Below, one piece after another: positions 1-60,588 of a DNA stretch of 60,588 bases; position 1 is the stretch's first letter, and each line of letters starts with the position of its first letter. The translations under genes and the position numbers were made by a program. The notes under the pieces were generated by a model. It had not been told where the DNA came from. It did no database searches and saw nothing but the letters and a program-made list of their open reading frames with translations. The stretch comes from Miniimonas arenae (GTDB taxonomy: Bacteria > Actinomycetota > Actinomycetes > Actinomycetales > Beutenbergiaceae): assembly GCF_006351005.1 (NCBI RefSeq), contig NZ_VENP01000016.1:1-60588 (forward strand). Reading direction: 5' to 3'.

Positions 1-86
1 TGACGCGGGCCGCGGGCTTGAGGCCGGAGGGCACGGGGGCGGGTGACGCGGGCCGCGGGCTTGAGGCCGGAGGGCACGGGGGCGGC
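1..86. repeat. 43-bp direct repeat, two tandem copies
   Basis: Positions 1-43 and 44-86 carry the same 43-bp unit (starting TGACGCGGGCCGCGGG), diverging only at the last bases. The unit also begins with TGAC, like other tandem repeats in this window. The left part may continue outside the window. It lies just upstream of the HAD gene and is not needed for its coding sequence. Confidence 0.85.
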
Positions 87-101
87 GAGCACGGAGCCGG
101 G

Positions 102-107
102 GAGAAT
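102..107 (+). promoter_or_regulatory. Leaderless-type -10 box (GAGAAT) for the HAD gene
   Basis: GAGAAT fits nAnnnT and ends six bases before the GTG at 114, the spacing repeated at many starts in this window. It supports GTG 114 over the in-frame ATG at 18 inside the repeat. Confidence 0.4.
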
Positions 108-113
108 GGCCGG

Positions 114-986
114 GTGACCCCCACCCCCGATCCCGCCGACATCCGACTCGTCGCCGTCGACCTCGACGGGACGCTGCTCGACCCGCACAAGCGCCTGGAC
201 CCCGACTTCCCCGCCGTCGAGCACGCCCTCGCGGAGCGGGGCATCACCCTCGTCCCCGCCAGCGGGCGTCAGCTCGAGAGCATCCGGCGCACGGTCTGGC
301 CGGACGGTGCGGGTGGGGTCGACGACAGCCCGACCGGCGAGCAGCGCACGATCATCGCCGAGAACGGCGCCCTCGTGGCGCGCGGCACCCAGCCGATCGC
401 CGTCGACCCCGTGCCGCGCCACGCCGTCGGGCACGTGCTGGCGGCGGCGCGCGACTACGCCCGCGCGGGCGGGCACCCCGGGATCGTGGTGTGCGGCCTG
501 CGCAGCGCCTACGTCGCGCTCGACGCGGTGCACGACGACGAGGCGATGGCCGAGCAGTTCCTCGCCGCGTCGCGGCCGTACTACCCGCTGCTCGAGGAGG
601 TCGCGGACCTCGCGGCCGTCGAGGACGACGTCCTCAAGGTCGCCGTGTGGGACCCGGCCGGCGCCGAGCGAGGCGTGGGGCGGAGCATCGGCGAGGTCCC
701 CGGCGCGCGCGTCGTCGCGTCAGCTGGCGTCTGGGTCGACGTCATGAGCCCGACGGCGGACAAGGGTCGCGCGCTCGCCACGCTCCAGGCGGAGCTCGGG
801 GTGTCGCCCGACCAGACCATGGCGTTCGGCGACTTCCCCAACGACCTCGGCATGCTGGCGCGCGCCACGTGGTCCTACGCGATGGCGGACGCGCACCCCG
901 ACGTGGCGGCCGCGGCGCGCTACCGTGCGCCGACGAACGCCGACCACGGCGTCACGCGCGTGCTGCGCGCGCTCCTGGGTCGCTGA
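114..986 (+). CDS. HAD-superfamily Cof-type phosphatase
   Basis: Predicted 290-aa cytosolic haloacid dehalogenase-type phosphatase. Motif I DLDGT is at residues 16-20, giving the nucleophilic and acid/base aspartates. A DKGRAL segment supplies the conserved lysine, and GDFPND at about 239-244 is motif IV. Length and the large cap between motif I and the lysine fit the Cof/YidA group, which hydrolyses sugar phosphates, FMN or pyridoxal phosphate; the substrate cannot be read from sequence. GTG 114 is preferred to ATG 18 because the extra 32 residues are Gly-rich, come from the 43-bp repeat and precede the conserved fold. The 3' end overlaps the convergent beta-glucosidase gene by 35 bp. Confidence 0.85.
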
Positions 987-2463
987 GCGAGCCGGCGCCT
1001 GCCCCCGCGGGACTGGTGGCGCGCAGCGGCGCGCCGACCTCGCGGACGGACGGCTCGACGTCGTCGACCGCGGGGAGCTCCCGGGTGCGGGTGAGGCGCG
1101 CGTACCAGTGCGCGGAGCCCTTCCACGTCCGCTCCAGCGTGTCGTAGTCGACCCGGATGATCCCGAACCGGCGCGCGTAGCCCCAGGCCCACTCGAAGTT
1201 GTCCAGGAGCGACCAGGCGAAGTACCCGCGCACGTCGGCGCCGCGCTCCCGCGCCGCCGCGACGGCGGCGATGTGGTCGTGCAGGTAGGACACCCGCCGC
1301 GGGTCGTGCACGCGACCGTCGGGCGAGACCTCGTCCTCGAACGCGGCCCCGTTCTCCGTCACGACGGTCGGCAGCGTCGGGTAGCGCCGGTGCAGGTCGA
1401 GCAGCAGCTCGGTGAGCGCCTCGGGCGCGATGTTCCAGCCCATCGCAGTGTAGGGGCCGGGCTCGCGGACGAACGCGACGCGGTCGGCGCCCACCCACGG
1501 GGAGGCGGCGGACTCGCGGTGGCCGGAGTTGTCCGACGTCGCGTCCCCCTCGGGAGCGCGGCGCACCATAGTCGTGGAGTAGTAGTTCACCCCCAGCGCG
1601 GTGAGCGGCTGGTGCACGACGGCGAGGTCGCCGTCGCGCACGAAGGACCAGTCGGTGATCGCGGCGGTGTCGGCGATCAGGTCCTCGGGGTACGCGCCCT
1701 CGAGCATCGGACCCGTGAACGCGCGGTTCGCGACGGCGTCGATCTGGCGCACGGCGTCGGCGTCCTCGGGGTCGGCCGGGTCGGCGGCGCGGAGCACGTG
1801 GAAGTTCAGGGTGACCGAGCAACGTGCGTCCGGCAGGACCTCGCGGATCGCCTGGACCGCGAGGCCGTGCGCGAGGTTGAGGTGGTGCACGGCGGCCAGC
1901 GCGGTGGCCGGCTCGGTGCGGCCGGGGGCGTGCACGCCCGAGGCGTAGCCGAGGTAGGCCGTGCACCACGGCTCGTTGAGCGTGGTCCAGGTGTGCACGC
2001 GATCGCCGAGCTCCTGGGCCATCGCACGCGCGTAGTCGGCGAAGGCGAACGCCGTGTCGCGGTTGGCCCAGCCACCCGCGTCCTCCAGCTCCTGCGGCAG
2101 GTCCCAGTGGTAGAGCGTGACGAGCGGTTGGACGCCGGCGGCCGTGAGCGCGTCGAGCAGGTCACGGTAGAACCGGACGCCGGCCGGGTTGAGCGGGCCG
2201 CGACCGGTGGGCTGCACGCGCGGCCACGCGATCGAGAGGCGGTACGCGTCCAGGCCGAGCGCGGCGATGTGGCCCACGTCCTCGCGCCAGCGGTGGTAGT
2301 GGTCGCACGCGACGTCGCCGGTGTCGCCGTACTCGGTGGCACCGGGGGTGTGGGAGTAGGTGTCCCAGATCGACGGGCCGCGGCCGTCCTCGGCCACCGC
2401 CCCCTCGATCTGGTAGCTCGCCGTCGCCGAGCCGAAGACGAAGTCGGGGCCGAACGTGGTCAT
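952..2463 (-). CDS. GH1 family beta-glucosidase
   Basis: 503-aa glycoside hydrolase family 1 enzyme, expected to hydrolyse cellobiose or aryl beta-glucosides by the retaining mechanism. The N-terminal [10 protein letters not shown] signature is at about residues 12-20. The acid/base glutamate is E164 in TLNEPW and the nucleophile is E370 in VVTENG. No signal peptide is visible, so a cytosolic enzyme acting on imported disaccharide is likely. ATG 2463 has a good ribosome binding site (GAAGGAG). A CebR-like operator lies 46 bp upstream, and a LacI-family regulator and an MFS sugar porter are encoded near 22-25 kb. The C-terminus runs into the HAD gene on the opposite strand. Confidence 0.95.
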
Positions 2464-2508
2464 CTGCGAACTCCTTCGTTCACGGGGTGGGGCCGGACGT
2501 CGACACCG

Positions 2509-2522
2509 TGGAAGCGCTGCCA
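2509..2522. promoter_or_regulatory. CebR/LacI-type operator upstream of the beta-glucosidase
   Basis: TGGAAGCGCTGCCA is a near-perfect 14-bp palindrome around AGCGCT. It differs by one symmetrical pair from the cellobiose-regulator consensus TGGGAGCGCTCCCA known in Streptomyces and Thermobifida. It sits 46 bp upstream of the gene start. The regulator is inferred, not shown. Confidence 0.7.
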
Positions 2523-2684
2523 CGATAGCGGGTGCGGCGCGTGCGCGGGAAGCGGGGCGGGTTGGGCCGCGGTCGGAGCGGGCGCGGACACGGTCGGGTG
2601 GGCGTGCGTCCAGCGGCACCGCCGCGACTCCTCGCGGATGTCGGCCCCACAGGGCACGATCGGGGTGGACGAGGGAGGCAGGCG

Positions 2685-3641
2685 ATGGTCGGCTCGACGG
2701 ACGCGCACGCGCCGCGGCACTCCGAGACCAGCGAGGCGACGCTGGACACCTACCGCGCGCTGCGCGTCGCGCTCGTCGGCGCGGGGCTGCTGCTCATCTT
2801 CTCCGTCGTGCTGCAGTCCGTGCGGGTCGGCGCCGTCCCGTCCTCGATCTCCGCGACCTTCTACTCGCCCGTGCGAGGCGTCCTCGTGTCGGTGCTGCTC
2901 GCCGTCGGGCTCGCGCTCGTGGCGATCAAGGGCCGGCCGGGGCTCGAGAACGGACTGCTCGACCTCGCGGGGCTGCTGGTGCCGCTCGTCGGGTTCGTGC
3001 CCACGCCGATCGTGCTCGCGACCCTGCCGGCGGTCGACGCGGCCGACTTCGTCTGCCCCGACCCCGGCGTGGCCTGCGTGCCGGCGGACGTCGTGCCGGG
3101 CGTGGAGAACAACGCGGCGGCGTACGGGCTGCTCGGCGTCGTAGCGCTCGGGTACGTGTGGCTGCGCCTGCTCGCGGCGGCGCGCGCCGGACAGGCGTGG
3201 CGCTCGCGCACGACGCGGGGCGTCGCGACCGCGACGCTGGCCTGGGCGGCGCTCGGCGCATGGTTCCTGTTCGGCCGGACGAGCTTCCTCATGCACGCGC
3301 ACTACGTGTGCGCCGTCGGGTTCTTCGCCCTGCTGACCGCCGTGGTGTGGCTCAACGGCCGCAACACCCAGCCGGGGGCCGACCTGCTGCGGATGTCCGA
3401 GCGGGGCTACCGCCGGTGGTACTACGGGATCGCGGTGACGATGGCGGCCGCGGTGATCGTCGCGATCGTGGTGTTCCTCGTGCGCGGCGACGGCGCGGTC
3501 CCCGAGACGTTCCCCGTGACGTTCTGGCTCGAGATCGTGCTGCTGCTCGCGTTTGTCGCGTTCTGGGTGCTGCAGACCGCGGAGCACTGGAACCACACCG
3601 CGCCGCCGGCGGACGGGGCGGACGCGATCCCCTGGTCGTGA
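2685..3641 (+). CDS. Multi-pass membrane protein of unknown function
   Basis: 318-aa integral membrane protein with about seven to eight hydrophobic segments. The first (about residues 27-50) follows a polar N-terminus; others run through the centre ([47 protein letters not shown]) and two lie near the C-terminus. An extracellular loop at about 118-135 contains two cysteines (CPDPGVAC), possibly a disulfide. I recognise no family with certainty; similar proteins are annotated as DUF998-like or hypothetical in actinobacteria. ATG 2685 is preceded by GGAGGCAGGCG. It is divergent from the beta-glucosidase and convergent with the ABC genes, with a bidirectional terminator after it. Confidence 0.75.
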
Positions 3642-3651
3642 GTCCCGGCGT

Positions 3652-3696
3652 CCCTGAGCGCGCGGACCGGGGCGAGCCCCGCGAGCGCGCTCAGGG
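3652..3696. terminator. Bidirectional terminator hairpin
   Basis: Perfect 12-bp arms CCCTGAGCGCGC (3652-3663) and GCGCGCTCAGGG (3685-3696) enclose a loop with its own GGGGC/GCCCC stem. It lies between two convergent genes and covers the stop codon of the ABC permease. Confidence 0.75.
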
Positions 3697-4377
3697 CACG
3701 GCGCGCCGCAGCAACGGGAACGCGACGAGCGCGACCACCACCGTGATCCCGGCGAGCACCGCGGTCAGCCCGCCCACGCCGCTCGTGAGCAGCCAGCCCA
3801 TGACGTCCGACCACGCCCCGGCGCGCGTGACGAGCCACGCGGCCGCGATGAGGACGAGCACGAGCCCCACGGACACGACGACGAGCCAGAAGGCGCCGAA
3901 GCGCTTGTAGAGCGTCGCGCCCGTGAACCCCGCGACGAAGGACAGCATCGAGAGGACGAAGTAGAACGCCGCCGCGACCGGCGCGCCGGCGTCCCAGATC
4001 CACGGGAACGTGAAGAAGTACCCGTTCATCCCCCAGCCGTCCGTGGCCTGCTCGACGAACCCGCCGACGAGGAACACGACCGTGAGCACGGCCGCGGCCA
4101 GCGCCGCCGTCAGGAGCGTGCCCAGGTAGAACTCACGCCGCGTCACGCTCATCGCCTGGGAGAACGGGAACGTCAGCGTGAGGGCCTGCACCCCGATGAC
4201 GGCGAAGTACCAGAACGGCGCCTGCGCGCCGCCGCTGTACAGCGCTCCCCCGTCCGGGACCATCGCCCAGATCGCGAGCGTGACCGCGAGGGCGCCCACG
4301 AGGATGGCCAGGGGCACCCAGCCGAACGTCTGCTTGTTGACGAGCTGCATGCGCACGACGTTCACGGTCCGACTCAT
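3691..4377 (-). CDS. ABC exporter permease subunit
   Basis: 228-aa membrane protein with six predicted helices, starting at about residue 18 (PLAILVGALAVTLAIWAM) and ending close to the C-terminus. Size and arrangement fit the short permeases paired with YtrB/BcrA-type ATPases. The start codon overlaps the stop of the ATPase gene upstream (ATGA), so the two are translationally coupled. With the GntR gene this forms a three-gene operon of the ytr type, usually induced by cell-wall-active antibiotics in Firmicutes and actinobacteria. The substrate is unknown. Confidence 0.8.
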   Translation of the reverse strand: MSRTVNVVRMQLVNKQTFGWVPLAILVGALAVTLAIWAMVPDGGALYSGGAQAPFWYFAVIGVQALTLTFPFSQAMSVTRREFYLGTLLTAALAAAVLTVVFLVGGFVEQATDGWGMNGYFFTFPWIWDAGAPVAAAFYFVLSMLSFVAGFTGATLYKRFGAFWLVVVSVGLVLVLIAAAWLVTRAGAWSDVMGWLLTSGVGGLTAVLAGITVVVALVAFPLLRRAVP

Positions 4378-5381
4378 CGGAGTACTCCCTTCTCGGCGGT
4401 GCGGGTGGTGTCGGGTGTGGCGCCGCCGTCGGCGGCGCCCACCGCGGCGGCGTCGCGTGCGCTCTCCATCCCCCAGGCGCCGGCCTCGGTGTCCCCGGCG
4501 GCTCGCCGTCGGGCCGCCGCCTGGGTCGTGCGCACCACGAGCTGCTGCAACGACACCGGGGCGACGTCGAGCCTCGCCTCGGCGAGCGCGCGGCGGTCGG
4601 CGTCGGTGAGCGTCCCCAGCACGGTGACCGAGGCGACCCGGCCGAGCGACTCGCGGTGCAGGACCTCGCGCCCGACGACGAAGCGCTCGACAGCGTCGGC
4701 GTCGCCGACCACCGTGCTCGCGAGGTCGCGCACGGCGTCGGTCTCGGCGTCCATCACGATCCGGCCGGCGTCGATCACGACGACGCGCTCGAGGAGGTTG
4801 GCGACCTCGTCGATGAGGTGGCTCGACAGCAGCACCGTGCGCGGGTGCTCGGCGTAGTCCTCGAGGAGGCGGTCGTAGAAGATCTGGCGCGCGACGGCGT
4901 CGAGGCCCAGGTAGGGCTCGTCGAAGAACGTGATCTCCGCGCGGGAGGCGAGGCCGATCACGACGCCGACGGCGGACAGCTGACCGCGCGAGAGCTTCTT
5001 GATCGTGCGGTTCATCGGGAGCTGGAACTGCGCGACGAGGGAGTCGCACACGTCCTGGTCCCAGTTCGGGAAGAAGAGGCGGGCCATCCGGAACGCGTGC
5101 CAGGGCTTGGCGTCGTCGGGGTACTTCTGGCCCTCGCGGACGAAGCACATGCGCTGCAGCACGGCGGCGTTCTCGTACGGCCGCTGCCCGAAGATGCGCA
5201 CGCTGCCCGAGGTCGCGAAGCCCTGGGCCGTGAGGATGGACATCAGGGTGGTCTTGCCCGCGCCGTTGCGGCCGAGAAGGCCGTAGATCGCATCCTTCTC
5301 GAGGGCGAGGGAGACGTCGTCGACGGCGAGGGTGTCGCCGTACCGCTTGGTGAGGTGCTCGACCTCGATCACGCTGGTCAT
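4374..5381 (-). CDS. ABC transporter ATP-binding protein
   Basis: 335-aa ATPase. Walker A GRNGAGKTT is at about residues 38-46; the signature region is LSRGQLS, a variant of LSGGQ; Walker B is ITFFDEP; the H-loop is in LLSSHLIDE. A C-terminal extension of about 100 residues beyond the ATPase core is typical of exporter ATPases of the YtrB/CcmA kind. Both neighbouring junctions are 4-bp ATGA overlaps, so regulator, ATPase and permease form one operon. Likely function is export, or relief from a membrane-active compound, energised by ATP. Confidence 0.9.
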   Translation of the reverse strand: MTSVIEVEHLTKRYGDTLAVDDVSLALEKDAIYGLLGRNGAGKTTLMSILTAQGFATSGSVRIFGQRPYENAAVLQRMCFVREGQKYPDDAKPWHAFRMARLFFPNWDQDVCDSLVAQFQLPMNRTIKKLSRGQLSAVGVVIGLASRAEITFFDEPYLGLDAVARQIFYDRLLEDYAEHPRTVLLSSHLIDEVANLLERVVVIDAGRIVMDAETDAVRDLASTVVGDADAVERFVVGREVLHRESLGRVASVTVLGTLTDADRRALAEARLDVAPVSLQQLVVRTTQAAARRRAAGDTEAGAWGMESARDAAAVGAADGGATPDTTRTAEKGVLR

Positions 5382-5914
5382 CGCGCTCCTCCGAAGGAGT
5401 CGGGGGTGGTCTGGGAGGGGGTGGGGGTGGGGAACGGGGTGGCGGGCGAGGTGGGCGCGGCCGTGGCCGCGGGGATGAGGGGTGCGGCGTTGGCCGTCGT
5501 CACGCCGACCGCCGACGTCGGGACACCGGATGGCGGGGCGGCCGCCGCGCCACTCACCGATGCGGCCCGGTCCCGGACCAGCACGGCGAGCTCGTCTGGG
5601 CCGAGCCCGAGCGACCGCGCCTCGGCGAGCAGGGGATCGACGAACCGGTCGGCGAACGCCGCGCGACGCTCGGCCAGCACGGCGGCGCGTGCTCCGGTCG
5701 CGACGAACATGCCGATGCCGCGCTGCTTGTAGATCACGCCCTTGTCCACGAGCAGACCCACTCCCTTCGCGGCCGTTGCGGGGTTGATCCGGTAGAACGC
5801 GGCGAGCTCGTTGGTCGAGGGTGCGCGCGTCTCCTCCGGCAGGCTGCCGTCCAGGATCGAGTCCTCGATCCCTTCGGCGATCTGCAGGAACAGCGCCCGA
5901 CCCTCCTCGATCAC
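5378..5914 (-). CDS. GntR-family (YtrA subfamily) transcriptional regulator
   Basis: 178-aa regulator. The winged-helix domain occupies about residues 1-75 and includes the recognition segment PSTNELAAFYRINPATAAKG and wing KQRGIGMFV. A short helical region follows, as in YtrA proteins that lack a large ligand domain. The last 55 residues are an unusual Pro/Ala/Thr-rich tail (TPFPTPTPSQT), probably disordered. The GTG start has a strong ribosome binding site (GGAGGACTC). First gene of the operon; an inverted repeat 25 bp upstream is the likely autoregulatory operator. Confidence 0.88.
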   Translation of the reverse strand: MIEEGRALFLQIAEGIEDSILDGSLPEETRAPSTNELAAFYRINPATAAKGVGLLVDKGVIYKQRGIGMFVATGARAAVLAERRAAFADRFVDPLLAEARSLGLGPDELAVLVRDRAASVSGAAAAPPSGVPTSAVGVTTANAAPLIPAATAAPTSPATPFPTPTPSQTTPDSFGGAR

Positions 5915-5938
5915 GAGTCCTCCGCGGTTCGCCGGTTA

Positions 5939-5956
5939 GTTACCTGAGTAGGTAAC
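5939..5956. promoter_or_regulatory. GntR (YtrA-type) operator, inverted repeat
   Basis: GTTACC-N6-GGTAAC (5939-5944 and 5951-5956) is a perfect 6-bp inverted repeat just upstream of the GntR gene. On the minus strand a TTGATC -35-like box lies upstream, so a bound regulator would cover the start-proximal promoter. Autoregulation is inferred. Confidence 0.65.
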
Positions 5957-6004
5957 CATAGAAGCCTCGCCTCGATCAAGGGGTTCCGCATGACGTCGCC
6001 ATCC

Positions 6005-6375
6005 CGATCGTCAGCGCTGTGGCCGCGACGAGGCCTGGGCTGTCGGGGGTGCGGAGCGCGGGAGCCGCACGAATCCGCGGGTCACGACGCGGGTCGCGGT
6101 GCGACGGGCGACCACAAGCCGGAAGGCGCGGACGCTGCACAGCCACAGCGCTGTGGCTGTGCAGCGTCGGAACCACCGTGTCCGTGCAAGGCGCCAGAGG
6201 CTGTGAATCCGCGGGATCACGCCGTTTCCGAGACGCCATCCGGGTCGCCGGCCGCGCCAGTGGGGCAACAGCGCTGTGGCTGTCCAGTGGCGGCACCGCG
6301 TTGGCCGCGCAAGGCCCAAGGCGCCAGGGGCTGGGACTCCCGGGGGTCACACCGTTCCCGAGACGTCATCCGGGG
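6005..6375. repeat. Degenerate ~130-bp tandem units, each with an AGCGCTGTGGC centre
   Basis: The 680-bp gap between the GntR gene and the carotenoid operon holds no convincing gene. It contains three diverged units. Their AGCGCT centres are at 6015/6016, 6149/6150 and 6272/6273. The last two units also share CCGAGACGYCATCC (6228-6241 and 6358-6371, 130 bp apart) and a GGCGCCAG-GGCTG segment. The middle unit contains a 38-bp perfect palindrome. The rest of the gap (6410-6594) shows nothing I can name. Confidence 0.7.
6131..6168. repeat. 38-bp perfect palindrome
   Basis: Reading out from the centre at 6149/6150, 19 bases on each side are exact complements (left arm starts GACGCTGCACAGCC, right arm ends CAGCGTC). 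There is no loop, so it can form a cruciform or act as a dyad for a dimeric protein. A partial copy of the right half recurs around 6270-6285. Confidence 0.95.
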
Positions 6376-6594
6376 CGCTGACCGCGCCCGTCGAGCCAGA
6401 GCAGTGTGAGGTCCATCGCGGGCGGCTGCGGGCGCTCGGGCAGGGGCAAGGGCGCCTCCACGTCCTGGACGGCCGGCTGACCCGAGGCGCACCCCAGATC
6501 GCAGGTCACCACCTCGGCGACCCGGCCGGACGTCTCGCAGGCTACGCGGACCCGACCCGCTGGGCCACCGGTCTGTCCGGACCGCGACCCAGCC

Positions 6595-8130
6595 CTAAGC
6601 CGCGCTCCCGACCATCTCGGCCACGATCCGCGCCGACAGCATCACGAGCGGCAGCCCGCCGCCCGGGTGTGCGGACCCGCCCACGAGGTGCAGCCCCTCC
6701 ACCGGGCCGCGGTTGGCCGGCCGCAGGAACGCGGCGAGCGGCCCGTTCGAGGACGTCCCGTAGATCGAGCCGCCGGGCGTGAGGGTCGCGCGCTCGAGGT
6801 CGGCGGGCGTGCGGACGAGCCGCTGCACCAGGTACGGCCGCACGTCGAGCCCGCGCGAGGCGAGGACTGCCAGCACGTGGTCGGCGTAGGCGTCGGCGAG
6901 GCCGGGCGCGCGCCAGTCGCACCCGCGGGCCGGATCGTGTCGCGGCGCGTTCACGAGCACGAACCAGGCACCCGCACCGGCCACGCCGTCGGGAAGCACC
7001 GCGGGATCGTCGGGGGCCGTCACGTAGACGGTCGGGCGCCGCACCGGCCGCGGCCGCGCGCCCACCGCCCGCGCCCCGAGCGACGGGAAGATCGCGTCGA
7101 ACTCGCCGTCGTAGTCCTCCGCGAACAGCACGCGGTGGTGCACCCCCCGCAGCTCCTCCGGCAGCCCCTCGAACGCGAGCAGCAGCACGAACCCGCCGAG
7201 CGACGGCGTCGCGAGCCCCACGCGGACGCGCGCCGCGGCCGTGGCGAGCCGCGTGCGCAGGGGGGCCTCGCCGTCGAGCATCCCGTAGACCGAGGCGGCG
7301 TCCGCGTTGGCGACGACGACGTCGGCGGGCATCCGCTCGCCGTCGGACGTCACCACGCCGCTCACCCGCCCGTCCGCCTGCTCGATCCGCGCGACCCGCA
7401 CCCCCGTGTGCACCCGCGCACCGAGCGACTCGGCACGCTCGCGCACCGCGCGCGCGATCTCGCCGAGTCCGCCCGGCACGTACCAGGAGCCGTACTCCTG
7501 CTCGGCGAACGGCACCGTGACCAGCGGCGACGGCGCCCGCCGCGGATCGCTGCCCGTGTAGGTCGCGTAGCGGTCGAGCAGCATCACCAGGCGCGGGTCG
7601 CGCAGGCTCTGCGCGCCGTACGCGCGCAGCGACAGCCACGGCGCCACCTCCGCGAGCCCGACGCCGGAGCTCACCATCGCCGGCAGCGTCGCGGCCGTGA
7701 TCGGCGAGGAGAGGAACGGCTCGCGCACCACGTGCCACATCCGCTCGGCGCGGGCGAGCAGGTCCGCCCACTGCGCGCCGCGACCCGGCCCGAGCGCGGC
7801 GTCCAGCGCGGCGGGGATCTCCTCGCGCCGGCCGGGCAGGTCGAGCACGGTGCCGTCGCCGAACGTGTAGCGGCAGGCGGTCTCGAGCCGCTCCAGGCGC
7901 AGCCCGGCCGGCGGCCCGCCGGTCGCCTCGAACAGCTCGCTGAGCACGTCGGGCATCGTGAGCAGCGACGGTCCCGTGTCGAAGGAGTAGCCCCGCCAGC
8001 GCTCGACGGCGAGCTTGCCACCCACGTCGGGCGCCTGCTCCAGCACGGTCACCTCGTGGCCGCCCGCGGCGAGACGCGCAGCGGCGGCGAGGCCTCCGAG
8101 GCCGGCCCCGACCACGACGACGCGGCTCAT
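6595..8130 (-). CDS. Phytoene desaturase-family carotenoid dehydrogenase/oxidase (second CrtI-type enzyme)
   Basis: 511-aa FAD-dependent amine-oxidase-fold protein. The dinucleotide-binding motif GAGLGGLAAAARLAAGGHEVTVLEQ starts at residue 8, and the CrtI C-terminal signature (VGGSAHPGGGLPLVMLSARIV, read in two parts) lies near the end. Last gene of the carotenoid operon; its ATG overlaps the stop of the cruF gene. Two CrtI paralogs beside CruF suggest this one is a later-step enzyme, such as a 3,4-desaturase (CrtD) or a carotene oxidase, acting on lycopene or its hydrate. Which paralog makes lycopene is inferred from gene order only. Confidence 0.85.
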   Translation of the reverse strand: MSRVVVVGAGLGGLAAAARLAAGGHEVTVLEQAPDVGGKLAVERWRGYSFDTGPSLLTMPDVLSELFEATGGPPAGLRLERLETACRYTFGDGTVLDLPGRREEIPAALDAALGPGRGAQWADLLARAERMWHVVREPFLSSPITAATLPAMVSSGVGLAEVAPWLSLRAYGAQSLRDPRLVMLLDRYATYTGSDPRRAPSPLVTVPFAEQEYGSWYVPGGLGEIARAVRERAESLGARVHTGVRVARIEQADGRVSGVVTSDGERMPADVVVANADAASVYGMLDGEAPLRTRLATAAARVRVGLATPSLGGFVLLLAFEGLPEELRGVHHRVLFAEDYDGEFDAIFPSLGARAVGARPRPVRRPTVYVTAPDDPAVLPDGVAGAGAWFVLVNAPRHDPARGCDWRAPGLADAYADHVLAVLASRGLDVRPYLVQRLVRTPADLERATLTPGGSIYGTSSNGPLAAFLRPANRGPVEGLHLVGGSAHPGGGLPLVMLSARIVAEMVGSAA

Positions 8131-9116
8131 CGGGGATCTCCGCCGCCCGGAGTGCCCCGGGTGTCTGGAGTGCCCGGGGTGTCTGGAGTGCGCTGGTTGC
8201 GCGGGGTGTCCGGGGCACGCGGCCCGAACCGCAGCCGCCCGCGCCACAACGTGACGAGCAGCGGCACGGCGATCACCCCCATCGCGAGGCCGCCCGCGAG
8301 CGCCACCGAGGGTCGCGGCCAGAACGTGAGGTTGCCCGCGACGCACGTGAGCCACGTCCACACGTAGACCGCGTAGGGGATGGCGTCCGGCCACTGCGTA
8401 GCGCGGGTGCCGACGTCGCCCGCCCCCGGGGTCGCCGCGCGCCGCGCCCAGGTGTAGGACGCCGAGATGAGCACCGCCATCGCGAACGACACCCCGAGCC
8501 AGCCCGCGTAGTTGGTGAGCGGGATGCCGGGTGTGCCGGGCAGCGACGGTTCCGGGTTGGCCCAGCCCCAGTTGCCGGCGTCGACCATCTGCGGGTCGAG
8601 GAACACGTCCCACGCCGTGAGCGCCCACGCCGCCACCAGGTGCCGCGCGACCCAGCGCCACCACGCTTCGCGTCCCGTGCCCGGCACTCGTCGGACCGGC
8701 ACGAGCCGGCGCGCCACCACCCAGGCGGGGTACGCGAGCGTCGTCCAGGCGAGCAGCACCAGCGCCGAGACCCCGAGCACCGAGGGCCCGAGCCCGCCCG
8801 TGTAGGCATACTCGCCGAACGGGAAGCCGGTCGCGACCCCGACCGCCTCCGCGACCAGGCCGAGCGCCGCCACGCCGCCGCCGACGCCGAGCGCGAACCG
8901 CCAGCCGCCCACCGAAGCGGCGTGCAGCACCGCGGTGAGCGCCATGAGGCACACGCTCGCCACGGTCTGGCGCAGCGTGCCGCCCCACGTGATCGCGAAG
9001 CTCGCCTGCACCGCGAGCGCGGCCAGCAGCGCGATCCACGCCACCTGGCCCGCGACCACGCGCCCCATCGGCACGCGGTGCGCGGCGGGCGGCCGGACCG
9101 CGGTCGACCTCAGCAT
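8127..9116 (-). CDS. cruF: CruF-type carotenoid 1,2-hydratase (DUF422 membrane protein)
   Basis: 329-aa membrane protein with about seven helices. It shows features of the carotenoid biosynthesis protein family PF04240: FPFGEYAYTGGLGPS, a WDVFLDPQM motif and NYAGWLGV. Known CruF proteins add water across the terminal psi-end double bond of acyclic carotenoids. The start ATG 9116 lies 7 bp after the upstream crtI stop; ATG 9068 is possible. The last 30 residues are a TPDTPGTPDT-type tail encoded by an 18-bp tandem repeat (GGAGTG at 8149, 8167 and 8185) placed just before the next start codon. No cyclase gene is present, which fits an acyclic hydroxylated product. Confidence 0.85.
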   Translation of the reverse strand: MLRSTAVRPPAAHRVPMGRVVAGQVAWIALLAALAVQASFAITWGGTLRQTVASVCLMALTAVLHAASVGGWRFALGVGGGVAALGLVAEAVGVATGFPFGEYAYTGGLGPSVLGVSALVLLAWTTLAYPAWVVARRLVPVRRVPGTGREAWWRWVARHLVAAWALTAWDVFLDPQMVDAGNWGWANPEPSLPGTPGIPLTNYAGWLGVSFAMAVLISASYTWARRAATPGAGDVGTRATQWPDAIPYAVYVWTWLTCVAGNLTFWPRPSVALAGGLAMGVIAVPLLVTLWRGRLRFGPRAPDTPRNQRTPDTPGTPDTRGTPGGGDPR

Positions 9117-9123
9117 GCGCGGC

Positions 9124-10992
9124 TCACGACGGCGGACCCGCGTCCGGCTCGACGCCCGCCTCGCGCGTCGGCTCGCTCGCGAGGCCCGGCGCCGGACGAT
9201 CGCTCGACCCGGCCCCCGGCTCGCTGGACTGCGCGGGCGCCGGCTCGGGCAGCGGCCCGCCCGAGGCGTCCCCGCGCACCAGCTTGAGCACGAGCTCGGC
9301 CGAGATGAGGCACATCGGCACGCCGACCCCGGGCGAGGCCGTGCCGCCCGCGTAGTACAGCCCGCGCACGCGCCGCGAGCGCGGGCCACGCCGGAACATC
9401 GCGGACTGCGCGAGCGTGTGCGCGGGCCCGAGCATGCCGCCGCGCCAGGAGTGGTAGTCGTCGGCGAAGTCGGCGGGCCCGATCGTGTGCCGCACCACGA
9501 CGCGTTCGGCGAGGTCGGTCACGCCCGTCCAGCGCGCGATCTGCTCGACGGCGAGGTCGGCGATCCGCTCGACGCGCGGGTCCGCGCGGCGAGCGCCGGT
9601 AGACCCGGCAGACCCGGCAGATCCGGCCGACCCGGCCGACGCGGTCGACTCGTCCGACCCGACCGACGCGCTCGGTGCGATGGTGGCGTCCGTGCGCTCG
9701 CCGTCGGGCGACTCGCTCTCGGAAGGCGCGCCGTCGCGCACGAACGGCGCCGGGTACCCGGTCCCGTGCCCCAGCCCGACGTCGCCCGAGACCGGGATGA
9801 GCACGAAGAGGTTCTCGTGCCCGGGGGGTGCGACGCCGTCGTCGGTCGCGGACGGCCGGCAGACGTACAGCGACGTCGGCGAGGGCAGCTCGCCCCCGCC
9901 GAACACGGCGTCGAGGCTGCGCTCCCAGTCCTGCGTGAACGCCAGGGTGTGGTGCGGCAGCTCGGGCAGCGCACCGCGCACGCCGAGCATCACGAGGACG
10001 GCGGAGGGCCCGGGCGTGACCCGCCGCCAGGAGCGCTCGGGGTAGGTGCGGTAGGTGGGCGGCACGAGCCGGGTCTCGGTGTGGTGCAGGTCGGCGGTCG
10101 AGACGACGACGTCGGCCGGCGTGCGGTGCGCGCGCCCGCGGACGTCGGTCCACTCCACGCCGCGCACGTGACCGCGGCGGCCGCGTCCGGTGACCGCGAG
10201 GGCGTCGACGGTCGCGTCGAGCGTGATCCGGACCCCGGCCGTGCGGGCGAGCCGCTCCAGCGCCGCCACGACCCCGGTGAACCCGCCGACCGGGTAGCGC
10301 ACGCCGTCGGACAGGTCGACCTGGCTCATGAGGTGGTAGATGGCCGGGGCGCGCCGCGGGTCCACGCCGAGGAACACGGCGGGGTAGCTCAGCACCTCGC
10401 GCAGCACGGGATCGGCGAACCGCCGTCCGGCGTGCCCCGCGAGCGAGGTCACGAGCCACCGCGCGAGGGCCGGCGCCGCGCGCCGGACCTCGGGGTCGAG
10501 GAACGGCTGCACCGAGGTGAACGGGTTGTAGAGGAACGCGGCCAGCGACAGGTCGAGGGCCTGCCGCGCGGTGGCGAGGTACTCCGCGAGCGCCGCGCCG
10601 GCGCCGGGCTCGCGCGCCTCGAACGCGGCGCGAGCGGCCGGTTCGCCCCAGGGCACGTCGAAGGACTCGACGTCGTCGGGGCCGACGCGCGAGAGCGGCC
10701 CGCCCTGTGCGCCGGGCCCGTGCAGCACGCGGTAGCCCGGGTCGAGCGTGCGCAGGTCGAGCTCGGCCTCGGCGCTCGTGCCGAGCATCCGGAAGAAGTG
10801 GTCGTACTGCGCGGGCATGAGGTACCAGGACGGACCGGTGTCGAACACGAAGCCCGCGTCGTCGATCCGGCCCGCGCGTCCGCCCACGCGGGAGCCTCGC
10901 TCGAGCACGTGCACGTCGTGCCCGTCGCGCGCGAGCAGGGCGGCGGTCGCGAGGCCGGCGACACCCGCGCCGATCACGATCACGCGCGCCAC
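9124..10992 (-). CDS. crtI: Phytoene desaturase
   Basis: 622-aa FAD enzyme that desaturates phytoene towards lycopene. The nucleotide-binding motif VIGAGVAGLATAALLARDGH starts near residue 7 and the substrate-side motif DTGPSWYLMP follows. It is about 100 residues longer than usual CrtI. An insertion of roughly 50 residues rich in Ser, Ala, Gly and Asp (SAGSAGSAGSAG, encoded near 9595-9660) lies before the C-terminal FAD segment, and there is a Pro/Ser/Glu-rich tail. GTG 10992 overlaps the crtB stop by 13 bp and has a GGGGGG ribosome binding site; GTG 11001 is possible. Directly downstream of crtB, it is the likeliest first desaturase. Confidence 0.9.
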   Translation of the reverse strand: MARVIVIGAGVAGLATAALLARDGHDVHVLERGSRVGGRAGRIDDAGFVFDTGPSWYLMPAQYDHFFRMLGTSAEAELDLRTLDPGYRVLHGPGAQGGPLSRVGPDDVESFDVPWGEPAARAAFEAREPGAGAALAEYLATARQALDLSLAAFLYNPFTSVQPFLDPEVRRAAPALARWLVTSLAGHAGRRFADPVLREVLSYPAVFLGVDPRRAPAIYHLMSQVDLSDGVRYPVGGFTGVVAALERLARTAGVRITLDATVDALAVTGRGRRGHVRGVEWTDVRGRAHRTPADVVVSTADLHHTETRLVPPTYRTYPERSWRRVTPGPSAVLVMLGVRGALPELPHHTLAFTQDWERSLDAVFGGGELPSPTSLYVCRPSATDDGVAPPGHENLFVLIPVSGDVGLGHGTGYPAPFVRDGAPSESESPDGERTDATIAPSASVGSDESTASAGSAGSAGSAGSTGARRADPRVERIADLAVEQIARWTGVTDLAERVVVRHTIGPADFADDYHSWRGGMLGPAHTLAQSAMFRRGPRSRRVRGLYYAGGTASPGVGVPMCLISAELVLKLVRGDASGGPLPEPAPAQSSEPGAGSSDRPAPGLASEPTREAGVEPDAGPPS

Positions 10993-12020
10993 GGGTGCCA
11001 CCCCCCGTCCAGCAGCGGCGCCGGGTCGGCGAGGACCGCGCGCGCCACGAGACGCAGCTTGACCGGCGTGGGGACGCTCACCCGTTCGCGGTACAGCTCG
11101 TGCACCGGGGTGGCCGCGATCCGCGCGGTGAGCTCGCCGAACAGCAGGCGCGCCGCGCGCACGGCGGGGCGCACGTCGGCCGGCAGGAGCGCGAGGCCCT
11201 CGTCGGCGGTGCGCAGGTCGGCGCGGATCCGCCGCACCCACGCGCGCTTGCCCGCCTCGTCCAGCGGCGCGTCGAGCGGCCCGTCCGGCGGCTCGTCCGG
11301 CCGGCCGGCGCGGGCGCCACCCGCGCTCGGCGCGCCGCCGTGCGCAGCACCAGCACCAGCACCAGCACCAGCACCAGCACCAGCACCAGCACCGTTCCCC
11401 TCACCCACCGCCGGCAGATACCCCCGCCCCAGCCGCCCTGCGTCGTCGGCGAGGTCACGAAGGAAGTTGACGTTCTGAAAGGCCGCCCCCAGCGCCCGGG
11501 CACCCCGCACGAGAACCGCGTGCTCGCCGTCGGACACGCGATGCCCGTCGAGGTAGATCGGCAGGCACATGAGGCCGACCACCTCGGCCGAGCCGTACAC
11601 GTACCGCGCCTGCTCGGCGGGCGTGAGGGAGCGCGGGTCGAGGTCCATCCGCATGGACGCGAAGAACGGCTCGACCACGTCGCGCGTGATGCCGCACGCG
11701 CGGGCCGTGGCGGCGAACGCGTGCAGCACCAGGTCGGCCGCGAACCCCGTGGCCATCGCCTCGTAGGTCGCGGCCTCGTAGGCGTCGAGGGCGGCGCGCT
11801 GGGCGTCAGCGTCGAGGCCGGCCTCGGCGGCCACGCCGTCGACGATCTCGTCCGCGACGCGGACCATCGCGTAGACGGCCCGCACGTGGTCGCGGCAACG
11901 GTCGGGCAGCAGCGCGGTCGCGAGGCCGAACGAGGTCGAGTAGCTGCGGATCACGCCGTCGGCGGCCACCCGTGCGGCACGCGTGTAGAGCGCGAGGCGG
12001 GCGGCGTCGGGGGCCGTCAC
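10980..12020 (-). CDS. crtB: Phytoene synthase
   Basis: 346-aa enzyme that condenses two geranylgeranyl diphosphates to phytoene. The first Asp-rich motif is in AMVRVADEIVDG and the second in NFLRDLADDAGRLGRGY. Between the second motif and the C-terminal helices lies a low-complexity insert, Gly-Ala repeated, from eight copies of the hexamer GGTGCT (AGCACC on the plus strand, 11346-11393). These GGT/GCT codons contrast with the GGC/GCC used elsewhere. GTG 12020 overlaps the crtE stop as GTGA, showing translational coupling. Confidence 0.92.
   Translation of the reverse strand: MTAPDAARLALYTRAARVAADGVIRSYSTSFGLATALLPDRCRDHVRAVYAMVRVADEIVDGVAAEAGLDADAQRAALDAYEAATYEAMATGFAADLVLHAFAATARACGITRDVVEPFFASMRMDLDPRSLTPAEQARYVYGSAEVVGLMCLPIYLDGHRVSDGEHAVLVRGARALGAAFQNVNFLRDLADDAGRLGRGYLPAVGEGNGAGAGAGAGAGAGAGAAHGGAPSAGGARAGRPDEPPDGPLDAPLDEAGKRAWVRRIRADLRTADEGLALLPADVRPAVRAARLLFGELTARIAATPVHELYRERVSVPTPVKLRLVARAVLADPAPLLDGGWHPWRA
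11346..11393. repeat. Hexanucleotide repeat AGCACC x8 inside crtB
   Basis: Eight exact tandem copies of AGCACC. On the coding strand they give (Gly-Ala)8 in a loop of phytoene synthase. Unit gain or loss would keep the reading frame, so length should vary between strains without inactivating the gene. Confidence 0.95.
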
Positions 12021-13096
12021 GACCTCCGCTCCGCGATGGCGCGCGCGACGCCCTCGAGCACCGCGCCGAACGCTGCGTAGCCGGGCTGCTCGCCGATCCG
12101 GGCGGCCTGCGCGAGCGCGTCGGCCAGGTGCATCGCCGCGTCCTGCTCGACGGCGGCGCGTGCCCCGGAGGACTCGATGAGGTCGACCGCCTCCTGGGCC
12201 TCACGCGCCGTGAGGTCACCCCGGCCGAGCAGCGACGCCAGCCGCGGCCAGTCCGCGCCGGCGCGCACCCACGCCACTAGCGCGGTGACCTTGCCCTCGC
12301 GGATGTCGGAGTAGGGGTCCTTGCCCACCTCCTCGGGGTCGCCGAACACCCCGAGGACGTCGTCCTGCAGCTGGAAGGCCAGGCCGAGGGACGTGCAGTA
12401 CTCCTCCAGGCCGGTCGGCACCCGCGCGCCCGCGACGGCGAGCGCCAGCAGGAGCGGTAGCCGGACCGTGTAGACGCCCGTCTTGCGCGCCGACATCGCG
12501 AGCACGGCCTCGACGTCGGGCGAGGTCTCGGGCAGCGAGTACAGGACGTCCGCGAGCTCGCCGGCCACCGACTGCGCGAGCGTCTCGCCGAGCACGTCGA
12601 GCATCCGCAGCCGTACGTCGTGCGGCACGTCGAGCCGGGCGACGAGCTGGTGCGCGTCCGCGAGCAGCACGTCCGCGGCGAGGATGCCGGCGGCCTCGCC
12701 GAGCCGCCGGTGCGACGCGCGGCCCAACTCCTGCCCGGCCACCTCGTGCGCGCGGCCGATGAGGTTCGGCTCGCCGCGGCGCAGCACGTCGTGGTCGATC
12801 ACGTCGTCGTGCAGCAGGAAGGCGGAGTGCAGCAGCTCGACGGCGACGGCGAGGTCGAGCCTGGCGCCGGAGTCGACCGCGCGGTGCTCCTCGCCGTCGA
12901 GCGCCTCGGCGGCGACGAGGAGGATCGCGGGGCGGACGAGCTTCCCGCCGCGCAGGCTGTCCCCGGCCACGCGCCAGAGCCGCTCCGACTCCGGACCGCT
13001 CGCACCCGCGACGCAGCGCGCGACGTACTCCTCCAGCCGAGCGCGCACCTGGGCGAGCGCGCTCTCCGTCGACACCGGCAGGGGCAGTGTGGGCAC
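12017..13096 (-). CDS. crtE: Geranylgeranyl diphosphate synthase
   Basis: 359-aa trans-isoprenyl diphosphate synthase that makes the C20 precursor for the pathway. The first Asp-rich motif DDVID is at about residues 97-101, preceded by LLHSAFLLH. The second is LQDDVLGVFGD. The FxxxD-distal small residues fit a C20 product but do not prove it. GTG 13096 follows GAGGTGG with 5-nt spacing; GTG 13105, three codons upstream, has no such site. First gene of the five-gene carotenoid operon, with an inverted repeat just upstream. Confidence 0.92.
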   Translation of the reverse strand: MPTLPLPVSTESALAQVRARLEEYVARCVAGASGPESERLWRVAGDSLRGGKLVRPAILLVAAEALDGEEHRAVDSGARLDLAVAVELLHSAFLLHDDVIDHDVLRRGEPNLIGRAHEVAGQELGRASHRRLGEAAGILAADVLLADAHQLVARLDVPHDVRLRMLDVLGETLAQSVAGELADVLYSLPETSPDVEAVLAMSARKTGVYTVRLPLLLALAVAGARVPTGLEEYCTSLGLAFQLQDDVLGVFGDPEEVGKDPYSDIREGKVTALVAWVRAGADWPRLASLLGRGDLTAREAQEAVDLIESSGARAAVEQDAAMHLADALAQAARIGEQPGYAAFGAVLEGVARAIAERRS

Positions 13097-13109
13097 GCAG
13101 TCCACCTCG

Positions 13110-13126
13110 CTAAGTTGATTAGCGAA
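13110..13126. promoter_or_regulatory. Inverted repeat upstream of crtE, probable operator
   Basis: CGCTAA-GTTGA-TTAGCG has perfect 6-bp arms. It lies about 15 bp upstream of crtE in an AT-richer patch, the only such patch nearby. MarR-type CrtR regulators control carotenoid operons in corynebacteria through TTA-containing sites, so a similar regulator is possible. None is encoded in the window. Confidence 0.55.
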
Positions 13127-13137
13127 AACCTACCCCG

Positions 13138-13392
13138 TCAGCGGCGCCCGCGCACGCGTCTTCCGCACGAGACCTCCCACAGCACGGGGAGCAGGAGCCC
13201 GACGGCGAGCACCGGCGTCGCGAGCAGGTGACCCACCGCGGCGAGCGCCACAGCGGCCAGCGCAGCCGACGGCGCGGCCGTGAAGCCGAACGCGGAGGTC
13301 TGCCGCCAGATCCCGACGGATTGACTGGTCGCCCCGCCGCATTGACTGGTCAGATCGGCGGAGCGCACGGCGACCTGCGTGAATGCACCCAC
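13138..13392 (-). CDS. Possible remnant of a small membrane protein
   Basis: An 84-codon frame whose last 50 residues (about 13138-13300) form two hydrophobic segments and a basic end (CGRRVRGRR). Third-position GC in that part is high, as in real genes here. The N-terminal part lies inside the TTGACTGGT repeat element and is probably not native. I recognise no family. It reads like the C-terminal fragment of a membrane protein cut by the repeat element. It could also be noncoding. Confidence 0.25.
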   Translation of the reverse strand: MGAFTQVAVRSADLTSQCGGATSQSVGIWRQTSAFGFTAAPSAALAAVALAAVGHLLATPVLAVGLLLPVLWEVSCGRRVRGRR

Positions 13393-13453
13393 AACAGGGC
13401 CCCGAGACGATCTGACCAGTCAATGCGGCGGGACCACCAGTCAAAGCGCCCCG
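13312..13453. repeat. TTGACTGGT phased inverted element (copy A)
   Basis: Two TTGACTGGT motifs 21 bp apart (13321, 13342) are followed by two inverted ACCAGTCAA motifs 21 bp apart (13415, 13436). The whole ~45-bp arms are imperfectly complementary and inner flanks match exactly (TCAGATC 13350-13356; GATCTGA 13409-13415), leaving a 52-bp loop. A second copy of the element is at 46553-46725. It lies between the divergent carotenoid and export operons; no transposase is near. Confidence 0.85.
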
Positions 13454-13620
13454 ACGGAGCCCGGGAGGGCCCATCCGGGGTCGGGAGCGGCGCTCCGCCG
13501 GGCGTGGGAACCGGCGTTCCGAGCACCGCGCCGGGCGGCACGGCCGGCAGCGCGGTGGACCACACCCCCACTCACAGTGTCCTGACAGGTTCCGCTGAGA
13601 ACCGCGCCAGAGCACGCCCC

Positions 13621-13626
13621 TAGCGT
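13621..13626 (+). promoter_or_regulatory. -10 box (TAGCGT) of the export operon
   Basis: TAGCGT ends eight bases before the GTG start at 13635, and no ribosome binding site is seen. A leaderless or nearly leaderless mRNA is likely. Confidence 0.45.
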
Positions 13627-13634
13627 CCCGGCCC

Positions 13635-14956
13635 GTGAGACTCCACCTCCCCCGACCCCGCGTCCTGGTCGCCGCGGGCGCTGTGCTCGTGCTCGCCGTC
13701 GCCGCCGTGCTCTGGTTCGCCGTGATGCGGCCCGCACAGGCGGCCACGACGAGCGCGACGAGCCAGATGCTCACCGCCCAGGCCACGCTGACCACCTTCG
13801 AGCAGTCCGTCACGACCTCGGGCACGCTGACGCCGGCCGCGAACGAGACGATCTCGTTCGCCGCCGCGGGCACCGTGCAGACCGTCGACGTCGCCGAGGG
13901 CGACACCGTCACGGCCGGTCAGACGCTCGCGACCATCGACACCCTGCAGCTCGACGCCACCCGCACCGAGGCGCTCTACGACCTCGAGGTCGCGAAGGCG
14001 GCGCTCGAGGAGGCGCAGGACGCCGACGACGACAGCGACAGCGCGAACGCCCTCGTCGAGTCGCGCACCGCCGCGCTCGCCGTCGCGCAGAGCGCCTACG
14101 ACGACGCCGAGGCCGCAATGGCCGACGCGACGCTCGTCGCGCCCGTGGCGGGCCTGGTGACCAGCGTGGGCGTCGCCGTCGGGGACGCGGTGTCCGGCTC
14201 GTCCTCGGCGAGCGCCGGCGGCGGGACGACCGGCGCGACCGGCGCCGGCGGTTCGACGGGCTCGAGCACCACGACGACGGCGAGCGGCGCCTTCACGATC
14301 GTCGGCACCGACGCGTGGACCGTGTCGGTCTCGGTGGGCGAGTCGGACGTGGCGAACCTGGCCGTCGGCAACCAGGTCGAGATGACCTCCGACGACGTGA
14401 GCGGCACGATCTTCGGCGTCGTCACCGAGATCGGGAAGCTGCCGAGCTCCTCCTCCGGATCGGTGACCTACCCGGTCACGATCGAGGTCACGGGCGACGG
14501 CGAGGGCCTCTACGACGGCGTCGCGGTCGACGTGAGCATCATCTACTCCCGCCGCACGGACGTCCTGGCGATCCCGTCGGCCGCAGTGACGCAGAACGCC
14601 GACGGCACGGCGACCGTCGAGCTCGTCACCTCGAGCGGGACGTCCGACGGCGCAGCGAGCGACGGCGCGACGCCCGGCGGTGACAGCACGGCCGGGTCCG
14701 CCGACGCCGACTCGGCGAACGCGGTCGAGACCATGACGACCACCGTGGAGCTCGGCGAGACGTCGGGCTCCACGGTCGAGATCACGTCGGGCCTGTCCGA
14801 GGGCGACACCGTGCAGTACACGGTCGCGATCGCGTCGCAGGACACGTCCGGCACCGGAACGCAGGACCAGCAGGGCCAGCTCCCCGGCGGCGGCGAGCTC
14901 CCCGGCGGAGACGGCCAGATGCCGGACTTCTCCGGCGGGTTCCCCGGCGGTCAGGG

Positions 14957-14960
<4 letters not shown>
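13635..14960 (+). CDS. HlyD/MacA-type membrane fusion (adaptor) protein
   Basis: 441-aa adaptor. One N-terminal transmembrane helix lies at about residues 9-30. A barrel-sandwich hybrid (lipoyl-like) half-motif follows, FAAAGTVQTVDVAEGDTVTAGQTLATID, given here as a domain at about 75-105. A short helical hairpin, the second half-motif (TLVAPVAGLVTSVGVAVGD), a Gly/Ser/Thr-rich insert and a beta-barrel domain complete the body. The C-terminus is Gly/Pro-rich (GGGELPGGDGQMPDF). It is expected to span the cell envelope and work with the MacB-like ATPase and permease that follow with ATGA overlaps. Confidence 0.88.
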
Positions 14961-15756
<796 letters not shown>

Positions 15757-15760
<4 letters not shown>

Positions 15761-16974
15761 GCTGGCGCGAGACCCTCCTCACCGGCTGGAGCTCGATCCG
15801 CGCGCACTCGATGCGCTCGCTCCTGACCACGCTCGGGATCCTCATCGGCATCGCCGCGGTGATCCTCACGGTCGGGCTCGGCCTGGGCACCCAGAAGGAC
15901 GTCAGCGCGCAGATCAGCTCGCTCGGCTCCAACCTCCTCATCGTCACGCCTGGCTCGAGCATCGACTCCTCCGGCATGCGCGGCGGGTTCGGCTCGGCCG
16001 CCACGCTCACCACGTCCGACGTCGAGGCGCTGGACTCCTCGGTCGCGACGCCGGACGTCGACGCCGTGGCCGCCGAGCGCTCCACGTCGCTGTCGGTCGA
16101 GGCGGGCGACACGAACTGGACCACCACGGTCACCGGCGTGACCGCCGACTGGCTCGAGGTGCGCTCACGGACGCTGTCCTCGGGCGAGTTCGTCGACCCC
16201 GACTCCACCTCGCAGGTGGTGCTCGGGTCCGAGGCCGCGACCGAGCTGTTCGGCAGCACCGACGTCGTCGGACGCAGCGTGACCATATCCGACCTGCCGT
16301 TCACGGTGGTCGGCGTGCTGGACTCGGCCGGGTCCTCGAGCGAGACGAACCTGGACGACCTCGCGGTGCTGCCTCTCGCCGTCGTGGGCTCCGACCTCAT
16401 CGGGACGAACCCGACCACGGTGTCGACGATCTACCTCAAGGCTGTGGACACGACCGTCATCTCGGCGGCGTACCAGGAGGCCGAGACGCTGCTGCTCAAC
16501 CTGCACGGCATCACCAACGCCGACTCGGCGGACTTCTCGATCTCCAGCCAGGACGCCCTCGTGGAGACGGCGACGTCGGTCTACCGCACCCTGACGGTGC
16601 TGCTGACCGGAATCGCTGCCCTTTCCTTGCTGGTCGGTGGGATCGGCGTCATGAACATCATGCTCGTGTCGGTCACCGAGCGGACCCGGGAGATCGGCCT
16701 GCGCAAGGCGCTCGGCGCACCGCCCCGCGTGATCCGGCGACAGTTCCTCACCGAGGCCTCGATCCTCGGGCTGGCGGGCGGCGTGCTCGGCGTCGGGCTC
16801 GGCGTGGTCGCGGCGCTCACGCTCCCGAGCGTGCTCGGCTCCTCGATCGTCGTCTCCGGCGTGGCGATCGCCGGATCGATCGCGGTGGCCCTCGGCATCG
16901 GCCTCCTCTTCGGCACCTACCCGGCAGCGCGGGCCGCACGGCTCGCCCCCATCGACGCACTCCGCAGCGAGTGA
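15757..16974 (+). CDS. MacB-like ABC permease (FtsX domain)
   Basis: 405-aa permease. One helix at about residues 20-45 ([19 protein letters not shown]) is followed by a large extracellular MacB periplasmic-core domain to about residue 270. Three C-terminal helices carry the FtsX motif, with [20 protein letters not shown] and [12 protein letters not shown] typical of the family. Overlaps the ATPase gene as ATGA. In Gram-positives such transporters export peptides or lipids or sense envelope stress; the substrate is unknown. Confidence 0.93.
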
Positions 16975-16993
16975 CCCACCCGAAAGGCTCTTC

Positions 16994-18016
16994 ATGCGTG
17001 CACTCACTCCCTCCCGCTCGCCACGGGCATCGCGGCGGGCATCCCTGCGGCCCTCCCGCCTCGTCGCCCTCACCGCGCTCGCGGCAGCCACCGCGCTCGT
17101 CGCGTCCTGCTCGACCGGCACGTCCGAGGCCGCGGGCAACTCCGACGCCTCCGCGGCGCCGTCCGTGGACGCCTCCGCGGCGCCCGACGGCGGGCAGGGC
17201 GCGCTCGGCGGCGGTGCGGGCGGCGACGCCGATCGCGGCGGCGTGTCCGGCGAGATCGTGCTCGTCACCGGCAGCACCGCGCAGGTGCAGGGCGACGACG
17301 AGCAGACGGCCGTGACCTGGACCGACGACACGAGCGTCACGCTCGCCGCCGACGGCACGATCGCCGACGTGGTCGCCGGTCTGTGCGCGACGGCGCAGCT
17401 CACCGACGACGTCGCCGTCTCGGTCGCGCTCACCCAGCCGGGCGACGACGGCACGTGCGCCGCCGGGTTCGGCGGCGGGATGGGCGGCGGGATGCCGGGC
17501 GGAGGGCAGCTGCCCGAGGGCGGCGAGACGCCGACCGACCTCCCGACCGACATGCCGAACGGCGGCGAGATGCCCACCGACATGCCGAACGGCGGCGAGA
17601 TGCCGACCGATATGCCGCAGGGCGGCGGTGCGGGCGGCGGGTTCGCCGGCGGCATGCCGACCAGCGGCACCGTCACCGCCGTCGACGGGACGACGATCAC
17701 CGTCACCACCTCCGACGGCGAGACCGCCACGATCGCGACCGACGACGCGACCACCTACACCGTGACCGCGACGGCCGCGACGAGCGACATCGCCACCGGG
17801 CTGTGCGCGACGGCCTTCGGCGACGCCGACTCCTCCGGAGCCGTCACGGCGAGCTCGATCGCGCTGTCCCAGCCCGGCGACGAGGGCTGCTCGACCGGTT
17901 TCGGGGGCGGCGGCTTCGGCGGCGGTGGCTTCGGCGGTGGCCCGGGCGGGCAGCGCGGCCAGAACGGTCAGAGCGGCGCCGGCGAGGAGAGCACGAGCGG
18001 GAGCGGGAATGCCTGA
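16994..18016 (+). CDS. Gly-rich lipoprotein with two DUF5666-like repeats
   Basis: 340-aa predicted lipoprotein. A basic N-terminus, a hydrophobic core and lipobox LVAS-C (Cys at about residue 36) mark a type II signal. Two related beta-rich units begin GEIVLVTGSTAQVQ and GTVTAVDGTTITVTT, and each ends LCATA...SIALSQPGD; they resemble DUF5666. Between them is a 30-bp tandem repeat coding MPNGGEMPTD (17551-17610 onward), and the end is GGGFGGGGFGGG. Start ATG follows GAAAGG. Encoded between permease and second adaptor, it may be an envelope component of the exporter. Confidence 0.75.
   Translation: MRALTPSRSPRASRRASLRPSRLVALTALAAATALVASCSTGTSEAAGNSDASAAPSVDASAAPDGGQGALGGGAGGDADRGGVSGEIVLVTGSTAQVQGDDEQTAVTWTDDTSVTLAADGTIADVVAGLCATAQLTDDVAVSVALTQPGDDGTCAAGFGGGMGGGMPGGGQLPEGGETPTDLPTDMPNGGEMPTDMPNGGEMPTDMPQGGGAGGGFAGGMPTSGTVTAVDGTTITVTTSDGETATIATDDATTYTVTATAATSDIATGLCATAFGDADSSGAVTASSIALSQPGDEGCSTGFGGGGFGGGGFGGGPGGQRGQNGQSGAGEESTSGSGNA
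17551..17630. repeat. 30-bp tandem repeat in the lipoprotein gene
   Basis: Two full units start at 17551 and 17581 and a partial, diverged one at 17611. They code for repeated MPNGGEMPTD in the linker between the two DUF5666-like units. Confidence 0.8.
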
Positions 18017-20258
18017 CCAGCGCGCGGTGAAGGGCACGGGTCCAGCGGAGGAGGCGGGGACGTCGGGGACGTCGGGGACGTCGGGGACGTCGGGGACGTC
18101 CGGGCTCACCTCCGAGACGACGGGCCCGGAGGCGGCAGCCGCCACAGGGACGGGCACCACGGGGACGGTGGCCGCGCCCACGGCGAGGCCGACGACCACG
18201 GCGACCGCTCGCCGTCGGGCCCGGCGCCGCAGGCGCGTCGTGACGATCGCCGCCGGCACGGCCGTGGCGCTCGCGGTGGCGGGCGGCGCCGTCGCGCTGA
18301 CCGTACGGCCGGCCGAGCACTACCGCACGGCCGAGGCGAGCACCGCCGACGTGAGCCAGAGCATCGCGGCCACCGGCACGCTCACGTCGGTCGACCGCGC
18401 GGACGCGGCGTTCTCGACGGCGGGCACCGTCGCGAGCGTCGACGTCGCCCTAGGCGACACGGTCACAGCCGGACAGCAGCTCGCGACGCTGGACGCGGAC
18501 GAGCTGGCCGACGCCGTGGCCGACGCGCAGGACGCGCTCGCCACCGCGCAGGAGACGCTGTCCTCCGACCTCGAGGCGCAGACCGCAGGCGACACCGTCA
18601 GCTCGATCACGTCCTCGGGCGGATCGGGTGGTTCGAGCGGGACGTCCGGCGGGTCCGGCGGCGCACTCGTGGTGACCGGGCTGCTCCGGCCGCTCGTGGT
18701 GACCGTGCTCACGGTGGCCGAGGCGGTTGCCGACACCTCGGGCGACGACGACAGCTCGAGCGGCACATCCAGTGACGTCGAGGCGGCGTGGGCGGCGGTC
18801 GACGCCGCGCGCGCCGACGTGACCGTCGCGCAGGACGCGCTGCTCGCGCAGTACGACACCGTGAACGCGGCGCTGGCCGCGGCGACGGGCTCGGGGAAGA
18901 CGTCGACCGACACGTGCGCGCCCTTCCTCGCGGCCACCTACGACGGCTCGGGCGAGGACCCGGGCGCCGACCTCGCCGCACTGCAGGCCGCGCTGGTCGC
19001 GTGCCAGGGCGCCGTGACGCTGTCGCTCGCGGACCAGGCGACGGTCGCGACCGAGCAGCAGGCGCTGCTGGATCGCGCGAGCGAGCTCGACACCGCCGTG
19101 GCCACGCTGAACGACGCGGTCGACGCCGCAAAGGCGGCCGACGAGGCGGCCGGCACGGACGACCCGACCACCGAGCCGACCTCTGAGCCGACAGACGAGC
19201 CCACCGCTGAGCCGACCACCGAGCCCACGACTCAGCCCACCGGCCAGCCCTCTCAGCCGACCGACCAGCCGACGAACGGGACCGGCGGCCAGACCGGGGG
19301 CACGGGCGGCACGGGTGGCTCGACGTCGGGCGGCATGTCCGGCGGTTCGACCACCGGGAGCGCTCCGTCGACGGGCGGCACGGGCGCCTCCGGTGCGACC
19401 GGAGGCACGGGTGGCGCCGCCACCACGGGCGGGACGGGCAGTGGCACGGCCGGTGCCACGGGCAGCACCGGCTCGTCCGGCGTCGAGGTCACGGCCCAGC
19501 GGATCCTCGCCGACCAGGCCGCGGTCGACGTCGCCCAGGCCGACCTCGCGATCGCCGAGGCCGCCGCGGCGTCGGGCACGCTCACGAGCCCGATCGACGG
19601 CACGGTCGCGCAGGTCGCGCTCGCCGTGGGCGACGAGGTGACGGCGTCCTCGACGACTGCGGTCGTCACGGTGCTCGGCGACGGCGGCTACGTCGTGACG
19701 TCGACGTTGGACCTGTCCGACGTCAAGCAGCTCGCCGTGGGCCAGACCGCGAGCGGGAGCGTGGGCGGGAGCGACGCCGTCGTGGCCGCACACGTCGCGA
19801 GCATCGGGGTGACCGACGTGTCCGAGACTACGACGCCGCAGTTCACCGTGGTGCTCGCGGTCACCGACCCGACGAGCGGGCTGCTCGAGGGCGCGACCGC
19901 GGACCTCGACGTCGACGTGGCGCAGCGCACCGGGGTGCTCACGGCGCCGACGTCCGCGGTGCACGTGTCCGGCTCGACGACCACCGTCGACGTGCTCGAG
20001 GGCGGCGAGGTGACGTCGCGCGAGGTGACGGTCGGCGCCGTCGGCGCGGAACTCACCGAGATCACCGACGGGCTGACGGCCGGCGACGAGGTGGTGCTCG
20101 CCGACCTCACTCAGGCCATCGACACCGGTGACGAGGACTCCACCTCCTCCGGTCTCACCGGCCTCTCCGGCGACTCGCAGCAGCAGGGCGGTGGCTTCCA
20201 GGGCGGCCCGCCGTCCGGCGGGGGCGGCTTCGGCGGCGGGGGTGGCCCACAGGGCTGA
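18009..20258 (+). CDS. Second HlyD-type adaptor protein, long form
   Basis: 749-aa envelope adaptor. A cytoplasmic N-terminus contains a Gly-Thr-Ser repeat from five copies of GGGGACGTC (18056-18100). One transmembrane helix lies at about residues 78-100. A first lipoyl half-motif (AGTVASVDVALGDTVTAGQQLATLD) and a coiled-coil-like Ala-rich region come next. A long Thr/Pro/Glu then Gly/Ser/Thr linker (TEPTSEPTDEPTAEPTTEP) precedes the second lipoyl half (SPIDGTVAQVALAVGDEV), a beta-barrel and a Gly-rich tail. ATG 18009 overlaps the lipoprotein stop by 8 bp. Two adaptors in one exporter operon is unusual; it may be an alternative partner or form a hetero-oligomer. Confidence 0.82.
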   Translation: MPDQRAVKGTGPAEEAGTSGTSGTSGTSGTSGLTSETTGPEAAAATGTGTTGTVAAPTARPTTTATARRRARRRRRVVTIAAGTAVALAVAGGAVALTVRPAEHYRTAEASTADVSQSIAATGTLTSVDRADAAFSTAGTVASVDVALGDTVTAGQQLATLDADELADAVADAQDALATAQETLSSDLEAQTAGDTVSSITSSGGSGGSSGTSGGSGGALVVTGLLRPLVVTVLTVAEAVADTSGDDDSSSGTSSDVEAAWAAVDAARADVTVAQDALLAQYDTVNAALAAATGSGKTSTDTCAPFLAATYDGSGEDPGADLAALQAALVACQGAVTLSLADQATVATEQQALLDRASELDTAVATLNDAVDAAKAADEAAGTDDPTTEPTSEPTDEPTAEPTTEPTTQPTGQPSQPTDQPTNGTGGQTGGTGGTGGSTSGGMSGGSTTGSAPSTGGTGASGATGGTGGAATTGGTGSGTAGATGSTGSSGVEVTAQRILADQAAVDVAQADLAIAEAAAASGTLTSPIDGTVAQVALAVGDEVTASSTTAVVTVLGDGGYVVTSTLDLSDVKQLAVGQTASGSVGGSDAVVAAHVASIGVTDVSETTTPQFTVVLAVTDPTSGLLEGATADLDVDVAQRTGVLTAPTSAVHVSGSTTTVDVLEGGEVTSREVTVGAVGAELTEITDGLTAGDEVVLADLTQAIDTGDEDSTSSGLTGLSGDSQQQGGGFQGGPPSGGGGFGGGGGPQG
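18056..18100. repeat. 9-bp tandem repeat GGGGACGTC x5
   Basis: Five exact units near the 5' end of the second adaptor gene, coding Gly-Thr-Ser repeats in the cytoplasmic leader. In-frame length variation is expected. Confidence 0.95.
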
Positions 20259-20266
20259 CCGCCCGT

Positions 20267-20308
20267 GGCGGGGTCCGCGGCTGCAGCTGTGCGGCTGCGG
20301 ACCCCGCC
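20267..20308 (+). terminator. Rho-independent-type hairpin after the export operon
   Basis: Perfect 12-bp arms GGCGGGGTCCGC (20267-20278) and GCGGACCCCGCC (20297-20308) flank an 18-nt loop, 8 bp after the stop codon. There is no U-tract, as is common in high-GC actinobacteria. Confidence 0.8.
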
Positions 20309-20312
20309 GACC

Positions 20313-20413
20313 GCGCGCCCCAGGTGGAGACCGCCACCGCCACGTCCACCCCACACGCGGCACACGCCCGTCCGGCGCGCCCCACGTGGAGACCGCCACC
20401 GCCACGTCCACCC
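20313..20413. repeat. 39-bp direct repeats, 62 bp apart
   Basis: 20313-20351 and 20375-20413 are the same 39 bases except one (CAGGTGG versus CACGTGG). Each contains GACCGCCACCGCCACG and imperfect outer dyads (GGTGGA/TCCACC). They lie between the export operon and the convergent lysE gene. No function is evident. Confidence 0.85.
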
Positions 20414-20448
20414 AGACCGTGGCCGACCTGGCCGACGACGCCGACCAG

Positions 20449-21276
20449 TCAGCGCAGCCCGGCCAGCAGGCTCGCCGCGACCGCGACCATCACGACGGCG
20501 ATCACGGTGTCGAGCACGCGCCACGCGGACGGTCGCGCGAACACCGGGGCGAGCAGGCCGGCGCCGTATCCCAGCGCGGTGAACCACGTGATGCTCCCGA
20601 TCCCCGCCCCGACGGCGAACAGCCACGGCTGCGCGTAGCTCGCCGACACCGAGCCGAGCAGCACCACCGTGTCGAGGTACACGTGCGGGTTCAGCCACGT
20701 GAGCGCGAGCGCCGTCAGGACCGCGACGCGCAGGCTGGAGCGGGCGGGCCGCGCGGCGGCAGGCCCCGAAGGCGTGAGAGGAACGGCAGCCACCGCGGCG
20801 ACGGCGGAGCCAGTGACCGTGGAGCCGGTGACCGCGGAAGGAGCGGCGGACTCAGGAGCGGCGGAACCAGGAACCGCAGAACCACTGCCGGCACCGACTC
20901 CGGGTCCCGAGTCCAGCGCGGCACCGCGACCGCCGTCACCCGCACCCGGCGACGAGCCGTCGCCCTCGGCCGCCCCCAGCTCGAGCCCGTGCACAGCCGG
21001 CCGCCAGGCCCGCCGCGCGGCAAGCCACCCGTACCAGAGCAGCACCGCGGCGCCGAGGACCGTGACCACGGTGAGCACGCCGTCGTGCGCCGCGATCACG
21101 CGCCCCAGCCCGGCGGCGCCGATCCCGATGAGCACGAGGTCGCTCACCGCGCAGACGGCGACGACGACCCCGACGTGGGAGCGCGCCACCCCCTGCCGCA
21201 GGACGAACGCGTTCTGGGCGCCGATGGCGACGATGAGGCCCCATCCGAAGAGCAGGCCGGCAAGCACAGTGGTCAC
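20449..21276 (-). CDS. lysE: LysE/ArgO-family amino acid exporter
   Basis: 275-aa membrane exporter for basic amino acids. The N-terminal GLLFGWGLIVAIGAQNAFVLRQG is the LysE hallmark, and TWLNPHVYLDTVVLLG matches the conserved middle helix. The family has about 200-235 residues. This one carries an extra loop of about 60-70 residues, rich in Gly, Ser, Ala and Glu, between helices 3 and 4 (encoded near 20760-20980), probably cytoplasmic and disordered. GTG 21276 is preceded by TAGCGT and six bases, so leaderless. The divergent LysR gene fits the known lysE-lysG pairing. Confidence 0.9.
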   Translation of the reverse strand: MTTVLAGLLFGWGLIVAIGAQNAFVLRQGVARSHVGVVVAVCAVSDLVLIGIGAAGLGRVIAAHDGVLTVVTVLGAAVLLWYGWLAARRAWRPAVHGLELGAAEGDGSSPGAGDGGRGAALDSGPGVGAGSGSAVPGSAAPESAAPSAVTGSTVTGSAVAAVAAVPLTPSGPAAARPARSSLRVAVLTALALTWLNPHVYLDTVVLLGSVSASYAQPWLFAVGAGIGSITWFTALGYGAGLLAPVFARPSAWRVLDTVIAVVMVAVAASLLAGLR

Positions 21277-21282
21277 GCTGCG

Positions 21283-21288
21283 ACGCTA
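21283..21288 (-). promoter_or_regulatory. Leaderless -10 box for lysE
   Basis: TAGCGT on the minus strand, six bases upstream of GTG 21276. The 79-bp divergent region to 21355 should also hold the LysR operator; AT-rich TGTTTCTTCGGTTTCCTTA lies in its centre. Confidence 0.5.
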
Positions 21289-21343
21289 CGAGCAGCCATC
21301 AAGACAGTCCAACGAATGTTTCTTCGGTTTCCTTAGCAGCGCT

Positions 21344-21349
21344 TACGAT
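21344..21349 (+). promoter_or_regulatory. Leaderless -10 box for the LysR gene
   Basis: TACGAT, then six bases, then ATG 21356; no ribosome binding site is present. Confidence 0.5.
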
Positions 21350-21355
21350 GGCCGG

Positions 21356-22387
21356 ATGTCCACGGACCCAGGTGCGGTCACTCAGCACCGCGCCCCCGAC
21401 TGGGACCTGCCCCAGCTGCGCGCCCTCGCGGCCGTCGTCGACCACGGCAGCCTCGAGGCCGCCGCGCGAGCACTTTCCGTGACGCCGTCGGCGGTCAGCC
21501 AGCGCCTCAAGGCGCTCGAGCGCACCGTGGGTGCGGTGCTGCTGCGGCGCACCCGACCGGTGCGGGTGACCGCCCAGGGCGAGCCGGTGCTCCGGTTCGC
21601 CCGGCAGGTCGACCTGCTCGCCGCGGACGCGGAGCTCGCGGCACAGGACGCCGGCGCCGCAGGACCCGTCGGCGGCACCACCTCGCGCCCGACCCTCCGC
21701 CTCGCCGTCAACGCCGACTCGCTCGCCACCTGGGTGCTCCCGGCCCTCGCCCCCCTCTCCGCCGACGTCGATCTCGTCTTCGTGCGCGAGGACCAGGACC
21801 ACACCGCCGAGGTCCTGCGCACGGGTGACGCCACCGCGGCCGTGACGTCCGTGAGCACGCCCGTCCAGGGCTGCACCGTCACCCCGCTCGGCGCGATGCG
21901 CTACCTCCCGATGGCCTCGCCCGCGTTCGCGCGCCGGCACTTCCCCGAGGGACTCACGACGGCGTCGCTCGCCGTCGCGCCCGTCGTCGTCTTCGACGAT
22001 CGCGACCGCCTGCAGCACCGCCTGCTCGAGGACTGGGGCGTGCGGTCCGCGCCGCCGAGCCACGTCGTGCCCGCGTCCGCCGAGTTCGTCACCGCCGTCC
22101 GGCTCGGCTACGGCTGGGGCATGGTGCCCGAGCTGCAGGTGCCCACCTGGACGGCGGCCGACGCCGTCGTGCTCACGACGCCCGACGGCGCACCCTCCCC
22201 CGCGATCGACGTCACCCTGTTCTGGCAGCAGTGGTCGCTGCGGACCGCCACGCTCGACGCCGTCGCCTCGGCCGTGCGCACCGCCGCGGCGGACGCGCTT
22301 CGTCCGATGGCGACGTCACCGTCGGCGAAACGACGCGGATCGTCGGGACGCCGAGGCGGGCCTGCTCGGGTAGGGTCCGGGCCATGA
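21356..22387 (+). CDS. LysR regulator of the ArgP/LysG type
   Basis: 343-aa LysR-family activator. The N-terminal helix-turn-helix is at about residues 20-65 (AAVVDHGSLEAAARALSVTPSAVSQRLKALE in the family pattern). The effector domain starts near residue 105 (LRLAVNADSLATWVLPAL, as in ArgP). Divergent from lysE, it probably activates it when lysine or arginine accumulates, as LysG does in Corynebacterium. The last 25 residues are a basic tail (SAKRRGSSGRRGG). Its stop codon overlaps the LacI-family start (ATGA), an odd coupling of unrelated regulators. Confidence 0.92.
   Translation: MSTDPGAVTQHRAPDWDLPQLRALAAVVDHGSLEAAARALSVTPSAVSQRLKALERTVGAVLLRRTRPVRVTAQGEPVLRFARQVDLLAADAELAAQDAGAAGPVGGTTSRPTLRLAVNADSLATWVLPALAPLSADVDLVFVREDQDHTAEVLRTGDATAAVTSVSTPVQGCTVTPLGAMRYLPMASPAFARRHFPEGLTTASLAVAPVVVFDDRDRLQHRLLEDWGVRSAPPSHVVPASAEFVTAVRLGYGWGMVPELQVPTWTAADAVVLTTPDGAPSPAIDVTLFWQQWSLRTATLDAVASAVRTAAADALRPMATSPSAKRRGSSGRRGGPARVGSGP
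22371..22376 (+). promoter_or_regulatory. -10 box (TAGGGT) for the LacI gene
   Basis: TAGGGT ends seven bases before ATG 22384, inside the end of the LysR gene. It suggests the LacI gene has its own leaderless transcript despite the ATGA overlap. Confidence 0.35.
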
Positions 22388-23439
22388 GCGAGCAGCCGAC
22401 CGCGCGGCCGACGCCGGTCCGGCGCGGCTCCTCGGCGCCCTCGATCGGGGACGTCGCCCGGCGCGCGGGCGTCTCGCAGCAGACAGTCTCGCGAGTGGCC
22501 AACGGGTCCGACGCCGTGCGCCCCGCCACGCGGGACAAGGTCCAGCTGGCGATGACGGAGCTGGGCTACACCCCGAACCGGGCGGCGCGTGCGCTGCGGT
22601 CGGGCTCCTTCACGACGATCGGACTCATCGCGCACCGGCTGTCCCGCACGGGTGAGTCCCGCACGGTCGAGGCGGTGGTCGCGGCGGCCCGAGCCGAGGG
22701 CTACACCGTCAACCTCGTCGACCTCGAGCAGGCGACGACGAGCGAGGTCACCGCCGCCGCCGTACGGCTCGAGCACCAGGCCATCGACGGCCTCGTCATC
22801 ATCCGCGCCGAGGACGCGACGCCCGAGACGCTCGCGCTCGCGCCCGGCTTCCCCGTCGTGGTCGCGGACTCCCGCTTCGTGGGTCACCTGCCCTCGGTCG
22901 GGATCGACCAGGCGGCGGGCTCGACCCTGGTGGTCGACCACCTGCTCGACCTCGGGCACCGCACGGTGCACCACGTGCGCGGCCCGCTGGACTCCGGGCC
23001 CGGCAACCAGCGCGCGGACGCCTGGCGCGAGGCGCTGCTCGCGCGCGGTGCGCCCGTGCCCGAGCCCGTCGTGGGCGACTGGACGATGGCGTCGGGCTAC
23101 GCGGCCGGACGGGCGATCATCGCCGCGGGCGCCACGGCGGTGTACTGCGCCAACGACGAGATGGCCGGCGGCCTCCTGCGGGCCGTGCACGAGGCGGGGC
23201 TGCGGGTGCCGCAAGACCTCTCGGTGGCCGGCTTCGACGACATCCCGATGGCCGAGTACCTCTGGCCGCCCCTGACCACGGTGCACCAGAACTTCGCCGA
23301 GACGGGGCGCACCCTGGTGGCGCTGCTCATGCGACAGATCCGCGACCACGAGGCGCTCGAGCCACGCGCCCACCTCATCCCCGCCACCCTCGTGGTCCGC
23401 GCCAGCACGGGTGCGCCACCCGCCGCGCCGCGCGAGTGA
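22384..23439 (+). CDS. LacI-family transcriptional regulator
   Basis: 351-aa repressor. The helix-turn-helix and hinge occupy residues about 20-75 (IGDVARRAGVSQQTVSRVANG, then LGYTPNRAARALRSG). A periplasmic-binding-protein-like effector domain follows, with GFDDIPMAEY near the C-terminus typical of the family. It precedes a sugar MFS porter gene, which is the likeliest target. The CebR-like operator at 2509 may belong to this or another LacI protein. A remarkable array of phased TGAC motifs starts at its stop codon. Confidence 0.92.
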   Translation: MSEQPTARPTPVRRGSSAPSIGDVARRAGVSQQTVSRVANGSDAVRPATRDKVQLAMTELGYTPNRAARALRSGSFTTIGLIAHRLSRTGESRTVEAVVAAARAEGYTVNLVDLEQATTSEVTAAAVRLEHQAIDGLVIIRAEDATPETLALAPGFPVVVADSRFVGHLPSVGIDQAAGSTLVVDHLLDLGHRTVHHVRGPLDSGPGNQRADAWREALLARGAPVPEPVVGDWTMASGYAAGRAIIAAGATAVYCANDEMAGGLLRAVHEAGLRVPQDLSVAGFDDIPMAEYLWPPLTTVHQNFAETGRTLVALLMRQIRDHEALEPRAHLIPATLVVRASTGAPPAAPRE

Positions 23440-23542
23440 CCTGTCGCTGACGCGCGTGACCAGCGCTGACGCGCTCCTGACCCCCCTGTGACCCACGACT
23501 GACCGACGATTGACCCGCACCTGACAGCGACTTTCGTCTGAC
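23437..23542. repeat. Helically phased TGAC array, ten copies
   Basis: TGAC starts at 23437, 23448, 23457, 23467, 23478, 23489, 23500, 23511, 23522 and 23539. Spacings are 11, 9, 10, 11, 11, 11, 11, 11 and 17. The first overlaps the LacI stop codon, and the array ends 40 bp before the MFS -10 box. The other bases are not conserved. Eleven-bp direct repeats are a known site pattern for OmpR/PhoB-type response regulators. Confidence 0.8.
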
Positions 23543-23581
23543 GTACCCACGCCCCCCTGCCGCTCGACGCCCCGCCGGGCC

Positions 23582-23587
23582 TACTGT
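23582..23587 (+). promoter_or_regulatory. Leaderless -10 box for the MFS porter
   Basis: TACTGT, six bases, then GTG 23594, without a ribosome binding site. Confidence 0.5.
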
Positions 23588-23593
23588 GCGTAC

Positions 23594-25075
23594 GTGGCCA
23601 GCGACGACGCACGGATCGACGACTCCATTCCCGAGAACACGTTCTCGATGAAGAGCCCGTACGGGCGCCGCGCGATCGGCCTGTCGGTCGCCGCCGCCGT
23701 CGGCGGGTTCCTGTTCGGGTTCGACTCCTCGGTGATCAACGGCGCCGTCGACTCGATCTCCGCCAACTTCGAGATCAACGACACGCTGACGGGCTTCGTC
23801 GTCGCCGTCGCGCTGCTCGGCTGCGCCGTCGGCGCCATGGTCGCCGGCCAGCTGTCGGACCGCTGGGGCCGCCTCAGGGTCATGATGCTCGGCGCCGCGG
23901 TGTTCCTCATCAGCTCGATCGGGGCCGGCCTCACGTTCAGCGTGCCGGACCTGCTGCTGTGGCGCATCCTCGGCGGCATCGGCATCGGCATCGCGTCGGT
24001 CGTCGCACCGGCGTACATCGCCGAGATCGCGCCGCGTCAGGTGCGCGGCGCCCTCGCCTCGCTCCAGCAGCTCGCGATCACGCTCGGCATCTTCGTGGCC
24101 CTCCTCAGCGACGCGCTGCTGGCGTTCCAGGCAGGCAGCGCCTCGGACGACCTCTGGCTCGGCCTCGAGGCGTGGCGGTGGATGTTCCTCGTCGGCGTCA
24201 TCCCGGCTGCGGTGTACGGCATCCTCGCCTTCACGCTGCCGGAGTCGCCGCGCTACCTCATCGCCAAGGGCCGCACCGAGGAAGCGCGGGAGATCTTCGC
24301 CCGACTGGTGCCCGAGGTCGATCTGCCCCAGACGATGCGCGAGCTCACCACCGCGATCGAGACGGACCGCAGGAACGCGAACGTCTCGCTCAAGGGTCCG
24401 GTGCTCGGCCTGCAGAAGATCGTCTGGGTCGGCATCATCCTGTCGGTCTTCCAGCAGTTCGTGGGGATCAACGTGATCTTCTACTACTCCACGAGCCTGT
24501 GGAAGTCGGTGGGGTTCACCGAGGACGACTCCCTCACGATCAGCGTGTTCACGTCGGTGACCAACGTGCTGGTCACGCTCGTGGCCATCTGGCTCGTCGA
24601 CCGGGTCGGCCGCAAGCCCATCCTGCTCACCGGCTCCGCGATCATGACCGTCTCGCTCGGCGCCATGGCGCTGTGCTTCATGTCGGCGACCGGGACGGGC
24701 GACAACGTGACGCTCGACGACCCCTGGGGCACCATCGCGCTGATCTCGGCGAACCTCTTCGTGATCGGGTTCGGGGCGTCGTGGGGCCCGCTCGTGTGGG
24801 TGCTGCTCGGCGAGATCTTCCCCAGTCGGATCCGCGCGAAGGCGCTCGGCGTGGCCGCCGCGGCCCAGTGGATCGCCAACTTCCTCATCACCGTGACGTT
24901 CCCGCCGATGTCGGCGTGGTCGCTGCCGATCACCTACGGCATGTACGCGGTGTTCGCCGCGCTGTCCTTCTTCTACGTGTGGGCCCGCATCCCCGAGACC
25001 AAGGGGATGGAGCTGGAGAAGACCGAGACGCTCTTCACCAACCCCGTGCAGCACGGCAGCGCCGCGCAGCGCTAG
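23594..25075 (+). CDS. MFS sugar porter
   Basis: 493-aa, twelve-helix proton:sugar symporter of the sugar porter (SP) family. Family marks include GFLFGFDSSVINGA in helix 1, DRWGRLR in loop 2-3, PAYIAEIAPRQVRG, PESPRYLIAKG at the end of helix 6, QQFVGINVIFYYS in helix 7, DRVGRKP, and a PETKG motif near the end. The pattern fits D-xylose, glucose, galactose or inositol carriers; the exact sugar is unclear. GTG 23594 fits the leaderless pattern. It is likely under the upstream LacI regulator. The stop is followed by a duplicated terminator shared with gnd. Confidence 0.95.
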   Translation: MASDDARIDDSIPENTFSMKSPYGRRAIGLSVAAAVGGFLFGFDSSVINGAVDSISANFEINDTLTGFVVAVALLGCAVGAMVAGQLSDRWGRLRVMMLGAAVFLISSIGAGLTFSVPDLLLWRILGGIGIGIASVVAPAYIAEIAPRQVRGALASLQQLAITLGIFVALLSDALLAFQAGSASDDLWLGLEAWRWMFLVGVIPAAVYGILAFTLPESPRYLIAKGRTEEAREIFARLVPEVDLPQTMRELTTAIETDRRNANVSLKGPVLGLQKIVWVGIILSVFQQFVGINVIFYYSTSLWKSVGFTEDDSLTISVFTSVTNVLVTLVAIWLVDRVGRKPILLTGSAIMTVSLGAMALCFMSATGTGDNVTLDDPWGTIALISANLFVIGFGASWGPLVWVLLGEIFPSRIRAKALGVAAAAQWIANFLITVTFPPMSAWSLPITYGMYAVFAALSFFYVWARIPETKGMELEKTETLFTNPVQHGSAAQR

Positions 25076-25077
25076 CC

Positions 25078-25193
25078 GCGCCTCGCCCATACGCACGACG
25101 GCGTACGCGAGGTTCGCGTACGCCGTCGCCCGGGTGCGCCTCGCCCATACGCACGACGGCGTACGCGAGGTTCGCGTACGGCGTCGCCCGCTG
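25078..25193. terminator. Duplicated 58-bp unit, each with a strong hairpin
   Basis: Units 25078-25135 and 25136-25193 are nearly identical. Each holds GACGGCGTACGCGA-ggt-TCGCGTACGCCGTC, a 14-bp stem with a 3-nt loop (25097-25127 perfect; 25155-25185 with one mismatch). Placed between convergent MFS and gnd genes, it should stop transcription from both sides. Confidence 0.85.
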
Positions 25194-25207
25194 CGAAGGA
25201 CCGGACG

Positions 25208-26257
25208 TCAGGGCGCGGTGGCCGCCGCGTCCGCCGCCCCGCCCTCGACGATCGGCTTCTCGGCGTGGCCGCCGAACTGGCTGCGCTGCGCGGACTGCAC
25301 CTTGTCCTGGAACTCGTTGAGGTCGCGCGAGGAGAACCGCGCGTTGAGCGCGGCCTGGATGACGTTGGCCGGCACGCCCTCCTCGACGGCGGCGATCACC
25401 GTCCACCGGCCCTCGCCTGAGTCGGACACCCGGCCGCCGAACGAGGACAGGTCGGGGTCGGCGGCGAGCGCCGCAGCCGTGAGGTCCATGAGCCACGAGC
25501 CGATGACCGACCCGCGCCGCCACACCTCGGCGACCTCGGCGATGTCGATCTCGTACTGGTAGAACTGCGGGTCGCGCAGGGGCGTGGTCTCGGCGTCGAT
25601 CTCCTGCGTGTGCAGCCCGGCGTCGGCGTGCCGGATGATCGACAGGCCCTCGGCGATCGCGGCCATCACGCCGTACTCGATGCCGTTGTGCACCATCTTC
25701 ACGAAGTGGCCGGCGCCGTTGGGCCCGCAGTGCAGGTACCCCTCCTGCGCGGTGCCACCGGGGTGGCGCCCGGGCGTGGGCTCGGCGTCGCCCGCACCCG
25801 GCGCGATGGTGCGCCAGATCGGGTCGAGCCGCGCGACGACCTCGTCCTCGCCGCCGATCATGAGGCAGTAGCCGCGGTCGAGGCCCCACACGCCGCCGGA
25901 CGTGCCGCAGTCGACGTAGTGGATCCCCTTCTCGCGCAGCTGGGCCGCACGCGCGATGTCGTCGCGGTAGTAGGAGTTGCCACCGTCGATGACGGCGTCG
26001 TCGGGCGAGAGCACCTCGGCGAGGCCGTCGACCGTGGACTGCACGTACCCGGCGGGCACCATGACCCAGATGTTCCGGGGTCCGGTCAGCCGCGCGGCGA
26101 GGTCCTCGAGGCTGGTGGCCGCCACCGCACCCTCGGCCGCGAGCGCCGCGATCGCGTCCGCGTTGACGTCCCACACCACGCACTCGTGCCCGGCGCGCAT
26201 GAGGCGGCGCACGAGGTTGGCGCCCATCCGGCCCAGACCGATCATTCCCAGCTGCAT
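25208..26257 (-). CDS. gnd: 6-phosphogluconate dehydrogenase, decarboxylating (short, YqeC/GndA-like form)
   Basis: 349-aa enzyme converting 6-phosphogluconate to ribulose 5-phosphate and CO2. The Rossmann motif GLGRMGANLVRRL starts at residue 7. The substrate motif appears as VIDGGNSYYRDD and CGTSGGVWG, and the catalytic lysine lies in HFVKMVHNGIEYG. At about 350 residues it belongs to the shorter class, often NAD-dependent, rather than the 470-residue class. ATG 26257 has CGAGGAGAG. The nearby gntP and gntK make this the last step of gluconate use. Confidence 0.93.
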   Translation of the reverse strand: MQLGMIGLGRMGANLVRRLMRAGHECVVWDVNADAIAALAAEGAVAATSLEDLAARLTGPRNIWVMVPAGYVQSTVDGLAEVLSPDDAVIDGGNSYYRDDIARAAQLREKGIHYVDCGTSGGVWGLDRGYCLMIGGEDEVVARLDPIWRTIAPGAGDAEPTPGRHPGGTAQEGYLHCGPNGAGHFVKMVHNGIEYGVMAAIAEGLSIIRHADAGLHTQEIDAETTPLRDPQFYQYEIDIAEVAEVWRRGSVIGSWLMDLTAAALAADPDLSSFGGRVSDSGEGRWTVIAAVEEGVPANVIQAALNARFSSRDLNEFQDKVQSAQRSQFGGHAEKPIVEGGAADAAATAP

Positions 26258-26309
26258 GTCTCTCCTCGAGTCGGCCGACCGCAGGGGGTCGGCGGGGGGT
26301 CGTACCTGG

Positions 26310-27044
26310 CTACACCTGGTCCAGCAGCTCCTGGACGAGCCGCGGGAGCTCGACGTCGATCGGTCCGCGGCGCACGTCGGCGGCCAGCGGGTCGTAGGGG
26401 GTCGGGTCGCGGTTCACGACGACGAGCCGCGCCCCCGAGCGCACCGCCTCCACCGCGAGGATCGCCACGGGCTGGACGGTGAGGGTGCTGCCCACCGCGA
26501 CGAAGACGTCGCACGCGCGCGTCGCGCCGACCGCCCGCTCGAACGTCCCGCCCGGCAGCATCTCGCCGAAGTAGACGACGTCGACCTTGAGCACGCCGCC
26601 GCACGGGCAGTGCGGGTCGGGGTCCTGGCCGAGCCGGGCGAGCACCTCGGGAGTCTCCTGCGTCGCGCCACAGGCGAGGCACGACGTCGTGCGCAGGCTG
26701 CCGTGCACCTCCGCGACGAGATCGCTCGCCGTGCCGGCGAGCTGGTGCAGCCCGTCGAAGTTCTGCGTCACGACCCCGCGCAGCGCGTTCGCGCCCTCGA
26801 GCGCCAGCAGGGCGCGGTGGGCCGGCGACGGCGTCGCGCGCCAGGCGGGGTGGCTCGCCCAGGAGGCCCAGCCCGCTGTGCGGACGTCGACCTCGGCGAC
26901 GTAGGCGTCGATGTCCAGCAGTCGCTCCGCCGTCGGGTCGCGCGTCCACACCCCGTCCGGTCCCCGGAAGTCCGGGATGCCGACGGAGGTGGAGATGCCG
27001 GCGCCGGTCAGCACCGTCACCCCGCCCACGTGCGATGTCCTCAC
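26310..27044 (-). CDS. cobB: Sir2-family NAD-dependent protein deacylase
   Basis: 244-aa sirtuin. NAD-binding GAGISTSVGIPDFRG is at about residues 14-28, TQNFDGLH and the catalytic histidine in VHGSL follow, and a zinc site is formed by CLAC and CPC-type pairs. It removes acyl groups from lysines using NAD. The length matches bacterial CobB. GTG 27044 is preceded by TAGCCT and six bases, so leaderless. It stands divergent to a TetR-like gene across 115 bp. Confidence 0.93.
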   Translation of the reverse strand: MRTSHVGGVTVLTGAGISTSVGIPDFRGPDGVWTRDPTAERLLDIDAYVAEVDVRTAGWASWASHPAWRATPSPAHRALLALEGANALRGVVTQNFDGLHQLAGTASDLVAEVHGSLRTTSCLACGATQETPEVLARLGQDPDPHCPCGGVLKVDVVYFGEMLPGGTFERAVGATRACDVFVAVGSTLTVQPVAILAVEAVRSGARLVVVNRDPTPYDPLAADVRRGPIDVELPRLVQELLDQV

Positions 27045-27050
27045 GGGTGA

Positions 27051-27056
27051 AGGCTA
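27051..27056 (-). promoter_or_regulatory. Leaderless -10 box for cobB
   Basis: TAGCCT on the minus strand, six bases before GTG 27044. Confidence 0.5.
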
Positions 27057-27147
27057 CGCAGCCTCGGCGGGCGGTCGGGGCCGTCCCGGCCACGAGTCTC
27101 GCCCGAACGGGCGGGGAAGACGCAGGCGACCGGGGGCGGCGTACCCC

Positions 27148-27153
27148 TAGGCT
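27148..27153 (+). promoter_or_regulatory. Leaderless -10 box for the TetR-like gene
   Basis: TAGGCT, six bases, then GTG 27160. Confidence 0.5.
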
Positions 27154-27159
27154 GCCCCC

Positions 27160-27777
27160 GTGCCCCGTCGCCCGAGCGGTCGTCGCGAGCGGATCGGCCA
27201 GACCGGCCTCACGATCATCGCGTCCTCCGGCCTGCACGCTCTCACCCACCGCAACGTCGACGCGGCGCTCGCGTTCCCGCCCGGCACCACCTCGTACTAC
27301 GCGCGGTCGCGGCGGGAGCTCGTGGCGCTCGCCGTCGAACGACTGGCGGCGCGGCTCGACGCGCTGCCGCTCGGGGAGGCCTCCTCCGTGAGCACCGAGC
27401 CGGAGGCCGTGGCCGCGCTGACGTCGGCCGTCGAGCTGCTGCTCGCCGAGCACGGCACCGACCAGCTGGCGCGTCTCGTGCTGCTCATCGACCTGCGCGG
27501 GGACCCGGAGCTGCTCGACCTGCTCGCCGAGTCTCCGATCCAGGCGGCCGTCGTCGCTGCGGTCGAGACGCTGCTCAGCCAGATCGGAGCCGCCGACCCC
27601 ACGACGGCTGCGGCGGGGCTCCTCGCGCTCATCGACGGCCTCATGCTCGCGAGCTTCGTCTCCGACCCGCCCGCCCCGGTCCGGCCCGCGATCGCGGCGT
27701 ACGTCGCGGGGCTGCCGCGGGTCGAGGCCGGCGGGGTGGGCGGGCCGGACGTGGCGGGCGAGGTCCACGGCGCCTGA
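27160..27777 (+). CDS. TetR-like transcriptional regulator
   Basis: 205-aa protein. The N-terminal 60 residues fit a TetR helix-turn-helix: RERIGQTGLTIIASSGLHALTHRNVDAALAFPPGTTSYY, with the usual GxxxxxYxxF-like pattern replaced by TTSYYARSRREL. The rest is a helical ligand domain. The ligand and targets are not evident. It lies between cobB (divergent) and gntP (convergent, 11 bp apart). Confidence 0.75.
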   Translation: MPRRPSGRRERIGQTGLTIIASSGLHALTHRNVDAALAFPPGTTSYYARSRRELVALAVERLAARLDALPLGEASSVSTEPEAVAALTSAVELLLAEHGTDQLARLVLLIDLRGDPELLDLLAESPIQAAVVAAVETLLSQIGAADPTTAAAGLLALIDGLMLASFVSDPPAPVRPAIAAYVAGLPRVEAGGVGGPDVAGEVHGA

Positions 27778-27788
27778 CGAGCCCATCG

Positions 27789-29123
27789 CTACACGACGAG
27801 CCCGAGCAGGAGGACGCACGCCAGACCGGTCACGGACAGCACGGTCTCCATGAGCGACCAGGTCTTGAAGGTCTGACCCACGGTCATGCCGAAGTACTCC
27901 TTCACCATCCAGAAGCCGGCGTCGTTGACGTGGCTGAGGAACACCGAGCCCGCGCCGATGGCGAGGACCAGCAGGGCGGTGTGGCTCGGCGAGAGACCCG
28001 CGGCGAGCGGCGCCATGATGCCGCCGGCCGTGATGGTGGCGACGGTCGCCGAACCGGTGGCGAGGCGGATCAGCACGGCCACGATCCAGCCGGCCAGCAG
28101 CGGTGGGATGGCCGCCTGGGCGATGCCGGACGCGATGGCGTCGGCGATGCCGGAGTCGACGAGAGTCTGCTTGAATCCGCCGCCGGCGGCCACGATGAGC
28201 AGGATGCCGGCGATGGGGGGCAGGGCGGAGCCGACGAGCGAGCCGACCTCGGCGCGCGACCGACCGACGTTGAAGCCCATGAGGAACATCGCCGTGACCA
28301 CGGTGATGAGCAGCGCGATGAGCGGCGTGCCGAGGAAGACGACGGCGCGGCCGATCTGGCCCTCCTCCTGTCCGGCCATCTCGACGACCGTGCGGGCGAG
28401 CATGAGGATCACGGGGAGCAGGACGACGAGGATCGCGGCGCCGAACGACGGGCGGCGGTCCGACTGACGGGTGTTCTCGTCCGAGCCGAGCAGCTCGCGG
28501 GCCGGGATCGGAACCCACTTCGCCTGCACCTTGGCCAGGAGCGGGCCCGCGATGACCACGCAGGGGATCGCGACGATGAGGCCGAGGCCGAGCGTGAGGC
28601 CGAGGTTCGCGCCGAGCGCGTCGATCGCGATGAGCGGACCGGGGTGCGGCGGCACGAGACCGTGCAGCGCCGAGAGGCCGGCGAGGGCGGGGATGCCGAG
28701 CAGGATCACGGGGAGGTTGGCGCGGCGCGCCGCGTACATCACGACGGGGATGAGGATGACGACGCCGACCTCGAAGAACAGCGGGATGCCGACGACGAAC
28801 GCGATGAGCGCCATCGCCCACGGCAGGCGTTGCAGGGGCGTCTTGTCCAGGATGGTGTCGACGATGACGTCGGCGCCGCCCGAGGAGATGAGCAGCGTTC
28901 CCACGATCGAGCCGAGCACGATCAGCAGGCCGACGCCCGCCACCGTCGTGCCGAACCCGGTGGTGAAGCTCGTGAAGAGCTCGGTGTACGGCATGCCGGC
29001 GGCGATCGCCATCACGCCCGCGCCCGCCATCAGCGAGAGGAACGGATGGACCTTGAGCCAGACGATGAGGGCGACGATCACGGCGATGCCCGCAAGGGCC
29101 GCCAGGACGAGCTGAGTGGTCAT
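27789..29123 (-). CDS. gntP: Gluconate permease, GntP family
   Basis: 444-aa membrane permease with about twelve to fourteen helices. Family marks are LMAGAGVMAIAAGMPYTELFTSFTTGFG-type segments near residues 31-58, FFEVGVVILIPVVM, LVPPHPGPLIAID, GSATVATITAGGIM and HVNDAGFWMVKEYFGM near the C-terminus. It imports gluconate with protons. gntK lies upstream on the same strand with 135 bp between, so the genes may be cotranscribed or separately started. ATG 29123 has GGAGTCACCC. Confidence 0.95.
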   Translation of the reverse strand: MTTQLVLAALAGIAVIVALIVWLKVHPFLSLMAGAGVMAIAAGMPYTELFTSFTTGFGTTVAGVGLLIVLGSIVGTLLISSGGADVIVDTILDKTPLQRLPWAMALIAFVVGIPLFFEVGVVILIPVVMYAARRANLPVILLGIPALAGLSALHGLVPPHPGPLIAIDALGANLGLTLGLGLIVAIPCVVIAGPLLAKVQAKWVPIPARELLGSDENTRQSDRRPSFGAAILVVLLPVILMLARTVVEMAGQEEGQIGRAVVFLGTPLIALLITVVTAMFLMGFNVGRSRAEVGSLVGSALPPIAGILLIVAAGGGFKQTLVDSGIADAIASGIAQAAIPPLLAGWIVAVLIRLATGSATVATITAGGIMAPLAAGLSPSHTALLVLAIGAGSVFLSHVNDAGFWMVKEYFGMTVGQTFKTWSLMETVLSVTGLACVLLLGLVV

Positions 29124-29205
29124 GGGTGACTCCGGTGTCGGTGGTGCATCAGGGGTGGGGTGCAGTGCGGGGTGGTGCGGGGTACGACGAGTGGTGCGGG
29201 CCGTG

Positions 29206-29270
29206 CGTCAGGCGGTGAGTCAGGCAGTGCGGTCAGGCAGTGCGGTCAGGCAGTGCGGTCAGGCAGTGAC
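29206..29270. repeat. 13-bp tandem repeat GTCAGGCAGTGCG crossing the gntK stop
   Basis: Units start at 29219, 29232, 29245 and 29258, with a diverged one near 29206. The last unit contains the gntK stop codon (minus strand, 29259-29261), so the array lies just 3' of gntK. Confidence 0.9.
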
Positions 29271-29780
29271 GGGCTCGAGCCGCAGCCGCCGGACGATCTC
29301 GCGGGCGACGTCCTCGGGCGTGCCGAGCACGTCCACGACGATCCCGTCCTCGTCGTCCTGCAGGGGCTCGAGCGTCGCGAACTGCGAGGGCAGCAGAGTC
29401 GTGGGCATGAAGTGGTCCGTGCGCGCGGTCATCCGCTCCTCGATGAGCCCGGTCGTGCCGGCGAGATGCGCAAAGATCGTGCGGCCCGGGGCCTGGCGCA
29501 GCCGGTCGCGGTAGGCGCGGCGCAGCGCCGAGCAGGTCACGAGCGTGTCCCGGCCTGCGGCGTCCTCGACGGCGGTCCAGGTCACGATCCGGTCCAGCCA
29601 GGGCCAGCGGTCCTCGTCCGTGAGCGGGGTGCCCTCGCTCATCTTCGCCACGTTCGCCTCGGGGTGGAACGCGTCGCCCTCGGCGACCGACCAGTCCAGC
29701 AGCTCGCCGAGCCGGTGCAACACGGTCGTCTTGCCCGAACCGGCCACTCCCATGATCACCAGATGTGTGTGCGTCATCAT
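29259..29780 (-). CDS. gntK: Gluconokinase
   Basis: 173-aa P-loop kinase that phosphorylates gluconate to 6-phosphogluconate. Walker A GVAGSGKTT is at about residues 11-19, followed by EGDAFHPEANVAKMSEGTPL, a strong gluconokinase pattern. RRAYRDRLR and HFMPTTLLPSQFATLEPL near the C-terminus also fit. Start ATG 29780 (ATGATG) follows GAGGG; the longer in-frame start at 29870 adds unrelated residues. Divergent from the GntR gene across 159 bp. Confidence 0.95.
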   Translation of the reverse strand: MMTHTHLVIMGVAGSGKTTVLHRLGELLDWSVAEGDAFHPEANVAKMSEGTPLTDEDRWPWLDRIVTWTAVEDAAGRDTLVTCSALRRAYRDRLRQAPGRTIFAHLAGTTGLIEERMTARTDHFMPTTLLPSQFATLEPLQDDEDGIVVDVLGTPEDVAREIVRRLRLEPVTA

Positions 29781-29939
29781 CGACCCTCTGTTCAGGAGCG
29801 CACCTCTGCGCTCGTGGGATGACCATAGAGCCCAATCGGAGTACGAATCAAGAGTCAGATCACAACTCACTTCTCGAACCGCATCCCTGATGGCTGACGC
29901 GTACGCTCAGTCGCACGACGTCACGGCGGGGAGGCTGGA
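29781..29939. promoter_or_regulatory. Divergent gntK/GntR control region
   Basis: 159 bp containing an AT-richer stretch, 29828-29880 (CCAATCGGAGTACGAATC and following), unusual for this DNA. It is the likely place for the gntK promoter and the GntR operator. I see no clean palindrome. Confidence 0.4.
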
Positions 29940-30653
29940 GTGGTCGACGCAGGAACGGGGACACCAGAACCCGTGCGGCTGCACGAGGAGTGCGCGCGCA
30001 CGCTCGGCATCGAGGTGATCGACGGGGAGTGGCCCGTCGGCGAGGCACGCACCCTCGAGGACGTGCAGACCCGGTTCGGGGTGTCCCGCACCGTGGCGCG
30101 CGAGGTCGCGCGTCAGCTCGAGGTCATGGGACTCGTCCTCACGCGACGCCGGCACGGGATGCTGCCCCAGCCGGTCGAGCGGTGGAGCGTGCTCGACCCG
30201 AAGCTCATCGACTGGCGACTGCGCTCGACCCGGCGTGCGGACCAGCTGCGCTCGCTCACCCAGCTGCGCCTCGTCGTCGAGCCCGAGGCCGCCGAGGGCG
30301 CGGCGCGGCACGCGTCGGTGCACACCCGCGCGCGCCTGCTCCCGCTCGCGGCCGAGATGCGCCGCACGGGCGAGGCCGGGGACCTGCAGGAGTTCCTGCA
30401 GCACGACATCGAGTTCCACCGTCTGATCCTGCGCTCGAGCGGGAACGAGCTCTTCGCGGCGCTGAGCGACCTCGTCGCCGTCGTGCTGTCGGGCCGCACC
30501 GACCAGGGCCTCATGCCGGCGCAGCCGCAGCCCGAGGCGCTCGACGGACACGAGGCGGTCGCCCAGGCCGTCTTCCGGGGCGACCCGGCCGCGGCCCGCG
30601 CCGCGATGCAGCTCATCCTCGACGAGGTCCGCTCGGCCGTCTCGCCCCCCTAG
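29940..30653 (+). CDS. GntR/FadR-family regulator of gluconate use
   Basis: 237-aa regulator. The winged helix spans about residues 10-75 (EDVQTRFGVSRTVAREVARQLE, then RRRHGM). The helical FCD ligand domain covers the rest, with metal-type residues in HDIEFHRLIL and a later GHEAV segment. GTG 29940 has GGGAGGCTGGA. Its position next to gntK and gntP points to gluconate or 6-phosphogluconate as effector. The stop overlaps the convergent gene at 30650 by 4 bp. Confidence 0.9.
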   Translation: MVDAGTGTPEPVRLHEECARTLGIEVIDGEWPVGEARTLEDVQTRFGVSRTVAREVARQLEVMGLVLTRRRHGMLPQPVERWSVLDPKLIDWRLRSTRRADQLRSLTQLRLVVEPEAAEGAARHASVHTRARLLPLAAEMRRTGEAGDLQEFLQHDIEFHRLILRSSGNELFAALSDLVAVVLSGRTDQGLMPAQPQPEALDGHEAVAQAVFRGDPAAARAAMQLILDEVRSAVSPP

Positions 30654-31846
30654 CCCGCACCCGCCGCGGCCTCACCGCGCGAGGCGCGCTCCGCCGTCGT
30701 CCATCGGCGTGCCCGCGGCTTCACCACCGTGCCGGCGAGGAACGTCTCGAGCGCGGCGACCCGCGCCCCGAGCAGCTCGTGGTGCTCGCGGCCGAGCGCG
30801 CGCGGCAGCGCGAGGTCGAGGCCGACGGTGCCGTCGTCGCGCACCGCCCAGCCGCCCACGACGCGCCCGTCGACCCAGACGGTCGGGCCCGCGTTGCCCA
30901 CGGTGTCGAAGACTCGCGGGCCGAGGTCGCCGAGGTGGAAGCCACGCTCGCGCCAGCCCATGGCGGACGGATCGAGGCCGGGCAGGAGCGCGACGGTCGG
31001 CTCGACGTCGGGCGTGGGCTCGGCGTCGCCCTCGAGCACGAGTGCCGGCCCGCCTTCGGTCTCGACGCTCTCGGTTCCCACGCCCGCGAGCGCCGCCGTG
31101 GTCACGCCCTTGGTCCAGCCGGTCCACCACTGCAGGTCCGCGGGCGTCGCCGGCCCGTACCGGGCCAACCACCGGCGCGCGACGGCGGAGCTCGCCGTCG
31201 CGGCGTCCGGCACCGGGGGCAGTTCGGGCAGCCAGTGCGCGCGCCCGGCCCAGCGGAACCGCACCGAGGTCCAGTCACCGACGACGGACGCGCGCAGCAC
31301 CGTCCCGTCCGCCGAGAGCATCGTGAGGAGGCGGCTCGCGACGGACTGGCTCGCACCGGCGCCCGCGGGGACGAGGGTGAACCGCGTGGCGAGGATCGGG
31401 TCGGCGGCTGCGAGGTCGGCGCTCGTGAACTCCCCGGCCTGGGCCACGAAGTCCAGCGCGGCCCGTTCGGCGCGCGCGAGGACGTCCTCGACGTCGCCCT
31501 CGATGCCGCCGTCGCGGAGCAGCTTGACCGTGACCCGGCGCTGGTTGGCGGCCATCGCCCGGGTCGCGCCGAGGACGTCCGGCACCTCGTCGACAGGGAC
31601 GGCGAACACCGTGCGCCGCATCGCGAGCAGCCGCACGAGCGTCCGGTCGCGGTAGAGCGCCCGGTCCAGCGGCTCGGACGTCGCCGCTCCGGTGCGGGCT
31701 GCGACGGCGAGCGTCATCGCCACCGGGTCGGTGGAGTGCAGGGCGACGACGGCGAGCGCCGCCTCGTGCGGGGAGTGCGCGTCACCGCGGTGCGCGTGCC
31801 GCACCACGAGGCGACGGCGTCGCTCGGCGTCGTCGAGGTGCCTCAC
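30650..31846 (-). CDS. Winged helix DNA-binding domain protein (HTH_42 / AlkX-YcaQ-like)
   Basis: 398-aa protein of the winged-helix family PF06224, whose YcaQ members are DNA glycosylases acting on alkylation or crosslinks. Recognisable parts are RDRTLVRLLAMRRTVFAVP, RWLARYGPATPADLQWWTGWTKG and FHLGDLGPRVFDTVGNAGPTVWVDGRVVGGWA, quoted in pieces from about residues 75, 215 and 300. The catalytic motif is not clear, so repair function is inferred. GTG 31846 lies 2 bp after the sdaA stop, so they probably share a transcript. Confidence 0.8.
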   Translation of the reverse strand: MRHLDDAERRRRLVVRHAHRGDAHSPHEAALAVVALHSTDPVAMTLAVAARTGAATSEPLDRALYRDRTLVRLLAMRRTVFAVPVDEVPDVLGATRAMAANQRRVTVKLLRDGGIEGDVEDVLARAERAALDFVAQAGEFTSADLAAADPILATRFTLVPAGAGASQSVASRLLTMLSADGTVLRASVVGDWTSVRFRWAGRAHWLPELPPVPDAATASSAVARRWLARYGPATPADLQWWTGWTKGVTTAALAGVGTESVETEGGPALVLEGDAEPTPDVEPTVALLPGLDPSAMGWRERGFHLGDLGPRVFDTVGNAGPTVWVDGRVVGGWAVRDDGTVGLDLALPRALGREHHELLGARVAALETFLAGTVVKPRARRWTTAERASRGEAAAGAG

Positions 31847-31848
31847 CG

Positions 31849-33273
31849 TCAGCACTCCACCACGTTCACCGCCAGCCCGCCCGTCGACGTCTCCTTGTAC
31901 TTCGTCGACATGTCCAGGCCGGTCTGCCGCATGGTCTCGATGACGGCGTCGAGCGACACCACGTGCAGACCGTCGCCCTGGATCGCGAGCCGCGCGGCCG
32001 ACACCGCCGTGCACGCGGCGATCGCGTTCCGCTCGATGCACGGCACCTGCACCAGACCACCGACCGGGTCGCAGGTCAGCCCGAGCGAGTGCTCCATCGC
32101 GATCTCGGCGGCGTTCTCGACCTGCCGCACGTCCGCGCCCTGCAGCGCCGCGAACGCACCCGCCGCCATCGAGCCGGCCGACCCGACCTCGCCCTGACAC
32201 CCGGCCTCGGCGCCCGAGATCGACGCGTTGCGCTTGTACAGCGACCCGACCGCGCCGGCCGTGAGCAGGAACCGGCGCATCGCTCGACGGCGGGCCTCGC
32301 CGTCGAGCCCCGACAGCCGCAGGTGGTGGCGCCCCACCGCCGGGATGATGCCGGCCGCCCCGTTCGTGGGCGCCGTGACCACCCGCCGCCCGTCGGCGTT
32401 CTCCTCGTTCACGGCCATCGCGAACGCCTGCAGCCACTCGATCCCGCGGTCCAGGATCGGCCGGCCCGTGGCGGCGTCCGTGCGTTCGAGCGCCTCGAGC
32501 CGCTCGCGCTGCGCCCGCGCGCGACGCCGCACGTGCAGCCGGCCGGGCAGCACGCCCTGCCGCTCGAGCCCTGCGTCGACGCAGTCGCTCATCGCCTGCC
32601 AGATCCGGTCCAGCCCGGCGTCGACCGTCTCGGCCGGCCGCAGCGCGCACTCGTTGGCGTAGGCCACCTCGGCGATGTCGAGCCCCTCCCGCTCGCACGT
32701 GGCCAGCAGGTCGGCGGCCGTGGCGAAGGGGTGGGGCACGACGGCGAACGCACCCTCCGCCGTCGGGCTCGCCTGCGCCTCGGTCACCCCGAGCAGCTCG
32801 GCCTCCGTCACGACGAACCCGCCGCCGATCGAGTACGCGACCTCCTCGAGGACCACCTCGCCGGCGGCGTCGAGCGCCACGAACCGCATGCCGTTCGAGT
32901 GGCCGGGCATTCGCGTGAGCGGGGCGAGCCGGACGTCGGCGCTGGTCATCCGCACCGCGCGCCGGCCCAGCAGCAGCACGTCGACGCCGTCGCCGAGCTT
33001 CTCCCAGCCGCGCGGCACGTCGTCGCAGTCGCAGGTCTCCGGGTCCAGCCCACGCAGGCCGGCGACGACGGCGTCCGGCGTGCCGTGCCCCTCCCCGGTC
33101 GCGCCGAGGGACCCGCACAGGACGACCTGGACGCGCTCGACCTCCTCGAGCCGGTCCGCGGCCGCGATCCGCGCGACGAAGGCGCGGGCCGCGCGCATCG
33201 GCCCGACGGTGTGCGAGGAGGACGGTCCGATCCCGATCGAGAACAGGTCCAGCACGCTCACGTAGCCGCTCAC
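31849..33273 (-). CDS. sdaA: L-serine dehydratase (iron-sulfur, single chain)
   Basis: 474-aa enzyme deaminating L-serine to pyruvate and ammonia. The N-terminal beta domain has IGIGPSSSHTVGPMRAA and the C-terminal alpha domain has TAPTNGAAGIIPAVG. The 4Fe-4S ligands are expected in AEAGCQGEVGSAGSM, LTCDPVGG and QVPCIERN, all present. GSAGSMAAGAFAALQG is also characteristic. Fused single-chain form, as in most actinobacteria. GTG 33273 follows GGGGAG. Confidence 0.97.
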   Translation of the reverse strand: MSGYVSVLDLFSIGIGPSSSHTVGPMRAARAFVARIAAADRLEEVERVQVVLCGSLGATGEGHGTPDAVVAGLRGLDPETCDCDDVPRGWEKLGDGVDVLLLGRRAVRMTSADVRLAPLTRMPGHSNGMRFVALDAAGEVVLEEVAYSIGGGFVVTEAELLGVTEAQASPTAEGAFAVVPHPFATAADLLATCEREGLDIAEVAYANECALRPAETVDAGLDRIWQAMSDCVDAGLERQGVLPGRLHVRRRARAQRERLEALERTDAATGRPILDRGIEWLQAFAMAVNEENADGRRVVTAPTNGAAGIIPAVGRHHLRLSGLDGEARRRAMRRFLLTAGAVGSLYKRNASISGAEAGCQGEVGSAGSMAAGAFAALQGADVRQVENAAEIAMEHSLGLTCDPVGGLVQVPCIERNAIAACTAVSAARLAIQGDGLHVVSLDAVIETMRQTGLDMSTKYKETSTGGLAVNVVEC

Positions 33274-33308
33274 TTCACCACTCCCCCTGCGCCTCCAGGC
33301 CGGCCGGC

Positions 33309-33884
33309 TCAGCGCAGCGGCGGGTAGGCCGCGGGCGGCGCGCCGTCCGGCGGGTCCTCGCCCACCACACCGTCGACCGCCTCGCGGATGAGGTCGGCGT
33401 GCCCCGTGTGCCGCGCGTACTCCTCGATGACGTCGGCCAGCAGCCGACGGACGCTGACGTCCTCGTCCCACTCGACCCGGGTGAGCGCGGCGGGTCCGCC
33501 GTCGGCCAGCACCTGCGCGTAGGCGGCACGGGACCGCAGCACGGCGCCCTGCCACAGTGCGATCAGCGACTCGGGGGTGTCCTCGTCCGTGATCCGCCAG
33601 GGGATGGAACGGTCCTCGCGGATCGCGTACCAGTCCCACGGCCCGCCGTACTCGCCGGTGAGGAACGTGGCGATCTTCTCGTCCTCGACGAATGCGAGGT
33701 GCTTGACGAGCGAGGCGAGCGTCAGCTCCGAGGCCCCGACACGCATGCGCATACCCGCGGCGTCGACACCGGAGGCCTTCCAGATGAACGTGGCGCGCTG
33801 ACGCTCCAGCGAGCCGAGCAGCGTGTCCTCCTCGCTGCCGTTGAGCGCCGGTTCGGGCCACCCCTGCTCGCTGATCTCCATCAT
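33309..33884 (-). CDS. DinB-family protein (DUF664)
   Basis: 191-aa four-helix protein of the DinB/DUF664 group, in actinobacteria often mycothiol-dependent transferases. Histidines of the usual metal triad are in SLVKHLAFVED and EEYARHTGHADLIRE. GTFIW-type residues and WDWYAIREDRSIPW match the actinobacterial subfamily. ATG 33884 is six bases after TACGGT, giving a leaderless mRNA. It shares a 65-bp divergent promoter region with the SRPBCC gene. Confidence 0.88.
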   Translation of the reverse strand: MMEISEQGWPEPALNGSEEDTLLGSLERQRATFIWKASGVDAAGMRMRVGASELTLASLVKHLAFVEDEKIATFLTGEYGGPWDWYAIREDRSIPWRITDEDTPESLIALWQGAVLRSRAAYAQVLADGGPAALTRVEWDEDVSVRRLLADVIEEYARHTGHADLIREAVDGVVGEDPPDGAPPAAYPPLR

Positions 33885-33890
33885 GGGCCG

Positions 33891-33896
33891 ACCGTA
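33891..33896 (-). promoter_or_regulatory. Leaderless -10 box for the DinB gene
   Basis: TACGGT on the minus strand, six bases before ATG 33884. Confidence 0.55.
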
Positions 33897-33937
33897 CGCC
33901 GCACCTGCGACACGGCGACAGGGCGCCGTCTGAGGTC

Positions 33938-33943
33938 TACCGT
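33938..33943 (+). promoter_or_regulatory. Leaderless -10 box for the SRPBCC gene
   Basis: TACCGT, six bases, then ATG 33950. Confidence 0.55.
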
Positions 33944-33949
33944 GCGGCC

Positions 33950-34417
33950 ATGGCGCACGAGGGCAGCGACGGCACCGGCGACGTGCCTGGCGGCGCGCCC
34001 GGCAGCGACGCGACCGGCAGCGACGTCGCCGAGATGATCGTCGCCGTCGCCGCTCCCCTCGCCTCCGTGCGGGCGGCGTGGACGAGCGAGGGCATGGCCT
34101 CCTGGTGGTGGCCCATGTTCGGCGACACGACGTACGACTTCGCGCCCGCCGTCGGGCGCTCGTGGCGGATCGCGACCGCCGAGGGCGGGTTCGGCGCACG
34201 CGGGGAGTTCCTCGACGTCGACGAGGACCTGATAGTGCTCACGTGGTGGTGGGAGACGGACGAGGACCAGACCGAGGCGGACACGGTGACCGTGTCGTTC
34301 GCGCTCGGGGTCGGCGAGACGCAGGTGCACGTGGCGCACCGCGCTCGGCCGGCTGCGCTGGCGGACCTGCGCGAGGGCTGGCTGGACTGCCTGGAGCGGC
34401 TGGCCGCGCAGTACTGA
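33950..34417 (+). CDS. SRPBCC (AHSA1-like) domain protein
   Basis: 155-aa protein. After a 25-residue Gly/Asp-rich leader, the START-like fold begins (MIVAVAAPLASVRAAWTSE at about 29) and continues with WWWPMFGDTTYDFAPAVGRSWRI and VLTWWWETDE. Tryptophan clusters match AHSA1-type proteins, which bind hydrophobic ligands or act as co-chaperones. The role here is unknown. Confidence 0.78.
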   Translation: MAHEGSDGTGDVPGGAPGSDATGSDVAEMIVAVAAPLASVRAAWTSEGMASWWWPMFGDTTYDFAPAVGRSWRIATAEGGFGARGEFLDVDEDLIVLTWWWETDEDQTEADTVTVSFALGVGETQVHVAHRARPAALADLREGWLDCLERLAAQY

Positions 34418-34430
34418 GGCGGGCCCTCGG

Positions 34431-34466
34431 CGCCACCGCGCCGCACCGCGCCGCACCGCGCCGCAC
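34431..34466. repeat. 10-bp GC tandem repeat
   Basis: CCGCACCGCG-type decamer repeated about three and a half times between the SRPBCC and transglutaminase genes. Confidence 0.8.
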
Positions 34467-34541
34467 ACCGCCATCCTTCCGGGCGTAGCGCCGGCGGCGG
34501 GGCGGGCCGCATCATGGGAGACCCGACCCTCGGAGGCACCC

Positions 34542-35363
34542 GTGCTGCAGCGCATCGGCTTCGACATCCACCTGGCCGTGTCCAGCCCCACGATGCTCGT
34601 CGCGAACCTCCTCGTCCGGCCCGAGTTCCAGCGTGACCTGCGTGCTCTCGAGCACCTGTCGATCTCGCCGGAGCTCGTCTCCGAGGCCTACTCCGACCCG
34701 TTCGGCAATCGCGCCGTCCGGGTGGCGATCCCCGAGGGCGTCGACCTCGTCGAGCTCTCCCTCGACACGGTCGCCTACTACTCCGGCGAGCCCGACCCCG
34801 TCGTGCCCGACGCCGAGCAGCACCCCCTGCACGAGCTCCCCGTCGAGGTGCTCCAGTTCCTCCTGCCGAGCCGGTACTGCGAGGTCGACTCCGAGCTCAT
34901 GGACTACGCGTGGCAGACCTTCGGCTCGGTCCCGCCCGGCTGGGCGCGCGTGCAGGCGGTGGTCGACGCCGTGCACGAGCGCATCCGGTTCGACTACGCC
35001 AACGCGCGTCCCACCCGCACGGCGCTCGAAGCGTTCCGCGAGGGCACGGGGGTGTGCCGAGACTTCGCGCACCTCGCCGTCACCCTGTGCCGCTGCCTCA
35101 ACATCCCCGCGCGCTACGTCAACGGCTACCTCGGCGACATCGGCATCGAGCCGCTGCCGGACCCGATGGACTTCTCGGCCTGGTTCCACGTGTACCTCGG
35201 CGGACGCTGGTACGCCTTCGACGCGCGGCACAACGAACCTCGGATCGGCCGGATCGAGATCGCCTACGGCCGCGACGCCGCGGACGTCGCGATGACCACG
35301 GTCTTCGGCTCGCACGAGCTGCGGCGCTTCGAGGTCACGACCTACGAGCTTCCCGACGCCTAG
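34542..35363 (+). CDS. Transglutaminase-like cysteine protease-fold protein
   Basis: 273-aa protein with an N-terminal beta-sandwich (about 1-130) and a transglutaminase core. The triad is visible as Cys in GTGVCRDFAHLAVTLCR, His in AWFHVYLGG and Asp in WYAFDARH. The arrangement matches bacterial transglut_core proteins, which may act as amidases or peptidases. No signal peptide is evident, so cytosolic. GTG 34542 follows GGAGGCACC. Confidence 0.9.
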   Translation: MLQRIGFDIHLAVSSPTMLVANLLVRPEFQRDLRALEHLSISPELVSEAYSDPFGNRAVRVAIPEGVDLVELSLDTVAYYSGEPDPVVPDAEQHPLHELPVEVLQFLLPSRYCEVDSELMDYAWQTFGSVPPGWARVQAVVDAVHERIRFDYANARPTRTALEAFREGTGVCRDFAHLAVTLCRCLNIPARYVNGYLGDIGIEPLPDPMDFSAWFHVYLGGRWYAFDARHNEPRIGRIEIAYGRDAADVAMTTVFGSHELRRFEVTTYELPDA

Positions 35364-35525
35364 GTGCCCGACTGCGAGCCCGCCCCCGGCGGTGCGGGCA
35401 CCTCCGCGTCGGCCGCCTGAGCGAGGGTCCGCGCCGTTCCACGGACGGCTCCCGCTGTCCACGGGGGGGACGGCATGACCGCTGGCCCTGGCGAGCGGCG
35501 CGACCGTGCCGGCAACCCGCGCCAT

Positions 35526-35743
35526 GCCAGCGATCCGTACCGATCGCCCGCGCCGTGCCAGCGATCTGTGCCGGCAGCCCCCGCGATGCCAGCGATCCGT
35601 GCCGGCAGCCCCCGCGATGCCAGCGATCCGTGCCGGTTCGGGGCACCGACCCGCGACAGATCGCTGTATCCACCGTCGGATGCGCGACAGACCGCTGAGC
35701 TCGCCGGCCGACCGACTGCTCAGCCGAGCGGTCGATCGCTGGT
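35526..35743. repeat. CAGCGATCYGT phased inverted array, 31-bp period
   Basis: Left arm: GCCAGCGATCYGTRCC at 35526, 35557, 35588 and 35619, exactly 31 bp apart. Right arm: inverted GACAGATCGCTG at 35655 and GACAGACCGCTG at 35686, again 31 bp apart, with a weaker GGTCGATCGCTGG at 35731. Linkers match between left units 2 and 3 but differ between arms. It fills the end of the 356-bp gap between two convergent genes and enters the 3' end of the aspartoacylase-like gene. Confidence 0.9.
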
Positions 35744-36694
35744 GACCGCGAGGTAGAACCACTCCTCGCCGGGGTCGGCGTCGTCGTCGGGGAACATGAT
35801 CGCGCCGTCGACGCTCGCGCGAACCTCGGTGCCGTCGGCGCGCACCCCGATGAGGTCGCCGGTGCGGACCGGCTCGAACGGCTGCCACGGTCGCACGAAT
35901 CGGTCGGCCGGGTCCTCCTTGTCCACCACCACAGCGGTGCGCAGCACGCGCGGCGCCGCGCCGGGCGCTGCAGGCGCCGTGGCATGCGGCCCCTGGGGCG
36001 CCGCGACCAGTCCGAGGTGCGCGAGCGCGCGGCGCGTCACGGTGAGCGCGACGGCAAAGGCCTCCGGGTCGTCGTGTCCGCCGCACTCGACGGTGAGCGC
36101 CCATCCGCCCCGCTCGCGCAGGTACTCGTTCGTCCCCGTCCCCACCGCCCGGTCCTCGGGGGTGACCGGGACCCCGGCGCGCTCGGCGTGCTCCTCGAGC
36201 CGAGCCTCGTAGACGTCCTGCCAGCCCTCGACCACCACGTCCAGGCCGAGCGCTCCCGCGAGGGCGGCCTCGTGCTCGGCGTGACGGAAGGGGACGCCGT
36301 CCGGCTCGGCGAGCTCGATCATCACGAAGGGCACGGTGTCGGAGGTCGCCGAGTGCAGGTCGAGCAGCACGTCGTGGGCTGCGAGGACCGGCGCCAGCGC
36401 GGCCACGACGTGGTCCTCGTAGTCCTGCCGAGCCTCGGCCGGGCGGGGCACGAAGGACCGGTTGAGGTTGCGCTCGCCCGCTCGGGTGCCCTGCGCGCAC
36501 GCGAGCGGGTTGGCACGCGGCACGAGGGTGAGGACCCCACGCTCGAGCACGAGAGCCCCTGCGTCGATCTCGGCCTCGAGCGCCTCGAGGGCCCGGGTGC
36601 CGCACGTCTCGTCGCCGTGCACTCCGCCCAGGACGATGAGGCGGGGTCCGGGGCGCAGCGTGTCCCAGCTCCGGAAGCTCAGCGTCGAGGTCAC
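35720..36694 (-). CDS. Succinylglutamate desuccinylase/aspartoacylase-family zinc deacylase
   Basis: 324-aa M14-like metallo-amidohydrolase. Zinc ligands are expected in GGVHGDETCGT (His, Glu) and LLDLHSATSD (His). The RNLNRSF segment and C-terminal TVECGGHDDP, with the catalytic Glu, complete the site. A beta-barrel C-terminal domain follows (GDLIGVRADGTEVRA). Substrate is an N-acyl amino acid or similar. GTG 36694 sits six bases after CACGGT; GTG 36736 and ATG 36712 are longer alternatives. The XRE-cupin regulator upstream on the same strand may control it. Confidence 0.87.
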   Translation of the reverse strand: MTSTLSFRSWDTLRPGPRLIVLGGVHGDETCGTRALEALEAEIDAGALVLERGVLTLVPRANPLACAQGTRAGERNLNRSFVPRPAEARQDYEDHVVAALAPVLAAHDVLLDLHSATSDTVPFVMIELAEPDGVPFRHAEHEAALAGALGLDVVVEGWQDVYEARLEEHAERAGVPVTPEDRAVGTGTNEYLRERGGWALTVECGGHDDPEAFAVALTVTRRALAHLGLVAAPQGPHATAPAAPGAAPRVLRTAVVVDKEDPADRFVRPWQPFEPVRTGDLIGVRADGTEVRASVDGAIMFPDDDADPGEEWFYLAVTSDRPLG

Positions 36695-36799
36695 CGGCCT
36701 ACCGTGGCGCATCCCGGGCGCCGAGGCCAGAGACACGCGGAGCGGCCTGCGCCGATCGGCCGGCGCGAGCTCACCCCCGCCCGAGGTGCGTCGAGGCGC

Positions 36800-37447
36800 T
36801 CAGGCCGGGTGCTCGCCGTCGTGCGTCCCGCTCACGTCGAACGACGTGAGGGTGAGCCACACAGCGACGGCGACGTCGTCGGAGGTGTTCACCACGCGGT
36901 GCGGCCGCGTGGCCGCGAACGACAGGGAGCCGCCGGCCTGCAGCGTCACGGACCCCTCGGTGAACTCGAACGTGAGCTCACCGCGCAGCACGTGTCCCGA
37001 CTCGTAGCCGGCGTGGACGAGCATCGCGCCGTCGACGGACGACGACGAGCCGGCCGGGTAGGTCGACTCGAACCAGTCGACGCCGGGCAGCGCGGCCGGT
37101 GAGAGGCGGCGGTAGGTCACCCCCTGACCGAGGTGGGCAGCGTCGGTGACGTCGGGCCGCGCGACGAGCACGCCCTCCACCGGCTCGTTCACCGCGCCCG
37201 CCTCCCCCTCGAAGTGCGGGGCGAAGGGCTCGTGGCCGTCGAAGATCGTCGACACCGGGACGCCGAGCACGCCGACCAGCTCGACCAGTCGGTTCACGGA
37301 CGGCTGCATCGCCCCGGTCTCGATCTGCGAGAGCGCGCTGGAGGAGATCCCCATCGCCTGCGCGACGGAGGCGAGCGAACGACCCGAGGCCTGCCGCACG
37401 CTGCGCAGGCGCGCTCCGATCTGCGCGGACGGCGCTGCGTCGCTCAT
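36800..37447 (-). CDS. XRE-cupin transcriptional regulator
   Basis: 215-aa protein. The N-terminal helix-turn-helix is at about residues 10-65 (LRSVRQASGRSLASVAQAMGISSSALSQIETG in family order). The C-terminal cupin_2 barrel at about 125-205 includes GAMLVHAGYESGHVLRGELTFEF and RPHRVVN. Such regulators usually sense a small metabolite in the cupin. ATG 37447 follows GAGGTCCG. It is followed 105 bp later by the aspartoacylase-like gene. Confidence 0.92.
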   Translation of the reverse strand: MSDAAPSAQIGARLRSVRQASGRSLASVAQAMGISSSALSQIETGAMQPSVNRLVELVGVLGVPVSTIFDGHEPFAPHFEGEAGAVNEPVEGVLVARPDVTDAAHLGQGVTYRRLSPAALPGVDWFESTYPAGSSSSVDGAMLVHAGYESGHVLRGELTFEFTEGSVTLQAGGSLSFAATRPHRVVNTSDDVAVAVWLTLTSFDVSGTHDGEHPA

Positions 37448-37553
37448 CGGACCTCGTCGTTCACTCGTTCTCCGGGTGGTGCCGCCCATCGTAGGCAGCG
37501 CGCTCCGACGAGGGACGCCCGCGCGGGGGTGTGCGGGGCGGCCGAGGCGGCGG

Positions 37554-37559
37554 CATCAT
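37554..37559 (+). promoter_or_regulatory. Leaderless -10 box for acyP
   Basis: CATCAT, six bases, then ATG 37566. Weaker than the TAnnnT cases. Confidence 0.4.
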
Positions 37560-37565
37560 GGGCGG

Positions 37566-37832
37566 ATGATCCGGGTGCGCGCCGTGGTGTCGGGCCTCGT
37601 GCAGGGCGTGGGGTTCCGCTACTCCGCGCAAGAGCAGGCGGCGCGACTCGGCGTCGCCGGGTGGGTGCGCAACCTGCCCGACGACACCGTCGAGTGCGAG
37701 GTCGAAGGGCCCGCGGAGGCGGTCGGCACGATGGTCGACTGGCTCCGGCACGGACCGCGGCACGCCCGCGTGGGCGGCGTCCACGTGCAGGACGTGCCGG
37801 TGACCGGCGCCGAGGGTTTCCGGATCACCTGA
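37566..37832 (+). CDS. acyP: Acylphosphatase
   Basis: 88-aa enzyme that hydrolyses acyl phosphates. The signature GLVQGVGFRYSAQEQA has the phosphate-binding loop and catalytic arginine (R18), and the catalytic asparagine is in GWVRNLPDDTVECEVEG. Full length for the family. No neighbour suggests a special substrate. Confidence 0.97.
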   Translation: MIRVRAVVSGLVQGVGFRYSAQEQAARLGVAGWVRNLPDDTVECEVEGPAEAVGTMVDWLRHGPRHARVGGVHVQDVPVTGAEGFRIT

Positions 37833-37913
37833 GCAGGCCCGGCGCACTCACCTGACGGAGCGACTCGACCAGCGCTCCCGATCGCGGCGCCCGCCCTCAC
37901 CACGCGAGCGCGC

Positions 37914-38756
37914 TCACCTCGTCGATCGGGCGCGGGGCGGCCGGTGCGGGGCCGGCGAGCGAACCGTCCGGCGGGACACCCTCGCCGCCCGCCACCAGCC
38001 CGTCGAGCCCCGGAACGTCAGGCCGGTCCGTCCGGTCAACGTCGCGAGCGGCACCTGATACGTGCGGAACTCCTCGAGGAAGCCGCCGGCCAGCACGCCG
38101 CGCTCGAGGTTCTGGGTGAGGAGGAAGGCCTGGAAGCGGTGCTCGCCGTCGAGCTGGTAGACCACGACCTTCCAGTGCTCGCGCGGGACCTGGACGATCC
38201 CGCGGTAGGGCGGGTCGTCGTCGGCGAGCACCGGGCCGGCGAACACCGCGAGGCGCCGGTCCACCAGGCCCTCCTGCGCGAGCAGCGCGTTCTCCAGCAG
38301 CCCCCACACGCCGCCCTTGCTGGACTGGTTGAAGTCGTCGACCTGCGGGGTGATGTTCGTGAAGAAGAAGGAGTCCGCGTTGGCGTCCTGTGCCTCGGCG
38401 AGCGCGCCCCACAGCAGGTCCGCGCGGCGTGCGAGATGGCCGCGATCGAGCCGGTTGCTCCGGTAGACGGTGTCGTCGGTCTGCTCGTCGTCGGGCAGCC
38501 GGGGGTCGGTGCGGAAGGCGAGGCCGTCCCGGTCCAGGCCGTCGCCGGTGAGCAGCCGCAGGCCGTCGATGTTCCACGCGGACCACCAGGCGAGCCGCCG
38601 CGTGCGGTTCATCGCGACGGTGAAGTGCGTGTAGTCGAGCACCGGCACCTCGCCCGCCTCCGCGCCGGCCGAGCCGGCGGGCAGGCCGACGGCCGGCGGC
38701 GCGACGTCGATCCCGAGGAACCCGGGGTCGTAGGCGGGCCAGTCACCGGTCGGCAT
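37914..38756 (-). CDS. DNA/RNA non-specific endonuclease (NucA-like), C-terminus probably frameshifted
   Basis: 280-aa nuclease of the beta-beta-alpha metal family. The catalytic motif is LDRGHLARRAD at about residues 104-114 (DRGH), and the metal-ligand asparagine is in FFTNITPQVDDFNQ. No signal peptide is seen. Up to LTGRTGLTF (about 38022) the frame looks native; after it comes WWRAARVSRRTVRSPAPHR-type sequence. One extra C there would give PGLDGLVAGGEG... ending PIDEVSALAW at 37897, which looks like a natural end for these proteins. ATG 38756 has AGGGTGGG. Confidence 0.83.
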   Translation of the reverse strand: MPTGDWPAYDPGFLGIDVAPPAVGLPAGSAGAEAGEVPVLDYTHFTVAMNRTRRLAWWSAWNIDGLRLLTGDGLDRDGLAFRTDPRLPDDEQTDDTVYRSNRLDRGHLARRADLLWGALAEAQDANADSFFFTNITPQVDDFNQSSKGGVWGLLENALLAQEGLVDRRLAVFAGPVLADDDPPYRGIVQVPREHWKVVVYQLDGEHRFQAFLLTQNLERGVLAGGFLEEFRTYQVPLATLTGRTGLTFRGSTGWWRAARVSRRTVRSPAPHRPPRARSTR

Positions 38757-38774
38757 GCGCCCACCCTGTCCCGG

Positions 38775-39530
38775 TCACGGCTGCGGCGGAAGGGCCGGAT
38801 GGGGAGGCCGAAGGGGCGGCGCCACCGCCACCTCGCCGTCGGCCAGCGGGATCGGCGGCGTCCCGGCGGCCACGACGTCCGCCCGCTCCCACGGCCGGTC
38901 GGCGCGCAGGTGCTCACGCTCGTGCGCCATCCAGGCGTGCCAGAACGCGATCGTCTCCTCGACGTCGCCGTTCTCCCCCGACGCGATGTCCCGCGCGATC
39001 CCGCGGCGCTCGGCCTCGGCGTCGTCGGACTGCACCCACACGACGGCGTCGAGCAGGTCGGCGACCTCCCGCTGCGCCGACCCGACCCCCTCGATCACCA
39101 CGAGCTCGAGGTCTTCCGGCAGCTCGATCGCGCCCTCTCGCCCCCGCTCGGCCCAGGCGGGCGGCCGCAGCCGCACCGGGCCGCCGGCGCGCACCGCCTC
39201 GAGCAGCGCGCGCTCCACGGGCGCCCAGCCGAACATCGGCTCGTGCCAGGCCAGGTCGTCCGCATGCACGACGGCGGAGCGCCCCACCGCGTCGGCCACC
39301 CGTCCCGCGAGGGTCGTCTTCCCGCCGGCGGACCGTCCGTCGACGGCGATCACGACCGGGCCGGCCACTCGGCCGACCTGGCCCGCCCGACGCGCCCGCG
39401 CGAGCTCGAGCAGCTCCCGGGCCAGGTCGGCGACCGGTCGCGCCGTCCACGGCCCCGCCGGCGGCTCGCCCGGCCCGAGCGCGAACGCCCCGATGCCGTC
39501 GCCCCCGACGGGCTCGGCGCCGCTGCTCAC
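38775..39530 (-). CDS. P-loop uridine kinase-like protein
   Basis: 251-aa nucleoside/nucleotide kinase-fold protein. Walker A is GRSAGGKTT at about residues 64-72; HADDLAWHEPMFGW gives the DDx motif of uridine-kinase-like enzymes; VVIEGVGSAQRE is the Walker-B-like strand. The substrate is not clear. GTG 39530 overlaps the OsmC stop (GTGA), so the two are coupled. A Pro-rich end follows the fold. Confidence 0.82.
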   Translation of the reverse strand: MSSGAEPVGGDGIGAFALGPGEPPAGPWTARPVADLARELLELARARRAGQVGRVAGPVVIAVDGRSAGGKTTLAGRVADAVGRSAVVHADDLAWHEPMFGWAPVERALLEAVRAGGPVRLRPPAWAERGREGAIELPEDLELVVIEGVGSAQREVADLLDAVVWVQSDDAEAERRGIARDIASGENGDVEETIAFWHAWMAHEREHLRADRPWERADVVAAGTPPIPLADGEVAVAPPLRPPHPALPPQP

Positions 39531-39985
39531 GCGTCGACCACCGTGAGCGCGAGGGTCACGTCCGAGCGCAGCGAGTTGGCGATGTAGCACTGCCCGTGCG
39601 CCTCCTCCGCCAGGCGGTGCACGAGCGCGTGATGGGTGCCCGGCGCCACGGTGACCGTGACGTCGAGCGCGATCGCCCCGATCCGGATCGGCGCGTCCCG
39701 CAGGTCCATCGTGCCGACGGCGTGGTCCGCGTACCCCACGACGTCCACGCCGGCGCGCGCCGCGACCGCGAGGAAGGACAGCAGCTGGCACGAGCTCGCG
39801 GCGGCGACCACGAGCTGCTCGGGGTTGAGCCGCTCGGCCGCCCCGCGGAAGTGCGGGTCCGCGGACAGGTCGAGGCTCGCCGTCGCCGGGGGCGCCTCGA
39901 CCCGGTGCTCCCGCGGGTAGGCCGCGTAGCCCACGCCGGTGGCGCCGGTCCAGGTGAGGTCGGTGCGGTAGGTGTGCGTCGTCAC
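39527..39985 (-). CDS. OsmC-family peroxide reductase-like protein
   Basis: 152-aa OsmC/Ohr-fold protein. The second redox cysteine lies in VAAASSCQLLSFLA, at about residue 66, and the other is in HGQCYIANS near residue 134. The arrangement fits OsmC-type thiol peroxidases acting on organic hydroperoxides. GTG 39985 is six bases after CATGAT. It is first of a two-gene unit with the P-loop kinase. Confidence 0.9.
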   Translation of the reverse strand: MTTHTYRTDLTWTGATGVGYAAYPREHRVEAPPATASLDLSADPHFRGAAERLNPEQLVVAAASSCQLLSFLAVAARAGVDVVGYADHAVGTMDLRDAPIRIGAIALDVTVTVAPGTHHALVHRLAEEAHGQCYIANSLRSDVTLALTVVDA

Positions 39986-39991
39986 CGGGCC

Positions 39992-39997
39992 ATCATG
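39992..39997 (-). promoter_or_regulatory. Leaderless -10 box for the OsmC gene
   Basis: CATGAT on the minus strand, six bases before GTG 39985. Confidence 0.4.
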
Positions 39998-40036
39998 GCG
40001 CGCTCCGCCGACACGCTCACCCGGGAGCGGTCTGCG

Positions 40037-40895
40037 TCAGCGCAGATACTCCGCGAGCCGTCGCAGCGGAGGCTGGCTCGCGGGGTGCTGCACGGCGTCG
40101 GCACCCACCGCGCACGCCGCCGCGAGCGCCCACTCAGGGTCCACCCCGGCCGCGAGCGCCAGCGTCAGCGCCGTGCCGAACGCGTCGCCCGCGCCGACCG
40201 TGCTCACCACCGGCACGTGCAGCGCCGGCGCGCTCGCCACCTCACGCCCACCCGAGAGCAGCAGCGCGCCGTCCCCGCCGTACGTGACCGCGACCATCCG
40301 GACGTCCCGCAGCCACGGCTGCGCCGCGTACTCGACGGCGTTGACCACCACGAGGTCGACCCGCTCCACGAACGAGCGCGGCATCGAGCTCAACGGGCGC
40401 GGCGTTGACCGCGAGGAAGCCGGGCACCACGTCCGCGAGCCCGGCCACCACCTCGACCGGGATCTCGACCTGCGCGAGCACCACCTCGTCGGGCCCGAAC
40501 TCCACACCGTCGGTCGTCACGAGCCGGTTGGCGCCGGGGCAGACGACGATCTGGTTCTCCCCCTCGGCGTCGACGGTGATGAGCGCCGTCCCCGTGTGGT
40601 CCGCCGCGCGCCGGACGTGCGCGACGTCCACACCGGCCGCCTGGAGCGTCGCGAGCATCCACGTGCCGTCCTCGTCGTCGCCGACGGCCCCGATCATCCG
40701 GGTTCGCGCGCCGAGCCGCGCCGCGGCAACCGCCTGGTTCGCGCCCTTTCCTCCCGGGTCGCGCCGCAGCCGCCCCGGCCCGACGGTCTCGCCGGCCCGC
40801 GGCAGGTGCTCCGTCATCGCCGTGATGTCGACGTTCGCGGAGCCCACGACGGCGAGCGCCGGCAGGGCGCTCAGCTCACCCCCGGCGAGGCTCAC
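40037..40895 (-). pseudogene. rbsK: Ribokinase, interrupted by a 1-nt frameshift
   Basis: PfkB-family sugar kinase in two frames. The N-terminal part (40895 to about 40398) has VVGSANVDITAMTEHLPRAGETV and GGKGANQAVAAARLG; the C-terminal part (about 40396 to 40037) has VVSTVGAGDAFGTALTLALA, with the catalytic aspartate. Removing one C from the CCC at 40395-40397 (GGG on the plus strand) joins them as FLAVNAAP-LSSMPRSFVERV, giving about 285 residues, normal length. GTG 40895 overlaps the PPOX stop. This is either a true frameshift or a base-calling error. Confidence 0.88.
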
Positions 40896-41353
40896 GCGAG
40901 GCGTGCGGGGAATCCGCCGGTCGCGACCGGACCCCACCGCCCGATCGTGAGCCGGATGAGGCACTTGCCCTGCGCGACCATCGCCGCGCGGTACTCGTCC
41001 CAGTCCGGGTGCTCCCCGCTGATGACGCGGAAGTACTCCACGAGCGGCTCGACGGCCTCGGGCAGCTCGATCAGCTCGGCCGCGCCGTCCACCTGCACCC
41101 ACGGGTCGGAGAACTTCGGTCCGAGGGAGAGCAGCGAAGCGCGCTCGTCGCGACGCACGTTGGCGGCCTTCGCGCGCTCGGGGTAGGTCGACACGACGAC
41201 GCGACCCTCGCCGTCGACCCCGTACGTCACCGGGCTGAGCTGTGGCGAGCCGTCGCGGCGGGTGGTGACGAGGATGCCGTCGTGCCGTGAGCGCAGGAGG
41301 TCCAGCAGCTCGGGGCGCTCGAGGCGCGTGCTCGTGGCGATCGTCCGTGCCAT
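40892..41353 (-). CDS. PPOX-class FMN/F420-dependent oxidoreductase
   Basis: 153-aa split-barrel flavoprotein of the pyridoxamine 5'-phosphate oxidase superfamily. Visible parts are HDGILVTTRRDGSPQLSPVTYGVD, then VSTYPERAKAANVRRDERASLL and WVQVDGAAELI. Actinobacterial members often use F420 or FMN; the substrate is unknown. ATG 41353 is six bases after TACGGT; the ATG further upstream has no support. Coupled to rbsK by a GTGA overlap. Confidence 0.88.
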   Translation of the reverse strand: MARTIATSTRLERPELLDLLRSRHDGILVTTRRDGSPQLSPVTYGVDGEGRVVVSTYPERAKAANVRRDERASLLSLGPKFSDPWVQVDGAAELIELPEAVEPLVEYFRVISGEHPDWDEYRAAMVAQGKCLIRLTIGRWGPVATGGFPARLA

Positions 41354-41359
41354 GGGACA

Positions 41360-41365
41360 ACCGTA
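41360..41365 (-). promoter_or_regulatory. Leaderless -10 box for the PPOX gene
   Basis: TACGGT on the minus strand, six bases before ATG 41353. Only 46 bp separate this start from the divergent ProA-like gene. Confidence 0.55.
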
Positions 41366-41386
41366 AGGCGCGCGGCGCGCCGCAAA

Positions 41387-41392
41387 TACGAT
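41387..41392 (+). promoter_or_regulatory. Leaderless -10 box for the ProA-like gene
   Basis: TACGAT ends seven bases before GTG 41400. It overlaps the ATG at 41391, arguing against that ATG as start. Confidence 0.5.
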
Positions 41393-41399
41393 GGACGCC

Positions 41400-42914
41400 G
41401 TGACCCACGGCACGCTCGACCACCTGACCGCCGGCACGCTCGTGCCCTTCGGCGGGGACCGCTACGCCGTCGTCGACGAGGCCCTCGCCGCCGCCTTCGC
41501 CCCTGGCGACGCGCTGCACGTCGACCCCGGCACGGGCGCCCTGCTGCACGTGCCGGCCGCGGTGCGCCGGGTGGTCGCGGAGCAGATCAACGCCGCGGTG
41601 GCCGCGTTCGGCGTCGTCCGCGCGGCCCCCCGCGCCACGATCGAGGCGTTCTTCACCGCCTTCGCCGACCGCCTCGCCGACGACGCCGTCTGGGCGGGGA
41701 TCCGGGCGGCGAACGCGGCCGACGTCGAGCGCGCACGGTCCGCCGGGCGCACCACGACCCGGCTGACCGTCTCGGACCGGATGCGCGCCGACATGGTCGA
41801 CGGGCTGCGCGAGTGGGCGGGGATCCTCCTGTCCCGCGGCTCAAGCGTCTCCGCCGACGAGCGCGTGCGCCACGCGGACTGGGAGGTCGAGCTCCAGGCC
41901 GCGCCGCTCGGCGTCGTCGCGTTCGTGTTCGAGGGCCGGCCCAACGTGTTCGCGGACGCCGCGGGCGTGCTCGCGACCGGGAACACGGCCGTGCTGCGCA
42001 TCGGCGGCGACGCGCTCGGCACGGCTGAGGCGATCCGCGACGGTGCGCTGCGGCCCGCGCTCGCCGCGGCCGGGCTGCCCCAGGGCGCGGTCAGCCTGCT
42101 CCCGGTGCGCGACCGCTCGGCGGGCTGGGCGCTGTTCAGCGACTCCCGCCTGGCGCTCGCCGTCGCGCGCGGCTCGGGGCCCGCCGTCGCGCAGCTGTCG
42201 GGGGTGGCGCGCTCGGCCGGCGTCCCCGTCAGCGCGCACGGGACCGGCGGGGCGTGGCTCGTCGCGGACTCCGCGGCCGACGTCGACCGGTTCGCCGGCG
42301 CAGTGCGGCACTCCCTGGACCGCAAGGTCTGCAACACGCTCAACGTCGCGGTGCTCGTGGCCGACCGCGCCCAGGAGCTCGTGCCCGTGCTGCTCGCGGC
42401 CGCCGACGAGGCGGCGGCGACGCGCTCGGGCACGGCCCGCGTGCACGTGGTGGAGGGCAGCGAGGGCGCGCTGCCCGACGGCGAGCTCACCCGCCAGATC
42501 CCGGTGCACCGAGCCGACGGCGTGCACACCGAGCCGCGCGCGTCGCTCCTTCCCGTGGAGCGCCTCGGGCAGGAGTGGGAGTGGGAGGACACCCCGGAGC
42601 TCACGCTCGTGGTGGTGCCCGACCTCGCGGCCGCGGCCGACCTGTTCAACCGCTGGAGCCCGCGCTTCGTGGCCTCGCTGATCAGCGAGGACGCCGCGGC
42701 GCACGCGTGGTTCCGCGACGCCGTGGACGCGCCGTTCGTGGGCGACGGGTTCACCCGGTGGGTCGACGGCCAGTACGCGCTCGCGCAGCCCGAGCTGGGG
42801 CTGTCGAACTGGGAGCACGGGCGGCTGCTCGCACGCGCCGGCATCCTCACGGGCGCCGACCTCACCACCCGGCGCGTGTTCGCCCACCACGACTCGGCGC
42901 AGCAGCACCGCTGA
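41400..42914 (+). CDS. ProA-like aldehyde dehydrogenase (glutamate-5-semialdehyde dehydrogenase family)
   Basis: 504-aa protein of the gamma-glutamyl phosphate reductase branch. Marks are GVVAFVFEGRPNVFADAAG (ProA has a VIYESRPNV-like segment) and SLDRKVCNTLNVAVL, with the catalytic cysteine near residue 307. It is about 90 residues longer than usual ProA (about 415), mainly at the N-terminus (DEALAAAFAPGDALHVD). No proB is adjacent, so it may be a divergent paralog with another acyl-phosphate or acyl substrate. GTG 41400 is preferred over ATG 41391. Confidence 0.83.
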   Translation: MTHGTLDHLTAGTLVPFGGDRYAVVDEALAAAFAPGDALHVDPGTGALLHVPAAVRRVVAEQINAAVAAFGVVRAAPRATIEAFFTAFADRLADDAVWAGIRAANAADVERARSAGRTTTRLTVSDRMRADMVDGLREWAGILLSRGSSVSADERVRHADWEVELQAAPLGVVAFVFEGRPNVFADAAGVLATGNTAVLRIGGDALGTAEAIRDGALRPALAAAGLPQGAVSLLPVRDRSAGWALFSDSRLALAVARGSGPAVAQLSGVARSAGVPVSAHGTGGAWLVADSAADVDRFAGAVRHSLDRKVCNTLNVAVLVADRAQELVPVLLAAADEAAATRSGTARVHVVEGSEGALPDGELTRQIPVHRADGVHTEPRASLLPVERLGQEWEWEDTPELTLVVVPDLAAAADLFNRWSPRFVASLISEDAAAHAWFRDAVDAPFVGDGFTRWVDGQYALAQPELGLSNWEHGRLLARAGILTGADLTTRRVFAHHDSAQQHR

Positions 42915-42943
42915 GGCGCACGCATCTGCTTGGCCGAGGCGCG

Positions 42944-42961
42944 CGGTCGGCGTGCCGACCG
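42944..42961. terminator. Hairpin between the ProA-like and TetR genes
   Basis: CGGTCGGC-GT-GCCGACCG, an 8-bp perfect stem followed by AAAG, 30 bp after the ProA-like stop and convergent with the TetR gene. Confidence 0.6.
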
Positions 42962-43009
42962 AAAGCGCCGGGCCGGCGGCCAGCAGCCGGGCAGCGCCGG
43001 TCAGGCGGC

Positions 43010-43690
43010 TCAGCCGCCGGGTGTGACCGGCGCGAGCGGCTGCCCGAGCGGGATCGGGCGCGGCAGCCGCTGCGCGAGCAGCCGCTCGGCCTCGGCGGGG
43101 TTCGGCGCTGTGGCGACGATGCCGAACGCCATCCGCCAGCTCACGAGCACGTCCTCGAGCGTGAGCGCGGGATCCGCGGTGCCCGCCGCCTGCGCACGCC
43201 CCAGCGCGAGGCTGACGAGCGCGGCGAGGCGAGCGTCGCCGTCGTACGTCACCTCGAGGCGCTGCGCCTCGACGGCCATCTCGACGAAGGCGGCCTCGCG
43301 CACGGTCTGCGCGAGGAGGAGGCGCCAGAGCCGGTCGAAGGCGTCCGGCGCGGGGTCGGCGGCGGCCGCCTCGAGCTCGAGGAAGTTGTCGTCGAAGACC
43401 TCGATCGCGAGGTCGAGGCGCGAGCGGAAGTGCCGGTACAGGACGCCCTGGCCGATGCCGGCCTCGCGCGCGATCGCGCTGAGCGGAACCTCGAAGCCCC
43501 GCTCGGCGAAGAGCCGGCGCGCCGCGGCGAGGATCGCGCGGCGGTTCTCCGCCGCGACGGCGGGGCCCCGGTTCGTGCGCGCGGAGGCCGTCCGCCCCGA
43601 GGCCCGCCCCGAGGCCCGCCTCGAGGTCGGCTCCGAGGCTCGCGCCGGTGTCCGAGCGGCGCCGAGCGTTCCGCTTCCGATCTCGCTCAC
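43010..43690 (-). CDS. TetR-family regulator of the KstD-like module
   Basis: 226-aa TetR protein. An Arg/Ala/Ser-rich leader of about 45 residues precedes the helix-turn-helix (ILAAARRLFAERGFEVPLSAIAREAGIGQGVLYRHF in family order, about 52-88). The C-terminal helical ligand domain follows. GTG 43690 is six bases after TAGTAT. It is divergent from the KstD-like gene, with a 20-bp palindrome between, so it probably represses both. Confidence 0.9.
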   Translation of the reverse strand: MSEIGSGTLGAARTPARASEPTSRRASGRASGRTASARTNRGPAVAAENRRAILAAARRLFAERGFEVPLSAIAREAGIGQGVLYRHFRSRLDLAIEVFDDNFLELEAAAADPAPDAFDRLWRLLLAQTVREAAFVEMAVEAQRLEVTYDGDARLAALVSLALGRAQAAGTADPALTLEDVLVSWRMAFGIVATAPNPAEAERLLAQRLPRPIPLGQPLAPVTPGG

Positions 43691-43696
43691 CGTCGC

Positions 43697-43702
43697 ATAC
43701 TA
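43697..43702 (-). promoter_or_regulatory. Leaderless -10 box for the TetR gene
   Basis: TAGTAT on the minus strand, six bases before GTG 43690, next to the palindromic operator. Confidence 0.6.
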
Positions 43703-43706
43703 TCGA

Positions 43707-43726
43707 TCCGGACAAGGTTGTCCGGA
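43707..43726. promoter_or_regulatory. TetR operator, 20-bp palindrome
   Basis: TCCGGACAA-GG-TTGTCCGGA has perfect 9-bp arms, in the 52-bp space between the divergent TetR and KstD-like genes. It lies beside the TetR -10 box, so occupancy would block that promoter and probably the KstD-like one. Confidence 0.85.
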
Positions 43727-43742
43727 TGGAAGGGGAGCTCAC

Positions 43743-45389
43743 ATGAGCAGCACGACCACGGAACTCGCCTACGACGTCGTTGTCGTGGGGTCCGGGGGCG
43801 CCGGCCTGGCGACAGCGCTCGGCGCGATCGACGCGGGACTGTCGGTCCTGATCGTCGAGTCGACCGACAAGTGGGGCGGCAGCACCGCCATGTCCGGGGG
43901 CGGCATGTGGCTGCCGGACAATCCGCTGATGGCGCGCGACGGCGTCGGCGACTCGCGCGAGGAGGCCCTCACCTACCTCGACGCGTGCGTCGGCGAGGTC
44001 GGCGAGGCGGCCAACCGGGCGCGCAAGGAGGCGTTCGTCGACGGCGTCGACGACTTCGTCACGACCGCCGAGCGGTACGGGGTCGTGTTCGCGCGCGCGA
44101 CCGACTACCCCGACTACTACCCCGAGCTGCCGGGCGGGAAGATCGGCCGCTCGATCGAGGTCAAGCCGCTGGACTCCAAGGTCCTCGGACCCTGGTGGGA
44201 CACGCTGCGTGGCGCGATCCCGCTGCCCGCCATGACCAACGACGTGTGGCTCCTGGGCCGCTCGTGGTCGACGGTCGGCGGCATGGTCCGCGGCGCGCAG
44301 GTGGTCGGCCGGATCGCCGGCGGGGTCGTCACGGGCAAGCGTCTGGTCGGGATCGGCAACGCGTGGGCGACGGCGTTCGGCAAGGCCGTGATGGTCGACC
44401 ACGCGACACCCGTCTGGCTCGACAGCCCGCTCGAGGACCTCGTCGTCGAGGACGGCCGCGTCGTCGGGGTGCGCGTCACGCACGAGGGCGCCTCCGTCAC
44501 CGTCCGCGCGGACCGCGGCGTCATGCTCGCCGGCGGCGGGTTCGAGGGCAACCGCGAGTGGCGGCAGAAGTACCAGGGCATCGATGGCGACCCGTCGGGC
44601 AACCTCGGCAACCTCGGCCACCCGATCGACGTCGCCCGGCGCGCCGGTGCGGCCCTGGAGCTCATGGACGACGCGTGGTGGGGCGCCTCGCTCGCCGCTC
44701 CGCCGGGGGGGCGCCCGTCGTTCCTCGTGGGCGAGCGGTCGATGCCGTACTCGATCATGGTCGACGCCGCCGGGGAGCGGTTCGCCAACGAGTCCGAGTC
44801 CTACGTGGACCTCGGACACCACATGCTCGAGCGCGACCACGGCGAGGGCCCCTACTGGCTCATCCTCGACGGCCGGTACGCGAAACGGTACTTCCGCACG
44901 TTCGCCATGGACCCGCGCGCGATGAAGGCGATGAAGGAGGCCGGGATCGCCGTCAAGGCGAAGACCCTGCCCGAGCTCGCCCGCGCGATCGGGGTCGACG
45001 CGACCGTGCTGGGCGCGACCGTCGAGCGGTTCAACGGCTTCGCCCGCTCGGGCGTCGACGGCGACTTCGGCCGCGGCAACTCCGCGTACGACCGCTACTA
45101 CGGCGACCCGACCGTGCGTCCGAACAACAACCTCGGCCCGATCGAGAAGGGTCCGTTCCTCGCGTACAAGGTGGTCCTCGGCGACCTCGGCACCAAGGGC
45201 GGCGTGGTCACCGACGCCGACGCCCGCGCGCTGCGCGAGGACGGCTCCGTGATCGAGGGCCTGTACGCGGCGGGCAACACGTCGGCGTCGGTCATGGGGC
45301 ACACCTACCCCGGTCCGGGCTCGACGATCGGCCCCGCGGCCGTGTTCGGGCTCCGTGGCGCGCGACACATGGCGCGCGCGGGGGGCTGA
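43743..45389 (+). CDS. FAD-binding dehydrogenase, 3-ketosteroid-delta1-dehydrogenase-like
   Basis: 548-aa flavoprotein of the fumarate reductase/KstD family. The FAD motif VVVGSGGAGLATALGAIDAG starts at about residue 12, followed by STDKWGGSTAMSGGGMW. The C-terminal FAD segment is NTSASVMGHTYPGPGSTIGPA, where GPGSTIGP is characteristic of KstD-like enzymes. Known members introduce a double bond in ring A of 3-ketosteroids. The catalytic tyrosines cannot be assigned safely, so the substrate is inferred. ATG 43743 follows AAGGGGAGCTC. An SDR gene follows. Confidence 0.85.
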   Translation: MSSTTTELAYDVVVVGSGGAGLATALGAIDAGLSVLIVESTDKWGGSTAMSGGGMWLPDNPLMARDGVGDSREEALTYLDACVGEVGEAANRARKEAFVDGVDDFVTTAERYGVVFARATDYPDYYPELPGGKIGRSIEVKPLDSKVLGPWWDTLRGAIPLPAMTNDVWLLGRSWSTVGGMVRGAQVVGRIAGGVVTGKRLVGIGNAWATAFGKAVMVDHATPVWLDSPLEDLVVEDGRVVGVRVTHEGASVTVRADRGVMLAGGGFEGNREWRQKYQGIDGDPSGNLGNLGHPIDVARRAGAALELMDDAWWGASLAAPPGGRPSFLVGERSMPYSIMVDAAGERFANESESYVDLGHHMLERDHGEGPYWLILDGRYAKRYFRTFAMDPRAMKAMKEAGIAVKAKTLPELARAIGVDATVLGATVERFNGFARSGVDGDFGRGNSAYDRYYGDPTVRPNNNLGPIEKGPFLAYKVVLGDLGTKGGVVTDADARALREDGSVIEGLYAAGNTSASVMGHTYPGPGSTIGPAAVFGLRGARHMARAGG

Positions 45390-45445
45390 GGCGCGCTCGT
45401 CGGCTCACTCGGCTCGACCAGCACGACCAGCACGACGCACCGCCC

Positions 45446-45480
45446 GCGCGGTGCACCCCACCCGGTGGGGCGCACCGCGC
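45446..45480. terminator. Strong hairpin between the KstD-like and SDR genes
   Basis: GCGCGGTGC and GCACCGCGC arms with an inner CCCCA/TGGGG stem and one mismatch. A second stem, CCCCGA (45491) with TCGGGG (45503), follows. They could end the KstD transcript or act as an RNA stabiliser between the two genes. Confidence 0.6.
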
Positions 45481-45586
45481 GGACCTTCCGCCCCGAGTCA
45501 CCTCGGGGCCTCCGGCGCACAGCTCGAGGCGTTCTTCCGTCGGCGCCGCCGACGGGCAGGAGAAGGAGAAGGAGAAGGTGGGAACG

Positions 45587-46375
45587 ATGACACTCACGGC
45601 GGACAGGACCGTGCAGGAGTGGCAGGAACGGATCACGCCGGACCGGTTCGCCGGTCGCACGGTGATCGTCACCGGGGCGGGGTCCGGGATCGGGCGCGCG
45701 ACGGCGTCGCGCATCGCCCGCGAGGGCGGCCGGGTCGTGGCGGTCGACGTCGCCGCGGACCGGCTGGACGCGGTGGTGGGCGAGCTCGGGGAGGCGATCG
45801 TCGCCGTCGGGGGCGACATCACGTCCACCGAGGACGTGGCGCGGATCGTCGCCGCGGCCGGCGAGCAGATCGACGGACTGGCGAACGTGGCCGGGATCAT
45901 GGACGACTTCGCACCGGTGCACGAGGTCACCGACGCGATGTGGCAGCGCGTGCTGGCGGTCAACCTCACGGGATCGTTCCAGCTGATGCGCGCCGTGCTG
46001 CCCGCGATGCTCGCGGCTGGGCACGGGTCGATCGTCAACGTGACGTCCGAGGCGGGGCTGCGCGGCAGCGCCGCCGGCACCGCGTACACGACGTCGAAGC
46101 ACGCCGTGATCGGGCTGACGAAGAGCGCGGCCGTCATGTACGCACCGCACGGCATCCGGGTGAACGGCGTCGCGCCGGGTGGGGTGGCGACCAACATCGC
46201 GATCCCGGCGATCAACCCGACCGGCATGGGCCGGCTGCAGGCGTTCCACGCGATCCTGCCGCCGCCCGCGCAGGCCGAGCACCTCGCGGCCGCGATCACC
46301 TACCTGCTCAGCGACGACGCGATCAACGTCTCGGGCGCGATCCTGCCCTCGGACGGGGGGTGGTCGGCGCAGTAG
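45587..46375 (+). CDS. Short-chain dehydrogenase/reductase (SDR)
   Basis: 262-aa classical SDR. The NAD(P) motif VTGAGSGIGRATASRIA starts near residue 27. NVAGIMD replaces the usual NNAG, VNVTSEAG carries the catalytic serine position, and YTTSKHAVIGL gives Tyr and Lys. D in VAVDVAADR suggests preference for NAD. Together with the KstD-like gene it may act on a steroid or other cyclic ketone/alcohol. ATG 45587 follows a GA-rich stretch (AGAAGGAGAAGG) containing its ribosome binding site. Confidence 0.92.
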   Translation: MTLTADRTVQEWQERITPDRFAGRTVIVTGAGSGIGRATASRIAREGGRVVAVDVAADRLDAVVGELGEAIVAVGGDITSTEDVARIVAAAGEQIDGLANVAGIMDDFAPVHEVTDAMWQRVLAVNLTGSFQLMRAVLPAMLAAGHGSIVNVTSEAGLRGSAAGTAYTTSKHAVIGLTKSAAVMYAPHGIRVNGVAPGGVATNIAIPAINPTGMGRLQAFHAILPPPAQAEHLAAAITYLLSDDAINVSGAILPSDGGWSAQ

Positions 46376-46509
46376 GCGGGCGGCGCGCGGCTGGCCGGCC
46401 CAGCGGGCGGGCGGCGCGCGGCTGGCCGGCCCAGCAGCCCGGCCCAGCACGGCCGGCCGGCCCAATCGCCGGGCACCGCACGGCCGGCCGGCCCACTCGC
46501 CGGGCACCG
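46375..46509. repeat. GGCCGGCCCA array, exact 31-bp period
   Basis: GGCCGGCCCA starts at 46393, 46424, 46455 and 46486, each 31 bp after the last. The first two units share a GGCGGGCGGCGCGCGG flank and the last two share ATCGCCGGGCACCGCACGG-type flanks. It begins directly at the SDR stop codon and leads into TTGACTGGT element B. Positions 46726-46900 show nothing I can name. Confidence 0.85.
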
Positions 46510-46552
46510 CACGGCTCACGGGTCCCGCGCGGTGCCCGTGGGCCCGGGGAGC

Positions 46553-46725
46553 TGTGCGCTTTGACTGGAGGCCCCAACGAATTGACTGGCTGGATCCCCC
46601 GGCGCCGAAACGGCGTCCAGGCGCAAGCCTGTGACCTGCAGCGATGTCAACGCGGGCCACTCGCGCCGCGGCTCGGGCCGGTTCGACCAGTCAAAGCGCA
46701 CGGGCCACCAGTCAATGCGCACGGC
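46553..46725. repeat. TTGACTGGT phased inverted element (copy B)
   Basis: TTGACTGG at 46561 and 46582 (21 bp apart), then ACCAGTCAA at 46686 and 46707 (21 bp apart). Outer arms GTGCGC-TTTGACTGG and CCAGTCAA-TGCGCAC are complementary apart from a few bases. The loop of about 90 bp is unrelated to that of copy A at 13312-13453. The element lies between convergent SDR genes. Confidence 0.85.
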
Positions 46726-46900
46726 GACGGGCCGCCCGCAGCCGACCGAGGCGCCTTCCGGCCATGCAGGCGCGCACGAAGGCGGCCCTGAGGCGCGCGC
46801 GAGAGCGAGCCCGCGCTCCACGCGCGAACGGCGTCTCCCGCCACCCGGCGGGCGGGCAGTCGTCGTCGCTCCCGACAGTCGGCACCCGGCCGGCGGGCGC

Positions 46901-47803
46901 CTACCGGAGGACGCGTTCGGCGTCGAGCAGCTCCCACGACCCGTCGGCGCGGCGGCGCGTCACACCCTCGCGCTCCAGCCGGGCGAGGTACGCCGCCTGC
47001 CCGCGCTCGCCCCGACGCCGGAACAGCCGCATGAGGCGCGGCAACGCGTTGGGCACGAGCAGCGCCGCCTTGACGAGCCACGCCTCGCTCGGCCGGGGGT
47101 AGACCTCGAGCCGCGGCGAGTCGAGCAGGCGCAGCATCGCGCGCGCGACGACGTCGGGCGACTGCGGAGGGTCCTGGAACTGCAGCGCGTTGCCGCCCTC
47201 GACCGCCTCCCGGCGCAGCATCCGGGTGTCCGTCGCCGACGGCAGCACCGACCCGGCGCGGATCCCCTTGTCCCGCAGGTCGAGGCCGATCGCGAGCATC
47301 GCGCCCCGCAGCCCGAACTTCGAGGCCGTGTAGATCGGGGTCTCGCCCAGGGGGAAGATGCCGCCGAGCGACACCGTCGTCACCACACGCGGATCCGCCG
47401 ACGCCCGAAGTAGGGGCACGGCCAGCCGCGTGAGCACGAGCGGCGAGAGCAGGTTCACCTCGAGCTCGGTGCGGATGCTCGCGACCGACCGCTCGTCGAA
47501 CCGTTCGCAGCTCGTCATCCCGACGTTGTTCACCAGCACGTCGATCCGGCCGTGGTCCTCCTCGATCCGGCCGATCAGCGCCCGCACCTGCGCCTCGTCG
47601 GTGAGGTCGCAGCCGTACCCGCGGTGCCCGACGCCGGGAAGCGCCTCGGCCGCGTCCTGCGCCGCCTCGCCGCGCACGTCGACCAGCACGAGCACCGCGC
47701 CGCGCTCGGCGGCCCGCGGCGCGAACGCCCGCGCGATCCCACCCGCGCCACCGGTCACCACGACCACCTTGCCGCGGTGGTCGAACCCGCGCCGCGCGCT
47801 CAC
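46901..47803 (-). CDS. Short-chain dehydrogenase/reductase, extended C-terminus
   Basis: 300-aa SDR. The cofactor motif VTGGAGGIARAFAPRAAERG starts near residue 17; NNVG is at about 91; SLGGIFPLGETPIYTASKFGLRG supplies Ser, Tyr and Lys. A basic C-terminal extension of about 60 residues (LMRLFRRRGERGQAAYLAR) is amphipathic and may associate with membranes. Directly downstream of the flavin monooxygenase on the same strand; together they may oxidise and reduce the same substrate. Its 5' end is partly duplicated upstream. Confidence 0.9.
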   Translation of the reverse strand: MSARRGFDHRGKVVVVTGGAGGIARAFAPRAAERGAVLVLVDVRGEAAQDAAEALPGVGHRGYGCDLTDEAQVRALIGRIEEDHGRIDVLVNNVGMTSCERFDERSVASIRTELEVNLLSPLVLTRLAVPLLRASADPRVVTTVSLGGIFPLGETPIYTASKFGLRGAMLAIGLDLRDKGIRAGSVLPSATDTRMLRREAVEGGNALQFQDPPQSPDVVARAMLRLLDSPRLEVYPRPSEAWLVKAALLVPNALPRLMRLFRRRGERGQAAYLARLEREGVTRRRADGSWELLDAERVLR

Positions 47804-47910
47804 GCGCAGCCCGCCTTCACCGAGGTCACGGCGCCTGCGCCACCGGTCACCACGATCACCCGGCCGCGCTGGTCGACCCCGCGCGCGCTCACGCGCAGCC
47901 CGCCCTCGTC
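47745..47910. repeat. Imperfect duplication of the SDR start region
   Basis: The ~75 bp that hold the SDR start and first 20 codons (about 47745-47820) recur, diverged, at about 47840-47910: both have CCACCGGTCACCACGA, a GTCGA(A/C)CCCGCGC stretch and CTCACGCGCAGCCCGCC. The second copy creates a 30-codon reading stub (VSARGVDQRGRVIVVTGGAGA) just after the monooxygenase stop. Confidence 0.8.
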
Positions 47911-49347
47911 ACCGCGCAGCCGTCCGCACGGCCGCACTGCCCGCCGCGACCACCGCCGACGGCGAGCCGACCTCGGCAGCCTCGCTCGCCGTCGGGCCCG
48001 CGTCGCCACGCGCGAAGCGCCCGCCGCGCCCGCTGGACGCCGCCGCACCCGCGGCCGGCGACGTGAGTGGCCAGCCCAGCATCCGGCTCACCCGGCGCAG
48101 GTAGCGCGTGTAGCCGTCGGAGTCGACGTACCCGGTGTGCCGTGGCGAGGAGTCGAACGTGAGGCCGGCGGACAGGTCGGGCCGGTCGGTGCGGATCATC
48201 GCGGCGAACCGCGCGGCCTGCGGCGTGCGGTGGGCGCGCCCGTCGAGGTAGGCGGCGATGAGGTGGGCCTGCTGGTCGGACAGCGTGAACGCGCCCGAGT
48301 TCGTCTCGATGTAGCCGACGCCGAACAGCCCCGTGTGCTCGCGCGAGGCGAAGTTGAGGTACAGGTCCGGGTGCTGCGCGTTGCCGAACAGGTCCTGCGC
48401 GACGGGCACCCGGTGCTCGTAGCCCGTGGCGAGCACCACGACGTCGAACTCCTCGCTCGTGCCGTCGGTGAACGTCACGGTGCGCCCGGCCGTGTCCGCG
48501 ATGCCCGGTCGGGCCACGATGTCGCCGCGCTGGAGGTGGTGCAGCAGAAGCGAGTTCACGATCGGGTGGGTCTCGAACAGCTTGTGGTCCGGCTTCTGCA
48601 GGCCGAGCCGCTCGGTGTCCCCCACCAGCAGGCGCAGGAGCGGCTGGATCGCCGCGCGCTCCACCTGCTTGGGCAGGAACGAGCCCTTGCCGCCGACCAC
48701 GTCCGAGGGCACCCCGAAGACGTGCTTGGGGATGAACCAGTAGCCGCGGCGCATCGAGATCGCGGCGTAGTCGGCGTTGCGCGCGGCGTCGCACGCGATG
48801 TCGCAGCCGGAGTTGCCGCCGCCGACGACGAGCACCAGCTGCCCCGCGAACTCCCGCGGGCTGCGGAACGTCTGGCTGTGCCGCACCTCGCCGTCGTACG
48901 TCCCGGGGAGCGCGGGCAGGCGCGGGTGCCACTGCGAGCCCGTCGACACCACCACGGCGCCATGCCGGGAGCTCGTGCCGTCGGTCCGCGTCACGACCCA
49001 CGCGCTGCCGTCCCGCTCGACGCTCTCGACGCACACGCCGGTCTCCACGCGCTGGTCGAGGCCGTAGTGGGCCGCGAAGGCGCGCAGGTAGGCGAGCACG
49101 TGGTCGTGCCGCGGGTAGTCCGGGTAGCTCGCGGGCATCGGGCAGCCGCTGTAGCCCGACGTCGTGCGGCTGGAGATCAGGTGGGCCGACTCGTAGATCG
49201 GCCGCCCGGGTTGTCGATGTCCCAGACCCCGCCCACCCCCGTGTGCCGCTCGAGGTGGGTGTACTCGATGCCGCGCTCGGCGAGGGCTCGGGCCCCGGCG
49301 AGGCCGGCCGGACCGGCTCCGACGATGCAGACGGGAGACGACGTCAC
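47909..49347 (-). pseudogene. Flavin-containing monooxygenase (Baeyer-Villiger type), 1-nt frameshift
   Basis: N-terminal part in one frame: SSPVCIVGAGPAGLAGARAL and HTGVGGVWDIDNPG. The rest is in another frame: RPIYESAHLISSRTTSGYSG, an NADPH-site VVGGGNSGCDIACDAARN, and ATGYEHRVPVAQDLFG. Adding one G in the GGG at 49208-49210 joins them as IDNPG-RPIYES, giving about 478 residues, normal for FMO/BVMO proteins. GTG 49347 has AAGGAG. Probably an NADPH flavoenzyme acting with the SDR downstream. Real mutation or sequencing error is undecided. Confidence 0.87.
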
Positions 49348-49752
49348 GGCGCTCCTTCGGCTCGCGAGGGCGCACCGGTGCGCCCTCATGCGTTCGGTCG
49401 GTGCCGCTTCCCCGCGGAACCGCTTCGATCCCCCCGCCAGCGATGCTAGGGGTCCGACGGCGAACCCGAGCGGTCCTGTCCTGCCAGGATCGGGGACCTC
49501 ACCGGCCAGGGCGGCTGGCCGGTGTCCGATCTGAGCGGTCGCTGTGCGCGGGCTAGGTCACCCTGTGCGTCTGCTGGGCGCGCGACGACGAGCGCGGCAT
49601 CCACGAGCGCGCACCTGCGAGCTCGCCCCCTACGAGCACGTCACCTCGCCGCCGGCAGGTAGCGCACCAGGTGGGGCGCGAGCGTCGCGGACGTCGGGCT
49701 GGGCGGAACGGCGGGGAGCATCCGGCCACTCTAGGTGGCTCACCATGTCCGG
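49348..49752. other. 405-bp gap with a 22-bp palindrome
   Basis: GAGGGCGCACC-GGTGCGCCCTC (49366-49387) is a perfect 22-bp palindrome centred about 30 bp upstream of the monooxygenase start. It could be an operator, or a hairpin at the 5' end of the mRNA. I see no gene in the rest. Confidence 0.6.
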
Positions 49753-50086
49753 TCAGTGCACCCCGCGGACCCTCCCGAGCGCCACCGCTCCCCCCGCCGC
49801 GCACGCCGCGGCGAGCAGGAACAGCGGCCGGAAGCCGCCCGCCGCGGCCACGAGCAGCGCGCCGAGCAGCGGCGCCACGGCCTGCGGCACCGCGAGCGCG
49901 ACGTTCATGATCCCCAGGTCCTTGCCGCGCGCGGCCGGGTCCCTGCGCCATCCAAACGCCGAGCCAGGCGAGGGCGAACGCGCCGATCCAGCCGCCGGTG
50001 ACGCGGCGCGTGGGGTCGGCGAGCGACGCGACGCGGGCGCCGGCCACCGCCCCGACGACCACCATGTCCTTGCCGTCTGCGCCCAT
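49753..50086 (-). pseudogene. MFS transporter remnant
   Basis: Only the last ~110 residues of a major facilitator protein are left, in two frames. The first frame has [37 protein letters not shown]; the second has KDLGIMNVALAVPQAVAPLLGALLVAAAGGFRPLFLLAAACAA as a typical MFS end. The frame changes near 49945. The N-terminal half is absent and 50087-50328 shows no trace of it. A decayed exporter gene is the simplest reading. Confidence 0.72.
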
Positions 50087-50328
50087 CGCGCCCCTTCGCC
50101 GTCGTGCACCGTGCTGTGCCGCCGTCGTGCACCCCCGTGCCGGCCCCACGCGCCGAGGCGTGCCCGGCGTCGCGCTGGGAGGACTGTAGGCGACCGCACG
50201 CCCCATCGGGCAGCGCCCCGACGCTGCCGTATCAGCGCGCCGGGCGGGCGCCTCATCGTCGTCGAGCTCGGATCGCCCGGGCGACGGCGACGCGGCCCGG
50301 GGAGGTCGCGCGTACGGAGGGAGCAGCG

Positions 50329-51657
50329 ATGACGTGGTTGGGCTGGGAGAGCCTGGGCGGAGGCCTGAGCTCGGGACCGGCTGTCAGCTCGTGGTCGAGC
50401 GGACGGCTGGACGTGTTCGTGCGCGGGACGGACAACGCCCTGTGGCACAAGTGGTTCGCGGGCGGCTGGTCCGGCTGGGAGTCCCTCGGCGGGGTCCTCA
50501 CCTCGGACCCCGCGGCCGTCTCGTGGAGCGACGGCCGCATCGACGTGTTCGTCCGGGGCACCGACAACGCCCTGTGGCACAAGTGGTTCGACGGCGGCTG
50601 GTCCGGCTGGGAGTCGCTCGGCGGGATCCTCACGTCAGGTCCCGCCGTCGCGTCGTGGGCGCACGGCCGGCTCGACGTGTTCGTCCGCGGGACAGACAAC
50701 GCGCTGTGGCACAAGTGGTTCCGGCGTGGGACGTTCGGGATCGGCGGCGGCTGGAGCGGCTGGGAGTCGCTCGGCGGAGTCCTCACGTCCGACCCGGCGG
50801 CCGTCTCGTGGAGCGAGGGTCGGATCGACGTGTTCGTCCGCGGCACCGACAACGCCCTGTGGCACAAGTGGTTCGCGGGCGGCTGGAGCGGCTGGGAGTC
50901 CCTCGGCGGAGTTCTCACCTCAGGACCGGGCGTGTCCTCGTGGGCGCCGGGCCGGCTGGACGTCTTCGTCCGCGGGACCGACAACGCGATGTGGCACAAG
51001 TGGTTCCAGGCCGGCTGGTCCGGCTGGGAGTCGCTCGGCGGGGTCCTCACCTCCGACCCCGACGCCGTCTCGTGGGGGCCGAACCGGATCGACTCGTTCG
51101 TCCGGGGAACCGACGGTGCGCTGTGGCACAAGTGGTGGGCCCTCGTGCCCACGGTGCGGCTGCACGCGAAGATCGTCACGAACCCGAACGTCGCGCTCGC
51201 CACGAGCGTGGCCAACATGGTGAACGTGTATGCCACGCGCGGCATCCGCGTGCAGCTCGCCTCGGTGGAGTCGATCTCCGTGCCGGCGTCGCTCAACACG
51301 GTCGACGTCAACCCGTGCGTCCAGGGCAACGCGACGGCGGAGCAGCTCGCGCTCTTCGCGTTCCGCAACGGCGTGGGCTCGCTCGACGTCGCGGCGTACT
51401 TCGTGCAGGCGACGAACCCGCCGCTGAACGGCTGCGCGTCGCACCCGAACGGGCTGCCCAGCGTGGTCATCGCCTCGGGTGCGAGCCAGTGGACGCTGGG
51501 GCACGAGGTCGGGCACGTGCTCGGCCTGCCGCACGTCAACGACAACAACCGGCTCATGACGGGCAACGGCACGTTCAACATCACCAACCCTCCGCCCGAC
51601 CTCGTCGGGTCCGAGGGGTCGACGATGGACGCCAGCGCGTTCAGCCAGAACATCTGA
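50329..51657 (+). CDS. PLL-type beta-propeller lectin fused to a metzincin-like metalloprotease
   Basis: 442-aa two-part protein. Residues 5 to about 275 hold six 44-residue repeats, pattern GWESLGG...[23 protein letters not shown]; the third has an 8-residue insert (RRGTFGIG). They resemble PLL/fucose-lectin-like propeller blades that bind sugars. Residues about 276-442 contain [11 protein letters not shown] at 392-402, the HExxHxxGxxH zinc motif, then NRLMTGN, a probable Met-turn. No signal peptide or membrane helix is seen. ATG 50329 has GGAGGGAGC. A HEAT-like gene follows 21 bp later in the same direction. Confidence 0.85.
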
Positions 51658-51678
51658 GAATCCGGAGAGGTGGGAGAG

Positions 51679-52314
51679 ATGACTGTGTCACTCCAGGACG
51701 TGCGGGCGCTGCTCGACGTCGACGAACCCGACTACGTGTTCGCGAGCCTGCTCGGCCCGGCCGCGCTGCCGCACCTGCACGAGCTCGTGACGACCGGGGA
51801 GCCCATGCTCGCCTCGAAGGCGGCCTACCTGGCCGGCCTCATCGAGGGGGGCGGCGAGGTGGTCGCGACCGCGGCCGCGAGCGAGGAACCGCTCGTGCGC
51901 ATCGCGGCCGCTGGCACCGCGGTCAACCTGTCCGCGCACGAGGCCGAGCCGATCCTCGCCTCGCTCGTGGACGACGGCGAGCTCGGCGTCCGCGTCACGG
52001 CCGCCAAGGCGGTGCTCGCCGAGACCTCGGCGGTGTCGGCCGAGTCGGCACCGGCGCTCGTCGCGCGGGCCAACGAGGTCGGCGTCGAGCGCGAGCTCGA
52101 GCCGGTCGAGGTGCCCTCGCTCGAGGTCGCCTACCCGCACGGCGGGCCGCTCGGTGGTGCGCTCGGTGGCGCAGGCGACGGCGAGCCCGGTGGCGACGGC
52201 GCAGAGTCGTCGACGGGTCCGGGTGGCATGCCCGAGGCCGCCGACGGCGTCGAGGACGTCTCGAGCGCGAGCAAGCTGTCGACGCAGGACGAGGAGGGCG
52301 GCGAGTCCGAGTGA
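51679..52314 (+). CDS. HEAT-repeat-like protein with acidic tail
   Basis: 211-aa protein. Residues about 1-130 form helical pairs typical of HEAT repeats (PHLHELVTTGEPMLASKAAYLAGLI, LVRIAAAGTAVNLS, ELGVRVTAAKAVLAET). The last 70 are Gly/Ser/Glu/Asp-rich and probably disordered, with no signal peptide. ATG 51679 follows GAGAGG. The 21-bp distance from the lectin-protease gene implies one transcript. It could bind or hold in check its partner, or present it for release; this is inference. A phased TGACT array starts at its stop codon. Confidence 0.78.
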   Translation: MTVSLQDVRALLDVDEPDYVFASLLGPAALPHLHELVTTGEPMLASKAAYLAGLIEGGGEVVATAAASEEPLVRIAAAGTAVNLSAHEAEPILASLVDDGELGVRVTAAKAVLAETSAVSAESAPALVARANEVGVERELEPVEVPSLEVAYPHGGPLGGALGGAGDGEPGGDGAESSTGPGGMPEAADGVEDVSSASKLSTQDEEGGESE

Positions 52315-52364
52315 CTCCGACTGACTCGACTGATGCCGAGTGACTGGAGTGACTCCGAGTGACT
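52312..52364. repeat. Helically phased TGACT array, six copies
   Basis: TGA(C/T) motifs start at 52312, 52322, 52331, 52341, 52350 and 52360, spacings 10, 9, 10, 9 and 10. The first overlaps the stop codon of the HEAT-like gene. Most units read TGACTCCGAG or close. Confidence 0.85.
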
Positions 52365-52371
52365 CCGAAGC

Positions 52372-52402
52372 GGGAGGGGTCCGGTTCCGACCGGCCCCTC
52401 CC
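52372..52402. terminator. Bidirectional terminator hairpin
   Basis: GGGAGGGG-T-CCGGT then TCCG loop then ACCGG-C-CCCTCCC, a nearly perfect 13-bp stem between the convergent HEAT-like and aldo/keto reductase genes. Confidence 0.8.
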
Positions 52403-52467
52403 ACTTCGCGAGGGCGTTACGACCCGTCCGCGAGGGCGTTGCGACGCGCGCGGCCCGCCCGCCCGCC

Positions 52468-53937
<1,470 letters not shown>

Positions 53938-54201
53938 GCGGGTACCCGACGCCGCAGTCGCCGGTCCCGTCATCGACCCGGCGCCGCAGGCGGAGCGCCC
54001 AGCCGGCCCCAAGGCGGTCGACGCGCTGCTTCGTGCCCGGCCCGGGGACGCTCGGCGTAGCCTCAAGCCAGTCGGCCGACGCCCGAGGGCCGCCCCGATC
54101 ACCGCGACGGCGCGACGGCGCGACCACGCCCGACCCGCCGCCCCGACCCACCTCGCCCACCGACCACGCCAGCACCGCCCCCGGACCGCACAAGGAGCCC
54201 C

Positions 54202-54723
54202 ATGAACAGCACCGACGTCCTCGCCGACGCGTTCGGCCGGATCCCCGACCTGCTCGCCCGCGCGCTTGACGGGCTCGACGGCGAGGACGGTCACGCCGTC
54301 CTGACCCGACGCGTCGACCCGGCAGCCAACACGCTCGCGTGGCTCGCCTGGCACACCGGCCGTGAGCAGGACGCGCAGCTCGCCGCGCTCGCCGGCACGC
54401 CCGAGGTGTGGGTGAGCGACGGCTGGGCCGCTCGCGCCGCGCTCCCCTTCCCCGACTCCGAGATGGGCTACGGCCACACCGCCGAGCAGGTCGCGCTCGT
54501 CGACGTGCCCGTCGACCTCCTGCTCGGCTACGCCGACGCCGTGCACCGCGCCGCGCGCACCTATCTCGACCTGCTCACCGACGAGGACCTCGACGTCGTG
54601 GTCGACGACTCCTGGGACCCGCCCGTGACGCTCGGGGTGCGCCTCGTGAGCGTCGTCGGCGACGCGCTCGAGCACGCCGGTCAGGCGGCGTTCCTGCGCG
54701 GCGTCCTCGACCGCACCGCCTGA
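54202..54723 (+). CDS. DinB-family (DUF664) protein, probable mycothiol-dependent enzyme
   Basis: 173-aa DinB-fold protein. Metal-type histidines lie in TLAWLAWHTGREQDAQLAALAG at about residue 52 and VVGDALEHAGQAAFLRGVL at about 158. The pattern fits the actinobacterial DUF664 group linked to mycothiol. The substrate is unknown. ATG 54202 follows AAGGAGCCCC. A ThpR gene follows 21 bp later. Confidence 0.88.
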   Translation: MNSTDVLADAFGRIPDLLARALDGLDGEDGHAVLTRRVDPAANTLAWLAWHTGREQDAQLAALAGTPEVWVSDGWAARAALPFPDSEMGYGHTAEQVALVDVPVDLLLGYADAVHRAARTYLDLLTDEDLDVVVDDSWDPPVTLGVRLVSVVGDALEHAGQAAFLRGVLDRTA

Positions 54724-54744
54724 TCTGGCACCTCACCAGCCACC

Positions 54745-55320
54745 ATGCGCCTGTTCGTCGCCCTCCGCGTCCCCGACGCCGCGCGCAAGCACCTCGAGGA
54801 GTTCCTCGAGCCGCGACTCGACGCGTTCCCCGTGCGGTGGACGCCACCCGAGCACTGGCACCTCACGCTCGCCTTCGTCGCCGACGCACCCGAGCGCACG
54901 CTCGACGCGCTGAGCGAGAACCTGCGCTCCGCCGTCGGGCGTCACCGCGCGCTGCCGACCCGCCTCGCCGGCGCGGGCGCGTTCCCCGACCCGTTCGCCG
55001 CCCGCGTCCTGTGGCTGGCACCCGAGCTGGACGACGGCGAGCGCCACGAGCTCCTTCGACTCGCCACCGCGTGCCGCACGGCGGCAGCGACGGCGGGGAT
55101 CGCCGTCGACGGCGCCCGGTTCGTGCCTCACCTCACGCTCGCACGCACGCCGCGGCCGACGCCCGCGCACCGCTGGCTCCAGGTGATGGAGACCTACTCC
55201 GGCCCGGCGTGGACGGCGACCGAGGTCGAGCTGGTCGCCTCGCACCTGGGCGAGGCGCGGCGCAACGCCCGTCGACACGAGGTGCTGGAGCGCTTCCCGC
55301 TCGGGCCGTCGGCCGGCTGA
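54745..55320 (+). CDS. thpR: RNA 2',3'-cyclic phosphodiesterase
   Basis: 191-aa 2H phosphoesterase. Two HxTx motifs are present, HLTL at about residues 34-37 and HLTL at about 131-134. The N-terminal MRLFVALRVPDAA is typical of ThpR/LigT. It opens 2',3'-cyclic phosphates or ligates RNA ends in vitro. Probably cotranscribed with the DinB gene. Confidence 0.95.
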   Translation: MRLFVALRVPDAARKHLEEFLEPRLDAFPVRWTPPEHWHLTLAFVADAPERTLDALSENLRSAVGRHRALPTRLAGAGAFPDPFAARVLWLAPELDDGERHELLRLATACRTAAATAGIAVDGARFVPHLTLARTPRPTPAHRWLQVMETYSGPAWTATEVELVASHLGEARRNARRHEVLERFPLGPSAG

Positions 55321-55491
55321 GCCGGCACGACTCGTCCCAGCCGCCGCTACCCCCGAGCCAGCCCGACCCCACCGGGCGTCGAGCCACTCCCGACCCCCGC
55401 TGACCCCACCCGCGCCTGGGTCGGCCGCCGGCTGCTCGACCCGCTTCTTGACCCGCGTGCGGTTTCGCCTTGTGAGAAGTGCCGCACACCC

Positions 55492-55520
55492 TTGGAACAA
55501 GACACCCGGCCCTCTACGTT
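55492..55520 (+). promoter_or_regulatory. Sigma-70-type promoter
   Basis: -35 TTGGAA (55492-55497), 17-bp spacer, -10 TACGTT (55515-55520), 25 bp upstream of the next start. One of few promoters here with both boxes. Confidence 0.65.
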
Positions 55521-55545
55521 ATGACGGGCGAAGGGAAGGTGAGGC

Positions 55546-55956
55546 ATGCCTCAGAGGCGGCGTGGCAAGGTCGAGTTCGAGAACGAGCGCGGCGAGCTGG
55601 TCAGGTACCTGGAGCACGAGAACGGTGGCGGGTTCGTCTCGCCGCAGGCGCACGTGCCCGCGGACGCCGTGGTCGCTCGCGGTGCGTTCGTCGAGGCGGG
55701 CGCCGTGATGGCGCCCGGATCGCGGCTCGGGGTCGGCAGCTGGCTCGACTCCGGCGCGGTGCTCGGCGTCGGCGCGGAGGTCCGCGGCTCGGTGCACGTC
55801 GGACCCGGCGTGCGAGTCGGCGACGGCGCGCGGATCGGCAGCCGGGTGAAGATCGGCGCGAACGCGGTGATCGCCGCGGGCGTCCGGATCCCCGACGACG
55901 AGCGCATCGACGACGGGGCCCGCGTGGATCAGGAGTCCTTCACCACCGCTGCGTGA
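55546..55956 (+). CDS. Left-handed beta-helix (hexapeptide-repeat) protein
   Basis: 136-aa protein with hexapeptide-type repeats from about residue 30 onward (VSPQAHVPADAVVARGAFVEAGAVM, then VLGVGAEVRGSVHVGPGVRVGDGARIG), as in acyl- or carbonic anhydrase-like beta-helices. It lacks the extra domains needed to name an acyltransferase. The first 25 residues are charged. ATG 55546 follows AAGGTGAGGC. Confidence 0.78.
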   Translation: MPQRRRGKVEFENERGELVRYLEHENGGGFVSPQAHVPADAVVARGAFVEAGAVMAPGSRLGVGSWLDSGAVLGVGAEVRGSVHVGPGVRVGDGARIGSRVKIGANAVIAAGVRIPDDERIDDGARVDQESFTTAA

Positions 55957-55992
55957 TCCGCCGCGACCTCACGACAGCCGAGCGATGCTCGC

Positions 55993-56475
55993 TCAGTCGA
56001 CGGCACCCAGCAGGGTCGCGCGCTCCTCGTCCGTGAGGTTCGTGGTCACGAGGTGCCCCCCGAGCCCGTGCACCCGCTCGACCAGCCGGTCCAGGTCCGC
56101 GCCGTCCGTCACCGCGAAGAGCGCCGACGACCCGGGCGTGATCGACTCCCGGATGCGTTCGAGGTCCTCCTTGCGGATCCCGACGCCGTTGAGCGCCCCG
56201 GCGCTGCCGCCGATCGCCGCACCGGCGGCCGCGCCCAGCAGCGGGGCGAAGAAGAGCAGGTCGAACAGGAAGCCCCAGGCGGCGCCCCAGCCGGCGCCGC
56301 GCCCGGCGTCCTGACGGCGGTGGTGGGTCTCGGGGCGCTCGTCGCCCTGGGCCCACGAGACGGTGGTGCTGTCGTGGATGGTCACGAGGCCCTCGCCGGC
56401 GGCGGAGCGCAGGATGTCCTCGGCCTCCTGGGCGCGGGCGGGGTCGTCGTACTTCCAGACGGTGAACGTGGTCAC
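55993..56475 (-). CDS. DUF1269-like membrane-associated stress protein
   Basis: 160-aa protein similar to DUF1269 proteins. A soluble N-terminal part starts TTFTVWKYDDPARAQEAEDIL. A Gly/Ala-rich hydrophobic hairpin lies at about residues 67-95 (WGFLFDLLFFAPLLGAAAGAAIGG). The C-terminal part is soluble (SALFAVTDGADLDRLVERV). Function is not known for the family. GTG 56475 follows GGAGGAG. Confidence 0.82.
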   Translation of the reverse strand: MTTFTVWKYDDPARAQEAEDILRSAAGEGLVTIHDSTTVSWAQGDERPETHHRRQDAGRGAGWGAAWGFLFDLLFFAPLLGAAAGAAIGGSAGALNGVGIRKEDLERIRESITPGSSALFAVTDGADLDRLVERVHGLGGHLVTTNLTDEERATLLGAVD

Positions 56476-56553
56476 GGGCTCTACTCCTCCGACGGTGCAG
56501 GGGTGCGGGACGCCGCATGGTCCCGCCCGCCACCCACGCCCACGGCGGTGAAC

Positions 56554-56607
56554 GTGCGAGGGCCCGACGGCGAGCGTCCGTCGGTCGGTACGCTCGCCGT
56601 CCCGCAC
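56554..56607. terminator. Terminator hairpin after the DUF4125 gene
   Basis: GACGGCGAGCGT (56566-56577) and ACGCTCGCCGTC (56590-56601) are perfect 12-bp arms, with outer GTGCG/CGCAC. It lies about 90 bp beyond the DUF4125 stop and before the next minus-strand gene. Confidence 0.7.
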
Positions 56608-56696
56608 GTGACCCCACGGGCAGGCCAGCGCCGGTCGGTCTTCGCCGGACCGGCTCACTCGCCTGGCCCGGCGGCATCGCTGGCCGGGCGGCCCGG

Positions 56697-57350
56697 TCAG
56701 GCGGGCTGCGCCGCCTCGGCGTCGGCGAGGCCGTCGAACCCCGCCAGCCGCACGGTCCACTCGACCGTGCGCTCGGTGAGGTTGCCGCCCGAGGCGCGCT
56801 CGCCGTCGACCATCGCGCGGTAGAGCGCGAAGGTGCGCGCGGAGTAGGTGCCGAGCTCGCCGCGCAGGTAGGTCTCGAACGAGGTGTCGGTGCGGGTGTC
56901 CTGCGAGGTGCGCAGCAGGCGCATCCCGGCGCCGAGGAGCGGATACCTCTCGCGGAACTCCGCGGCCCAGCGCACCTGCACCGCGATGACGGCTTCCTGC
57001 GTGGCGCGGCGGGCCTCGCTGAGCACGGGCAGGTGCGGCGCGAGGTCGCGGGCGTAGCGCGCGGGCGAGGTGGACGCCATCATCCGGGCGTACTTCTCGG
57101 TCACGAGGTTGCGGCCGACGGCGTCGGCGTCGTCGAGGTCGTCCGCGTAGCTGCGCTGCAGCGCCTCGGGCCACGTGAGCACCTGCGCCAGGCGCATCTC
57201 GCGGAACGTGCGCCAGTCGTCCTGGCACGAGGCGCGCCCGCCCTCGTTCTGGGTGCGCTGGAACTGGGCCCACTCGTGCGCGACGACGGCGTGCGCGAGC
57301 GGGCTGTCCACCCCGTTCACGCTGCCGCTCACGCCACTCACGCCACTCAC
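56697..57350 (-). CDS. DUF4125-family protein
   Basis: 217-aa protein. The segment HEWAQFQRTQNEGGRASCQDDW and FREMRLAQVLTW is characteristic of DUF4125, whose function is unknown. GTG 57350 overlaps the stop of the TPR-DUF4037 gene. The first codons are a 9-bp tandem repeat (GTGAGTGGC, giving VSG repeated), and GTG 57365 is also possible. DUF4125 and DUF4037 proteins occur together in other bacteria, so they probably act jointly. Confidence 0.83.
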   Translation of the reverse strand: MSGVSGVSGSVNGVDSPLAHAVVAHEWAQFQRTQNEGGRASCQDDWRTFREMRLAQVLTWPEALQRSYADDLDDADAVGRNLVTEKYARMMASTSPARYARDLAPHLPVLSEARRATQEAVIAVQVRWAAEFRERYPLLGAGMRLLRTSQDTRTDTSFETYLRGELGTYSARTFALYRAMVDGERASGGNLTERTVEWTVRLAGFDGLADAEAAQPA

Positions 57351-59518
57351 GCCAGCCTCCGACACCGCTCGTCCACGATCAGCTCCTCGACGTACGGACG
57401 TTGCCACTCCAGGAACGGCGCGTCGCTGCGCGTGAGCCCGCGCGCGAGGAGCCCGGCCACGATCTCGCCGCACATCGCCTCGATCACCGCCACCAGGCGC
57501 TCGCGCGCCGCCGTCGAGCTGGTCGAACCGGTCGAGCCGGTCGTGCCGGCCGCCCCGGGGAAGCACGCCGCCGAGGCGAGGCGCAGCACCTCCTCGAGGT
57601 GGTCCACCGTCGCCGGCAGCCGCGACCCCAGCCGCGCGCGCAGGCGCCGCAGCGCCGCGAACTGCCACTTGTAGTACGGGAGATACCCCACGGACGTCGG
57701 CTTGTGCAGGAGGAAGACGAGCGACGCCGTCGCGCGCGTCAGCTCGCCGATCGCGAGCCAGGCGGCCGCGCCGTCGCCGCGCGCGAGCATCCGCGGGACG
57801 TTGTACTGCCCGGCCTGCCCGATCATCCCGAGCCGACGCGAGACGAGGGTGAGCCGGACGTCGTTCGGCATGCGCCGGAACCGCCCGCGCACCCCGCTGA
57901 AGGCGCCGAACGGATCGGCGAAGACCGCGCCGTTGGTCGCGGCGGCGAGCGTGGCCTCCTCGAGCAGGAGCCACTCGTGCGGGCGGTCGACGGCGGGCGC
58001 GTCCGGATACCCGGTCAGCGAGGCGTAGAAGGCGCCGATCTCGAAGACGCCCACGCGACGCCCGGCGCCCTGCGCGCGGCGGGTCTGCACGTCCGCGCGG
58101 GCCGGGAAGCCGGCGAACGCGCCGGGCAGGGCCTCGTAGTCCGCCTGCAGCGCGGCGCCGATCCGCGCGTGGTCCTCCGCGGTGAGCCAGAGGCAGAACC
58201 CCGGGCCGAAGTCGTGGTCGCGCGAGGCCTCGTCGTCAAACCCGTAGCACTCCGACCCGTGCCCCACGAGCCCGACCGCGATCCGGCCCCGCTCCTCGGG
58301 GTACCCGGCCAGCAGCTCCCGGCCGTACGCCTCCCAGTACGCGCGGGCGAGGTCGAGGCCTCGGGTCACCGACGACACACCACCCGGCGACGGCGAGCTC
58401 GCCCCCGCGGGCCGGCCCGCCCCGGGCGTGGGTCGGGTAGGCGGCGAGCTCGTCGACGAGCCCGTCCCTTCACCGGCAGCCGACCCAGCGGGTCGGCCCA
58501 CCTCGCTCCCGGCCCCGGTCGGGACGTTGCCGACCGCCACATCCGCGGCGGCGCGCACCTTGGCACCGAGGTGGGTCGCGGCTCTGCTGGTGCGCCCTGT
58601 CCGGCGATCGCCGACGCCGGCGTCTGACCCGGCCTGCGTACCGCCTTCGTCCTGGGCGCCGGCGCGGGCGAGCAACGCCTCCGCCTCGGCAAGGTTTCCG
58701 GCCGTCACGACCGCGGCGTCCGACTGTGCCCCGAAGCACGCCCGCACGGTCGCGAGGGCTGTGCGATACCCGTCGACGGCCTCGGCGTAGCGCCCGGCGC
58801 GCACGTCGAGACCCGCGGCGGCCGCGAGGGCGGCGGCGTAGTGCGGGTCGTCGGTGCGCCCGAGGCGCTCGTAGGTCGCGACGGCGAGCCGGGCGTGCCG
58901 GACGGCCTCCTCGGCGTCGGCGGGGTCACCCGTCGCGGCGAGGGCCAGCGCAAGGTTCCCGTGCGTGGCGGCGAGCTCGCCGTCGGGCTCGGCGTCGGGC
59001 GCGGTTCCGTTCCCGGCCGCAAGCAGCGCGAGCGCGGCGCGCAGCTCGCGCACCGCCCCCGCGCGGTCGCCGGCGTCCCCGAGGGCCATCGAGAGGTTGT
59101 TGTGCAGCGCGGCGATGCGCCGGTCGCCGGGCGGATACGCGGCGCTCGCTGCTGCGAGTGCCTCACGGTAGGTCGCGAGCGCGGCCTCGGTGCGCCCTGC
59201 CGCGCGCTGCGCCGTCGCGACGTTGACGAGCGTCGTCGCGCGGGCCTCGGCGCCCGCCGGTCCGAGCCGGTCGGCCAGCTCGTCCGCGAGCAGGCGAGCC
59301 TCGTCCGCGACGGCGAGCGAGGCCTCGTGCGCGCTCGTCACCCGAAGCAGGCCGAGGAGCTCGTTGAGCACCGTGAGCCGCGCGGGATCGTCGCCGAGTC
59401 GCATCGCCTGGGCGAGCGCGTCCCGCAGGTGCGCCTCGGCGCGCTCGGGACCCGCCTGGGCTGCGAGCAGCGAGTCCAGGTCGCGCAGCACGCGGGCGAC
59501 GTCGAGCGTCCCGGTCAT
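57347..59518 (-). CDS. TPR protein with DUF4037 nucleotidyltransferase-like domain
   Basis: 723-aa protein. Residues about 1-300 are tetratricopeptide repeats (ALATYREALAAASAAYPPGDRR, ALHNNLSMALGDAGDRAGAV). A low-complexity linker rich in Gly, Ser, Thr and Pro is at about 300-385. The DUF4037 domain follows. Its HGSECYGFDDEASRDHDFGP has the GS...DxD pattern of nucleotidyltransferase folds, at about 420-440. The C-terminus includes YLPYYKWQFAALRRL. It may transfer a nucleotide to a partner or small molecule; this is untested. ATG 59518 follows GGGGAGGGG. Confidence 0.83.
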   Translation of the reverse strand: MTGTLDVARVLRDLDSLLAAQAGPERAEAHLRDALAQAMRLGDDPARLTVLNELLGLLRVTSAHEASLAVADEARLLADELADRLGPAGAEARATTLVNVATAQRAAGRTEAALATYREALAAASAAYPPGDRRIAALHNNLSMALGDAGDRAGAVRELRAALALLAAGNGTAPDAEPDGELAATHGNLALALAATGDPADAEEAVRHARLAVATYERLGRTDDPHYAAALAAAAGLDVRAGRYAEAVDGYRTALATVRACFGAQSDAAVVTAGNLAEAEALLARAGAQDEGGTQAGSDAGVGDRRTGRTSRAATHLGAKVRAAADVAVGNVPTGAGSEVGRPAGSAAGEGTGSSTSSPPTRPTPGAGRPAGASSPSPGGVSSVTRGLDLARAYWEAYGRELLAGYPEERGRIAVGLVGHGSECYGFDDEASRDHDFGPGFCLWLTAEDHARIGAALQADYEALPGAFAGFPARADVQTRRAQGAGRRVGVFEIGAFYASLTGYPDAPAVDRPHEWLLLEEATLAAATNGAVFADPFGAFSGVRGRFRRMPNDVRLTLVSRRLGMIGQAGQYNVPRMLARGDGAAAWLAIGELTRATASLVFLLHKPTSVGYLPYYKWQFAALRRLRARLGSRLPATVDHLEEVLRLASAACFPGAAGTTGSTGSTSSTAARERLVAVIEAMCGEIVAGLLARGLTRSDAPFLEWQRPYVEELIVDERCRRLA

Positions 59519-59581
59519 GTCGTCCCCTCCCCACACGTCGCAGGTGCGGCGCGCGCCGTCCGGTCGCGCACGTCATGCCGG

Positions 59582-59660
59582 GTCGTGCTTGCCGTGCCGA
59601 TCACGCCGTCCACACCCGTCGTGCTGGCGGTGCCGATCACGCCGTCGTGCTTGCCGTGCC
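59582..59660. repeat. 17-bp imperfect repeat GTCGTGCTTGCCGTGCC x3
   Basis: Copies at 59582, 59618 (two changes) and 59644, with CGATCACGCCGTC after the first two. Lies in the 282-bp gap upstream of the TPR-DUF4037 gene. No gene is seen there. Confidence 0.75.
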
Positions 59661-59788
59661 CGTCGTCCCGAGCGCGCCGGCCGTGCCCGATCGCGGACAG
59701 TCCGCGACATCTCGACCCTGCCGCACCGCGACCGCCACGGCGCGGGACCTAGGTACCGCGAGGGCGTGACGAGGCGCACGCTCGGAGG

Positions 59789-59794
59789 CAGGAT
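59789..59794 (+). promoter_or_regulatory. Leaderless -10 box (CAGGAT)
   Basis: CAGGAT, six bases, then ATG 59801. Weaker first base than TAnnnT. Confidence 0.35.
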
Positions 59795-59800
59795 CGTGGC

Positions 59801-60154
59801 ATGGCGAGCTACGAGGTGAACGACGCGGCCGTGACTCACTGCCGGAAGCTGATCGCGGCCCATCGGTACGTGGTCGACAGCGACTGGGGCGACGCCCAGC
59901 CCGACGCCGAGCGAGAGAACACCTACCTCGAACGTCACTCCTGGGTGGAGTACGGCGCGTGGCACCTCGGCCTCACCGAGGGTGCGAGCGACGAGACCAA
60001 GGCGCGGTACGCCTTCGTCCTCGGCGACTTCAGCCGCATCCACCGCTCGGCGCTCATCGCGTGCGTCTACCGAGCCGCCGAGTGGCAACACAAGGCGGTC
60101 GAGCTCGCCGCGCACGACCTTCTGCAGGAGCTGGACGCCGCGATCGAGGGCTGA
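59801..60154 (+). CDS. Conserved small protein of unknown function
   Basis: 117-aa soluble, mostly helical protein with many acidic and aromatic residues. YVVDSDWGD, YLERHSWVEYGAWHLGLTEGA and KARYAFVLGDFSRIHRSALIAC stand out. It reads as a complete domain. I recall similar short proteins annotated as hypothetical in actinobacteria but name no family. Its stop codon starts the 42-bp repeat that follows. Confidence 0.75.
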   Translation: MASYEVNDAAVTHCRKLIAAHRYVVDSDWGDAQPDAERENTYLERHSWVEYGAWHLGLTEGASDETKARYAFVLGDFSRIHRSALIACVYRAAEWQHKAVELAAHDLLQELDAAIEG

Positions 60155-60269
60155 CCTCGGTCGCAGTGGCCGGCGCTCCGGCATCGGTCCCGCTGACCTC
60201 GGTCGCAGTGGCCGCCACCTCGGCATCGGCCGCGCTGACCTCGGTCGCCGTAGCCGCCACCCCGCTGAC
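60150..60269. repeat. 42-bp tandem repeat starting at a stop codon
   Basis: GCTGACCTCGGTCGC starts at 60150, 60192 and 60234, 42 bp apart, with a partial GCTGAC at 60264. The first copy contains the stop codon of the preceding gene. Positions 60270-60535 contain no gene I can support. Confidence 0.88.
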
Positions 60270-60535
60270 GACCGCGCATCTCTTTGGCCCGCACCAGCGC
60301 CCTCGTCGCGTCGTGGCTGGCGCCCACCCGTCCCGTTCCCGGAGCGCGCACATCATCGTCACGCGCGCACGTGCCTTCAGCCGCGCTCTCACCACAGAGC
60401 AACAGGGCCGTTAGGAGTGGGTTCTTCGGGACGACCTCCGTCTCGTTCGCCGCTAGGAATGGCTCCGCCACGAGCCGCTCTACCGCCGGGCAGACCTGCA
60501 CCCGGGTCTGCTGCACGGTGAGGTGACAGGGTGGG

Positions 60536-60588
60536 TCAGGCGGCGAGTGCTGCCTGGGTGGTGATGATGGTCTCGTACTCGATCGGGG
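60536..60588 (-). mobile_element. 3' end of an IS3-type transposase gene (partial)
   Basis: The last codons read PIEYETIITTQAALAA then stop. This closely matches the C-terminus of IS3-family transposase OrfB (rve integrase core), which often ends SP(I/V)E(F/Y)E... The element runs out of the window, so its full length, its inverted repeats and its integrity cannot be seen. The terminal repeat should be within 60439-60535. Confidence 0.75.

What the first reader, a model, noticed from the sequence alone, without database searches (positions are those of the whole stretch)
50329..52314. Lectin-propeller/metzincin fusion with a HEAT-like partner
Six nearly identical sugar-binding-type blades (44 residues each) are joined to a HExxHxxGxxH protease with no signal peptide, and the next gene, 21 bp away, encodes a HEAT-like protein with an acidic tail. 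A lectin plus protease suggests attack on a glycosylated target, yet neither protein has an export signal. Release by lysis, by an injection system, or an intracellular role are possible. The neighbour could be an inhibitor or carrier. I do not know this pair as a described system.
Basis: partly seen in the sequence, partly recalled or inferred. Interest (0 to 1): 0.75.

Follow-up and report, generated by a model that had tools for sequence, protein, structure and literature searches.

The report
Lectin-guided protease with HEAT partner
Bacteria of several phyla carry a two-gene set in which a zinc-dependent protein-cutting enzyme is joined to one of several interchangeable front ends, here a sugar-binding type, and is followed by a small helical partner protein; it is probably a weapon and the safety catch that protects its maker.

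Summary
Window 50329-51657 encodes six PLL/DUF346-type blades joined to a metzincin with a complete zinc motif and Met-turn; 51679-52314 encodes a HEAT solenoid with an acidic tail. The pair is a real module. Searches with the protease domain alone gave 41 further loci (Bacteroidota, Pseudomonadota, Acidobacteriota, Actinomycetota; two on plasmids), and 41 of 41 have the HEAT gene directly downstream. In a genus-level sample, 20 of 20 genomes with the protease have the partner beside it; of 39 without the protease, none has a full-length partner. In one same-family genome the protease is the C-terminal tip of an RHS protein behind PAAR and baseplate genes, with the HEAT gene in the immunity position. 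Best reading: a constant metzincin warhead with exchangeable, signal-less aiming modules and a dedicated HEAT protein that keeps the propeptide-less protease harmless inside its maker. Linkage, fold and module exchange are shown; inhibition, target and release route are inferred. A link with contractile injection systems was tested in that genus and not found.

The parts
50329..51657 (+). Gene of the lectin-propeller/metzincin fusion, 442 aa, no signal-peptide-like start
50329..51141 (+). Front module: six DUF346/PLL-type blades (residues 1-271; blades begin at residues 5, 49, 93, 144, 188, 232)
   Evidence: Pfam DUF346 81 bits; PLL/PHL lectins in the PDB; blade table
51142..51654 (+). Catalytic metzincin domain (residues 272-442), starting directly after the last blade, no propeptide seen
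   Evidence: model pLDDT 92.3; fold matches; family alignment A1
51502..51534 (+). Zinc motif [11 protein letters not shown] (residues 392-402)
   Evidence: H392, E393, G395, H396, H402 invariant in 42 of 42; the Gly at 399 is not invariant (D in L006, N in L010)
51550..51558 (+). Met-turn R408-L409-M410
   Evidence: invariant in 42 of 42
51316..51318 (+). Cys330, half of the invariant cysteine pair (possible disulfide)
   Evidence: invariant in 42 of 42; the fusion has only C330 and C369
51433..51435 (+). Cys369, other half of the invariant cysteine pair
51659..51678 (+). Purine-rich leader with a Shine-Dalgarno-like stretch before the HEAT start codon
   Evidence: sequence
51679..52314 (+). 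Gene of the HEAT partner, 211 aa, without cysteine
51721..51735 (+). DEPDY loop (residues 15-19) between helices 1 and 2; E16 and Y19 invariant; candidate contact with the protease (inference)
52099..52311 (+). Acidic, glycine-rich tail (residues 141-211), low model confidence, not general in the family

Best explanation
A two-gene effector module. Gene 1 makes a metzincin warhead without a propeptide, joined to a front module of a sugar- or surface-binding type (here a PLL-type propeller). Gene 2 makes a HEAT protein that binds the warhead and keeps it inactive in the cytosol of the maker, so that it stands in for the missing propeptide and serves as immunity/inhibitor. The fusion has no signal peptide; it leaves by lysis, by an unrecognised route or, in one relative, as the tip of an RHS protein of a contractile-tail-like particle. 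Outside, the front module docks the enzyme on a glycosylated or wall target of another organism, the invariant cysteine pair may close as a disulfide, the partner is left behind or diluted, and the protease cuts surface proteins. Shown: linkage of the pair, metzincin fold with complete zinc motif, exchange of front modules, one RHS/PAAR context. Inferred: inhibition, release, docking on glycans, disulfide and target.
For: Partner directly downstream in 41 of 41 non-self loci found with the protease domain alone. In 26 carrier genomes one strong protease match (E <= 5e-40) and one strong partner match (E <= 5e-23) each, side by side in 26 of 26. In 59 genomes of the genus of G424 (Algoriphagus zhangzhouensis) 20 of 20 protease carriers have the adjacent partner and 0 of 39 others have a full-length one. 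Catalytic domain begins right after the front module, or near the protein's start in L043 and L064, so no propeptide is seen. Zinc ligands, Met-turn and a cysteine pair invariant in 42 of 42. Front modules named by Pfam are mostly adhesion, carbohydrate-binding or propeller kinds. DUF346 needs three changes on the protease tree, one clade rejected at p-AU 5.2e-05. In G008 the protease ends an RHS/YD-repeat protein in a gene run with PAAR and Phage_base_V, followed by the HEAT gene. HEAT immunity proteins are in print for other toxins (PMC3482391, passages). Precedents: PLL lectins without a recognised signal peptide, two of them found in an extracellular fraction (PMC12203525, passages); MOA, a cytoplasmic lectin-protease that needs both activities for nematotoxicity (PMC8408931, passages).
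Against: No inhibition, cleavage, sugar binding or toxicity is shown. No complex was modelled. RHS is 1 of 41 loci. No orphan partner in 39 relatives, unlike what one expects if competitors keep immunity genes (expectation recalled, not from a call). The correlation of protease and partner distances (r 0.69 for 42, 0.37 for 18 less similar loci) includes shared ancestry. DUF6623 and LGFP are not shown to bind sugars here. Two loci lack any front module, so aiming is not essential everywhere. Window, L043 and L064 rows are long branches.
Confidence: 0.52

Rival explanations
1. The HEAT protein is an activator, folding helper or loading adaptor of the protease (for folding, docking to a particle or export) rather than an inhibitor; the effector reading otherwise stands.
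For: Obligate co-occurrence without orphans and strict adjacency suit an obligate helper as well. HEAT solenoids serve as adaptors and lyase subunits too: the phycocyanobilin lyase subunit CpcE/CpcF complex is among the fold matches (Z 12.9, rmsd 3.2, 140 aligned).
Against: HEAT gene in the immunity position behind an RHS protein; partner kept even where the protease stands without a front module; no propeptide seen, so some lock is expected (inference).
Confidence: 0.22
2. A cargo of contractile injection particles in general: the front modules dock the protease in or on an eCIS or tail-like particle.
For: RHS version behind PAAR and Phage_base_V genes in G008; the window's own genome has an eCIS locus (tube 86.8 bits, sheath, baseplate J, eCIS_core); a CIS tube match in 15 of 33 carrier genomes.
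Against: 18 of 33 carriers have no CIS tube match. In the genus of G424 the tube is as common with the pair (8 of 20) as without (15 of 39). The window's fusion has no eCIS_core/DUF4157 match, and its eCIS lies on another contig. G008's cluster could also be a prophage tail.
Confidence: 0.14
3. An intracellular system, for instance a regulated protease of the maker's own cytosol or an anti-phage device, with the propeller or LGFP module as sensor and HEAT as regulator.
For: No signal-peptide-like start at the plausible starts scored. A PADLOC HEAT-ARM model matches the partner weakly (E 0.0038, 12.6 bits).
Against: The protease has no PADLOC match. Bulb lectin, PLL-type and LGFP modules are extracellular or cell-surface kinds (their usual place is recalled). 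Invariant cysteine pair.
Confidence: 0.08

Closest known systems
Polymorphic toxins with RHS repeats, zincin toxin domains (Tox-MPTase1-5, HopH1) and Imm-HEAT immunity proteins (PMC3482391, passages)
   Same: C-terminal metallopeptidase domain, small neighbour gene in the immunity place, RHS version in G008, HEAT fold of the partner, bulb lectins near toxin modules.
   Different: Here the warhead is constant and the front varies. The passages seen do not mention a metzincin ('metzincin' 0 times in the part of the text held) and tie HEAT immunity to Ntox34 and Tox-REase-7, while the metallopeptidase toxin rows show a dash in what I take to be the immunity column. No export determinant in the window's protein; no orphan partners.
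Photorhabdus PLL/PHL seven-bladed lectins
   Same: Blade sequence (best E 1.4e-116); no recognised signal peptide there either (PMC12203525, passages).
   Different: Six blades here, fused to a protease and paired with HEAT; the PLLs are lone seven-bladed lectins. Sugar binding not tested here.
Fragilysin and other metzincins (fragilysins, adamalysins, ulilysin)
   Same: Fold, zinc motif and Met-turn.
   Different: Sequence below all curated cut-offs; 171 residues, no propeptide seen, no secretion signal, obligate HEAT neighbour.
Marasmius oreades agglutinin (fungal chimerolectin; PMC8408931, passages)
   Same: Cytoplasmic lectin-protease fusion; its toxicity needs both parts.
   Different: Beta-trefoil lectin and papain-like protease, fungal, no HEAT partner mentioned in the passages seen: an analogy, not a homologue.

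Membership tests
Metzincin metallopeptidases | HExxHxxGxxH zinc motif | tested here: met
   [11 protein letters not shown] at residues 392-402; histidines and Glu invariant in 42 of 42; the Gly is replaced in L006 and L010
Metzincin metallopeptidases | Met-turn after the third histidine | tested here: met
   R408-L409-M410 invariant in 42 of 42
Metzincin metallopeptidases | Metzincin fold | tested here: met
   model pLDDT 92.3; VIA Z 13-15, rmsd about 2.4-3.3, about 150-162 aligned
Matrixin (M10), reprolysin (M12) or fragilysin family by sequence | Score over the curated cut-off | tested here: not met
   Matrixin 18.7 against 24, Reprolysin_5 15.5 against 27; fragilysin model 12.2 against 190.7
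PLL-type lectins | DUF346/PLL blade sequence | tested here: met
   81 bits against 22; PLL and PHL chains
PLL-type lectins | Seven-bladed closed propeller | tested here: not met
   six blades counted in the window and in L010; seven DUF346 stretches in L040. Closure was not modelled
PLL-type lectins | Binding of fucosylated or O-methylated sugars | not testable with these tools
   needs a glycan array
HEAT-repeat proteins | HEAT solenoid by profile and fold | tested here: met
   profile A2 finds alphaRep HEAT proteins at 4.3e-34; fold Z 13.2, rmsd 5.3, 140 aligned. The window's protein alone is below Pfam's cut-off, 21.1 against 27.7
Polymorphic toxin-immunity systems | Toxin domain at the C-terminus, small partner gene directly downstream | tested here: met
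   41 of 41 loci
Polymorphic toxin-immunity systems | One delivery front with exchangeable C-terminal toxins | tested here: not met
   the reverse is seen: constant protease, exchanged fronts; RHS front in 1 of 41
Polymorphic toxin-immunity systems | Neighbour neutralises the toxin | not testable with these tools
   needs co-expression or an assay
eCIS effectors | eCIS_core/DUF4157 domain, or a place in or association with an eCIS locus | tested here: not met
   no eCIS_core match in the fusion; 8 of 20 against 15 of 39 genomes; own eCIS on another contig
Fungal chimerolectins (MOA) | Beta-trefoil lectin plus papain-like protease | tested here: not met
   propeller plus metzincin here

The most novel reading that the evidence does not exclude
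A class of signal-less, AB-like bacterial effectors built the reverse way from polymorphic toxins: one constant metzincin warhead, locked in the maker's cytosol by a dedicated HEAT protein that replaces the propeptide (perhaps with its invariant DEPDY loop at the zinc cleft), and given new targets by exchange of sugar- or surface-binding front modules across phyla.
Probability: 0.35. Interest if true: 0.82.

Novelty: new variant of a known kind. Interest (0 to 1): 0.62.

Why it matters
It gives an unassigned metzincin family a constant, testable partner in Bacteroidota, Pseudomonadota, Acidobacteriota and Actinomycetota. If the HEAT protein is an inhibitor, it is a genetically paired protein inhibitor of a metzincin and explains how cells keep a propeptide-less protease in the cytosol. 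The exchangeable lectin-type fronts would make it directly testable what signal-less bacterial lectins are for.

Tried and rejected
eCIS cargo in general: not supported as a requirement (4 of 37 asked genomes were not held). Viral origin: no relative found in viral contigs (49 pattern matches, none confirmed) or phage records. Known defence system: no PADLOC match for the fusion, one weak match for the partner. PHROGs: one weak match for the fusion (E 0.023), none for the partner. NCBIfam: only sub-cut-off motif matches.

Actinobacterial survey: 17 of 396 genomes at E <= 0.001, but only three matches cover the domain (G000, G153, G068; G153 has the coordinates of L007); the other 14 are matches of 27-57 positions around the zinc motif and were not counted as members. 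Same-family survey: 2 of 24, the window's genome included. Bacteroidota sample: 1 of 296, the centre genome itself.

Neighbour clustering, printed for 17 of 40 loci, showed no third gene common to most loci. Some ORFs farther off match between phyla (for example L004, L005 and L010; L007 and Algoriphagus loci; L012, L020 and L032); I did not identify them. A stand-alone DUF6623 gene follows the pair in L004 and L038, and L005 matches it.

A plasmid search with the window's HEAT protein found nothing, although both plasmid protease hits have a HEAT gene, so that search is not sensitive enough to show absence. The cysteine distance could not be measured, because no coordinates are given out.

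Rows left out: alignments A1 and A2 used 23 of the 39 loci then held (window included); the tree used 27 of 42 rows, 15 similar ones dropped. On that tree all module labels together need 10 changes (least possible 8), so apart from DUF346 (3 changes), LGFP (2) and FG-GAP (2) the labels follow the clades. Signal peptides: no usable start was listed for L004, L005, L020, L026, L037 and L038; L004, L005 and L038 were judged by eye; L029 has a hydrophobic first Met candidate (1.90), but its relatives start at the next Met. In one search the partner of L034 was taken from a later Met.

Papers: searches; no paper on this pair was recognised in the lists. Opened, passages only: PMC3482391, PMC7159879, PMC8213781, PMC8408931, PMC12203525.

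Full report
OBSERVATION. The first encodes six DUF346/PLL-type blades (81 bits against a cut-off of 22; the PDB relatives of the blades are the Photorhabdus PLL and PHL lectins). Five blades repeat at 44 residues and one is 51 long; mean pairwise identity over 38 columns is 0.81. They run straight into a 171-residue domain with [11 protein letters not shown] and a Met-turn. The second gene starts 21 bp on and encodes a HEAT-type solenoid with a Gly/Asp/Glu-rich tail. In the window's genome DUF346 was found only in this gene; protease and partner are single-copy.

PROTEASE. AlphaFold2 on 23 relatives gives pLDDT 92.3 and pTM 0.90. Foldseek ranks fragilysins first (E 1.5e-6); VIA lists snake-venom metalloproteinases, ADAMs, ulilysin and fragilysins at Z 13-15, rmsd about 2.4-3.3, about 150-162 residues aligned. 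By sequence it stays under every curated cut-off. In 42 of 42 homologues the invariant residues include the three zinc histidines, E393, R408-L409-M410, N420-P423 and two cysteines, C330 and C369, the only cysteines of the window's protein. I read the pair as a likely disulfide and hence action outside the cytosol; that is inference.

PARTNER. The HEAT model is confident to about residue 110-130. The family profile finds alphaRep HEAT proteins (4.3e-34); by fold, an alphaRep protein has Z 13.2 (rmsd 5.3, 140 aligned) and a phycocyanobilin lyase subunit Z 12.9 (rmsd 3.2, 140 aligned). E16, Y19, L33, A48, R74, A76, A78 and V104 are the same in all rows that have the column (at least 38 of 42). 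E16 lies in the loop between helices 1 and 2, Y19 at the start of helix 2. 38 of 42 partners have no cysteine.

LINKAGE. The scan of genome contigs used the protease domain alone (101 pattern matches, 37 relatives), so it does not favour loci with the partner. With L003, L043 and two plasmid records there are 41 non-self loci, many of them from Algoriphagus and kin. All 41 have the partner directly downstream: 38 of 38 (worst E 2.1e-8; stop-to-start gaps mostly 4-56 nt), L043, the plasmids (annotated there as HEAT repeat domain-containing protein). L043 keeps the pair at great distance, without a front module. In 26 carrier genomes each has one strong protease match and one strong partner match, side by side in 26 of 26; the remaining HEAT matches are weak (E 1.2e-6 or worse), and one further protease match is a 24-position motif. 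In 59 genomes of the genus of G424 (Algoriphagus zhangzhouensis) 20 have the protease (in G759 broken) and the same 20 have the partner beside it; of the 39 others none has a full-length partner, and three have weak partial matches inside 1147-1176-residue frames. The pair is sporadic: 0 of 295 further genomes in a Bacteroidota sample, and three of 396 in the actinobacterial sample, the window's own included.

FRONT MODULES. Over 42 loci: LGFP 26, DUF346 3, FG-GAP 3, DUF6623 3, bulb lectin 2, none 2, and one each of RHS, a Cys-rich WRFC repeat and an unnamed repeat. Labels rest on Pfam for 12 fusions, on a sequence motif for the LGFP loci, and on my assignment for L005, L026, L037, L038 and the loci without a named module. 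On the protease tree of 27 rows the three DUF346 rows need three changes, and holding them together is rejected (p-AU 5.2e-05); LGFP and FG-GAP need two each; all labels together need 10 where 8 is the least possible. L010 (DUF346) is sister to L003 (RHS) and L040 (DUF346) to L063 (WRFC), on starred branches; a Bacteroidota and an Actinomycetota row with DUF6623 are sisters, which points to transfer between phyla. L043, L064 and the window row have long branches there.

RHS CASE. In G008, of the window's own family, the protease is the C-terminus of a 2110-residue protein with RHS/YD repeats (Pfam 42 bits against 22; YD repeat). It lies in a run of plus-strand genes that includes Phage_base_V (25.8 against 23.8) and PAAR (31.8 against 27); the hub and sheath-initiator matches are below their cut-offs, and six of the ten proteins submitted are unmatched or below cut-off only. 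The HEAT gene follows 11 nt after the stop codon, where immunity genes sit in RHS toxins. HEAT immunity proteins are in print for other toxins (PMC3482391, passages).

MECHANISM. No propeptide is seen: the catalytic domain starts right after the front module or near the start of the protein. A compact metzincin made in the cytosol without a propeptide needs another lock; the constant neighbour is the best candidate. The absence of orphan partners in 39 relatives suits protection of the maker, or an obligate helper, better than immunity kept by target strains. The plausible starts that could be scored do not look like signal peptides by a crude measure. For the PLL lectins no signal peptide was recognised, and two of them were found in an extracellular fraction (PMC12203525, passages). 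The fungal chimerolectin MOA shows that a cytoplasmic lectin-protease can be a defence toxin that needs both activities (PMC8408931, passages); an analogy, not a homologue. A contractile particle is a possible route for the RHS relative. The window's genome has an eCIS, and 15 of 33 carriers have a CIS tube, but in the genus of G424 the tube is as common with the pair (8 of 20) as without (15 of 39).

LIMITS. Inhibition, sugar binding, disulfide, target and release are not shown. The correlation of protease and partner distances (r 0.69, 0 of 2000 permutations; 18 less similar loci r 0.37, 0 of 5000) includes shared ancestry. The RHS context is one case. Novelty rests on searches of one open library, in which no paper on this pair was recognised.

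Noticed in passing
47909-49389, - strand: A flavin-monooxygenase-like gene is spread over two reading frames (49177-49389 and 47909-49138): a broken gene or a sequencing error.
   Followed up: no
49753-50580, - strand: A frame upstream of the pair holds a stretch that looks by eye like the C-terminal end of an MFS transporter, without an intact gene: perhaps a scar of a rearrangement.
   Followed up: no
52306-52368: Tandem repeats of 10/19 bp span the stop codon of the HEAT gene.
   Followed up: no
35500-35636, 46361-46516, 53710-53804: Arrays of 31-bp and 21-bp tandem repeats.
   Followed up: no
6595-13105, - strand: Gene run that looks by eye like carotenoid biosynthesis (desaturase- and synthase-like proteins).
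   Followed up: no
L093 (contig C98 of the window's genome), 881-18166: An eCIS locus with sheath, baseplate J, base_V, AAA protein and an eCIS_core protein.
   Followed up: partly
L004:5933-6430, L038:5503-6450 frame: In DUF6623-type loci a stand-alone DUF6623-like gene follows the HEAT gene.
   Followed up: partly
L026 (Niabella) and genome G759: Broken copies: in L026 the front module and protease are split over frames and the HEAT match has stops inside; in G759 the protease is in two pieces while HEAT is open.
   Followed up: no
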